Assembly (NCBI RefSeq): GCF_027942865.1 | Contig: NC_134510.1 | Location: 24,049,209 to 24,113,208, forward strand | Length of the DNA stretch: 64,000 nt | DNA from: Odontesthes bonariensis | Taxonomy: Eukaryota > Chordata > Actinopteri > Atheriniformes > Atherinopsidae | Reading direction: 5' to 3' | In this document: positions 1-64,000 of the stretch, in pieces | How positions within the stretch are numbered: position 1 is the stretch's first letter | How the letters are laid out: each line of letters begins with the position of its first letter | Position numbers and translations under genes: made by a program | Notes under the pieces: generated by a model | Database searches by the model: none | The model's input: only the letters and a program-made list of their open reading frames with translations | What the model was told of the DNA's origin: nothing

Positions 1-107
1 TGGCAGAGCGTCTTTAAGTGGTCACAAATCCCCCCATTTATCTCAACAATTCAAGTGCAGAAACATGCTCTTAAAGTGTCTCCCTGTAGAAGAGCAGGAG
101 TTGAAAC
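1..107 (-). other. nbn: nbn intron 7 (partial)
   Basis: Sequence downstream of the donor of nbn exon 7. No further nbn exon is recognisable before the window edge. Confidence 0.6.
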
Positions 108-3100
108 CTTTGAAGGATGCTCTTTACGGAGTTTGCCCACTCTGTGGAGGAGGGAGGAAGCAGAGCTTGTGAGTTGCCTGTTGTGACATCGACCACACAG
201 CTGTGTGCAGACTCCAGCAGCTCACGGGGCAGGGAGCCCTCCTCCAGCAGCTGGCTCCTGCCACCTCCAAAACTCACTCCTGCGCTCAGGCGCTTCAGCT
301 GCAAACGGCACACGAGAGAAGCAAGTTAATCTGCCTGTGGGTTCATCGCTCTACAACCAGCAGATGTCATCTCCAAAAGTTTTTTGTGCCTTTTTCCACC
401 TGCAAACAGTGACTCGCTTAGGATCTTCAGTAACATTTAAATGTCTGTAACTCACTAACTTAATTAAAAGTACATTTTTAGTCAAATCAAGTCAAATAAA
501 AGTTTTGTTTTTAGTCCATAAAAGTAGTGACTGCGTTTTATACCTTCACCTTTTCCTTGTTCCTATGAGTGTGTAAATAAATATTTAAGTCAAAACCTTT
601 GGCTTCTATTGATATTAGGCATCTGGGCATTAGTGCTCTCCAAGAATGTTTTGGAGAATTACCTGCTGCGATCACAAATGATTTGTACAGCTACACATCT
701 AATGTCTAGAATATGTCAGGTGTGAATGCAGCTTAGAAAACGGTGATCAGTAATTGTAGCTCGAGTGAAAACAAGGCTCTCTGCGGCAGCAGCGACTCTC
801 CCAGTGGATCTCAGACGGACGAAACACTGCCTGGCAACTGATGTGCGGTTGATAAACGTCAACCTCACAAGATCACAACAATCTTTCAAGCTTCCCAAAG
901 AAGAAGCAGGGCATTGTGTGGTCATGTCACCCATAACAAGTGCTGATCTGTCATGATGTTCTATTCCTGATTGAGGAAAACAAATACCTGACACAACCAG
1001 CAACTTAGATTTCATAATCTCCACCTTAAAATAACATGAGAGTTTTGTAGCAGTTTGTGTTGCATGAAAACAACACAATATCATTAGAAAAGAGGAAGTG
1101 ACCAACCTGTTTGGCACTGAGGAAAATGAAGGTCTTCCCACTGAAAAGCTGTTTGCGATCTGGGATTATTCCAAGATTGACCTCTTCTTTATTCAAGCTC
1201 GGCTCATCGATCTCTGGTAAGAAGCTTAAAAGCAATACACACAGGAGATATTATATTCAGTTCCGTGCAGCCAGTCAGGGTCAGCTCAGTGTAAATGTCA
1301 ACAGAGGTGGTTTGCCTGATACCTCTCAGCTTTAGGAGGAGGTTTTTTTTGTTGAAAGGCGTTTTTGAGCTCTGAGAAGAACTCTGGCTTCACGATGGGA
1401 CGACAACACAGCAGAGCAGAAATGGTCTAACGAAGAAAGGAAGCCAGAACATCAGGACTTGGTTGGAGAGAAACACATCACATGTGCTAACAGGCATATA
1501 AAAAAAACAAGACCTGACCTTAATGGTGACTTTAACAGTGGGCATGGCCAGGTGGGTGCAGTCCTGGGTCCAGGTGTTGACCAGCTTCCCACCTAAAGCA
1601 GCCAGCGTCTGAGACAGAGTCGCCTTCCCGGTGTTGTCCAAACATGACGAACACACAACAGGCTTCTGATGAACCACACTGGGAACAGAAACAGAAAAGA
1701 AGATGCTTAACAAAATCATTTGATAACGAATGAGTGAACTGCATGTTAATTGTGAAAAGTCGTCTTTCTGTCACATACCTGAATTTGCTGTGAAAAACAC
1801 CGAATGTCACGTTGTCCCCCGACTTCAGGTTCACAGGTGCTGTTATTGGCTGGCTGTTGACAACTGTGCCATACTTGGAGGTGTCTTTTAAAGTCAGAGT
1901 CTAAAGGACCAAACCATGAAATTCATCAGTTATATAAACCATCCAACATCTTTCTGTCAGCTTCAGCCATGCAAATGAGAAACATGTTCTTTCCAAAGTT
2001 AAATTAAGCAAATGCATCCACAGCTAAATAAATACATTAAACAAATTCATATTTCATTGTAACTGTCAAGTTTTCCTGCAGTTTGCCTGTAAGACATCAC
2101 AAAAAAAATAAGCTTTAAGTACTCTTATGGTGAAGCAGATGGATGATTCACACAGTAACCATAGGGACATGATTAGGGAAATGATTAGGCAAGGCAGGGC
2201 AAGGCAAGGCAAGGCAAGGCAATTTTATTTATAGAGCACAATTCGTACACAAGGTAATTCAAAGATTACAGAGGATGATTAAAATGAATCAAAAGTCTTA
2301 TGACTTAAAGTTGGCAAAAACTGTGTCAGTGCAATGAAAAGATTGCACAAGATTAAGGCAGAATTCATACATTCGGGTTTCGGACATCAAAGGTTTTAGT
2401 TTCAGTTACAGCGTACCATGTGTGCAGTGTTTGTGCAACAGCACCACCTTCTGTGTGGGAGTGATATCACACAGAGAAAGATTTGCTAATGTTTAAATGA
2501 CTATTACAATCCCACAATTCATCTGCCATTAGAATTGGGATAATATCCCAGTACAGCACGCAAATTGCCGTTTCTTTTTTTCAGAGTGAATAGCTGGCTT
2601 GTTGCTACGGTGACGCGACTACTCCACAAAATTCTTGCTGTTGGCTGCAGTTTCACTTGTGTATTTTTTTGAAAACCAACAGCCATGTCTGTGTACACGG
2701 AGAGCTTGCACTGTATGTGAAAGGAGTCAGATCGCAGCTGAATTTTCAGTCACAAAACAATGAGTCTCTGGAACACACTGTGCTTAAAAAAGGAGACGCG
2801 AACTGCCGCATTGCTTTCATTTATGTTACAGAGTGACGGAATCATAGAGCAAGTTTCCTCATCAGATCTGAAAGGCTTACTTTTTTTACTTTTTGAGTTT
2901 GTAGTAACTCCACATGTAAGCTCTCACGCACAGAAAAAAAGTGATAACTCCTTTTAAAAGCCATCAGTTCCAGTTAGAGAGGTATTCTTATTCAGCTTAT
3001 TAAAGATATTCAGCTTTCTTACGTCTGCAGCGATTTAAGTCTCTTACCTCTTTGGAAAAGCATGATATTGAAACAAAGTAAGCATTATTTCTCTCACCTG

Positions 3101-4691
3101 GTCAGTGGCAGTAAGCTGAGCGTGAGCCCTACTGATAGACTGGTCATTTTGAAGAATGATGTCACAATTCTTGCGTCCCACCACGTACTCTTTACCTGAG
3201 AGGAGGTAGTGAGTCTCACCTGTGAGAGACAGACGGCAGGAAGTCAGCTGTCTCGTGCAAAACCAAAGACTGAACTGCGGTTTTTACAAATGTGGGTCAG
3301 TTTTACTGTGAAGTTGTAATAACTGGTCAATACTTTAAATTTTTTTATTTATTAATTTTCTATTTATCGTTAATCTTCTTATTCTCATTGTGAATTTGAT
3401 GCCAGCACACATTGAGTTGTGCTGTTGAAACGTGCTTTGGCACTGGCTTGCTGAAATAAAAAAAAAGGACTTCCTTAAAAATATGTCAACTGCATGGAAT
3501 GTGTAGCTCAAAAACCTATTTTATTACCGCATTAAGGGTGCCGTCACATACGTGCAGGTTGGCAAGCCATCGGCACTAACCCGTCCCCTTATGCCAACAC
3601 AGAAGCTTGATTTTTAACTGCGCTCATAACAAGCTGTGTTGTACCGCTCCTTTTTAGTTTTGAGGATGTGTCATCCAGAATCTCCAAAAATAATTAAAAG
3701 CCTTCAATCAATTTTTCTTTGCATGATTGGGTTTTTAAGCTTGCAAATGTGGATGCGTCAAACTGCCTTCACTGATTACAGTTCGAAGAAGTGTCCACAG
3801 CACTGTGTGTTGGATACAGAGATGTTTCAATGATTTATCATGACATCAACAAATTCATTGCTACTCTATTTTCAGATCTTGAAGTGTTGAATCATTTGCT
3901 CAGGATGTACTTCACAGAGGGTTGATCCTCTCCCAACCTTTACTTCTAAAAGGCTCAGTCTCTCTTTTTATTGTAGCATTCACAGCTCTTCCAGTCTGAT
4001 GTTGTCTCCAAACTGGGGCTGGCATCCAATTAAAAATGGAAAAAACATAATAGCATTTGATAGTTCTTGGTTTTTTTCAGCTTTTGAACCATTTTTAATT
4101 AATAATATGTCAACATTTGTTATTTTCACTATATCGACACTTCAAATATTTTGGAAACTAGTTTGGAAATAAACATTACTCACTGTTTTTCATACATTTC
4201 ATAAAGATATGATCTGCATTGCATACGTTGGTGTATTATCACCATTTAAAACACAATGAAGCATTTGATGAGATTTATATAAATATAAATATGTACTGTA
4301 CAACAGGACAGACTGTATTTGACGATAGACACTCTGAAGCCCTTGTGAGTTTAGAGACTTCTGTGGTTTAACTTTTTTTGCTCACATGTTTTGAGATGCC
4401 AGTGTTGTAATTAGCCATATTAATGAAACATGGCGAGTCCAAAGTTCATCCCATCCACACAACCTCTACTCAAACACATCGCATATTAATGGAAACTTTA
4501 GCAGACCGAAACAGTTTTTATAAGATACAACAGCAGCGGGTGCGGTCGCGGACACCTCCATCTCTTCGTGTAGCGTTTATGGTTTTCAGCTATATTGATC
4601 AAACTTTGCCAAGCTAGCAGCAAGCTAGCTAAAAACGTCAGTCATGATGGAGAATGTTACCTCCAGGCTGCAGGGAAGTCAGTATCCACAT
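108..4691 (-). CDS. nbn: nibrin (Nijmegen breakage syndrome 1), exons 1-7, 3' part outside window
   Basis: Nibrin is the phosphopeptide-binding subunit of the nuclear MRE11-RAD50-NBN complex that senses DNA double-strand breaks and activates ATM. Coding exons on the minus strand: 4661-4691 (start codon 4691-4689), 3098-3219, 1779-1900, 1519-1678, 1323-1426, 1107-1224 and 108-298. All have GT-AG ends and phases join without a stop; exons 4, 5 and 6 (160, 104, 118 nt) equal the human exon lengths as I recall them. The protein shows an N-terminal FHA domain ([20 protein letters not shown], then SKYGTVVN) followed by tandem BRCT domains ([46 protein letters not shown]). Exon 6 must start at 1224: the nearer AG at 1214-1215 would break the frame. 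The rest of the gene, including the MRE11- and ATM-binding C-terminus, lies left of position 1. Family assignment is very secure. Confidence 0.93.
2185..2300. repeat. fish interspersed repeat with (GGCAA)n start, in nbn intron 2
   Basis: A run of GGCAA pentamers (2190-2221) leads into a segment beginning TTTTATTTATAGAGCACA and continuing with a CAAGGTAATTCAAAG stretch. I know this arrangement as a common dispersed fish repeat. Related pieces occur at 15728-15800, 32402-32465 and 53800-53890. It is non-coding; the family name is not certain. Confidence 0.55.
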
Positions 4692-4804
4692 GGTACTGCT
4701 TTCGGAGTCTCTTTGGTCGATTTAAACTAACAATTCAATAAAAGGAAGGAACATTGTAAAGATTAACAGGCCACCACGGTGGACTTTCACGGCGCGCTAC
4801 CGTG

Positions 4805-4812
4805 TGACGTCA
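4805..4812. promoter_or_regulatory. palindromic CRE (TGACGTCA) in the nbn promoter
   Basis: A perfect 8-bp cyclic-AMP response element lies 114 bp upstream of the nbn start codon, inside a local GC-rich patch (about 4770-4825) with CpGs. CREB/ATF proteins bind this site. Its use here is inferred from position only. Confidence 0.5.
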
Positions 4813-5669
4813 TAACGCTGCGCCTATTTTATTTTTAAAATAAAATCTCTAAAAAATAGTTGATTCCTCTTTGAAAAAAAATCTAATGCTGGTCATTTAG
4901 ACCAAAATTTAAAGAGAGAATATATATTTTAAACATTTTTCATGTCTAAAGGAAATATCGTAACAGGGTTGCTTGGTTGTTCCCCTAAAATCACGGCACC
5001 ATTTAAATTAGAAGATTAAAGATTAAAAATTAAACGGCAACAGGATACCCAGTCTAAAGTAATGATTTAATTGATTGAAGAAGACAGTCAAAACAAGTAT
5101 CACTGCAAATCTGCACAAAAGACTTAGAGCTCGAAAGTTAGTAACTGTAGTACTCTGTTCAGATTGTGTACTCAGCTGTACACTAGTGCCAACCAGAGCC
5201 TTATCTCTGGTGCCAATCTCTCTATGCTCCTCCTAGCGGTCATTATTGGGACAACAGCACAAGTAATTTTATTTCCCACTTGATTCTCTCTAGAAACTCA
5301 GATCTTCAGCGAGGAGAAAGGGGCGCTTTTATTGTTTAAAAGGTCCAACTAAATCATAACATTTAGTCCATACAGAGCAAAACAAGAGTACACGTTAGAA
5401 CTGTAACAAAAAAGTACAGAATACGTTTTTGTTAAGAGGACAAATAACAATGATGACAAGGGCAGCAATTACATGTCGTTTTTTCTAATCTTTAATTATG
5501 TACTACACACTTATCGGCATTTAGACCAACACATAGACAACTAACATCAACACCTGCATACTCAGATGTAAAATTGTTCATGTACAGAAGGTATATCAGA
5601 CAGATATGTGTTTATTTGTTTGTTGTAAAATGCCTTCACAAACCCCATGAAAAAATTGAATCATTGGCT

Positions 5670-5683
5670 TTTATTAGTTTATT
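5670..5683 (-). terminator. msmp: msmp polyadenylation signals
   Basis: Two AATAAA hexamers on the minus strand (5678-5683 and 5670-5675) lie 75-90 bp downstream of the msmp stop codon. Confidence 0.55.
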
Positions 5684-5757
5684 CCTAAATAAACCTTCAC
5701 ATAGTATCTATTGCTGTTATTTTGTTGTTGTTTCTTTTTTTACTTGAATGGTGAAAC

Positions 5758-6806
5758 CTAAAATAAAGGATCATTGTCAGATTTCCATGGCTGTCCTGCT
5801 GTTCTGAGCCGGCCACGCCCCCAGAGACAGGGCAGTTTATGATTGACTCTCATCACTGCGACGCTGGTGCAAGAGTCAGGTTTCTGAATGATCTCGCACC
5901 AGTCAGGATAGTCCACGGGCTTATATGCACTATGGGAGGGCGGAAAAAAAGTGTCAAATCGAGTCGAGTTTATTTAAGAAACACATAAAAAGTGTGGTAT
6001 GTTTGAAAAAGAAAACAATTAAGGCGGGACAAATACCAAAATAAACTGAAACATACATAAATGTATAAATAAAAGCAATAAAACAAAAAGTAGAGAATGA
6101 ATTCATCATATACTATGACAATATGAGTGTCTTTTAAATCACACTCACTGATCGCAGCATCCTACTCCAAAAGGCTCCATGCAGACGCACTGGTAGCAGT
6201 CACTGGTCATCCAGCTCTCTCCGATCCCATACACCTGCCCCATGTGTTCACAGCTCCCTGGAAATGACAGTGAAGTATCCAGATGTTTTACTGGAGAAGT
6301 AAAAGGTGTTCCATTCTTCTGCATTACAAATTGGATGGGAATAAAGAGACACGATAAATGTCCTCCTCGCACAAGGGGGTTAAGATTTTAGATGCAAAAT
6401 TGCTCATCGTATAGAATGGCTTCTCTTATATTGTGATATCAGCAGACACAGTGCGTCAAAGATTCACGACTGCTTTTGATCCATGTAAAGATAAACTGAT
6501 GAACGTAAAAGAAGAATCTACTGTGAAACACACAAGTCTGGTTTAGTACAAAAATACACATTTGTATCTAATCAAGGAACAAACAGCCTTAAAAAAAAAC
6601 AGTATTTATCCAATATTTACTGCTGCGTGATAGGTGCACGTATGATCTAAGAGGAAACTTTATCTTCTGTAATGAACATTCACATACACACACAGAGTAC
6701 CTTTTGTATTGAAGAAGCATTCACCACTGTTATACGCAGAAAAACATGGCAGACTGGCTCTCAGGAACAAGAGTGAAGCCAAGAGTACTCCTGCTGTGTT
6801 TGCCAT
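5758..6806 (-). CDS. msmp: microseminoprotein, MSMP-like secreted ten-cysteine protein
   Basis: Three coding exons on the minus strand: 6701-6806 (ATG 6806-6804), 6149-6257 and 5758-5929 (TAG stop), giving 128 residues with phases 1 and 2. The N-terminus is a clear signal peptide (hydrophobic VLLASLLFLRASLPCF). The predicted mature chain has ten cysteines: GEC, SC, DCYQCVC, GCCD, DWC, DSC and LPC, the hallmark of the beta-microseminoprotein family. The middle GESWMTSDCYQCVCMEPFGV and the later VDYPDWCEI resemble prostate-associated microseminoprotein (MSMP/PSMP), reported as a secreted chemoattractant, more than MSMB. It lies in the same orientation as nbn, about 1 kb upstream of it. Orthology to a particular fish msmp copy cannot be settled here. 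Confidence 0.85.
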
Positions 6807-9425
6807 TTCTGGGGAAAAACATCACAAATCTTGGTAATTAATCAAAAGCAAGAAAAAATTAGATGACAGATATCAGGCTGCTCATCTTACCTATTTCAGA
6901 GTTTTCCAGCACTGCCTATAAAAAAACTCTCTGTTGCCTTACTGTCTGTGAGTTCTCCGAATGCTCCTCTTTGTTTAATTCACCCTCTTCTTATTTCTAT
7001 AATCCCTCTTTTTGCCTTTTGGCTCTTTGAACCTCCTCCTGAGTGCCCCTCTTGAACTGATGTTCTCTCCCTGCAGTCTCAGACATTTATACTGTGCCAT
7101 TTGTCAGCTAATTTTCTTTGGCAACCGCATGCACACATGCAGCACGCAGACACGCAGAAATACACAAGCATTGTTACCACAATATTCGTCATTCCCTTTT
7201 TTGCTGCTTCTCGAGACAGTGCCCCAGAGTATACAGTGTGCACTCTTTCAGATAACATTTTTCTCAGTGGATGCCATTTGACCTGATCGGTAGATAATGC
7301 TGGAGACGCACCTATAGGACAACCAGGCATTGGCCTATTGTTCAGCCAAGAGGGTGAATGTGTGTGTAGAAGAGTAAACATCGACCCTTGACCCCTCTCA
7401 TAAAAAATTAAGATGAAAAAGGTCAGGTTTGTGTGTTTATCTTTGAAACCTGATATTCTAATTGTTTCTCCTTAATGACTAAGTCTTAAGCTCACTGATG
7501 CATTTTATCCAGTTTCATCTTACATCATTAAGGAATATTCGCACAAATGATATGAATATCAAGATGTTTTTTAATGATTCAGGTGACTTCAGTTTAGTTT
7601 TACTTAGAATTTCTGTGGTGTGCGTCATTGGGAGGTTTTTTTTTCAGGAGGTGGGGAGGTGGCTGTGGATGACATCAGAAAGCCTCTTGGTTAGATTGGA
7701 GCTGTGCGTTTCTTTTTTTATCTTTGTGCTGAGATCTGTTTGAATAAACCATCCTGAGTCGACTGATAACATGCACTCATGTGCACATGCATATACACGC
7801 AGGCACACACAGATTTGTCATTATCGAGATTTCACCGCCTCAAAGCTTACTTTAGCCCTAATCTGACACACACAATTCAGATCGTTTCCAACACAAATAA
7901 TATATTTGCAGAGGGACAGTGAGAGAGGGATTTTACTTTTTTTTTTAATTTAAATAAACTGATCCTTGATCATCTGTTTAAACCTGGAGCTGGTCCTCAA
8001 AAGTGACTATAGCTCAGAGGGCTGTTTCACCAAAGCAAAATTCAGAAATCCAGAATAAGACCAATAGCTAGGCTTGACCATTCAGAGCATCCTGGCTCTT
8101 TTGGTTTTACATCGGCCAAACCATAACGGCAAGGGGTGACTGGGTGAAGCCAAGCTTGAATATTAGACCATGTAGTTGATCACAGATATTCTGGCACTCT
8201 TATTGGACCATGTCTGCTCGTTATTCTGGATACTATCAGTGACAGCTAGTAATGGAGCTTATGAAATATAATTATAGCAAAATATTAAACCAACCAACCG
8301 GGCTGTTGCAATAAAAGAGCAAAAAGAGCATGGGAGACAGCAGTGGACAGACTGGATGAGCAACCTAAAAATACATTTACAAACATAACTTTACAAACAT
8401 AACTTCATTATTACTGTAAATGAGAAGCTGGATATTGTAATTTAATAAAGACTGCACAGACAAGAACCTTAAAGTACCTCAACGAATTGATTACAATTTA
8501 CAGATGAGGTACAGATACTTGTTTGTGTGACGAGTCTTCTTTTCATCATCAAGAACTATATTGGTTACATTTTTTAACTTTGTGGTCTGTTAATGTGTCT
8601 TAAACAAAATAACCTAATTAAACATACATAATGTGCTGGAATGATTTAAACAAACTAACCTTTTGCTGTGTAGAACTGTTAAGCTCTTAAATGATCAGAT
8701 ATGTGACACCGTGGAGCAGATGAATTCACTCACCAAGCACTGCAAGTATTTTCTGCTCAGTCTGCTGTCAGCTGATTCAAAACTGATAGTGAATTGTAGA
8801 GTTTTTTTCTCTTGAAATGTTTTTGATCTTTTGATGCCAAAATAAAAGGGTAAATTGAACTGAAAAAGAAAGTCCCAAGGTCAGTAAGTGTCCAGGGGAT
8901 TTAGTCTTTCCTGACGTTAGAAGTTAAAAGAAAAGTTTGTGTGTCTGGCTTTAGGAGGTGGCCCACCATCTACAGCATCACCCTGAAAAGAAAGTGTTAT
9001 TGTAAAAGAAGAAACGTTTGTTTATACAGGAAATATTGGCCATGTCAGCCATTTCCATGAGCTTGGTAGCTTCACTGATGTTTTTATCAACTTGCATCAC
9101 ACAATAAAAGATGATCAAGTACTATTATAGGAAGTATTCTAAATTTATACTATATAATCGTGGTATTTTACTGAGTGCTAGCTAAAATAAAGCTCTATAC
9201 ACACATAGGAATATGGAATAAATGTAATAAATATTCTGGGGTCCAACTTGGGTGGTTGCTGACTGAGCTGACACGGAAGTGAAATTCACAGTTCCATCAA
9301 AGCCCACCCGGATTAGACCCGTGACCTGTGGTCCTTCACTGCATGTCATGCTCACTTTCCTGCCCTCTCTCCGTTTGATGATCAAAGCCATTACATTTAA
9401 AAAAAAAAGGCCTGATCTGGGTTAG
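6807..9425. other. intergenic upstream of msmp
   Basis: AT-rich non-coding sequence. The first 120 bp must hold the msmp 5' UTR and promoter. Short ORFs here (up to 100 codons) show no splice context, similarity or composition bias. Short CA-rich stretches near 7790-7870 are the only notable repeats. Confidence 0.5.
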
Positions 9426-9614
9426 GGGCTGCACGGTGGTGTGGCGGACAGCACTGTCGCCTCACAGGCTGGGGCCTTTCTGTGTGGAGTTTGAGTGTTC
9501 ACGCTGTGGGTTCTCTCCGGGTAATCCAAATACATGCATGCAAGGTTGATAGGTGATTCTAAATCTACCTTATGAGTGAGTGAGTGTGAGTGTGCATGGT
9601 TGTTTGTCTCCATG
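9426..9614 (+). repeat. 5' part of a fish LINE/SINE-type retroposon (split copy)
   Basis: Starts with GCTGCACGGTGGTG and contains the GCCTTTCTGTGTGGAGTTT block, ending near GTTGTTTGTCTCCATG. These are widespread fish retroposon signatures. The matching 3' part lies at 10068-10201 on the same strand, so one copy is interrupted. A reverse-oriented relative is at 49440-49580. The exact family is not assigned. Confidence 0.65.
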
Positions 9615-10067
9615 GTAGCTTATGTACCTCTTTTCTTCATGGTCAGAGTAACTGATAAATTCAGCAAAGTTAACTGCAGAACCGCAGACTTAATCTCTGC
9701 TGTTTCTCCATGCACATTGACCTCGGTGTTTTGCTTTTACATTTTCAAAAGATTGCCTTCGATGACCTCTGACAAGCCAATCCAGCTTCTTCACTGTTTT
9801 GATTTTATGTTTTTTAATGTTTTTTTTTGGTCAGCATGGAGGGTTGGCCACAATGCTTCAGTGGCATTAATCTACATTATAGTTCTTCACCTAAAGTTAA
9901 TAGAAATAGCACTGCATGACACGATGTAACACAGCAATTCATTCGATTAAAAAACATATTACTACTCACATCAGGGAGCATGATTTTCCATCCTATGCTC
10001 CAACAGGCACATCGGGATGTTACTTATCATGCTCTTAAACACTGACAGTTATATAATACAATGACTT
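9615..10067. repeat. about 450 bp unrecognised insert splitting the retroposon
   Basis: The segment lies between the two halves of the retroposon and has no counterpart in the repeat as I know it. It contains a 117-codon open stretch (9576-9929) that resembles nothing I know. I saw no target-site duplication or terminal inverted repeats, so the nature of the insertion is open. Confidence 0.4.
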
Positions 10068-10201
10068 TTAAAGCCTGTGATGGACTGGCGGCCTGTCCAG
10101 GGTGTACCCTGCCTCTCGCCCTTTGACCGCTGGGATATGCTCCAGCCCCCCCGCGACCCGACCGACGGATTCAGCGGTATAGATAATGGATGGATGGATG
10201 G
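10068..10201 (+). repeat. 3' part of the split retroposon, ending in (TGGA)n
   Basis: Carries GTGATGGACTGGCGGCCTGT, then CCAGCCCCCCCGCGACCC, and ends in ATGGATGGATGGATGG, the usual 3' tail of this abundant fish retroposon. Confidence 0.7.
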
Positions 10202-11633
10202 ACCTTTAAAGCATTTATTGAATGGGAGGGGATAAGTTTTATTGTAGGGAAAAAAATCCAAAAGCATCTCATCATTATGTAAGATGAACTGATTAAAGCA
10301 TATAATTAGCAGCTGAAGCAGTAGCTTGCTGTAGCTGATGCAATATGATGTAAATCAGGCATGCAGACACAGTAATGAATCACTCTGGAAGATATTAACA
10401 CACCATCAGACTTTATTTAAGCCCTGAACAGACAGAATCACACATGACAAATGGTGAATATTTATAGATTTCTACTAATAAAATAGAAAAAAAAAGGTTT
10501 CTCAAGAGCAGCTATGGAGCTAAAATTTCAAAGTTGTCATCAGATACACACTTTAGACTATATGGTGAGAATAAAGTTGAGGGGGTAAAAACTCTCACCT
10601 TGTCCTGCTTTAAAAAGACAAATGCAATTATTTGGCAACATTTGGCCTTTTCATAATTCTTTGTCCAAAACCTGTGTGGAGGCAGCAACACACTTATTTG
10701 CACACAGACCAGGATATCTTTGCACATGGAGATCTACAGTGTCTTCTTTGTCAGGTAAACAACTTAATATGGGTGTGTGTGTGTGTTTGTGAAAAAGTAA
10801 AGCAAGTATGTGGTGAAACCTGATGTTCAGGTTCATGTTTTTCATTCAAAGCACAAAGAGAGGCTTAATAATTAACACGAGCCCGATACTGAAAATGTTG
10901 AAATAAATGCATCTATTCTGATAAGCATTGTTCTACTTTCAATGTCTGACTAACTGTGTAAAGTGCACTTGAAAAGTTTACCAACCACAACCAGTTACCT
11001 GAATGGCCGACCCAAAAGGCCTCTCTTCAGAGCCACAGCAAATATCAGAAGTCAGTGCTTAGACTCTGTAGGAATATGTCTGATATTTAGTTGACATGAT
11101 AAAACACAAGAACAACCGAATATCAAACATATCACACAGCTTCTAGCCAATCAGAGAGAGCCCAGCAGACTGGAAAGCCCTGCGACAAATAAAACGCACA
11201 TTTCAGTTTTAAAAAAGGGAGGGTCATGACAAAAATGACATCACACAATCAATTTGTTGGTTTTAAACTGACTTTATGAGACCTGAACAACCTGTTTAGC
11301 TGAAAAATGACACAGGAGTAGCCTCCGGGGCTAAAACAGAAAATTAGAGAGCCTGTTGGCATTTGAGATCTGTGTCTCTTTGCTTCAGAAAACACAGAGA
11401 TGGAAAATCTCTTCAACGTCATGTACAAAAACAAAAGGAAGATACTTACTTATTCCCTTTATCCACACATGGCATCATCCTGTCGTCTCAATTAAATGTT
11501 GGTTCAAAGAAAAAGAGAAAATGGCAGACATTGATGGGGTGCTCAGTTGTAAAAAAGCGACTGAGGGCTGTGTGGTCCTGTGAGCTTTTCCCTCAGTGGG
11601 ACAGCATTCATATATATACAGTCCTGTGAGTGA

Positions 11634-11658
11634 TTTTTTTTTTTTGGGGGGGGGGGGG
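11634..11658 (+). repeat. T12-G13 homopolymer junction
   Basis: Twelve T residues (11634-11645) run directly into thirteen G residues (11646-11658). Confidence 0.9.
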
Positions 11659-12033
11659 TGTCACCAATATTCACTCTTTCAGTAACTTACAAACTCACAC
11701 TCGTGTAATTAAAGGTATATTGATCAGCTGCTGTGGCCCGGAGCCTTTCCACCCCACATTAGCCTGATCAATACATGTGATGTTCATTCTACTGTGACCC
11801 CTAATACATAAACACACTCAAACACACTCACACACACACACGACTGTGTATGCAGAGCCAAATAACTTTGAGTTACTGCCTGCAGGGAGGACAAACGTCC
11901 AACGTGACGGTCACTTCATAATGTCCTTTGTCACTAATATCAACTTTAAATGTATCAAAAGATAAAGGATGAAATCACTGCCTCCTCTAAGTCATTAAAC
12001 AAACTAAGAGAATGTGTCTTAAAGTAAAAGACA

Positions 12034-12076
12034 CACAGTGAAAAGTGTCTTAAACACTTAAACACTTTTCACTGTG
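12034..12076. repeat. perfect 15-bp inverted repeat (hairpin)
   Basis: The arm CACAGTGAAAAGTGT (12034-12048) is matched by its exact reverse complement at 12062-12076 around a 13-base spacer. Either strand could form a 15-bp stem. No T-rich tail, gene or transposon end is seen beside it. Confidence 0.8.
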
Positions 12077-15000
12077 GTGCCAGAGAAGAGCACAACCAAA
12101 GTTAGATATACGATATTCAGATGTAAGGTCTGAGGTTTATTATGCTTTCAATGTTGTGTTGCTGCAGTCTATGTATGTTTTGTTATGTTTGTATGCCTAT
12201 GAGTGTCCTTTATCTTTCAATACACTGGATGTCTGTGTCACTTATCTAATATATAGCTTTAGATATGCCTCTATGACAATTTTCTTTACATTACCCAAAA
12301 TGAAATAGAGCATCTACTACTTACTGAATATTGGAGCTTCTATCTTTACAAATAAGCAAGTGCTGTTTTTTTCTCTGGCTGTGCAACAAGTTGATTTTCT
12401 TAATGTTATGAAATACAGAAACCCACACTGTCCTTAAACCCTGGAGTTACAGAGTGTATAAGTGATAGAAGGAAGTGATGAGTGGGTGTCACCCCATTTA
12501 CACCTTGATATGCCACTAAAAATCTTACTTTTTATTCCACTGTGCCTACTTGACAGCAGTGGAAGCAACCCTGGAGATTAACGTAATTCTGTATAATTGT
12601 TTTTGTGGCGTGTACTGAGAAAAAAAGGTTATTTTCAATACGTTATTTATAACCTATGTAAACGATCTACAAATGAATTGAAGGAGCTAGATATTTACAT
12701 ATGAAACCTTGGTAAGATAAGAAAATAAATGTGTTTGTGTGTTCTAAAATGTGATGTTTGAGTAGGTTTTTATTTTTAAAAGGCCAGTTTTACACCAGAT
12801 CTCTGGTAATATATTATATGCATCAATGTACATTTAGTAATATCTGGGTTGAATCAGGATAAACTGAAGTCGCAGTGACCTCTGTTGTCAGTATGGCCTC
12901 AGGATGTTGGACTGTGTTCGGGGGAAGTGTGGGACTCCCACATGTGTTGAATCCGCTTCATCTGTCAGATATGATGGTCAATAAAGAATACAGTATTCTC
13001 ATATGTGGATAGGTCATGGTTTTGTTTTCAGTTTTTTTTAGGAGGCTGCAGAAGTAGAATGAGTGCAGCTGAAAAGATTAATAATAAAGAGACTGAAAAC
13101 GTGAGTCATAGAGCCATCCACTTCTTTACAGTAACAGAAAAATCCCTCATGTGGAATTTTTTCCTATTTCAAACATTTATTGGTGGTGGACAGGGTGCCA
13201 CACATTCTACATGTCTACAGATTAACATTAATTTCCACAATACATTTCATGAGTAACGGAGACATTAGTAAGGCTGAGTTTTTTCTCTGTCATCTCTGTA
13301 TCTGCTCCGGCTTTGACCTTGCGTGCCTATTGGGGTGGAATGATAGCCCCTGATTGGCTCACTTTGAGCCTGAGGGGAGTATTTTAATCTGCAACAGATG
13401 GAGGGCAGTGTGAGGCAAGGTGAGACATAACAGGATGGCGGGAAGTGACAAAATAACTTAGATCTGTTTCATGAAAGTTTAGTAAATCAGCGGTACACTT
13501 TTCTAAAACTTCAGTCTTTGAAAGACTTATGAAGAAAATCATTAGTTCTGCTTTAGTCCAAGCTTCACAGTTATTAGTCTGTCCTGCTCTCATCATTGGT
13601 AAAGGTTTGAATTTTGAACATGATTAAGTTGAACTGATCTCTGTGTGACTGTCAACCAATTCTACAGATAGATTTTTACATTTGGATCAGAAAGAATCAT
13701 CACAGAGGAGGAGAGTGAAACCTTTTCCACTGTGTGATTAAGGAAGATCTCACTTTGGAAAAAAATAAAACCCTACAGACGTTTAACATCAGGACACATC
13801 GTGTAAGAAAACATGAACATAAATAGAAATGACCGTGAAATCACAACATGAAAAAAAATGTAACCCTGAAAAGCAATGAGCCACATGTGTTGAGTCTAAT
13901 CAAGCTTATAATCATGTTTGTGCAATAATGTAATTAAGCAAATGGGTTCCTTTAGTTGTATTTAATTTTCCCAATATATCTCCTTGTGTTTTTCTGTTTT
14001 TCTTCTCCTGCTAAAATAAAAACATTAATATGGTAACAAAGCATCTCATATAAACATCAGATTTACTATATGTAGAACCTCACAGAAGGTCCAAGAATTT
14101 ACCTTCATGAAAATGTTCTTTATGGATGAAAAGACACCTCTGTCATGCAGATGTTTTTTTTTCTTCTATTATGAGAAATCAGGATTTCTTACTATTCACT
14201 GAAAGACTAATTATACATACGCACAATCACAGCACAACATTTTACAAATAACACCACCAGAAACAATAAAGATTTATAATCAAGCAGAATGGAGGCTGCA
14301 GTGCTGCAGCTTAAACAATAAAACTGAGCAAAGTCTAATGAAAGTGACGGAGGTTTTAAGGTTTCTGATTGGTCAGTGATCTGGTCCCCCGCCTAATCCT
14401 CTCAACCGCCCACCCCCAACACACACATACACACAAGCCCAGGGGCAGGTTCACTAAAAGGAAAGAGGCAGACAAGGTTAACAAGGATTATTCAATACCT
14501 ATCTCTGTGCTTTCAGCCTCAGCGATGGAGGCCTTATCTAACTTATGTTATCTAAAGAGGAAAAAAAAAAAACTTAGACCATAACTGGATGACAGCAACT
14601 AAAGGCCAAAAACAGTAAGCACTGCAGAAGACACAGGAACAGATGCAAGTGGAATGATGACAGTAGAAACAACAAGCGTCTCTTGACATGTTGCCAGACA
14701 CTGATTTCCCAACATGCCTCCCAAATTTACATGCAGTCAAATATCAAGCAAATACAGTAAACAAACTACTCAGTCACTAAATGGTGAAAAGAGAGATATC
14801 AGTATCGTCCATGGCATGTTGAGCAGTGCTCTTTTTGCTGTCTGTTTGTGTGCTTTTATTACTTACCTTTGCGAGCAGGATGCAGGTGTGACAGGTGTTT
14901 TACAACCATTGTCTGCAGCCCAACATCCCGACTATTGTGTACTTTGTGATCAGTGTGTGTTGACAAATTCAATTCCTGGATTATTATTTACTCATCATAC

Positions 15001-16241
15001 TCAGTCAGCCCTTTTTTGTACGATTTGGAAAGATACAACCGAATTTGACTATTTAGTTAGTATTTCAGTTTTGACCTTTTTGTTTGACATGTTCTGCTTT
15101 TCACTTATGTTCGCGTCTTATTTTGAAGCACGGTATATTCTGTTGGCTTTTCCTAACGGCATTTCACTACTCCTGGTTTCAGTTTGATGGTAGCTAAACA
15201 CTTGAGCTTGGTCAATTTCAATTTTAAAGCTCTTTTTACTGTCCACAAATCCGTCAGTGAACTCAGCAAGTAAACTAAATATACATGAGACATGCTGGTC
15301 ACAGTTGGTAAGGATAACACTACTCTGAGTTGTAATTACTCCGTAACACTACTGTTCTGACAGATTAGATGTCTGATAATTCTCTCAATGTAATCTCATT
15401 TTATGTTATTTCATGACAAACCAGCCCTTACATTTAAAGAAAAATTTCACAGCTTTAGTTAATAATAGTAATATATATAGCAATAAAATACTCCCTATGC
15501 TTGAAAAGGAAGAATAATTGTCTGAAGCTATTGTATAACAGCGTGTTTTACACTGTGTTATTTCTATGTGTAGTTAGTGGTCATTGTGTAGATTTAAAAA
15601 AGAAAAAAATATGTTTCCTGTAAGAGGTGTGTGCTTGTTAAATGGTCATTCGTGTTATCCATTTATCCGTTTGCATACAACATGGCCCACATGTTGGCAC
15701 TTATTCTCAAAACAGTTATGTCACAGCAGGGTAAGGCGAGGCATGTTTATTTATACAGACAGCAAGCCAATGTGTAAAGCCTTAAAATAAATAAAATACA
15801 GAGAAGCAGAAGTATTGGTGCGGCAACAGGACAACAGAGGACAACAAATTGCACCAATGAAGAAACACAATTTATACATTTGGTGATAAAAGAGTTCATC
15901 ATATCTGGTAACTAGATGGGAGAAAAGGATGAAACTTGTCTATTTCAGCCCAGTGTCACATGCAGTCAGACGAACCATTCAAGACAACCACCTTGTGTTT
16001 TTAAACGTCAAGGATGACTGTGCTGAGGCATGCAGTGATCAGTAATTAAATGTTAAGTATTCATGCACAGTGGGACATGTAAAATTAGATCTGTCTGTTC
16101 TCCATCTCACCTCAAATAGGATGAAAACCAGGATGCTCATGTCCATGTAAACATAAATGCTGATCCCCTATGAAAACATGGTGGAATATGCCTTTTTTTC
16201 TGGAAGAGGTGAGTGCTTTCAAGTAGAAATCTTGCATTTCC

Positions 16242-18357
16242 TTATCTTTGGGCCTCTACCTTTGGCTCCTCTTGTTTAGGGGCCTCTGCCTTTGGCTCCT
16301 CTTGCTTTGGGGCCTCTGCCTTTGGCTCCTCTTGCTTTGGGGCCTCTGCCTTTGGCTCCTCTTGCTTTGGGGCCTCTGCCTTTTTTTCTTCAGCCTTACT
16401 ATCCTCTTTGAATTCACACATTTTTCTTTGAGGTGAAATTCAACAGTAGAGAATGCAGTGAGTGCACAGATATGATGATGGTTGTGTGAATTTATTCTGC
16501 AGATTTATTTCAGTGAAGAAGTAACCATACCTTGCTGGTGACGGTTCATTCTTCAAAAGGTTGCACACTGGGCTCCGTTCTGCCAGTTCCTTTTTCATTT
16601 GAGCTATTTGTGTGTTCAAGTCAGTCATTTCCTTCTCAGATACAGCTGTAAGTGTTACCATACATAATAGCATTTTTCACCAAACTCAGATGAGATACAT
16701 AGAAATGCATAAGTGCAAAGTGTCTTCCATCAAATGCGGAATGCATCACCATGTTTGACATGCCGGACTATAAAGCATCACTCACCTTTCTCATTATTTA
16801 GGTCTGTTTCCATTACTGCCAGCTTATCTGTATCCAATTTCTGCAAATGGAGAAAAGAATATAAACTTCAGTCTGTCATGGGAGCATTGGCCCCAAATTA
16901 AAATAACTTTTTTTATTACTGCTCCATGTTTTGTTTTCTTTTGCTTGCAGGAATTAAAAGAGCCATGTGAATATCAGCAGGAGGAGTTAGTTTTTGACCC
17001 AATTAAAGACATGGCCTGCCTGCCTTGAGTACAGAAGGTGATTGTAAATCACTTTAAACCACATATGTCTTTTTACAGTATAGTAGCGTAGACAAGGAAA
17101 TCTGATGTTAAGTGGTGCTGTAGACTTATTGTCGTTCCCTGGTCACAAAGAACCAGCCTGCTTTTCCAATTGGTGCTACTAATAGTAAAACAGGCTATGA
17201 AACATTCCTTGTAAACCAAGTCAAAATTAAAACATCAAGCTTTGGAGAATTTATTTCCACAACAGAGAGTCATGAGGATATTATATATCAAGTTACATCC
17301 AGTTTTACAGAAAAGCACAGGTGAGTCAGATGTACAACTTCCTCCTAAATTACTGAGTGAGTTCAAGTGTTCAAAAACTACTTACAAATGTTATTACCTG
17401 TCATTTTATTAAGGCAGATATGTATTCACAGTGGTGTGGTCCACTAAGCACATGTCATTTGGAAGAGATTTTTTCTTGCCAATTTAAGCATGTGCTGCTT
17501 GAAAAGTATTTAAGACATCCAGCTTACGTCCCTTGTAAAAGGAATTTCATTACAATATCAATACATATGATCATATCAAATAAAATAAAAATGCAAGAGT
17601 GGGACAAATATCAAAAATAGTTCTGTATACATTTCTATGAACGGATACGATCTGGTGTATAAATAATGTAAAGACTGAAAACTTGCTCTGTTAAATGTCA
17701 AAGTTCTGTCTGAAAATATGGAATGAAAAGACACGGCCGATGATTAACTGTTTAAATATTAGATATTACAATGACTCTTTTCAAGCTGGTTACATAATTT
17801 ACATCAACACAAATATATGGACGATGCACACAAACGTTTGTTACAAGGCTGTGTATATAAACACATATAAGATAGACGTTTTTGAAAGAAATAATCACTT
17901 GTGGCTTCATAGGATGTGCTTTGATCTATTTTTGGGTGCATGTGTAACAAACATCTCCAAATCAAATAAAAACCTTCACCCTGTAGATCAACGTATCTTG
18001 CAACATAAGCCCAGTTATGGGCATTCCTTAACCACTTGGGATCATTTGTAGCCATATTCCCACCTTGCCTTCCTGGCAGTGGTCAACGTCTCCCTTTGTC
18101 CTGTCTGCTCTGGTCTGGAGATTGGTCTCTTCTTCCGCCAATGTTACCTGGTCGCGCTTAGTCTTTTCCAGCAGGTGCTGCTTCTCTGCCTGCTCATTCT
18201 GGTACTCACTCAGAACATCGTTGGTCACCCGCAGTTTGATGCCCTCAAACCTGCTCCGCTTTTGCGCCTTCTCCTGCTCCTTTATCCGTATTTTCATGAC
18301 CCCCATCAAAGCAACTGACATAAGTATTGCCATAGGTATAACAATTTGCACCTTCAT
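16242..18357 (-). CDS. unnamed membrane-anchored coiled-coil protein with C-terminal PKQEEPKAEA repeats
   Basis: Four coding exons on the minus strand: 18064-18357 (ATG at 18357), 16786-16840, 16531-16645 and 16242-16425 (TAA), giving 215 residues. Residues about 5-21 are hydrophobic (IVIPMAILMSVALMGVM), a single N-terminal membrane anchor or uncleaved signal. Residues about 25-150 are charged and heptad-like, typical of a coiled coil. The last exon encodes KMCEFKEDSKAEEKK and then four and a bit copies of the decapeptide PKQEEPKAEA. The plus-strand gene at 18947 has the same plan: anchor, coil, exons of 297/55/118 nt against 294/55/115 here, identical phases, and a Lys-x-Cys start to the last exon. 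The two are head-to-head paralogues. I do not recognise a named family; a structural or membrane-tethering role is only a guess. The exon model is well supported by phase and paralogy. Confidence 0.8.
16251..16383 (-). repeat. 30-bp coding minisatellite (4.4 units)
   Basis: Four full 30-bp units (16251-16280, 16281-16310, 16311-16340, 16341-16370) and a partial fifth. The first unit differs from the second at three bases; units 2-4 are identical. Each encodes PKQEEPKAEA on the minus strand, so the array stays in frame at any copy number. Confidence 0.95.
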
Positions 18358-18946
18358 CCTGCGGAGTTGGGTTTTTGATTGAGGATTGCAAGAGCTCTTC
18401 CTGCAGGTATGACAGTGCGACTTGTTTAACTTTCAGGTGTACCTAAATGCAAAGCTGCCCTTCCCGCGTCCCTGGTGACACCTCTTTGTATGGGGCTGAC
18501 AAAGTAGTCTATGATTCACCTGCTCTTCTCCCTTTCTTTTTAGGTAAAAGAAAGCGTTCTCTTATAAGAAACGCCCTCTTCCTGTATGCGGTCCAAAAGA
18601 CGAACAGGACGGCAGACAATCTGATAAAGAATTATTGACCAGAGTTTTTAATCATCAGCAGCTTTAATCTTGAAATTATAATAATAATAAGAAGCATCAT
18701 GATCGTGATGCAAAAATATACAAGGCATTTATAGAAGTGCGCGTCAACCGGAGCTAAAGAAAGAGTCATCAAGGAAGCAAGGTGGAATGTCCCGCCCTAC
18801 TGGATAAGCAGGTAAAGCAGGTCACTCGCACCTTATCACTTGGAGGAGCCACAAGCGCGTGCAGTATAGAGGAAGTTCCGTAATGATCACCAGCGGCCTT
18901 CACACCGCCAGTCGCCCACCAACGCATTGATCTAGTATAAACCAAG
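18358..18946. promoter_or_regulatory. 589 bp shared region between divergent paralogues
   Basis: The space between the start codons of the two coiled-coil genes must hold both promoters and 5' leaders. A TATAAA at 18936-18941 lies only 6 bp before the plus-strand ATG, too close to act as its TATA box unless the true first exon differs. No other clear core element was seen. Confidence 0.5.
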
Positions 18947-19259
18947 ATGAAGCTGGCGGGTTTTTTTGTCGTGCTGTGCGTCATGGTGTTGGGCGCGATG
19001 GTTTTCCAGACCGTGCGTCAGGAGCTGTCCCTGCGTACACTGAGAACGCGCTTGGGAGAGGACGCGGCGGACGTCAAGAAAAAAGAGAACTCCATCGTGG
19101 AGATTAAAAATAAAATCCAGGAGCTGAGGACATCGCTGGAGTCCACCAACTCAAAGGTGGAGGAGCTGAAACAAAAGAAAGCCGAGATTGAGAAGTCGGT
19201 ACAGGAGTTGGATCAGACTTTGGAGACCTGTAACGCAGAGAAGGCAAGGCGTGCGCGCG

Positions 19260-19329
<70 letters not shown>

Positions 19330-19343
19330 CACGCACACACACG

Positions 19344-19415
<72 letters not shown>

Positions 19416-20283
19416 CACATACATACACACACTGTTAGTGCATATACTGACCGTCCTATGTCTTACATTGTCTGTAGGGATCCACATAATGCATCTATAT
19501 TTTGTTTCACTCAAAAATATTTGTTTTTATTTAGCCTATGTTTTCTTTCCTCAATCAACACAATAATCCAACAACTGACAAATGACTATTACCTTTTTAG
19601 GTTAACACTGGCAAGAGGAAGACAGAACTAGAAGAGGCCATCGCTACAGTCAAAGGTAAGTCAGAAAGATTCATAATAGTTTGCTTCTGTTCCCTTACAC
19701 GGGCAAGTCCACACTGATGTAGATGGTAAGACAAACACTGTCTCTGCTCTCGGATGGCATGTTTAAAAGCCCAGCTGGCTGTTTATCTTCTATGTTTATT
19801 AGTTATTCAAATCTCTGACAAACACAAAGGTACCTTGCATGGCTCTGATTACTGGATGAACCAGTTGTGTCAGGAATTAGACCTTAAGTTAGCTGCCACG
19901 TAGGATTATTTAGCTTAGTAACAGTCAAATTCTTGTATGTTTTCAGCCTAAAGGGCCAGTTTATAACATTAAGTATAGAAACTCTCAGTTTGCACTAATT
20001 TGTTTCTCTCTGTTACTTTCTCAGCTAATCATGAAGAGGCGAAGAGCAAAGCTCAGGGGGAAATTCAGTCCTTGAAACAAGAGATTTTGGACAGAGACAA
20101 AGCTCTTTGTGCCTATGCAGACATGACCAACGCAGAAGCAAAGTAAGATGTGAATCACCTATTTGCATAAAGAATAAAGTGTATGGTCAGGTAGTTGACG
20201 AAGGATGTCTTAACTCTATGTCTTTCTATTTCTATGTTTAATTTTGCAGGAAATTGTGTGGCGTGCCCGAGGCCCCAAAATGA
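18947..20283 (+). CDS. unnamed membrane-anchored coiled-coil protein (paralogue of the 16242-18357 gene)
   Basis: Coding exons: 18947-19243, 19601-19655, 20025-20142 and 20250-20283 (TGA), giving 167 residues. The start [20 protein letters not shown] is a strong hydrophobic anchor or signal. Residues about 25-150 are a charged heptad-rich coil ([34 protein letters not shown]). The last exon adds only [10 protein letters not shown]. The exon 1 donor is GC rather than GT (AAG|GCAAGG), which fits the known GC-AG class and is the only in-frame join to exon 2 that I found; the paralogue confirms the boundary phase. Intron 1 is filled by a long CA microsatellite. It differs from its head-to-head partner in lacking the acidic decapeptide tail. 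Function unknown. Confidence 0.8.
19249..19432 (+). repeat. (CA)n microsatellite, about 180 bp
   Basis: Near-continuous CA dinucleotides with scattered CG interruptions, starting 6 bp after the GC donor of the coiled-coil gene and lying wholly in its intron 1. It produces long artefactual ORFs of Thr-His or Cys-Val repeats. Confidence 0.97.
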
Positions 20284-22183
20284 AATCTGCTCAAATCTAA
20301 TCGTGGGAGACTGAACTTTTTCAAGAAGCACACCATTGACATATATTATTGTAACTTTATGGTGTTTTGACCATATATGTTTTTTTTTTTTTTTTTTATG
20401 ATGATAAGGTCGATGAAGACAATTTCGTGGATTGGGGAAATAGGTTGCATATGATCTTGTTATGCAGTTGTATGAGGTGGTTGTGGCTAGTCTAGCCTTT
20501 GGATAAGTCAAAACACTTTGACATATCCTTGTGATTTCACAGCATTCACAAATAGATTAACTTGGCTATCATGTAGCATTATTACCAGCTATATGTTGTT
20601 ATTCATAAGCTACGTGAACCAACGTGCCTGCAGCATCTGTAGCATACATTTTCGGGTGGCTCAGCACTTTGTGAAACACTTGTGAACAATTGTACCTGAA
20701 AGTGCTCGTCATCAGGTTAATATCTGGGCTTTGGTATTTGGAATATTATAGTGATTATACCATGTTTAGTGGTATAACATCTTGTGCTTCATGGAAATGA
20801 GCCATAATTTCAGAATATGTCAAAGACGGAATGAATGACAACTGTACGGTCAGATAAACACATCTTTCAAGTATGATTAGAATTTGATATCCTTCGTATT
20901 TGGCCTTCACATTGTGGAATCTTGAGCGGCTTGGGTGACGAGGTCTCGGGTGTTCTCATCCAATTTAACTTAAACTTAAAGAACTATGCTAACTGTTGGT
21001 TAAACGGACAAACAATGGACATACTAAGCATGCATGATGTGTGCAAATGTTTGAAACACTACATTAAATTACTCTCATAATTCTTTGTTGAAGCAAACGG
21101 TTGCTGAATCGTTCCTTTAACTCCCCCTAGTGCAGAACCAAGGTTCTCACATTGCAAATAAATTTGCCCATAATACCAAAAAAGTTTGTGTTACTTCAAG
21201 TGAACTTCGCAGTTTTACCAGTTTGCATTTCTAAAGATAAAAAAGAAAGTGATTTAAATAAAAAAATGAAAATAAAGATTTAAAATTAAAAAAACTTGTG
21301 GTTGTGTAAAAATTGTTACAAGAGTGGGTCTTGAAGTCATATTATGTTTTAAGTTTATTTGATGTTATGAAATTTTGTATATTTGGGGGCTGCCCATTCA
21401 CAAAATTGTATACCAAAGCTTATGTTGTGTGTTTTTATTGGTATATGTAGCCTATGTTTTATATGCACTTTGCTCAATTTACTGACTGCGATTTGTGGAC
21501 GTGCTGCCACTGCCATCATGTAGAATTCCATTTTTACATTATACACATTATACATTATGTACATTATACATTATACATAATGCAAAGGTTTTACATTTTG
21601 ACTTGTTTATTCTATTTACATAAGCCAAGATTCCATTAAAAACATACCTTCGGTAAGACGAAAAGAAAAAATACCCCTCACTCTTGTATGGATTGTGCTC
21701 ACTAAATGCTGCAGTTTTCCTAATAAAGGCTCAAAGAACACAAATCCACCTTTGTGCTTTGAAGAGTTTCTTTAAATGTCGCACGAAATTGAAGTTGATA
21801 AAAAAAGTGCCTAAATACTTGTCTCTTTTTGTTTTTTTGACGTTGACGTTTTCCACAGCACATTGAATTTGCACACTTAAATTGATCTAATCTTCTTTTT
21901 TTAAAAAGAAAGAAATAACGTTACGCAGGGCACTCAGAGTAGTTCTTCTGCCAAGTCCAGTGTGCTTTTCCGCGATTTTTCTTTCGGAGTGATTCGCATT
22001 TCAATCTGAATTCAAATTATTACACCATTATCATGCGTCACCTCCTCACCAAAGTTTGATAACATTCGGCTTTGTACTTTTTGTGTAATGTTGCTGACAA
22101 GTGGACAGATATGTCTGGTGGCAGAGAACGATCGCTGGTTGCCATGAGAACTTAATACTACAGGAAACGTTTTTCCTCCCTAG
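20284..22183. other. 3' UTR of the coiled-coil gene, then spacer to the them4 promoter
   Basis: AT-rich sequence. AATAAA signals on the plus strand at 21157-21162, 21257-21262 and 21271-21276 are candidate 3' ends for the coiled-coil gene. No other gene is seen. Confidence 0.5.
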
Positions 22184-22213
22184 CCAATCCTGATGCAAGT
22201 TGCAAAGCACGTG
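22184..22213 (+). promoter_or_regulatory. them4: them4 promoter elements: CCAAT box and CACGTG E-box
   Basis: CCAAT at 22184-22188 and the palindromic E-box CACGTG at 22208-22213 lie 45-75 bp upstream of the proposed first exon ATG (22259). Their use is inferred from position. Confidence 0.45.
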
Positions 22214-22258
22214 ACCTTGTATGACTGGCGCAGCGCTGGAGTCCTTCATGCCGGAAAC

Positions 22259-22299
22259 ATGGAGGCGCCGCTGATGATCGTGACACATGAAAGTCACCG
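22259..22299 (+). other. them4: putative them4 5' leader exon carrying an upstream ORF
   Basis: An ATG in strong context (AAACATGG) opens 13 codons to a good donor (CACCG|GTAAGA at 22300). Spliced to the acceptor at 22550-22551, the reading frame passes in a different frame over the first them4 coding exon and stops near 22628. That makes a 38-codon upstream ORF overlapping the main start. Exon status is inferred from the donor and promoter-like context. Confidence 0.4.
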
Positions 22300-22551
22300 G
22301 TAAGATACCAGTAGTCACGGTGTTTAACGTACTGGTATTTTCCGAGATAGCACAACACAATCATGTGTTAAACGTGTTAAAGGATTAGTTTTGGCAGCTC
22401 AGTCTCTACTGCACCGACAGTACTTTGTTACAGTACTAGCTAACGTTAGACAGCTACTTGACTCAGTGGCTGTACAACATCAGTTACCATACTCTAAACA
22501 GAGGCAGCTCTTGTTTAATCAGTATCTGTTCAGCTTTTAAACTGTTTACAG

Positions 22552-26660
<4,109 letters not shown>

Positions 26661-29600
26661 CGCAAAAACTCCTGCCACCTACCCCCGAACACAGTCGGCG
26701 CACGGAGGCCGTAACAAGCCTAACAAGTGTGGTTGAATGTGTGGGCGTGTTATTATTTTGAAATGTGTACATATTTTCCAGGTCCTCTTAAGGAAAGCTC
26801 ACTAAATATGACATTGCTGATGATTTATTATGTGCTAATATGTTATAATCAACCGTTTGTTGTAGGTAGGTTTACTACCTCTGCTTTGTATTACTAACAA
26901 AGAAACAGGGCATATCTAAACTTTATTTATGAACTAAATTAAGGGGATTATTTATTATAACTTCTAAGTTTATTGAGAGTTTTATATTACACCGAGGCCT
27001 TAGATTATCACTCAAACTGTACTGTGCAGTTATATATTTTGTTTCCTTGACTGAAGCCTCACAGAAGTGTGTTCCATTCATTATACAAAGTAACTGTACT
27101 GACTGTAAATGCAACAGAAAACAGGATCTCCATTGTGTCCTTCGCATCCCATAGATTCATCATATCATATGAAGGATTACATATGATTACAACCTAAAGT
27201 TTGTGTCTTTCTTTTATTTACTTTGCGTATCCTGTGTGCGAAAAAGCTTGCGAAACAGTTGTTATTATAATTTTACATGATAGCTTAAATGCATCAGGAT
27301 GCAACAGCAGACCATCTGTATTAAAAGATGTCCAATCTACAGATATATTGAAATTGTTCGTATTTGGTTGGAGTCGGCGTAAAGAACAAAGGAACAAGCC
27401 TACGATTGCAACATCTTTTTTTTTTTTTTTATTGCATTTCAGCTACGAATGCAGACTTTTGTGCTTCTTGTATTCCACATATTACACATTTTAGTTTTGA
27501 TTTCAGGTGTGGGTTGGAAGCTGTTACTCCACCATGTGGTGAATGTGGTTATATTTGAATGTGAAGTGTAGATTTTTCTTGCCATGAGAACATTATGACT
27601 TGCAGTGGAAAACCAAGGGCTTCAAAGCCCAAATCATCACGACAGCAACTGGCACTTTGAAAGTGCGTCTGCCTTAAGAAATGAGGCGTGCCACATTGTG
27701 AAAAAATAAGTAACGCCGTCCACATCACAGAGGGTCTCTGCTGATCTGGCATTTCCTGCAGACCACAGTGCTAAAAAATGAGTTCTTATGATGTTCACCT
27801 GATTCTTCACATTAAAATTTAAAGGTGCACATAAGTGCAGTGTTGTTATTGTTATTGTGACTATTTGTTGTCAGATTAACAGGTAAAAGCATTTTTTTAA
27901 GGACAATTTGTAAAACAGGGCTACCCAAATCCGGTAGCCCTGTTGTAAAATATGACCAAAATATAAAAATATGTGTTAAAGTTTCATTAAAGAGGACATG
28001 GTTCATCACCCAAATCTGCTATAGATTGGTGTTCTGTTGTTTTGGTTTAAATGGAGCAGATGAACACCATTTAGCCACCTACAGCTAAGAACAAAACCTT
28101 CATGCTCTTGACTTGGTAAACGGCTTTGCTGCAGCCTGCGGGGTGAGTCTGTTTAAATGAATATCATCGTTATACATAACTAACTGCTGGATGCATGGAC
28201 AAAGATAAGTTGTTGGAATATGCGTGATCTGAATTGACTATTCGTCGTTTGAAATGACTTCTTTATATTGTCATGTTTTGATTGATTGATTTACTTTTAG
28301 TTTTTTTTTTAATAAATGTCTCGTAAGGGTGGAATCATTTCAGAAACTGATTTTTACACTCCTGACGTTAATGGGATTTGCACTCATGATGCAAACCCTG
28401 ATTTTTGTTTTTATTAGCAGGTGCTGCTGAGTGAGTTTTTCTTTAGCAATTAATGGTCACAACCATAGCAGCTCTACACACATTCTACTGCATTTAATTT
28501 CAGTTCTCATGCATTTTGGTCTATTGTGTGGTTTTTCAGTATATGAGTTCTTCACAGTCGAGGCACATTGGTCTTGTGGGGGCCCCTCACATCTTTAACC
28601 TCAGTAAAGTACGGTTGGAAATACTACCTAGTTTTTAAAACCAATTTGGTGTGCGCATGCAAGTGCAGGACAAGTTAACCTCAGCATTTTTACTTTATTT
28701 TGTCCCCCACAAGGCTCATGTGGTCAAGTTGGATTTGAAGATGCAGGTGGGGTGTTGGGTGTTGGGTGTTTTCAGTTAAACCACCTGCAGCAAGCTGTGT
28801 CCACTGCAGCATTTCAGAGCCCGCATTCATTTAACTAGAGGAAACTTTTCACAATCTCTTGGCACCTACAGTGTTGACTTCATCGCAGAAAATGTTTTAC
28901 AACAGAGGACTCGGTATATTTAAAGTCTGTATTTATGGGACAAGTTCACATTTGGCTTTTCGCCATGTAATGTCTATCAGGAGAAAACTGGAGCTGTTGA
29001 AATTAACAAATTAATTTTCACAGTTTTACAAGGTCAGCTTGGCGAGCTCTCCACAGAGCTGAAAGGAACTACGCACTGTAAAACAGGGATTTACTGTAAA
29101 CAGCTGAGCATCTTTGGGATGTCAAATAAGAGTATTTGATCTAAAATTTCAGAATGAACTGACTGAGTCCCCCCTCCAGATAAAAGTTTTGTTTTTCTTT
29201 CAAAGTGGAAGCAGCAGACAGGATGACGAGGTGTCCAAGAGGGAATTGTTTGATCACTTCTCTTTTAAATCTTGCTTAATGGCAGGTATTATATTGCACA
29301 GGGGATGATCGAGTAATGGGTATCTTGGCTATTTTTTTTACAGCAACCCAAAATATACCCAAAACGAAGGACTGGTTTGCAAGAATGAATAATGAGGTAA
29401 AAATTCTAAACAGTTTGGTTCACAGCCTCTCCTTTGGGATGTCTTACTGATGTTTGACAGAACCATGTGGCCTAACTTGTGCTGGCACTGATATTGCTAA
29501 CTGTTTTTAAAGTGTTTTAGACCAAATGATTGCTTAAAATCCCTGTGGTTTCATAACATGTTGATCCTGGAACGTTATGGCCTTTTTTTTTTTAGCTGAT

Positions 29601-30400
29601 TTTCCAAATTACCAATTGTACAATTTGTTAAACATCATGGCCAATGCTACACTCCCTCTATCAGCGATCAAACAACTGAGAGCCTTCAATCAGAGGCTTC
29701 TTCAGCTCTGCTGCAATAGGGACAATGATAGGTCAGTCCTACCACGCTATAAACTTACATATCGACTCTTTAAATAATTCCTTATACTGCAACAATATGA
29801 CTGACTTTTTGGGGATTAATAAAGTATTATTCTGCTGTTTTTATTTTAATTTGCATTCATCTTTGCTGTGAGATTCTTAGCACTGAACAAATTTCAACAT
29901 TGTGTACATGTACAAGAACCTACTTGATGTCCATAAGTTGCCACAAGTATGAGTAAAAGTACAGTTCTCAGTTACTTCACCACTGGCATGAGCTGTTCAG
30001 TATATCTGGGCCCAGTAGGCACCCTGTCTTAAAGAAGCATTTACCACAATGATGTAAACCGAGAAGACATATCGATTATTCATCGTTTTCTTTGTGTCTA
30101 CCATTCTATGTTTAAACGAGGCGTTGCATACCATCAATGACCTGCTTCCCTGCACACTACAACATCGCATGTCCCTGCAGGTGATTCTAAGAACCCAACA
30201 AAATTACACAAACGTTCAAGGGGATTTTACTGGAGCGTTTTCCGTCTCCGATGCAGCAGGGAAACAACAGGCCACTGAAAAGTCATGTCTGCGCGTCGTA
30301 TTTTCTAGATTAGTCTGGCGGAAATTTGTAGCAGCAACACGGGATTATATTTCTCAACTGAGCACTTCAAAGCAAACCCGATCCGCTGCTATTACGTAAC
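26661..30400. other. intergenic: them4 3' region to rorc promoter
   Basis: AT-rich sequence with no certain gene. It holds the them4 3' UTR (ATTAAA near 27811 is a weak polyadenylation candidate), the hairpin at 27915-27943, and one exon-like open segment near 29596-29730. No transposon was recognised. Confidence 0.5.
27915..27943. repeat. perfect 11-bp inverted repeat (hairpin)
   Basis: ACAGGGCTACC (27915-27925) pairs exactly with GGTAGCCCTGT (27933-27943) around a 7-base loop, flanked by TGTAAAA on both sides as a partial direct repeat. Confidence 0.8.
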
Positions 30401-30886
30401 ACCCGGTGACATAACTCTCTCCAGCCTCGGACTGTCAGGGCGCACGGAGAGCGCAGGGAGGGGTGGGGGGCAGGGTGAGAGCGGCGGGCGCAAGGCTTGT
30501 GTTGCTTCGGCCGGCCGGTCCAGCTGCACTCTCTGCACTGCCGCGTGGGGAACTGAATTATTTCACAACATCCACACCAGAGGAGGGGTACTGTTGACCC
30601 AGGCAGGCTGACATAGAGGGTAAAAAAAGATGACGGCTGAGTTTTGGGACCCGTAACACTGGAAGGAGGCGAGATGGCAGTGCATGTTTTCAAATGCCTG
30701 CGCCGGCCCGGGCGCTAGAAGAGCCAACAGGTAGCAAGAGTTCTGTCATAATGCCTCGTAGCTTAAAAAGAGGCAGGTGGAGTTAAAAACAAGCTCAGTT
30801 TGCTTACATTTTGGTTTGCGTGTGTGAGAGAGAGCCAGGTGAGTGTATGAGCGTGTAGGGCCATCCGGTGTTTTGACAAGAGAGTT
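30401..30886 (+). promoter_or_regulatory. rorc: GC-rich rorc promoter and 5' leader
   Basis: Base composition shifts sharply to G+C-rich and CpG-containing from about 30410 to 30720, with a GA/GC-box-like GAGGGGTGGGGGG near 30460. It lies directly upstream of the rorc start codon. A GTAGCA donor-like site follows CAACAG near 30731, so a spliced leader is possible. Confidence 0.55.
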
Positions 30887-33800
30887 ATGGAATATGAGGA
30901 GACCGACCTGCCCCCCGCTGACACCCCCAGCAAAAAAGGTAAGAGGATCGATCATCGATGATGCAGATGATGCATGCAACACCTCTAAGGTCACTGCTGG
31001 GGAAAAAATGGCAGCTTGTTTAGTTCACTTTAATTGTGCAGTGATTATTTCCGTTTTTCTGTTACGCAAAGAAAGCCATGCCCTCAGGGTTCCTCTGGTT
31101 TGGAAAGCAAGTTTGGAAAATGTTCTCTGATTTTCCAGGATAAGTATGTTTCCAGACATTTACCACTAAACTTATAAAAATAAAATAAAATCAGAATGTC
31201 TAAAACTCAATTGATCAGACATGTATAGTTATTTGTCACAGAATAACTGTAAAAGATGGAAGTAGCTGTCATGTGCCCTTTTTTTTCCCAGCATGCCACA
31301 TGGTTCCAACTCTCACCCACTCACTCATTATCTCATTCTGCTCACCTTTCCTGCACCTTCAGTCACTCCCCTCTTATCCATGTTTACCCAAATAACCCTC
31401 CTCATCCCTTTCATTGGAGTGTTGTAAGGCGCTGCGAGTGGGTAAGAATGGCACTAAACCGGAATAATCCATGGGGATTAGCTCTTATTTTTGCTTCTGC
31501 TTCTTGCCGATGCTGTTCTATTCAAAGTATCTCCTTGGCTATAATTCAAACCATTGGCTCTCACAGGAGATAAGACAGTTCATCCTTCTGCCACAGAAAC
31601 CTACTGCACACCTTTCCTACTTCTCTCGATGCATGGCAGCACAGTTTGTTACCTGAGGGAGATTACGCCTGAACAACATGTCATGTGAATTGCACGGTGG
31701 GGAAAAGACAGTGGCCCCTCTTTTTTTCTTTTTTCCAGAGGTGGAGCAACAATGTATAACCTTTTCTTGCGTGAATATAGGAGGATGTCAGTTACATAGT
31801 GTTCCAGTCAAACCCCTGTACTTTTAATTTAACTCAACAGTTTAACATTGAAGAAATACAACAACAAGCAGACATTTTTGGCTTTATTTGTCCACTTGTG
31901 TCGATGTAGCCACTTAGACAGTAGATTCATGCCACATCTCAAAGTATTTCATATTGCACAGCCTATTCAGTCTGGAACTACTTTCTATCAGTGCATCTGG
32001 AAGTTTTATGAGAAAGAAATGCAAACTTGACTTGAATGACTTTGTATTTAAAGCAATGTTTTTAAATAAGTGATTTACTCACAATCATTATATGAGCATA
32101 AGGTAGAAGGACAAGAGAGAAAAAACACAGTTAAGTATGTGCCTATAATGCACATTTACGCCAATTTGATTTAAAGTGTTTTACATTGTCAAGTAAGCGT
32201 AAGAATGGGAAATGGACTGTGATTAAAAGACGACAGCAAGATAAGAGGAAATGTGCAGCATAAGTATGAAGGATTATGAGCTGTATGAAAGCACAGACAC
32301 CAATTTAATCATTTACACATACTCTTGCAGTTTTTTGTTTAAGTGCCAATAGAAAGACACAAGCATGCTAATTTGAACTGTAGGTAGACTTAATTACATT
32401 TCTCAATTCAGTTGTATTTATATAGAGCCAAATCCCAACAATGTCATCTCAAGGCACTTCCAAGGAGGCAGATCATTTAAGCTCATTTTTTAAGACTCAG
32501 TCTAATTACTGCTGTGTAACTAAACATTGCTCAAACCTAAATGTGTTTGTTTAAAATTTGCATAAAGATGACAAATACACCAAATACCATATGACTGCAT
32601 TTTGAGGGGATTTGATGCACAGCTGATGCTGGAGCATGCAATGACGCACCCACGTAGAAGAAGAAAACGACCATTTTAACAAGATTAAAGCTACTTAAAG
32701 GGAAACAAAATGTTAAAAGTGGATGTTAAGGGGTTTAAGGATTTAGAATAAAACAACATCAGCTTACTTCTCAGGTGCTGGAACGGGTTTGTTCAGGTTA
32801 AAGTGGGGATTCGGTGTGGTTGTTTATGTTCATGGTTAGTTTCATACTGCTGAGCTGGCTTCTCTTAGGGTGATGAGTGTCTTGGTTTTAGTGGCTGCTG
32901 TGGGTGTCTTCTCATTTTTCTTAAGCACTGTACTCTTTAGTGCCACTCACTCCACGAAGCTGTTCACAGTCTGAAACAAAGTCTTTGTGGTGTCCTACCG
33001 ATCTGCTGTGAATCTGATCCTTTTCTCCTTTTAATATACAGCAAAATATACACATTCTCTGCACAATAATGTTTATAAGCCAACATATTCAGAAAGCTGT
33101 AGTCTATCTCCTTAAAGAAAGAATCTCCAGAATCTTTAATCGCACCGTGTTCCTCTCTGATTTTCGGTACTTGTTACCTTTTAAATAAATAAGAAAGACA
33201 TAATTTTCATGAGAATTTACTCTCAATTCACTGGCTGCCAGTGTGGGATTATTCACATATTCATAATGATTTATTTTAAGATTTTATTTTATTTTATTTA
33301 GTAAAGATCACTTTTTATGTGTATTGCTATTTATGTCTATCAAATTACCTCTAAAGATTTAGCATTCTTTACTTTCTTTTAATCCAGTCACATTATGTAA
33401 ACCAAAAAAAACCATAATCTACTTTCATGTTTTTATTTAGTGTTACATTGGAATGGTTATAAAGAGAAGCTCATCCGACACTAAAAGCTTAATAGTATTT
33501 GCTCTAAACATGTTTGTATTCAGGCAAAGTTTTCGACCTACTCTTTTAGGCTCAGTAGTCTTCAGTGGTGTTATGTAATGCAGCAACTGTCACTTTAGCA
33601 GCTAGCTTAGATGTTAGAGTGCAGACATGTTAGTGAGATTCTGACTGATGAGTGGTGGTGTTGTTTGTGCCTCTGTAATCAGCAGGCTCCTGAATGAGGA
33701 GCGCGTGGTGGCTTTATGGCCTCTCTGAAAGCTGCGTCGTGCTGCCTGTGTCCATGCTGTGTCTCATTTAGTTTGCTCGGGCGCAGATGTTTGTGAGTGT

Positions 33801-36800
33801 GTAAGACCCTTTTTTCATCTCACAGCCAGCAAACGAAAATGTTAAATTCATTCTGCTGAGGGTTAATTTTGAAATCAGAGATCACAAGTTGCACATTTAA
33901 TAAATTATGGTTGTTGAAAGTGTGCTTTAGGCAACTGTGAGGTACATTTGACATCAGACTGAATGCCATATCTGGTTGTTTAACATAAGCACTATGTTCC
34001 AAAATCCTCTGGCCACTAATTCATGTAAAATCCAACAACTTAATAAAAAATAAATCAATCCCCATTTTAAAAGGAGGATTTTGTTTAGTTCTAATGAGCT
34101 GGTTGGATTTGGTTTATTACTGTTTACCCTTATATATGAGGATATAACTGTTTACCCTTTATTTACAGAAGCATGCACATGAAAACAACTGATCAGTTAG
34201 TTCTAATGTGTTTTTACATTTTCCGCAAGTGCTCTGCTCTGCTTTCATTCCATACTTTCTGCTTATGAAGCAAAACTGATTTGATGAGGGGAGGAAAATA
34301 GAGAAAACCACAGAGGACTTGAACTGGCGCCAGACAAAGACCAGCTAGCTATACGCCTTTCATTGATACTTATCTGCTTAGCCTTTAAACATTTCTCACA
34401 GACACACACATACAGATACATGCAACTCCCGAAATAAACCTGTTGGTTCAGCACCAACCTTCTCTCACACCGACTGCAATTCAGACTCTCTCACATTTGT
34501 GGTCAAACAGGCAGACAAAAAAAAAAAAAGACCTTGCTCACAGACACCCACCTTCCTCTGCCTTTGTCTCCTGTGTGTACGTATGCTTAAGTGTCGCACG
34601 AACTACTCATAGACACACTAGTCTAAAAAGCAATCCTCTAATTCAACCTTCCCACCATCACATATAGGCTTCTTATCTGTCAGTATGTGAATTGGGGGGT
34701 AAAAAATGACCAAACTGTTACAGAGTCCATAGAAAACGAAAGTCTACCTTATTTTAACCATACGGTTTTACAAATTAAGACAAATAAATACAACCTCATG
34801 GACAAGGACACATGACATATTACGATGTCTCATTGTTCGTCTAACAAAAATGACCCAATAACGCTGAAGCTTTGCATGAAAAGCTAAGTACAGTACCACC
34901 TTGCTGCTTCCATAGGAATTAAGAGGGTAAGTAGCAGCCGGGTGCTGCTAATCAAAATAACTTGATTTATTGATCATCAGCGAGTGGGAGCACCTCTATA
35001 GAAGCAGTCAGTTTGCTGGTCTGGATTATTCAGGTGTGTGTAAACACAATGCCAAGGAGGAAAGACATCAGCAACGATCTCTGGGAAGTAGTTGTTGCTT
35101 CTCATCCATCTGGGAGGGGTTATAAGTCCATTTCTAAACAATTTATAGTACATCATTCTACAGTGAGAAAGGTTATTCGCAAGTGGAAAACGTTAAAAAT
35201 TGTCAGGAATGGATGCTCCAGCAAGTTCACCTCAAGGTCAGATTGTGCAATGATGACCGCAGAGACTGCAAACTGCGTTTCAGACTCCCCGGGCCCCAGT
35301 TAGCATGTTAAATGTTAAAGTTATTGACGTTACGATTAGAAAAAGATTGAACTGGCTTCTTTGGAAGGGTTGCAAGAAAAAACCCTCTTCTCTCTGAAAA
35401 GAACATGGCAGCTCGGCCTATGTTTGCAAATTTGTGTCTGAACAAACAGCAACAGTTGTTTTATCAGTGTCCTCTGAATAGACGAGACCAATGTGAAGAT
35501 GTTTGGTTACAATGCACAGCAGCATGTTTGTAGAAACCAAAGCAGCACAAACATCTCCTACCAGATGTCAAGCACGGTGGTGGAGGGCTGATGATTTGGG
35601 CTTGGTTTGCAGCCACAGGACCTGGGCACCTTGCAGTCAGTGAGTCGATCATGAACTCCTCTGTATCCTAAAGTTTTCTCGAGTCAAATGTGAGGCCAGC
35701 TGTCTGACAAATGAATATTGTCTGAAACTGGATCGTGCAACAGGACAATGATCCCAAACACAAAGCAAATCTACAGCAGAATGCCTGAAAAAGAGACGAA
35801 TTGAGGTGAAATGCTGTGCTGGGACCCTAAGAGAGCTGTGCATAAATGAATGCTGCAAACCTCAATGAACAAAAGCAACGTTGTAAACAAGAGTGGGCTG
35901 TAGTTCCTCCCCAAAGAAGAGTGAGACTGATAGCGTCATACAGAAAACCTTAAGTTACCTTAAATTCTTGCTGTTAAAACTGGTTCTAAATGAATTACAG
36001 GGTGCACTTAGTTTTTCCACACACTGCCTCTGCATTTTAATTTTTGTTGTTCATCTGAGTTTGTATTTACCAAACTTCAAGACCATATCGTGTTTTATTG
36101 TTTCCTGTTATGTAAAACGTTAGAACTGAGAAAGGCTATACTTTCTATTTCACATGACTATGTGTTGAAGGCTGACCGCTTGTGTTTAACTCTCAGGATG
36201 TGGATGAGACTTCAGGATGTGTCCTATGTCTATATGACCAGGCCAGCTGGCCCACTTGAGGTTGTGATCATGATGTTGCATTTTTAGATAATTCACCTAT
36301 AAAGAAGTAAATTAGTACCTCAGAGTCCTGTTGAAAAAAGTTTAAAAAAGTGACTTCAGTATTTTATCGTTTGTATTGGGGATTTTATATTACTGGATCA
36401 TTCTTATTGGTGCGTTAAGCTGTATTTTTGTGGTATTGTTACATAAACATGTTAACTCTTCATATCACTATGAACTCCAACTAATTAGTGGAGAAGTAAA
36501 ACTTTTATTTTTCTATTTAATTTTAGATGTAGTAAAAGTATACAGGAGCAAAAATTGAAGGGCTGATGTTAGGCCTAAAGACGCCGCTTTATTAAATGTA
36601 ATAAAGCTATTAAATGAACTAGGATTACAAAAGAAAGGTACCAGTGTGACATTTTTTGTCTGGATTTAATATTTGATTTCGACCGTCTGTTCCTGCCTCT
36701 ATAACGATCACTTGGCTGATATGGAATCCAGCCTGTGTTTAGAAAGTGTTGCTTATTGATTGTTTTTCTTTCTCCCTCAGGAGGTGCCGTGTCCAAGAAG

Positions 36801-37042
36801 ACTCATTTGAGTAAGTTGTCTGTGAGCACACTCTTTCTACATGTTTGCGTGTGTGTGTATATGCGGTAATGACATTGCTAGTGTTTGTGCTAGATATTTG
36901 TGCATGCATTGTGGTTAACTTCATAGTTAGTGAACATGCAACGCTGCACCTGTAGTGCAACACACGCGCGCGCAGTGGTGTCGCTGGGGTGGGGCCATTA
37001 GCGACACCATGAGGGTTTGGTGTGTTGCACCTGCGCTGCCCC

Positions 37043-37077
<35 letters not shown>

Positions 37078-38314
37078 TACACATACATACACATACATAG
37101 CTACAGCTACTTTGGCATCTGAATGCAGATGACAGCGATAACATCTCGTCTTTTTTTAACTCTTTTGGTTTAACACTTTCTGCCACAACTTTGGCACACC
37201 TGGTTGTCAAGTTATCAAGTGTTGGGATGATGTGTGCAACACAGCCTTCATATTAGGTGGTCTGAGGTTAAGTTCTAATGACTCTATTGATCATTGCTCA
37301 AGAGTGAATGTAGATTTAGATAGTGGCCAGAGGGGAAGGATAACTTTTTACTTTTTACTTTCGGAGCCTTGGCGGTCTTGTGTGGTTCGGATCATCGATC
37401 AGGAGCTTTAGATGGGGGAATGAAAACAAAGGGAGGCTCTCAAGAGTGCTGCTGAAGCTGTGGTGGATTGCAACTACATATATTTAATCAAGTGCTTTTA
37501 TAGTACTTTAGAAATTCTGTTTTTTGCTATATTTTGCTGTCTACTTTCCACTTTTTTGGATCTTAAAGTCTTCTACACTTGATTAGACACTTTACGGAGA
37601 CGATGAGCGCGACGGTTTTACACACAAAGTATGTGGAGTATATGGAATATATATATTCTATTACCACAGGTTACATTTCCCAGCAACACAGCACAGTATT
37701 GATCAGCTGCCAATTAAAAGAATTTATAAATGCTGCTTACTCCTGAACGTGGCAGAATCCGGTAATTTAAAATGCTTTACTTTTTTCACTTTATTGCTTA
37801 TACTAAGATAAAATGTCAACCCAAGACTCCTGCTTCTAACAGTGTTACTGTAGTGTATTATTATCTGTATTAAGTAAGAGATCTGAATGCATCTCCCATC
37901 AGTGGAGGAACCTTAAAAGCAGATCTGCAAACTGAGCTAAAACATGCTGGACTGGAGAAGGGAAATATGCTGCAAGAAGAAAAAAGTACTTATTACCTAG
38001 TAAACTAAGAGAAAAGTATCTCATCTCATGAGTATAACTGGAATAAACAATAAATAAGTCAAAACTGAAATCAATCAGTGAGTGTGAGTACATGTTTTAA
38101 CTGCATCCCCAGTGATTCCTGTTAACTGATTTGAATATAATTCTCATGGAGTATCAAAGGTGTCAGACACTAAAAAGCTAATTTTTCTGACGTGTATCGT
38201 AGAGTGAGGGGGTGAAGGATAACAACAAAAGTATGAGGAAAAAGTACCTTGAGAAAAAAAGTCATGGCAGGGGACGGTCCCCCCTACTTTATCTTTTTTT
38301 TTCTCTCCTTCACT

Positions 38315-38373
<59 letters not shown>

Positions 38374-41193
38374 ATGCGAGCTAGGAAGGTGAGGCGGTGA
38401 CTGTCACTCAAAAGTCTGAATATGTGTACCGAAGCTGCAGTGAGCACCCGACACAGCTCTCTGAAGGACGAACAAAAAAAGAAGCAAGATTAAAAGATAG
38501 TCTTTGTTTTTAAAAGAAAAAAAAGTGATAGACTGTTGTCAGACAGAGTGAGAGGAAAAGAGAGAGTTTGTGAAAGTGGGACAAACATCTGAGACAAGTG
38601 GAGGAGTGAGAATGATGCGAGGTAGGGATGAAGTTCTTTGGTCTGTTTGTGTGTGGGCAGTCAAATCAAAATGCATTTTATCAATTAAATCAATTACAAC
38701 CGACGCAACTGAGGGTATGTAATGTCATTTTAAAGGCAGCTACTGAGAACGATATGGTTGCAAGTTGCTGTCTCTTTTTGAGCTTTTTATCAAATCCCTA
38801 AAATAACTTTGCTTTCATGCGGACTGAGACAGCTGTGGCTTCAAACAGCTCGATCATTCTGTGTGATTAAGCTTTTTGTGTAGCTTTCTTCAAATGTGAC
38901 GTTGGGCTGAATAGTGAAACCTCGATGAAGTGTCTCCAGCGTTCACTACTAAATTTCTGCTTTTTATATTTGATGATATGATGATAAAACACTGAAAGAC
39001 ATGTGCAGCCACCCTGCAAGTGACAAAACACACACACACACACATTCTTTCTGTTATCCGTGTGCCATTTGAAGACAGATGGCCTTATTTGTTTTTAAAC
39101 TTTTTTTGGGTCTCTCTAAACTTCTGCATTGGTTAACTGTTGCCTATGTTCATTCTGATTGATGTGTTTCAGTTTTATAGCCTGGCACATGAGTAACCTT
39201 GAGCTCCCTTTGATGGATTTAAGATTTGAATCATGCCAGAGATATTTCTACCTTTTGTCACTCCCACGTATACAGTACACCCCTGAGAGTGAGAATCAGA
39301 GCGAGTTGTATGAAAATGTATGCTATTAGTAATAAATTTAATCTGCAATACAGCACATTATCTTCTCTTTAGACTTAATATGATTCCATAATGAGTAATT
39401 GCAATGAACTTGTGAAATCCAGTATCAATCCACCACTCAGGCGATTGGAGAAGATTATGACATTTCCTTTGCTGCTAATCTTTTTTGCATACACTCCCAC
39501 CGTGTGCTAACCAACGGAAAACAGGATGCTGTACCACCACAATGCATCGGTTTAACTGGACTGACTCCATGCGCATTCAGCAGACAGGATGAAAAAAAAA
39601 AAAACAAAACAGAGAAAAATGGGATTTCTTACAAATGGAAATGAGCAGGTGGAGTAGAAACAGAAATGTGACAAGAGGAATAATTTGTCGATGCATACTG
39701 ATCACAGGTTCTTGCAGTTGCAACAGGCAAACACGCACACAGACACGCACACCTCTGCAGCTGCTTAGTTGATGGCGTTGAGATGTACCGTATTTCTGCC
39801 GTGCAGCTGCACAGTGGATCCTGTGTACTAGAGGAGAGCAGGCTCTGAGAGATGAAGATGCTGCCTAATATATTTGTGTCTTCTCCACACCTGGAAAACA
39901 AAGCTCTTTTATTAGAACGAAAGGACACACACTCACACAGTTCATATGGCTTTGTTGCTTTGTTCGGGGGATTCCTGTGTAGATCTTCTACAGTTTCTTT
40001 ATCAGAAAGGATTTCCTTGTTCCTCTGGGTGCAGAAACTTGCACAGCACTTCCAAAGCAGCAGAAGCGGTTGGCTTAAGATCAAAGCAAACATCAAAATC
40101 GCAGGTGACACATTCCCCCCCGAAAATATGGTAAATGAAATACAGCAGTTGAGCTGATTCATACCCTTTGCTACTGTGAAAACATTACTTTCAAACACTT
40201 TTTAAATTCAGAAAGCACTTCAAAGTCGTATATGGCAAATATGACGCTAATTGTTGTTCAGACAGCTTTGATAATTCCCCTTGTATTCAGATAAGGTAAT
40301 GTTGGTGGTTCTTTTCTCCGTCTGTTATTTATTCTTCTGTAATAATGAATAAAAGCTAATTGAGAAGAAGCTCTCACATTTATGCAAAGACAACTACAGT
40401 TTGAGACAAGCCATAAAGATCCTTTAGCACTGAAACGCATTAAACCAGATACGTTTTGTGACAATAAGTTCAAGACAAACGAGTCATGGAGCTGCTTTTA
40501 TGTCTCTTCGTACGTCATTTACTGGTCTGGTAATGACTTTTATTTCACTTGATTATATTTCAGTCCTTACTTTTCTTTTTCCCAAATCCCAAATTATTTT
40601 CAGTTTTCAATCACAACTTCCACTGAAAGTCTGAGCGGCACATTTGATAGTTTTATTTTATCAAACCAGTTTGATTTGACACTGCAGGACAAATAAATGT
40701 TAAACTAAATATGGCGCAACATATTTATTGAAATATATATTTTTATTCATTGTATTTTCAAACGCAAACAGAGATAATTTATTATCATACCACTGTTTTT
40801 ATTATGTAGTATTATGCACACTGCTTCTTCTGTCAAAAAAAAAAGCTATTGTCCTCTTTTTGTCCCTCTTAACATTTTATTTGATACGGTGGAAAATTTA
40901 GCGACTCAAACACCTTGAATTTTTGTTGAGGCTCTTGCTCAAGTAATATTTTGTAATATTTGTATGAATTACAGACAATCTTGTGAACTAAAACAATATT
41001 TAAAAAAAAAAAAAAATTTCTTAACCTGCTTTTATGTTGTAAAAGAATACATTAGATTATCCCAAATAGTATGATCCTATCCTGGGTAAAAAGGTGAAAA
41101 GGTATTATTTATTACATTATGTGTGTCTTTGCTAGAATAACAATCTATGTGTGTGCGTGTGTGTGTGCGTGCATGCGTGTGTTTGTAAAGGTG

Positions 41194-41236
<43 letters not shown>

Positions 41237-44200
41237 CGTGCGTGTGTGTGTAAAGGTGTTGTGTGTGTATACAAACTTTATTTGTACTCTTGCTTATGTC
41301 GCAAAAGTAAGCTTCCGTCAGAGGAAAGTTGAGGTTTTCTGTCTGTTTACAGGGAAAATAACAGACTGCTGACAAGGTGATTTTTAGTTCAAGGTGGTTG
41401 ATGTACATCTATATTCTTGTTCCCCTAAACACAAAAACATACACACACATATTAATAACATGTATCAACTTTTTCTGAGCAGGAAAATTGAAAGAAAATC
41501 TGACCGAAAGTTGTTTTCGTTCTAACGATTTAATTTCTCAGTGTTCGGCTTTGATATATAAAATATTCAGCGTAGTTACAAACATTTTGTGGCTTTGATT
41601 TTTTGGGGGGTTTTCTCTTTTTTTTTTTTCTTCTTTTTTTTATTTGTGAAGCACAGACTATTTGCGCTTGGTCTGTTTCCCTTGTGTAAAATAACATGAT
41701 GGAGTGCACACTGTGCAACCACTGCACATTTTTTTGCTAGTTGGTGTCCTGGCCATGGTGACCAGAGGGTAACAAGTGTGGGAACTGTGACAAAGTACGT
41801 GTTTAAAATAAAATAAAACGGGTTATCAGGCACCTTTACCCTGATTCTCTCTTTCCTCTGCCTGCTGTTAGTGAGTGCCCCTTTAGTTGGCATATCTGCC
41901 AAATGTCTCAAATTTTGCCCTATCATCAGCCCCAAGCCGAATCCAAAAATGTCATCGTGGCTCCAGTAGATCTGCGAACATAATGGAAGTAAAACAGCAC
42001 ACAAAATACAAGAATTGTGAAAACTGAAATCCAGATTTACTGTCCAGATTTCATTAAGACTCAAGAGAAACAACATTTTAAGATTCGTATTTACCATGAT
42101 TAATTATGCAATTTATTCTTTTTTTTTGTTACAACGACACTGTTTTTGCAAGTACATTATTGATTTTGCCTAATACCAATTAAAAGACTATCAGAGTTTC
42201 TCTGTGTGGCTGCTTCTTGGTATTCTTTGCATGCGGAACCGTGGGAGGTGGCACTGCTTTGTTTTCACTGACAAATCAGAACATTTTCCATCACTGAACA
42301 TCTACTGTACTCGGACCTCCTTAATGCAGCGCATAACACATGCATTTTCAAAAAAAAACTCTCGTTTGACTGGACCGTGTGTCTTGCCTAAATGATCACA
42401 TGCCTGTTAGTCATAGCAGCTCTCTGCAGTGCATCTACAGAAACCCGACAGATTTCAGGGGGAACACGGCGGAAATGTGAAATGTTGACAGCTTGCAAAA
42501 AGATACACATTACGCAGTTAATGCACATAAATGGTGTTGGTAGGAAAGTCCATCTCAGAAAGCAAAAATCAATCCTCATTTTATGGATTTAACAGTAAAG
42601 AGATGCAGTGAAAAATATCAATTAATGCCACAAGATTTTTAGCTGAGTCATGCTGAGGTGCATGAGGGTAAAATAATTATTTAAACAAGAACACATCAAA
42701 TGTTGTGATATGTTCTTCTTGATAAAGTGCTAAAAAGGAAACAAAAAAAAGAAAGAAAAATGACGAGGTTAGCGGTTCTCCTTTTTTAGTTCAGCAATTT
42801 GAGATTAAGGTTTCCCAACAGAAGTCCAAATCTCGGTGTACACATGAGGGAAAGACTAAAAATCTGCACTGAGCCCAGGAGCAACACTGTTAGTTACTAC
42901 AGCCACAAACACAAGATTAAAACCATCCCATTAGTATTTCCTAGTAATTTTATCTAATTATTAAATACTGTTCTTGCATTCAGTCATTTTCCTTCTCTTT
43001 TTTTTTTTCGTTACGCTCTCACTCGCTGCTTTGTCGCTGTTTTGCACATTAAAAGCTACTTGGGATCAGGTGTTAGTAGTTTTGCATCAAAAAGTACTTG
43101 GTTAAAGGTTAGGTATTAAAAAACAAGGTGGTTTAAGTAATAAACACAATATGGCAAAATGTTCTATATCTGGATTACTTGCCACAGAGTTCCACCCACA
43201 AAACTTTTAAAATACATTACTTTGAAAGTTGTGCCTGACGACACCCACACAAACCCGATTTTGTCTTCTTCAGTGTGAAGTTTTTAAAAGAAGAGGTGAT
43301 GTACCGTGCTAAACACACCGCTGTCCTAAAGTTTTTGAAAAATTTGGTACATATGTATTTTCGTAAACAGATGGATATATTTCTCAGTTTTAACATTTGA
43401 AACATTTACTTCGCAGCTACCATTCTCACTGGAGTAAGGAGTTGAAATGATCTCTATACTATTCCACTTATCTATTTATCTTTCATTTGTCAAGTTTTTC
43501 ACTGTTTTTCACTTGCTGACACACAATCACCCATCTATGGTTACCAAAAAAGACTCAAATGGAAGAGATAACGGTGGCGCAGTGTTTCTAGTTCACTATC
43601 TCTCAGAAACTCACTTGCACACACACCAGGAGATTCTGGGTTTGATTGGCTTTAATCTGTGGCCAGAGATAACAAGATGAGGCTGAAAAATTCATAACTG
43701 CTCCCTCCAGCCACTGACATCCTTACACTTGCAGACTTTTAACTACAGGTCGTTGTTTATCTTTAAGTTTGACATGAGAAAAGAACCCGTGATTTAGTGT
43801 TTTTCTTCTTCACACACCGTTCAGTGTGTTAAACTTGAGAGTTATCAGAGGTGTGATTGCATGGAAAGTTGAAGGGGGGGACAGTGTAAGTGATCACTGT
43901 TTCTGTGTGCGAGATTGCGTGCGTGAGCAGTGAAAGGTTGTGGGTCACGGTGGATTTCCTGTTGTTTGAGGTTGACAATCAGAACTGAAATAGCTAGAAA
44001 AAAAAAACAGAGACCACTGATGTTCTCTCCACATATCCTGCACCATCAACAGACACACAATTGCTGTCACAGCCTAGCCACTTTATTTCACTCAATAAGC
44101 AATATGGTTTGCAGATATGTTCCTATTAAGTGGTTTATTTTTACTAAATATAATGCTGCCAGTTGCAGAATTTGGGGAAATATTCTCACCCTCATTAGTG

Positions 44201-47200
44201 TGAATATTGATATCAGTCATCTTTATTAGCATGAGCTATATTTTGTAAGTGGTCAATCTTTGTCACACGCCTCTGCTGTGTGCGCGTACTGGTTATTATT
44301 CACTCTGAGATTGGCTGTCCTCTGCAGAAACCTTCACATGATCCTTGTGGCAGCAGAAAAAGAGGGCACACACTGACACACTAACACACACTTACCAAGA
44401 AATCTGACACAGTTATGCACGGAAATGCATTTACTACTGTATAAAGGCGACACTGGCGCGTAAAAGTTTGTATCGCGGAGGACAGTCACACCTTCGGCGC
44501 TGTTGTGGAAGGAAGACAGAAGATGACACAAACAGATAAAAGATTCTTGTGTTATTTGTGTCATAGTGCGGCATGCGTTCATGCTGTGTGACATAATCGT
44601 GTGTTAAATGTGTTGAGATATTCTTTTTAGAGCACACACAAGACAGCTCTTAAACATTTCTGCTGCTTTCGTGAAGCAGACTGTCAGAAAAGCTAAAGGC
44701 TGAGGGGTGTGAGAATTTACAGAGATCAGGGGCACGGGGGGAGGTGAGAGGGGGATGGCTATTACTGGCAGTGATGAAGGAAAGAGTGCATTACTGGCAG
44801 TTGTGTCCTTTATGAGCTAGACAGAGAAGGATCACAAAGTAAAGAAATGACATGAAAGAGGGACAGTCAGAATGAAAGAAAAGCCAGACAACCACTTAAA
44901 AGGACTCTGAGGTTGACACCTTCATATTCTCCGCCAAACTCCATTTGCAAATATTCCACGTCCTCAGAAGACTCTCCTCTTGTTGCATTTGATGTTATTT
45001 TGTTCATTATTATTAACGCAAGAGGTGTTTAAGAGGAAAATACCTTTGGTTTATGATGGCCACACAACAAGAAATAGATGTTCAAGGGAAAGTACAGCAT
45101 AAAGTGCAAGTTCTCATTGTGGGAATCACTTTGAAGTCTGTAACTTTGGGTGAAACTATGCAGTATGTTAAGCTGCAAGTTAGCATATTTACACACAAGC
45201 ATAAGCTCTTTGATTTTGAATCAATTGTAGTAAAGAATGTTCTTTGATATTAATAAATTGCACATTCATTGTTTACTTAAAACGACAAACTCAAGATTGT
45301 GTGAATGTAGGAGGAAACTTTTTAGTCTTCAAGCAGATTTCATATCAACCAGTTATTTGGTGATTATGCCTTCTATTGATCTGTCTGTTGTGACGCCAAA
45401 GATCCAGTTGGATTTAACTTTGTTTCAACCAACTCGTCTGCTTGTGGGTTTTCTTGGCGAGCGTATAAAGGGCGACGCGTTCTGCATTCGAAAAATGCTA
45501 ACTTTGCCTTTTCTACTTTTTATCTTCTCAGCCCAGATTGAAGTTATCCCATGCAAGATTTGTGGTGATAAGTCCTCTGGAGTGCATTATGGAGTCATCA
45601 CTTGTGAGGGCTGCAAGGTGAGATACAGCAGACCAACATGCATTTGACACACTCGCACACGCAACATCACCAGACTGAACCTTCCCTCCTTCTGCCGGAC
45701 CCACGAGGAATTTGAGACCATTTTTGTACTTTTGCACCTGTGCACCGCTGATAGTTATAGATGGATTTTCATCTTTATTTCAGGACATATAAGTGCAGTA
45801 TTAACATGTCAATGTCCCTCAATTTTCACATTTTCTAAAGTAACAGTAACCAAACAATTTCACGCATTAGAGAGATATTTTTCTAAAATAGATTTCTGAG
45901 ATGTTCATGGGATGCATCACTCTCCAAACACTTATGCCCCTGACTGTATTTGTCCATAAAGTATAAAGCTATTCATACCAGCCTTTTAGCAAAGCCTAGC
46001 ATAAATACTGTAAGAAGGAAAGAGTTATTCTGGTGTTTAAGTAAAGCTACAACTTCCAGTACCTCTAAAGCTCAGTAGATATAACAATACATCTTATGGT
46101 CATAAAGACGTTACACAGGGTTGTTAGTTAAACTGTTTATCAGCTAAAAACAGTTATTTCTTGAAGTCTGCGATGGTTTGATTCAATAGGATGAGTTAAC
46201 AGGTTGTTGCGCCAGCTTCTTGTTGAACGGCCGAATATAAGATTGCTATCGATCACCTCATCTTACTTTCTGTCAGAAAGCCAAAATGTTGAAGTCTTCC
46301 TTTGACCCTCAGAGACAGGATACAATGTGGGTCAGCATTAGCTGTTAGTTTTGAATGTTCAAACTTGCCTGGTAAGTAACGTTCAGCGCAGGAATTTGAA
46401 CTATACGGTGAAAGTTCCTCTGTTCATCGAGCAGTTCATCTTCAAACTCTCCGGCTCAGTACACATCTTCGACACAAATTAAAAGATCATTTTTCAAATC
46501 ATCAACAATCCCTATAGCAGACTTTTGTGTATAGTTTGTGTTAAATTGTATTGTTTCCTGTTCAATACTCATGCTTGTGTTCCGCTCTGTACCCCCTCAG
46601 GGATTTTTCCGGCGCAGCCAGCTGCCCACCGTATCATACTCCTGCTCCAGGCAAAGTAACTGTCAGATCGACCGAGCCAGCCGCAACCGCTGCCAGCACT
46701 GTCGACTGCAGAAGTGTTTGGCTCAGGGCATGAGCAGAGATGGTGAGGAAAGACAGATCTTCACCATCGTCACCCTTGATCCGTCATGATCCATCATCAG
46801 TTACCTGTTTTTGTGTCGATTTATTTTTGTTTGTTTTACTCTCCCCAGCTGTGAAGTTTGGGCGGATGTCCAAACGTCAGCGCGACTCTCTGATCGCTGA
46901 GGTGGAGAGGCACCGACAGCAGCAGCAACAGCAACAGCAGCAGCAGCAGCAACAGCAGCAACAGCAGCTTCAGGGAGACACTCACGTTGTGTTGTCCTAT
47001 CCCACCAAGAACCGTCAAGACCGCTCCCCGCAGCTTCTTCAGCCCATGGCCGCGGCCTACTCCTACGCTGGAGACACCGAGCTGCTGCCCTACGCTGCTG
47101 ATGTTCACTCTTACCTTGTGTGCTCCCCTAACGAATCACAGGTGTCTGGAATGATCTACCGGGGCTCCGAGGTCTCTCCCACATCGAGATCCCAAGGCAG

Positions 47201-50067
47201 GGGGGACAATGCTGGACACCCTGATGTAAGAGGTAAGGCACTAAAGTGGGAGCACACTTCAGCCTACGCACGTTTCACCCTCCTATTCTGCTAGTTCCTT
47301 ATTTTCTTCTTCACTTTTCTGTGTTTCAGGGTTTGACTCCAGGCAGCAATCGCTTGATCTGATGGCGATTCATCCCTTCAGCCCTCGGGAGGATCCGTAC
47401 AGCCTCTATCCTCTCTCTCTGCGAAACATAGGTGAGCAGTCTGCACGGTGGGGTGAAATGTGCGTTTTATTGTTACTGCTATATTTATGAGTGCCTTTGC
47501 TCATCCTCAGAGGAGCTGTGTGCCAGCATCGTGCGCTCCCACAGAGAGACCAGCCAGTACAGACTGGAGGAGCTTCAAGCTCTCAAATGGAAACTGTTCA
47601 GCAGAGAGGAGATTCAAGCCTACCAGAGCAAAGTATTACAGCCCTGATTTCTGTTTCCTCCACCAATTTTTTTTACATTTTATTTCCCAGGCTTCTTCGT
47701 GCATGATTCAGACTGCCTCAAAACAAAACATGCCTTTTCACATGTCTAGATGTTACTTTTGTCTGATGAATCAAACAGAAAACTGAGAAAACTTCTTTTA
47801 TCATTTTCCCCCTCCTACTCTCTCTTTGATCACCAGAGATCAAAAGGTGGAGGGGGGTTAGTTAAATGATGTGATAAAATACATAAACTTGAGCAGTAGT
47901 TTGAATTGTTGGGACAGTTTGTGTGGAATTGGTGAAATATTACTAAGTTTATTTTGTTGTTTTATGTTCCAGAGGGACTTCTATGACTCTATGTGTTTGT
48001 TCTCCACTCTATTTTCCAGACAGTGGATGATATGTGGCAGCACTGTGCCATCCGACTGACTGATGCTGTACAGTATGTGGTGGAGTTTGCGAAACACATC
48101 CCCGGTTTTCGTGTGCTCAACCAGAACGACCAAATTGCCCTCTTAAAGGCCGGTGAGTTTCCACTCACGGTCAAGATGAACTTTAATCGTGATGATGGGA
48201 CTTGTTCTTACTCTCTTCCTTTGTTATCTTTTTCCTCCAGGCTCCATGGAGGTGGTTCTGGTCAGGATGAGTCGCTTCTTTAACACAGAGAACAATACTG
48301 TGCTCTTTGATGGGAAATTTGCTGGAACTGAAGTCTTCAAGTCTTTGGGTGAGGATTTCACCAAAGGGTCTGAAAGCAGTTGTGAAATGACCAGAGTAGA
48401 TATTTATGGTGACTTATCGGTGCTCTGTGCTCTCTTTTTCTCGCAGCATGCAGTGATTTAATTGCAGCAGTGTTCGATTTTGCACATGGCATATGTGCTC
48501 TAAAGCTGACTGAGCAGCAGATCGCTCTCTTCAGTGCTTTGGTGTTAATCAACGCAGGTAAGATGAACTCAGGCTTCCTCCCACTCACATTTCAGTTTGC
48601 TCTTCGGTTTGGAAAATCACAAAAAGTGGAAGAAGGACACTTATTTGCAGTTGTGGCATTTGTCACAATATTTAATTTAATTTACATGATGGAAATAGAG
48701 TTTTCATTGCTATTTTTCCAAGATTCATTTAGAAGATCCATTTAGATTTACATTGATGATCCTTCATGGTTGAATCTACTTAATCAGCCAGAAAAGCTTC
48801 CTCACACTCACACCAAATTTTAGCTGACAGATGTATTTTCATCTGGAAATCTACACTTTATCACATTTTGCTTGTGGTTTCCTTCATTCAGTCTTTTATT
48901 TTTTCATCCACAATCTAGCTTCTCCGCCACCTACTGGTGGTTAAGTGACATTAAAGAGACTGTACTACATTGATTTACAAGGTCATAATTCTACTTTTGG
49001 AGTCCATCAGAATAAATTTAAAGTTATAAAAATATGTTTTTCTCATGCCGTACATTTTTGCAGCCCCTCTCATTACCTTCTATATGACACCTTCATGATG
49101 AGACCTTGTTTTAGCCATGTAATGCTACTAACTAGGCAGACATTATGCACATGTGATGTGGCGAAATGAGGGACAGTGAGCCTGGGTTAAAAATGAGGCA
49201 TTTCAGATAGTTCAGGTGTTTTTTTGTGGGAGATATAAATGGACTTTGGGTTTTCTCACCTTTGGAAAGGAATAAAAACCTAAAAAGCATGATATGACCT
49301 CTTAAACAAATGACAGAACAAATGAGGATTGTTCACACATAAGTACCAGGATTAAACTTTATGCTACAGTTTCCATTCTTTCATTAGATGTATCTGCTTT
49401 TTGTGTAGATCTCAACAAGGGGTGGAAATAAATTCTAACACTTGGAGAGAGGCAAGGCAAACCCTGGATGGGTCACAGGTCCATCTCAGGGTTAAAAAGA
49501 CAATTAATACACACTTTCACCTGAACTTTTGGGACACAGAGGACAGTAAAACTCCACACAGGAAGGCTCTTCTCAACCAGCTCTTTCAAATCCACATCCT
49601 TCTTGCTCATAGGGCAACAGTTCAGATCACTGCATCTGGCAAATACATCCAATTAAAAACAAATTGGAATAACCGCTTTTGGAATTGTGTCTTTCTGCGC
49701 AGATCGTCCATGTCTGGAAGACAGAGGCAGAGTTCAGCGAGTGCAAAGAAGTGTTGAGCTAGGGCTTACACACATTCTGCACCGAGACAACCAGGAAGGT
49801 CTGATGCATAAGGTACGTCTTCACCGATCTGGGATATAAGCACCTCTACACTTCTGTCCTCGCTCAGACTTCTAAAACTGCCTGTGTGTGTCTGCCTTAC
49901 AGCTGTACCAGCAGATGACAGTGTTGCGTTTGCTGTGCAGTCTGCACATGGAGAAGCTGCGCTGGTTCAATCAGCGGTACCCGCTCACTGCTCACTCTCT
50001 GTTTCCTCCACTCTACAAGGAGCTGTTTGCGTCTGAGGCAGAGCTGCTGCCAGGGACCACTCACTGA
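30887..50067 (+). CDS. rorc: RAR-related orphan receptor gamma (nuclear receptor)
   Basis: ROR-gamma binds RORE half-sites as a monomer and activates transcription in lymphoid and circadian programmes. Coding exons: 30887-30938, 36781-36810, 45532-45617, 46601-46742, 46849-47232, 47330-47431, 47511-47632, 48020-48152, 48241-48348, 48447-48557, 49703-49812 and 49903-50067 (TGA), 514 residues, all phases consistent. Zinc finger 1 has Cys35, 38, 52 and 55 with P-box CEGCKGFF; finger 2 has Cys71, 77, 87 and 90; the CTE is KFGRMSK. A 17-glutamine run (127-143) opens the hinge. The ligand-binding domain carries [56 protein letters not shown] and the AF-2 helix LYKELF (497-502). [17 protein letters not shown] marks the ROR family. 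Introns 1 and 2 (5.8 and 8.7 kb) leave room for an alternative promoter. Which teleost rorc copy this is cannot be decided here. Confidence 0.93.
32402..32465 (+). repeat. fragment of fish interspersed repeat in rorc intron 1
   Basis: Begins CAATTCAGTTGTATTTATAT and continues with AGCCAAATCCCAACAATGTC and CATCTCAAGGCACTTCC, a layout I know from dispersed fish repeats. Truncated. Confidence 0.5.
34900..36075 (+). mobile_element. degenerate Tc1-like transposon in rorc intron 1
   Basis: An open stretch near 35040-35290 starts [13 protein letters not shown] and holds the Tc1 DNA-binding region ([26 protein letters not shown]). Further on, in another frame near 35735, [13 protein letters not shown] matches the segment around the second catalytic Asp. 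The frame is broken several times by stops and shifts, so the transposase is dead. The right end near 36000-36070 (GGGTGCACTTAGTTTTTCCA) looks like a worn Tc1 terminus. Both boundaries are approximate and no TA duplication could be pinned down. Confidence 0.65.
37045..37099 (+). repeat. (CA)n with ACAT units, rorc intron 2
   Basis: A CA dinucleotide run passing into ACATAC repeats. Confidence 0.9.
38316..38374 (+). repeat. (CA)n microsatellite, rorc intron 2
   Basis: Almost pure CA repeat of about 55 bp. Confidence 0.95.
41148..41270 (+). repeat. (GT)n microsatellite with duplicated block, rorc intron 2
   Basis: Two similar blocks, each with GTGCGTGC followed by TGTAAAGGTGTTG (about 41160-41200 and 41229-41265), are separated by a pure GT run. 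Confidence 0.9.
46917..46967 (+). repeat. rorc: CAG/CAA polyglutamine tract in rorc exon 5
   Basis: Seventeen consecutive glutamine codons, mostly CAG with CAA interruptions, encode rorc residues 127-143. Confidence 0.97.
49440..49580 (-). repeat. worn, reverse-oriented copy of the retroposon seen at 9.4-10.2 kb
   Basis: In rorc intron 10, AAACCCTGGATGGGTCACAG and, 100 bp on, AAACTCCACACAGGAAGG are reverse-complement matches to blocks of the 9426-10201 repeat. Strongly diverged. Confidence 0.5.
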
Positions 50068-50085
50068 GGATTCGACTACAGATGC

Positions 50086-51262
50086 AATAAAAAGCATACA
50101 CAAAACACGTCTATTTTTCTAATTAAAATAAGAAAAGCACAGTAATCATAGTGTATTGAGTATTACATGAGTTCCAGCTGAGCTCATTTTTTGTAGCTTA
50201 TGTCAAACATGAATTTGAATATTTTGATAGCTTGAAATTATTTTGATTTTTCCAAGGAAATGTGCATTTGATGTGTTCTGTGTGAGGGCATTGCCGGTGG
50301 AGTACAGCATTCATTTTCTCTCAGGATGTGCTGTTGTGATTCCGTCCATTTGTAGCAACCGTGTGTCACAGTGTGGTTACGCATAGATTCAAAGAGGTGG
50401 GATGCTGGTCATTGACAACTGACATTTGAATGATGCAGTCCCCCCAAATCTAGCTCCAGAGCGGATTAAACTTAAATTAAAATGTGTCTTAAAAGGTTCT
50501 GGCATTGCACTTTGTGGATGCAAGCCTGTATTCACAGTGGTTGTTTCTCTGCAAAACAGAAAGTAAAAGAACAAAAAAAGTGAATTCTAAAAAGTTCAAA
50601 CACAGAGAAAAATACAGCAATAACAACAACGGGCGGGAAAAGAGTTTCAGTTTCAGTATGATGTCTGACTGGCCCTGTTTTGCAATGAAAATAACTTTAT
50701 ACACTCCACTTCTCTGCTGTCTCCTCATTTAATTTTCATTTCATATTCGTAGTATGGCTAAGTTCATACAACGCTTCTGTGTAAATGCACTCCTGCTTCC
50801 ACTCAATTATTATTTCCTTAAAGATATTAGCTGCACTTTGGCAACCTCAAAAAGTCATGTACAACTAAACTGCCTCTTTGTATCTACGTGTCTGTAGAAA
50901 CGTGTTTCTCCTCAGGCTGATGTCACAGATTGACCAATAAATCCAGCAGGGATCGGCACCACTAACATATTTCCCTTTTGTTTAGATGAAGCCACAAAGA
51001 TATTGGTGTCTTTTGAGCTTTGAAGGAATGACGCATTAAGTGTAAAGGTTAGATTCTGCTCATGCACTGAGTTAGACAGCTCTTCTGTGTGCTAACGTTT
51101 CCTTTCTCTCCCTCTTGATTAACTTTTTTTTGTTTTACCTTTATATGTTATAACTGAAAAGTGCAGAGGGTTCAGCATTAAATACTGTATGTTCAGATGT
51201 AGTCCCCTCTGTGACTGGAACTGATGAGATTTTGATGATCTTCATGTAAACCTTCTAATAAA
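50086..51262 (+). terminator. rorc: proximal and distal rorc polyadenylation signals
   Basis: AATAAA at 50086-50091 lies 18 bp after the stop codon. A second AATAAA at 51257-51262 is followed by a GT-rich stretch (TTGGTGTTATTTGACTGTTT). The distal site, which gives a 3' UTR of about 1.2 kb, looks stronger. Confidence 0.5.
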
Positions 51263-53336
51263 CTCCCGAGGCTGTGACACCAAACAGATCTGTTGGTGTT
51301 ATTTGACTGTTTGTGTGGGTGAGTGGGTAATATAAACAATGTCACAACACTGAGACAAGCTCGAAAGATTATCCAGTTTTGTTATGATAAACCTTTTTGA
51401 ACACAACAAAAAATGGTTTATTTGAAGCTTTGAATCATTCATTTTTTTCCCTTGGAAAAGTGAACCTCTTTGGTGCATAGGAAATGTGAGTCATTGTGGT
51501 TGAATGAGTGGAAAGTTGTCACCGGGGTGTCATTGACCAAATTCTGGCTAACCAAGTAAAGAGCGGGCAAAATGAGATGGCTGTAAGTCGGTCGAACATG
51601 GTCAATGCATTCCTTCAAAATAGCCCCTCAGAGATTAAACCAACGCAGTCTCAGTCAAGTCTGCCAAGTTGTCACCAAAAGTGATATTGGTTTTATCTTG
51701 GGAGACAAAATGTTTTAAAAATATTAAATTGTCTGTAGTTTGTTGCCCGTAGGAATACCTTTGGAAACCATTTTCATGTGCAGTAGTTCTTGGCTTTATG
51801 TCTCAGAAACAAATCTTGCAGCGATGATTCCCGAGGAACTGTTTACTCTGCTAGGCAGCAGACAAAAACACTCAAACTTCCTTCTATTTTTCCACCAGAG
51901 TACGAGAGCGAGTGCACCTCGGGTCTCGTCCTGAAGTTGTTTGTCATTTTGTTTTTACTCTCTGAGCTCTTTAGAGGAATGTGAACACATAACATGTGCA
52001 CAGCGTTTGGACCCCGAGACTCGCCATTACCCAGCCAAACTTTTGATGCTGATATGTGTATGAGATGGGGAAGAGCTGGGAGCAGAGCTGCAGAACCATC
52101 CTCCCAGTTTATACCTACATAGAGCAAACAGTGGAAACTCCTTAAACTACAGCTGACAACTGAAAAAGGGAGGTTTTTCCTCTGATCTGACTTGTCTTTT
52201 GGTGGGAGAAGTTGCTTAAAGGGTCACGATGACCCCTGGAGTCAAACTCAAGAATTTAAGGCTGGATAATGCTAAAAAAATTAGGAAATAATAAATAATA
52301 AACATGGTGCAGGTTGTTTAAAAACCCTTCTAACCTCCCTCCAGCCTCAAAAGATGAATTAGATTCAACTAACAAATAAAGGACAAATAAATAAACTGAA
52401 CAAATACAAACACTCACAAAAAAAAGGCTAAGAAACACACACACAGGAGGGTCGGTTTCCCAGCATCTGCATCTGAGGGGCATTTTCAAAGGCAGGGAAA
52501 ATAAGCCTGGTCATTGGTAAAGATGTGAATAGGGATATTTTCTCTTGTGCAATAGAAATCATTTCACTCAAATACCAGAGTGTGCAGAGAATCTGTTGGT
52601 ATGAACATCTAGAATCTTTTTGGATCATGAAGCTCCACAGTAACCCATACTTACAAGATCTGGATATCTCTGCTGCTCTGATGTTATTACTGTTTATAAA
52701 AAACAAAAACAAAAAAACAACAATCTTCCAGGTCTGCAACACTAAGCCCCAAATGCAACCATGTTATAAGGACTTGAGATGAATTTGATTTCATATCTGT
52801 ATGAATACAAAAAGTACCCCTAAACCTATTACCGGTAGATAGAATAAAGCTATATTTTAAGTAGAAGCTCCATCAGTTTGGGATCAAATGAGATTTTTTA
52901 TTGGATATTGTTTTCAAAGAGGAAAATCCAATAAGCATTCCAAGTCGTATCGTTTTGAAACAGAATGAAATCTTTTCTGAGATGGCTTTTTAAGGTGTGA
53001 CTCGTGTCAGTCAACAGGTGAAAAGACTGGAAAGAGGCCCACATGAGACGGGTTCGAGCAGAATTCAGGGTTTGAACAGATCTCTGAGTCATGTTGAAAA
53101 ACTTCCTTCCCTCCTCCCTTCTTACTCACTCCGCCTCATCTCTCTCAAATCCCAAAACAACCATAAATAGTTTTCCGACTGCTGGCTTCAGCTCTCAGAT
53201 AGACAGCACAGCTGCTCGTGTTTGAGCCAATGGACGGGCTCAGCTGACCCGCTGAGCGTGTTTTCCTGGGCGGCACTGATCTGATAAGTGCGCCAGTACG
53301 TTCAACTCCACGCAGCAGAGCAGGCAGAACAACAAA
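51263..53336. other. intergenic between rorc and ecm1
   Basis: No exon, RNA gene or recognisable transposon was seen. The last 200 bp before ecm1 are less AT-rich and must hold its promoter; TGATAAG (GATA-type) occurs at 53281-53287. Confidence 0.5.
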
Positions 53337-54092
53337 ATGGACTCGGCCTGGGCGCTGCGCTGCTCCACCGCGTTGGTGTTGGTTTTCCTGAGCTCCGCAT
53401 CCAAAGGTCAGAGCAGTTGTGTGTCTGCTTTTTGCTGTCAGACGCATGAAACTGTTGTTTGTCTCTTGCTTCTTGCTCAGGTTCAATGTGTTCGTCGCAA
53501 GTGCTGTGAAGTGGTCATTTTTTTTGCGTTGACCCCGCAGAAAAAGAGGCTTTTACTTACATAATGATATTCCGTGTTTTATCTCTTCTGTTGGGATGTG
53601 AAATAGACTTTTTTTCCCACTTTTTTCAAAGTCTTGTGAAAAAGTCGCTGGACTTCTGATGGTTCTATCTGATTTTTTTTGGTTATTGTTATTGAATTGG
53701 TCTACTTTCAGAATAAGATTTTGCACGCAAGTAACAAACGTGGTACAACATTCACCACCTGCAACAGTAACAGAACATTACTCTAACAGTTGACTATCTG
53801 TGCAGCACTTTTCATACAAACTGAACGCGGCACAAAGTGCTTCACAGAGTGCCACTGGAAATAAAGTAAACAATTAAAACGAACAGTGAACATCCCATCT
53901 TACCTGATCGGTAATGCCATGGAGGATTGAGTTCTGAGTAACTGTCTTTTATAGGAGCCAAAGAGCTGGAAAAAATTGGAAATTAAATAAACAAAAACTC
54001 TAGTTAGTAAAGCAATAAGACAACAAATAAATTGATAAATGAATAAAAGTCAGATGAAAACCAAGCACAAGATTAGAACTAGAGGAAACTCT

Positions 54093-54143
<51 letters not shown>

Positions 54144-57100
54144 CTCCAACTATCTATATGTTTTCTGGCAACACTTTCCAAACTTTCAATCTAACTGTCA
54201 TTGAGCGCTTTCCATTGTAGTGTCACTTCAGTTTCTTAAGGTGAATATTTCTTAGATTGTTGGCAGCCTCTCAGTGTTGTACACATTAAAATATGATCAC
54301 AAGTTTCATACCTTTGTCCCTCTGTGTACAACTTCCCAGATGAGGCCATGTTAGAGCAGCGTGATGTCACATTTGACCTTGACAAGCTTATTCAAGGTAT
54401 GTGTCTGTGTATATATGTGTGTGCGTTCACATATTAGTGCAGTATCTCCACAAGGACCAATTTGAGCGTTTGGGCAGCATTCAGTCAGCTCTCACCACTT
54501 CAAGAGGCCTTTAAAGGGTCAAGACTTAAGTTTGAGACATTGTTAGGTTTGGTTTTCTTGGCAGGAGGAGCCGTATTTAATCTGTGAAAACACCTGTGTG
54601 CTGTTTTCTGTGGCACTGGAGGGACTTTACCCAAAGTTGGAAAAGATAAACATTGTCATGTTTTTCTTATCTCTTGAGAGTTCGAATTCTCTGAAGTACT
54701 TCTCTGAGTTTAGGGTTAAGATTTTTATGGTTTTGCATACTACACAAGGTATGAATGCAGTTTAACTTTCTTCTTTGTGTTTTACTGTGTGGGAACTCTT
54801 GAAAATGATACATTTTCGAATCACACGATGCGTTTCAGGGTTTCAACAACCAGAATCCTTTATGCTGCAGAAAGAGGTAGACTTGGCAGATATTGATCCA
54901 AAAGGTACGGTTGATCTTCTTGCCCTTTGTTATGACCGTGTTTGTTCTGAAATGGTCATGAAAACTCTATTCTTTTTATAATTCTTTTTTTTTAAAGAGT
55001 TCCCCATGCAGCAGATGATCGTGGATCCACCAGACCATTTGATGAGAGGTAATTCACCCACCCATCCATCCATGTCTATCGGCAACATTAAAGCAAGCAC
55101 ATTTTCTTAAATATTTTATTCCATCAGGGGAATCCGTACCAGGAGTCTTGACACCAAGAGGAAGTATGTATCTTCTTTTCTCTCCTCTTTTGTAAAATTC
55201 ACATCTGCACCACCTCCAACTACAAACGTATCAGTACACAGTCTGATTCCTGTCTTTTCCTCAAAGGTCGACCTAGATTTGGACCCCGTTCTTTCCCTAG
55301 CCTTGAGCAGTACCCTGTTCAGTTTCCCCTTAGCCGACCGACGTCTGACAATATCCAAGCCATCTGTCTCCAAGGAGACCATCGCCCGCGCTACCCTAAC
55401 TCTTACTTTCCGAACTCTGGTTTTGGCCAGCAGAGGCGAAGGGCTGCTGCTGTGAATAATGCAGAGGCCTGGTTTAGCACATGCTGCAAAGAGAACCAGA
55501 CGTCGGAGACAGATGTGGTGCTGTGTTGCGCCACTCAGGCGGTAAGTTTTTCACAACAGCTCTCTTAGCCGATTCAGCAGTTTTTTCTTTAACTATGCGT
55601 CAGTGTAAAATGACAAAAGGTATCCTGTAGGATGTTAATGTAATTGTTCATCTTGTGGTGTTGTTTTTTTTCCCCGTTTTGCTGCTGAAGTTTTGGCTTT
55701 TCAGAATTGTACAGACAAGACACACAACCTCGCAAACTAATGTTTCATGTAAAAATGACACTGAACTTACAGGTGGAAAAGGGCCTTCATAGGTTTTAAT
55801 GTTATTATTATTATTATTGTTAGCTTCCTGTTTTTTTTTTATTATTACAGATTCCTAGAAGCTGTAATGTAGCCAGCAGAATTACTCTGAATATAAACGG
55901 AGCATGAACCGTTGTTGGTGCCTGCATTTTTCTAACAAAGTTGAAGGTCTTTGAGTGTTTTAAGTAAATAAGCCACGCCAGACAAAACAGACAGACTCTG
56001 GGATGAGCACCAGTCAAGATGGCAGAGGGCAAGAAACATCCCTGTAACAAAAAATATTTCAGGGAATAGGTGAAGCAGCCATTCAGTGTTAGATTAAAAG
56101 CATTTCTGTTTGTTTATAGCTTGGGCTAAAATGTGTCTTTTAACTACATAATTGAAGCTGGTCTCTTTACTTCGGCATGCAGGCTCAGACATGCAGGCCT
56201 CATGCCAGAATCGGAGCATTTAATTCATTTACCCTAACAGTGCTGCTGTCTATTTTTTTCTATACTTACTCCAGTGGGAGCTGTCAGTTGAATTATTCTG
56301 TGAGGAGGACGGGTCGGTGAAAGATCGGCTTTACCACTGCTGTAAACGCAGAGGCACTGATAGACTAAGCTGTTTCAATGACGACGCTTCAAACCCAAAC
56401 TACGAGGCAACAGAGGTGCTCCCAGTGCCGTCGCTTCCGTCAGCTGCCAACTTCATCTTTGAGCCCAACAACTGCCAGAGGTTGGTTGAAATGATTGAGA
56501 GTGGTGCTTTTTGACAGCTTTTGACTAAAACTGAATGTTTGTGATGATATAAAGGGGAAGAAACCCAGAAAACAGTTGCTTTAGAAGCAAGTTCTGGGAA
56601 AAATATATCTGGAAATGCTCTTTGTTTTTAAGAAACAGGAAAAACTAAATTGAAAAGTTTGTTCTTTTAAAAAGTTGTGAGTGATTAAATTCCTCTGATT
56701 TATTTTTTCTTGTTTTACTGCATTTGCTGAAGACTAATAAGCCCAGCTGTTTTATGAACTATCTTACCTTTTAGGAAAGTAAAACAAGAAATCTATTTTC
56801 TTGTCTCCTCTGTTTTGTAAGGTTTTGGGTAGCGTTGGGCATGCAGCAGATGATCGTGGATCCACCAGACCATTTGATGAGAGGTAATTCACCCACCCAT
56901 CCATCCATGTCTATCGGCAACATTAAAGGAAGCACATTTTCTTAAATATTTTATTCCATCAGGGGAATTCGTACCAGAAGCCTTGACACCAAGAGGAAGT
57001 ATGTAACTTCTTTTCTCTCCTCTTTTGTAAAATTCACATCTGCACCACCTCCAACTACAAACGTATCAGTACACAGTCTGATTCCTGTCTTTTCCTCAAA

Positions 57101-60100
57101 GGTCGACCTAGATTTGGACCCCGTTCTTTCCCTAGCCTTGAGAAGTACCCTGTTCAGTTTCCCCTTAGCCGACCGACGTCTGACAATATCCAAGCCATCT
57201 GTCTCCAAGGAGACCATCGCCCGCGCTACCCTAACTCTTACTTTCCGAACTCTGGTTTTGGCCAGCAGAGGCGAAGGGCTGCTGCTGTGAATAATGCAGA
57301 GGCCTGGTTTAGCACATGCTGCAAAGAGAACCAGACGTCGGAGACAGATGTGGTGCTGTGTTGCGCCACTCAGGCGGTAAGTTTTTCACAACAGCTCTCT
57401 TAGCCGATTCAGCAGTTTTTTCTTTAACTATGCGTCAGTGTAAAATGACAAAAGGTATCCTGTAGGATGTTAATGTAATTGTTCATCTTGTGGTGTTGTT
57501 TTTTTTCCCTGTTTTGCTGCTGAAGTTTTGGCTTTTCAGAATTGTACAGACAAGACACACAACCTCGCAAACTAATGTTTCATGTAAAAATGACACTGAA
57601 CTTACAGGTGGAAAAAGGCCTTCATAGGTTTTGATGTTATTATTATTATTATTGTTAGCTTCCTTGTTTTTTTTTATTATTACAGATTCCTAGAAGCTGT
57701 AATGTAGCCAGCAGAATTACTCTGAATATAAACGGAGCATGAACCGTTGTTGGTGCCTGCATTTTTCTAACAAAGTTGAAGGTCTTTGAGTGTTTTAAGT
57801 AAATAAGCCACGCCAGACAAAACAGACAGACTCTGGGATGAGCACCAGTCAAGATGGCAGAGGGCAAGAAACATCCCTGTACAAAAAATATTTCAGGGAA
57901 TAGGTGAAGCAGCCATTCAGTGTTAGATTAAAAGCATTTCTGTTTGTTTATAGCTTGGGCTAAAATGTGTCTTTTAACTACATAATTGAAGCTGGTCTCT
58001 TTACTTCAGCATGCAGGCTCAGACATGCAGGCCTCATGCCAGAATCGGAGCATTTAACTCATTTACCCTAACAGTGCTGCTTTATTTTTTTTTCTATACT
58101 TATTCCAGTGGGAGCTGTCAATTGAATTATTCTGTGAGAAGGACGGGTCGGTGAAAGATCGGCTTTACCACTGCTGTAAACGCAGAGGCACTGATAGACT
58201 AAGCTGTTTCAATGACGACGCTTCAAACCCAAACTACGAGGCAACAGAGGTGCTCCCAGTGCCGTCGCTTCCGTCAGCTGCCAACTTCATCTTTGAGCCC
58301 AACAACTGCCAGAGGTTGGTTGAAATGATTGAGAGTGGTGCTTTTTGACAGCTTTTGACTAAAGCTGAATGTTTGTGATGATATAAAGGGGAAGAAACCC
58401 AGAAAACAGTTGCTTTAGAAGCAAGTTCTGGAAAGAATATATCTGGAAATGCTCTTTGTTTTTCTTATGATCAACAACTCCGGTGAAAAGACAAAACTCT
58501 GACCCTGCCAACAAGATGTCTGTACAGACTAATGCAGTACATGTACAGTGGCAAAAGCAGTGTCACTGTTCTTTCATTGTGTTTTAAGCTCCTTTCCCAC
58601 AAGTCCTTTGATGGGCATTACCGAATCATCAGTCAGTGGGTCTACATGATGAGATTAATTCGATAATAGCTACAGTTGGATAATGCTCCTTATTTGAGCA
58701 AGGGCAATTATCCAAGTATACATGGCGGTGAATACATGGAATCATTGGCACAAAGCATGTCATAAGAAAGTCCAAAGTCCAATTCACCATGTGCTTCGCG
58801 TGTATACATGAACTTAATAACTCAGTCTTATTGTAATTTAGCCATTAATCCGATTCTTCACAGTGCTATGTAACCCCACTGAGTGAATTACATTATTGAT
58901 TAAAATCTGTGCTGTAATTAAACAAAAGCAGCAATGTAAACAAAACGAATAAAACAATTTAACATTAGCTTGTGTATGTGGATGATAGGTAGTAGATCAA
59001 TTAATTAATCAGGGCTTGACTGAATATGAATTCTTGGGACTTATTGTGCTGTTTCCTTTAATATTTTGTGTAGGTCAGAGGAAGCATAGTGAAATCTAGT
59101 TATAAAAGTATTTAAACTGGTAGTGAAACTAGATGGCAAAGACAAGTAAATGTAAGTTTTGAAAATTGGGAAATTCTAAGTTGAAAAGTTGAAAATGTTG
59201 TTCTTTTTAGAAATGTTGCAGTGATTAAATCGTTTTCTTGTTTCAGAAAATTATTATTACCAGCTGTTTTATGGACGTTCTCAGCCTTTTAAAAAAAGTC
59301 AAAGCAATACAGGTCCTTCTCAAAAAATTAGCATATTGTGATAAAGTTCATTATTTTCTGTAATGTACTGATAAACATTAGACTTTCATATATATTAGAT
59401 TCATTACACACAACTGAAGTAGTTCAAGCCTTTTTATTGTTTTAATATTGATGATTTTGGCAAAAAAAGTAAAGAAAAACCAAAAATCCCTATCTCAAAA
59501 AAATAGCATATTTCATCCGACCAATAAAAGAAAAGTGTTTCTAATACAAAAAAAGTCAACCTTCAAATAATTGTGTTCAGTTATGCACTCAATACTTGGT
59601 CGGGAATCCTTTTGCAGAAATGACTGCTTCAATGCGGCGTGGCATGGAGGCAATCAGCCTGTGGCACTGCTGAGGTGTTATGGAGGCCCAGGATGCTTCG
59701 ATAGCGGCCTTAAGCTCATCCACAGTGTTGGGTCTGGTGTCTCTCAACTTCCTCTTCACAATATCCCACAGATTCTCTTTGGGGTTCAGGTCAGGAGAGG
59801 TGGCAGGCCAATTGAGCACAGTAATACCATGGTCAGTAAACCATTTACCAGTGGTTTTGGCACTGTGAACAGGTGCCAGGTCGTGCTGAAAAATGAAATC
59901 TTCATCTCCATAAAGCTTTTCAGCAGATGGAAGCATGAAGTGCTCCAAAATCTCCTGATAGCTAACTGCATGGACCCTGCCCTTGATAAAACACAGTGGA
60001 CCAACACCAGCAGCTGACATGGCACCCCAGACCATCACTGACTGTGGGAACTTGACACTGGACTTCAGGCATTTTGGCATTTCCTTCTCCACTGAGGTGC

Positions 60101-62738
60101 CTTGATACGGCACTCTGGGAACAGCCTATTCGCTCCGAAATTTCTTTCTGTGTCTTACCCTCTTGCTTGAGGGTGTCAATGATGGCCTTCTGGACAGCAG
60201 TCAGGTCGGCAGTCTTAACCATGATTGCGGTTTTGAGTAATGAACCAGGCTGGGAGTTTTTAAAAGCCTCAGGAATCTTTTGCAGGTGTTTAGAGTTAAT
60301 TCGTTGATTCAGATGATAAGGTTAATAGCTCGTTTAGAGTACCTTTTCATGATATGCTAATTTTTTGAGATAGGAATTTTGAGTTTTCATGAGCTGTATG
60401 CCAAAATCATCAGTATTAAACCAATAAAAGACCTGAAATATTTCAGTTGGTGTGCAATGAATCTAAAATATATGAAAGTTCAATTTTTATCATGACATTA
60501 TGGAAAATAATGAACTTTATCACAATATGCTAATTTTTTTAGAAGGACCTGTATATTCCTCTTGAGGATTTTTATTAGAAGGTTTCAGGTAGAAAATTTT
60601 GTGAAACTCATCATCAACTCATAACTGGAAGCTCAGATGGGAAACAGCCTGGTGTGTTGATGAATGTCACTTCACTTATCAGTGAGACTATAAAAAATCC
60701 TGTAAGGTTTAAAAACAGGTCAGTATGCTTTGATAGCCCGAAAAAGGACTTTTAAAATGCATGCAACATGTTAGTCTGATCAAAAATTGTACGAAGTTAA
60801 TCTTCTCAAAACAGCTTAACTAGCTTGAAATGGGCCTTGGTGCTCCGCACTTGCTCGGAAGTTCAATCGTTTTGTAAAACGAGTAACATAAGTGTATGAT
60901 AATGCAGGCTTTGTCTCAACTCTTGGTCACTTAATGCATTTCCAGACTGTCGCTCTGCTCTAATAAAATCCTGATTTTTTTTTTTTACAACCACAAGATG
61001 ATCAGGCCAAAGCACCACTCAAGTAACTTAAAGACAATATCTGTGCAGGTATTTCACCTATGCATAGAAGCCACAGAATGTCTCTCTTTTTTTTCCCACA
61101 GTCCACTGCGTTACATATGTAGACATGCTTTGATTGATAATTTGATTCTCCTCCCGTTCATGTATACTGGGACATGGATGGTGTTCCAATTAAAAGTCCC
61201 AGTTGAGTTGTAACCTTTGCTCAACTCATCTCTGCATGTAACTATTAACTGTGTTTTAAAACATTTTAGATGGTTTTATTCCTGTGTAAAGTCATTGATG
61301 CAGTCTGATTGAATGCATTTGATTGTTCACAATGCAGTGTCATTTGACACAGTGCAAATGGAGTGCTAGACTGAACTAACTTGCATATTTTTGTTGGAAC
61401 CCCCTGCAATGAAACTGCAACTCTTATGAAAGACAAAATGCCACATTCAGACTTTAAGAGGAAGGAAATAAAGTGACCGATCATGAGATGTTGACTTAAA
61501 GTTTCAAAACAGACTTCCTTAATTCAGAATTATTCCTGGAGCTTGAATTAAGTAATGCCTGAACCCTTACTTAATGCATTATACATTACAGGAAACCGAT
61601 GGCTCAGTATATTCCCAGAGCAGGCAGAAGAATGACGGTGGGGAAGCACTTTACTTCCCAGAAACCTGACATCAATTTTCCTCCTGGACGACCCACTGCA
61701 GATAACATTGAATCACTGTGTAGCAACCAGAAGCTGCGTCCCCTCTATAATGTCAAGTGCCTTCCAAGCAATGGCTATGATGAGCTGGCTCGTCAGGCAA
61801 AGACCATTAATCGGTTAGAAAAGGGATTCAAGCAGTGCTGCAGAAAGACGCAGGGCATGCTCAACTGTGCTGACCAGAAGGTAAAACAAGAAGATACTTA
61901 AAAACAGAAAGTTTTGCTTCGCTGAATAATTTCTGATGCCGTTCTCATTTTGTCTTAAAGTGGCGTCAGGAGCTGCACAGGTTCTGCGTGGCTATGAACT
62001 CCAAGCATGAGCCAGTGGATTTGCACTGTTGTTTCTCTCGTGAGAGTGAAGATGATGCGTACAGCTGTTTTCAGACGGCTTCACCAGACCCACAATATAA
62101 CATGACTTCTGCCCCTGAGGAGCTCTCACTTGACAAAATATGTGACCTTCACAATATTATCAAGAAGAGGTAGGACAGTACTGCATCTCTTTTCTTTCTT
62201 TGATGCGTTTCTAAAAAAAACTTTTTGTCAAGAAGCATTCGAATGTGCAGAAATATCTTCCAACTTCAAGTGTATTCGGTGTTGTTATAGAACATTCTGA
62301 ACATATAAGCACAATCTGTAAAAAATCTAATGATGAGTAATAATGTGACTGTGTGTAGGTTACCCGTTGGGGTTCCTCTCAAGACCTTTGTGAGCCAATG
62401 CTGCCCCCTGTCTGAACAAGACACGACTACCTGTTTGGTGCAAAAGGTGAGTTAGAAGGCAAGTGCATCAAATTAAGGCAAACAGAAATCATTTTATGTG
62501 TAATAATGAAGGTTTAAGAGTTATTCCTTTCTTTTATGTGGGTTTGTTCTCTCAATTAAATCAGCTCGATGAAATATCCCAGAACCTGTGCTCATCTGAG
62601 AAGACCTCTTCTCCGGCTGTCCGCCGCTGTTGCAAGATGACCTCACAAGAAGAGATCTCCCAGTGCGTCTCCAAAATTGTCATGAATGCCATCGCCAAAG
62701 CAGCCAAGAAGATGAGGAAAAGGTGCCCCATTTCCTAA
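53337..62738 (+). CDS. ecm1: extracellular matrix protein 1, with tandemly duplicated exons 4-7
   Basis: ECM1 is a secreted glycoprotein of skin, cartilage and vessels, built of cysteine-doublet modules. Single-copy exons: 53337-53406 (signal peptide), 54340-54396, 54839-54904, 54998-55048, 55128-55163, 55267-55541, 56275-56480, 61592-61880, 61961-62169, 62359-62446 and 62565-62738 (TAA), giving 506 residues. Module signatures: RPTSDNIQAICLQG, RPRYPNSYFPNSGFG, AWFSTCCKENQT, VLCCATQAWELS, KDRLYHCCKRRG; then RPTADNIESLC, FKQCCRKTQG, LHCCFSRE, VSQCCPLSE and VRRCCKM. A second set of exons 4'-7' (56822-56883, 56963-56998, 57102-57376, 58109-58314) fits between exons 7 and 8 with all phases kept, adding exactly 193 codons (699 residues in total). 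Whether transcripts include both sets is unknown. The polyadenylation signal is at 63119-63124. Confidence 0.9.
53800..53890. repeat. fragment of fish interspersed repeat, ecm1 intron 1
   Basis: Contains GCGGCACAAAGTGCTTCACA, the mid-part layout of the dispersed fish repeat also seen at 2.2 and 32.4 kb. Low certainty. Confidence 0.4.
54092..54142 (+). repeat. (CTTT)n microsatellite, ecm1 intron 1
   Basis: About twelve tandem CTTT units. Confidence 0.95.
55005..56629 (+). repeat. ecm1 tandem duplication, copy A
   Basis: This 1,625 bp segment runs from within exon 4 to past exon 7 and is repeated at 56840-58463 with only scattered substitutions and 1-bp indels (offset 1,835 bp). Confidence 0.97.
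56822..58314 (+). CDS. ecm1: ecm1 duplicated exon set 4'-7' (in-frame second copy of the first module)
   Basis: Exons 56822-56883, 56963-56998, 57102-57376 and 58109-58314 repeat ecm1 exons 4-7. Exon 4' lacks the original acceptor because the duplication starts inside it. The AG at 56820-56821, after a pyrimidine-rich TGTCTCCTCTGTTTTG, provides a new one and prefixes RFWVALG before MQQMIVDPPD. Entry phase from exon 7 (2) and exit phase to exon 8 (2) both fit, so inclusion adds a second WFSTCC...HCC module without a frameshift. All donors and the other acceptors are intact and no stop has arisen, so it looks like working coding sequence rather than a dead copy. Confidence 0.75.
56840..58463 (+). 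repeat. ecm1 tandem duplication, copy B
   Basis: Second copy of 55005-56629, separated from it by a 210 bp spacer (56630-56839). The spacer itself resembles 59150-59290 more loosely. Confidence 0.97.
58464..59309 (+). other. ecm1 intron between duplicated exons and the Tc1 element
   Basis: Mostly AT-rich non-coding sequence. The segment 59150-59290 resembles the spacer 56630-56780 (shared TTGAAAAGTT, GTGATTAAAT and CCAGCTGTTTTATG blocks in the same order). Confidence 0.6.
59310..60551 (-). mobile_element. Tc1/mariner transposon, internally deleted
   Basis: A 1,242 bp element in an ecm1 intron, flanked on both sides by TA (59308-59309 and 60552-60553). The termini are inverted: left CAGGTCCTTCTCAAAAAATT, right ending AAAATT-like then AGAAGGACCTG. 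Subterminal sequences (GATAAAGTTCATTATTTTC) also mirror each other. It carries transposase remnants on the minus strand and is shorter than intact Tc1 elements (about 1.6 kb). Confidence 0.92.
59589..60222 (-). pseudogene. Tc1 transposase, internal deletion and frameshift
   Basis: The N-terminus (ATG at 60222) reads MVKTADLTAVQKAIIDTLKQ with an HTH (QKEISERIGCSQSAVSRHLS). It then jumps, out of frame, to the C-terminal catalytic part on another frame: VMVWGAMSAAG, then QHDLAPVHSAK with the second catalytic Asp, and SPDLNPKENLWD with the Glu 34 residues later (DD34E spacing), ending at FPTKY. Roughly the middle third, including the first catalytic Asp, is missing near 60100-60115. It cannot make active transposase. 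Confidence 0.85.
60552..61591 (+). other. remaining ecm1 intron before exon 8
   Basis: AT-rich non-coding sequence from the Tc1 right flank to the exon 8 acceptor (AG at 61590-61591). No feature recognised. Confidence 0.6.
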
Positions 62739-63118
62739 ACCCTTATGCTCTCTTGTTGGCACTGGGCTGTCTGTGAAAATGGTAAGCCATAAAGATAAAG
62801 AGTGATGTCACGATGCACTTAAAGGTCCGAAAGATGGAAAGATTGCGCAAATTGTGGACCAAATTCTTCCCTCTTCTGCCAGTGTTGGTTACCAAGAATC
62901 ACTTCAAATCCATTGCTAACAATATACTACTGTTAGAGGTATCGTTTTTAAAAACATACTCTTGTCTCACTGTACCACTATTTTCGTTTTTTTTTTATAT
63001 ATATATATCTGCTCTTTACATATTTGAGTTTGAATACAGTCTGCTGAAATATTACCCGACAAGATCGGTATCTTCTTTTTTATGGTTGTGAAGTCAAGAT
63101 TATATCTGAAACAGTTCT

Positions 63119-63124
63119 AATAAA
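63119..63124 (+). terminator. ecm1: ecm1 polyadenylation signal
   Basis: AATAAA 380 bp after the stop codon, followed by a GT-rich stretch (TGTTGATGTTTCCTCTGTGT). Confidence 0.6.
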
Positions 63125-64000
63125 ACACATGTTGATGTTTCCTCTGTGTGGTTTACTGTGTGACTGCTGCAGTCAGTTGAACTAATGCAAATGTGATAGT
63201 GTTGGTGATAAAGACAAAGACGCAATGACAGGCTAAGATTTCTTTGAACACTAGTGTTGAGCAAATGGCTTGTGCATGATAAATTCAAAGCAACCCCCCA
63301 CAGCCCCTTCTGTCAAGAGCTGAATGCGGATGATGGCATTTATTTAGTGTTATTTATTTATTAATTAATTAATTATTATTTATTAATTTCACATAGAAAC
63401 GGTATGTTGGAGAAATGAATTCAGTGAAGTTTAGATCAGAACTGGCATTGTTTGTCTCATGGTTAGGTCTGTTTTTGCTCCATCTTGGACTAAGCAGGAA
63501 CCTACGGTCTATCAATTGTTCTGCAAATTCTACCAAAGAATAGGTAAAGAGGGAAGGACTTAATGTTTTCAACTGGTCACGTCAGTGTCCTAACCTTGAT
63601 CCAACAGAGACGTTGTCTAAGGAGCTGAAGGGAAGGTTTGCCTGAGGAAACGGACCAATTTTTTTCCCAAAGTTTAAGCTGTTTTGTACCGACGAATGGT
63701 ACGACTTCATTTACATTCAGTAATTTAGCAGAAGCTTTTTTGGTAAGGAACTTACAAGTGAGAAAAAAAGCATTCAGGCATTGGTGCAGTAAGAAACCGC
63801 GGTCTATACATAGAGTGCTTAGTCAACAATGATAAGAAAAAAAAAAAAAACATCTGAAGGACAGGATACAAGTATGGAAGTGGAAAGACTAAAATCTTCA
63901 TCAGTAATTAAAAGTAACCAGAAACATACAGCTGTTAGTGTTGCACAAGGGGGTCACCTCAAATAAATCAAAGCAAATGTTGAATTGCATTTGCCATCAA
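63125..64000. other. intergenic right of ecm1
   Basis: AT-rich sequence with a TTAA/TTTA simple repeat (63345-63390). Around 63710-63770 it holds a fragment with TTTACATTCAGTAATTTAGC and AACTTACAAGTGAG, a common dispersed fish repeat layout. No gene seen. Confidence 0.5.

Follow-up and report, generated by a model that had tools for sequence, protein, structure and literature searches.

An in-frame tandem duplication of exons 4 to 7 in a fish ecm1 gene, probably older than the divergence of its copies suggests

Near the end of the window, the 64,000-nucleotide stretch of Odontesthes bonariensis DNA analysed here, part of an ecm1 gene is written twice in almost identical form. The locus raises three linked questions: whether a real duplication or an assembly error is being read, whether the second copy could enter the protein, and whether the small difference between the copies tells the age of the event.

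The ecm1 gene and its duplicated block

The gene lies on the forward strand between positions 53337 and 62738, within the last 11 kb of the window, and is an ecm1 of the fish type. Exon boundaries were placed by eye, after which the GT-AG sites and the reading frame were checked. Exons 1 to 11 sum to 1,521 nt (506 amino acids and a stop), while the model with the duplicated exons, here called 4' to 7', has 2,100 nt (699 amino acids and a stop) and no inner stop. Membership of the ECM1 family is clear for both models: against the Pfam ECM1 entry PF05782 (cut-off 25), the shorter one gave E = 2.3e-49 with 169.1 bits and the longer one E = 2.9e-73 with 248 bits. The parts of the gene and of the duplication are as follows.

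53337-53406, 54340-54396 and 54839-54904, forward strand: exons 1-3, with the protein start, a hydrophobic leader and the N-terminal region; GT-AG sites and a continuous frame
54998-55048, 55128-55163, 55267-55541 and 56275-56480, forward strand: exons 4-7, copy 1, with GT-AG sites and frame
55005-56629, forward strand: copy 1 of the block, running from the 8th base of exon 4 through exons 5-7 into intron 7, whose first part it includes
56630-56839, forward strand: spacer of 210 bp, with the pyrimidine tract and acceptor AG (56820-56821) of exon 4'; interpreted as old intron 7 sequence that closes the duplicated unit
56822-56883, 56963-56998, 57102-57376 and 58109-58314, forward strand: exons 4'-7', with 193 codons, 10 cysteines and one NQT sequon
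56840-58463, forward strand: copy 2 of the block
61592-61880, 61961-62169, 62359-62446 and 62565-62738, forward strand: exons 8-11, with the second ECM1 repeat and the C-terminal part

Upstream of the gene, at 46.5-48.3 kb, lie pieces of a nuclear-receptor gene, which by sequence we take to be RORC-like.

The encoded protein has the architecture of the ECM1 family: cysteine doublets are missing from its N-terminal part, two cysteine-doublet repeats follow in tandem, and the C-terminal part contains 8 cysteines. The gene departs from the family in having exons 4-7 twice, which makes a third repeat possible. Exons 6-7 encode one repeat and exons 8-9 the second, each with 10 cysteines, and the two align with a score of 190 against a maximum of 57 among 300 shuffles. 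The C-terminal part is only doubtfully related to these repeats, at the limit of noise, with a score of 58 against the exon 6-7 module (shuffle maximum 54) and of 38 against the second repeat (shuffle maximum 56). ECM1 repeats have a serum-albumin-like fold; a sequence search of the PDB returned a single match, unrelated and at E = 0.49.

Comparison of the window with itself bears out what the earlier note had described, a near-identical block of 1.6 kb present twice: the 1,625 bp from 55005 to 56629 recur at 56840-58463 with 98.585% identity over 1,625 columns. The copies differ by 22 mismatches (22/1,624, or 1.35%) and one 1-base indel, the mismatches being distributed over coding sequence (6/561, 1.07%) and introns (16/1,063, 1.51%). 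They stand head to tail with sharp ends and create a novel junction at 56839/56840. Past the block ends, the flanks of one copy resemble those of the other no better than random stretches of the window do (P 0.44 on the left and 0.87 on the right, 500 draws each). An origin by recombination between flanking repeats was considered and rejected, as the flanks of the two copies are not alike and the window holds no third copy of the block; further copies could have been collapsed by the assembly.

The added module and its splice sites

Exons 4'-7' sum to 62 + 36 + 275 + 206 = 579 nt, exactly the 193 in-frame codons without a stop that had been claimed for them, and both proposed junctions, 56480|56822 and 58314|61592, are in phase. 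What the duplicate adds is the whole first repeat, with its even number of cysteines; it also brings the sequon and doubles the short exons 4 and 5. As judged from the sequence, the extra cysteine-doublet module is thus a complete ten-cysteine repeat, and the stretches matched by PF05782 rise from two in the 506-residue model to three in the 699-residue one.

The further claim that all splice sites are kept needs to be narrowed. It stands for exons 5', 6' and 7' and for the donor of exon 4', but not for the acceptor of exon 4', since that of exon 4 itself (before 54998) lies outside the block. Because the block starts at the 8th base of exon 4, past that acceptor, exon 4' must recruit a new one in former intron 7, so that the long protein hinges on a recruited site. 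Twelve AGs are listed in 56740-56883, and from four of them (56779, 56788, 56821 and 56881) the frame stays open as far as exon 8. The pyrimidine tract is best at 56821, with 14 of 17 bases as against 11 of 17 at 56779 and 6 of 17 at 56788, while use of 56881 would leave an exon of 2 nt; the count is a rough guide only, because the native ecm1 acceptors, counted in this way, score between 7 and 15 of 17. The first codons of exon 4', FWVALG, are nearly all former intron. From these features we infer that exon 4' would be spliced at the recruited acceptor 56821, giving an ECM1 of 699 amino acids with three tandem repeats, and that the extra module would be included in some transcripts.

The same arithmetic also provides for its omission. 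The frame is also kept by the joins 7 to 8, 6 to 7', 5 to 6' and 4 to 5', so an ECM1 of normal length is possible whatever befalls exon 4'. A duplication that is real but unused is accordingly the strongest of the alternatives, a serious if somewhat doubtful possibility that overlaps with the different readings of its origin: exon 4' would go unspliced, or appear only in transcripts that are destroyed, and the 506-residue protein would be made through the join of exon 7 to exon 8. Besides the phase of that join, two observations favour it. A competing AG at 56832, only 11 bases past the acceptor that is needed, would shift the frame, and the 33rd codon counted from the junction would then be a stop. 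Furthermore, all six coding differences between the copies change the amino acid (S>F, G>E, V>A, Q>K, V>I and E>K) and none is silent, an outcome with a probability of 0.16 without any constraint, so that copy 2 bears no sign of purifying selection; we make no claim of selection on the extra module. On the other side, exons 5'-7' have acquired no stop and lost no splice site. This is a weak argument, because six changes leave no stop with a probability of 0.77 in any case. Three of the six changes fall in the 36-nt exon 5, a concentration noticed post hoc.

The spacer and the age of the duplication

Taken alone, a difference of 1.35% would describe a young duplication, one of the readings that the earlier note offered. 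The sequence between and beyond the copies presents a different picture, to which three further features contribute.

58464-59160, forward strand: segment of about 697 bp that follows copy 2 and has no equivalent behind copy 1; it bounds the near-identical block
59161-60592, forward strand: sequence after copy 2 that corresponds to the spacer (the spacer counterpart), interrupted by a transposon
59310-60551, reverse strand: decayed Tc1-like transposon of 1,242 bp, flanked by TA at either end; it lies inside the spacer counterpart and is absent from the spacer

The spacer, at its widest from 56632 to 56832, aligns within 59161-60592 once the Tc1-like element is passed over. This likeness is a point absent from the earlier note. 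Under five scoring schemes, substitutions amount to 14.0, 16.2, 20.3, 25.6 and 18.6% (from 23/164 to 45/176 aligned bases), with 32 to 61 gap columns, the substitution share varying with the scoring. Two of the five align the spacer only from 56647, and one of these ends at 56803. All of the spacer but its 2 leftmost and 7 rightmost bases is covered by the first scheme, as expected for the end of a duplicated unit. In each scheme the score was reached by none of 300 random window segments and by none of 300 simple shuffles. A BLAST search of the spacer against the window likewise gave its counterpart as the best non-self match (E = 3e-6), the next standing at 0.005.

In our reading, the unit first duplicated ended with the spacer, because the spacer stands where such an end should lie and its counterpart follows copy 2 in the expected order. 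If the spacer does belong there, as we infer, the locus has the form expected of gene conversion, with a tract diverged by 1.35% and duplicated sequence outside it that differs by 14-26% (Fisher P <= 2.2e-13). The duplication is then probably old, and the low divergence of the block is likelier to date its last homogenisation, because of this disparity between spacer and block; the word young, as applied to the duplication, is probably wrong. Overall, we consider it probable that the locus holds a real internal tandem duplication that is old and whose block was later homogenised.

The limits of the near-identical tract are consistent with such a process. Its one limit is the duplication border and its other the 697-bp segment, which is what one would expect if heterologous sequence halts non-allelic recombination; the right end of copy 2 abuts this segment rather than the spacer counterpart. 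The segment may be an insertion in copy 2 or, just as plausibly, have been deleted from copy 1; the window holds no second copy of it. A perfect inverted pair of 10 bp (58461-58470 with 58760-58769, among 8 inverted pairs listed) starts at its left edge. The segment was rejected as a recognisable transposon, the pair being too short, with nothing matching at the right edge and no other copy in the window.

The element inside the spacer counterpart is better defined, with a DDE_3 match at E = 2.9e-14. Since it is absent from the spacer, it was most likely inserted after the duplication, unless it was later lost from the spacer. Its terminal repeats are 85% alike over 203 bp, with 26 of 201 aligned bases mismatched (13%), far above the divergence of the block. 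This suggests that the element itself is old, by a clock that is rough, since terminal repeats may differ already at insertion. Tc1-like and Sleeping Beauty-like elements are present in the window.

Could the duplication nevertheless be truly young, at about 1.4%, and the likeness of the spacer a separate matter, for instance two old intron repeats already in place? Exon and intron divergence within the block are similar, as this would have it, and the patchiness of the differences is only moderate: they are patchier than random by the variance of the gaps between them (P = 0.010), a point on the side of homogenisation, but not clearly so by the longest identical run (P = 0.08). However, in three of the five schemes the match of the spacer coincides almost exactly with the interval between the blocks, the spacer recurs downstream of copy 2 in the order expected of a unit, and no other sequence in the window matches the spacer comparably. 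We therefore regard a young origin as unlikely.

The weakest alternative, that the assembly placed both haplotypes of a single-copy ecm1 one after the other, is distinctly improbable, since the divergence jumps from 1.4% to at least 14% at the block edge, as that of alleles should not, and a 0.7-kb segment and a decayed transposon stand on one side only. The uncollapsed haplotype suggested before is thereby weakened, while the copy-number polymorphism suggested with it may be present. The heterozygosity of fish does take in a value of 1.4%, and divergence of an allelic kind would be expected throughout copies and flanks, which is not what is found. In three earlier vertebrate assemblies, false duplications, mostly of haplotypes, accounted for 4 to 16% of the sequence (PMC9516828). 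As hallmarks, that study gives half read depth, discordant reads, single-copy k-mers and gaps between the copies; as to the last, the window contains no N. The locus resembles the false heterotype duplications of that study in having two near-identical neighbouring copies on one sequence, but differs from them in the missing N and in adjoining sequence too diverged for alleles. The join, moreover, yields an open frame and an acceptor.

Returning to an old duplication with later homogenisation, a history can be proposed. An ancestral copying event would have fused a position in intron 7 with one inside exon 4, the duplicated unit consisting of exons 4-7 and some 200 bp more of intron 7. The 0.7-kb segment would then have come between copy 2 and its tail, and the Tc1-like transposon would have split that tail. 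Gene conversion or unequal crossing-over would have kept overwriting the uninterrupted 1.6 kb from the duplication border to the segment, leaving the block with a difference of 1.4% while the short tail drifted. Such a gene could make the longer ECM1 of 699 residues beside forms of normal length.

A bolder picture, which we think rather unlikely, is that of an ECM1 whose repeats have grown from two to three, in a number perhaps varying between individuals, with an acceptor and six codons recruited from an intron and near-identity kept by continual gene conversion, so that valency rather than sequence has been changed.

Comparison with known systems

Internal tandem exon duplication followed by homogenisation is a well-known type of event; what we describe is an ordinary event of this kind in an interesting gene. 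If expressed, the longer ECM1 would offer a natural test of the effect of repeat number in a matrix protein. The locus also carries a lesson for dating, in that the divergence of the copies alone says young while the spacer says old.

Among the matches listed in the open-licence literature, none reports an ECM1 exon duplication in fish in its title or the start of its abstract. Relatives were also sought with a pattern scan of viral contigs, which gave 3 matches, none of them confirmed. Human ECM1 is present in skin and in other matrix, and its mutation causes lipoid proteinosis (PMC12565460, PMC9777366); ECM1 is also named among the upregulated genes in PMC6457430.

Human ECM1 resembles the fish gene in varying by whole exons: ECM1a has 540 amino acids, ECM1b lacks exon 7 and ECM1c carries an extra exon 5a (PMC9777366). 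A second comparison is offered by the tandem duplicated exons of Dscam, treated in PMC3236188, where gene conversion is named 12 times. The likeness lies in head-to-tail exon copies inside one gene. The Dscam exons, however, are described there as mutually exclusive alternatives, whereas in the fish ecm1 four exons have been copied as one unit whose in-frame reading would add them to the protein, with replacement of one copy by the other also in phase.

Exon 5 and the segment after block copy 2

Half of the six coding differences between the two near-identical block copies, which hold ecm1 exons 4-7 and 4'-7', fall in the 36-nt exon 5 (55128-55163 in copy 1 vs 56963-56998 in copy 2), and all three alter the amino acid.

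58464-59160: segment of about 697 bp directly 3' of block copy 2

This segment has no counterpart after copy 1, and no second copy of it was found within the window. Its left edge coincides with the start of a 10-bp inverted pair.

Transposon remnants

59310-60551, transposase on the minus strand: decayed Tc1-like transposon of 1,242 bp, bordered by TA at either end; its terminal inverted repeats are about 200 bp long
34974-35300: Sleeping Beauty-type transposase fragment, helix-turn-helix domain (HTH_SB match, E = 4.2e-14)

The transposase of the Tc1-like element downstream of copy 2 is split over two separate frames, in which a profile search returned matches to DDE_3 and, weakly, to helix-turn-helix domains.

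Other genes in the window

3047-3283, minus strand: FHA domain (E = 1.1e-05)
6148-6387, minus strand: cysteine-rich exon with a VWC match of 21 bits, below the curated cut-off of 27.6
46535-48280: nuclear receptor exons upstream of ecm1, with zf-C4 and ligand-binding domain matches

The FHA domain appears to be part of a nibrin gene. The cysteine-rich exon is presumably microseminoprotein-like in sequence and the nuclear receptor, in our reading, RORC-like.
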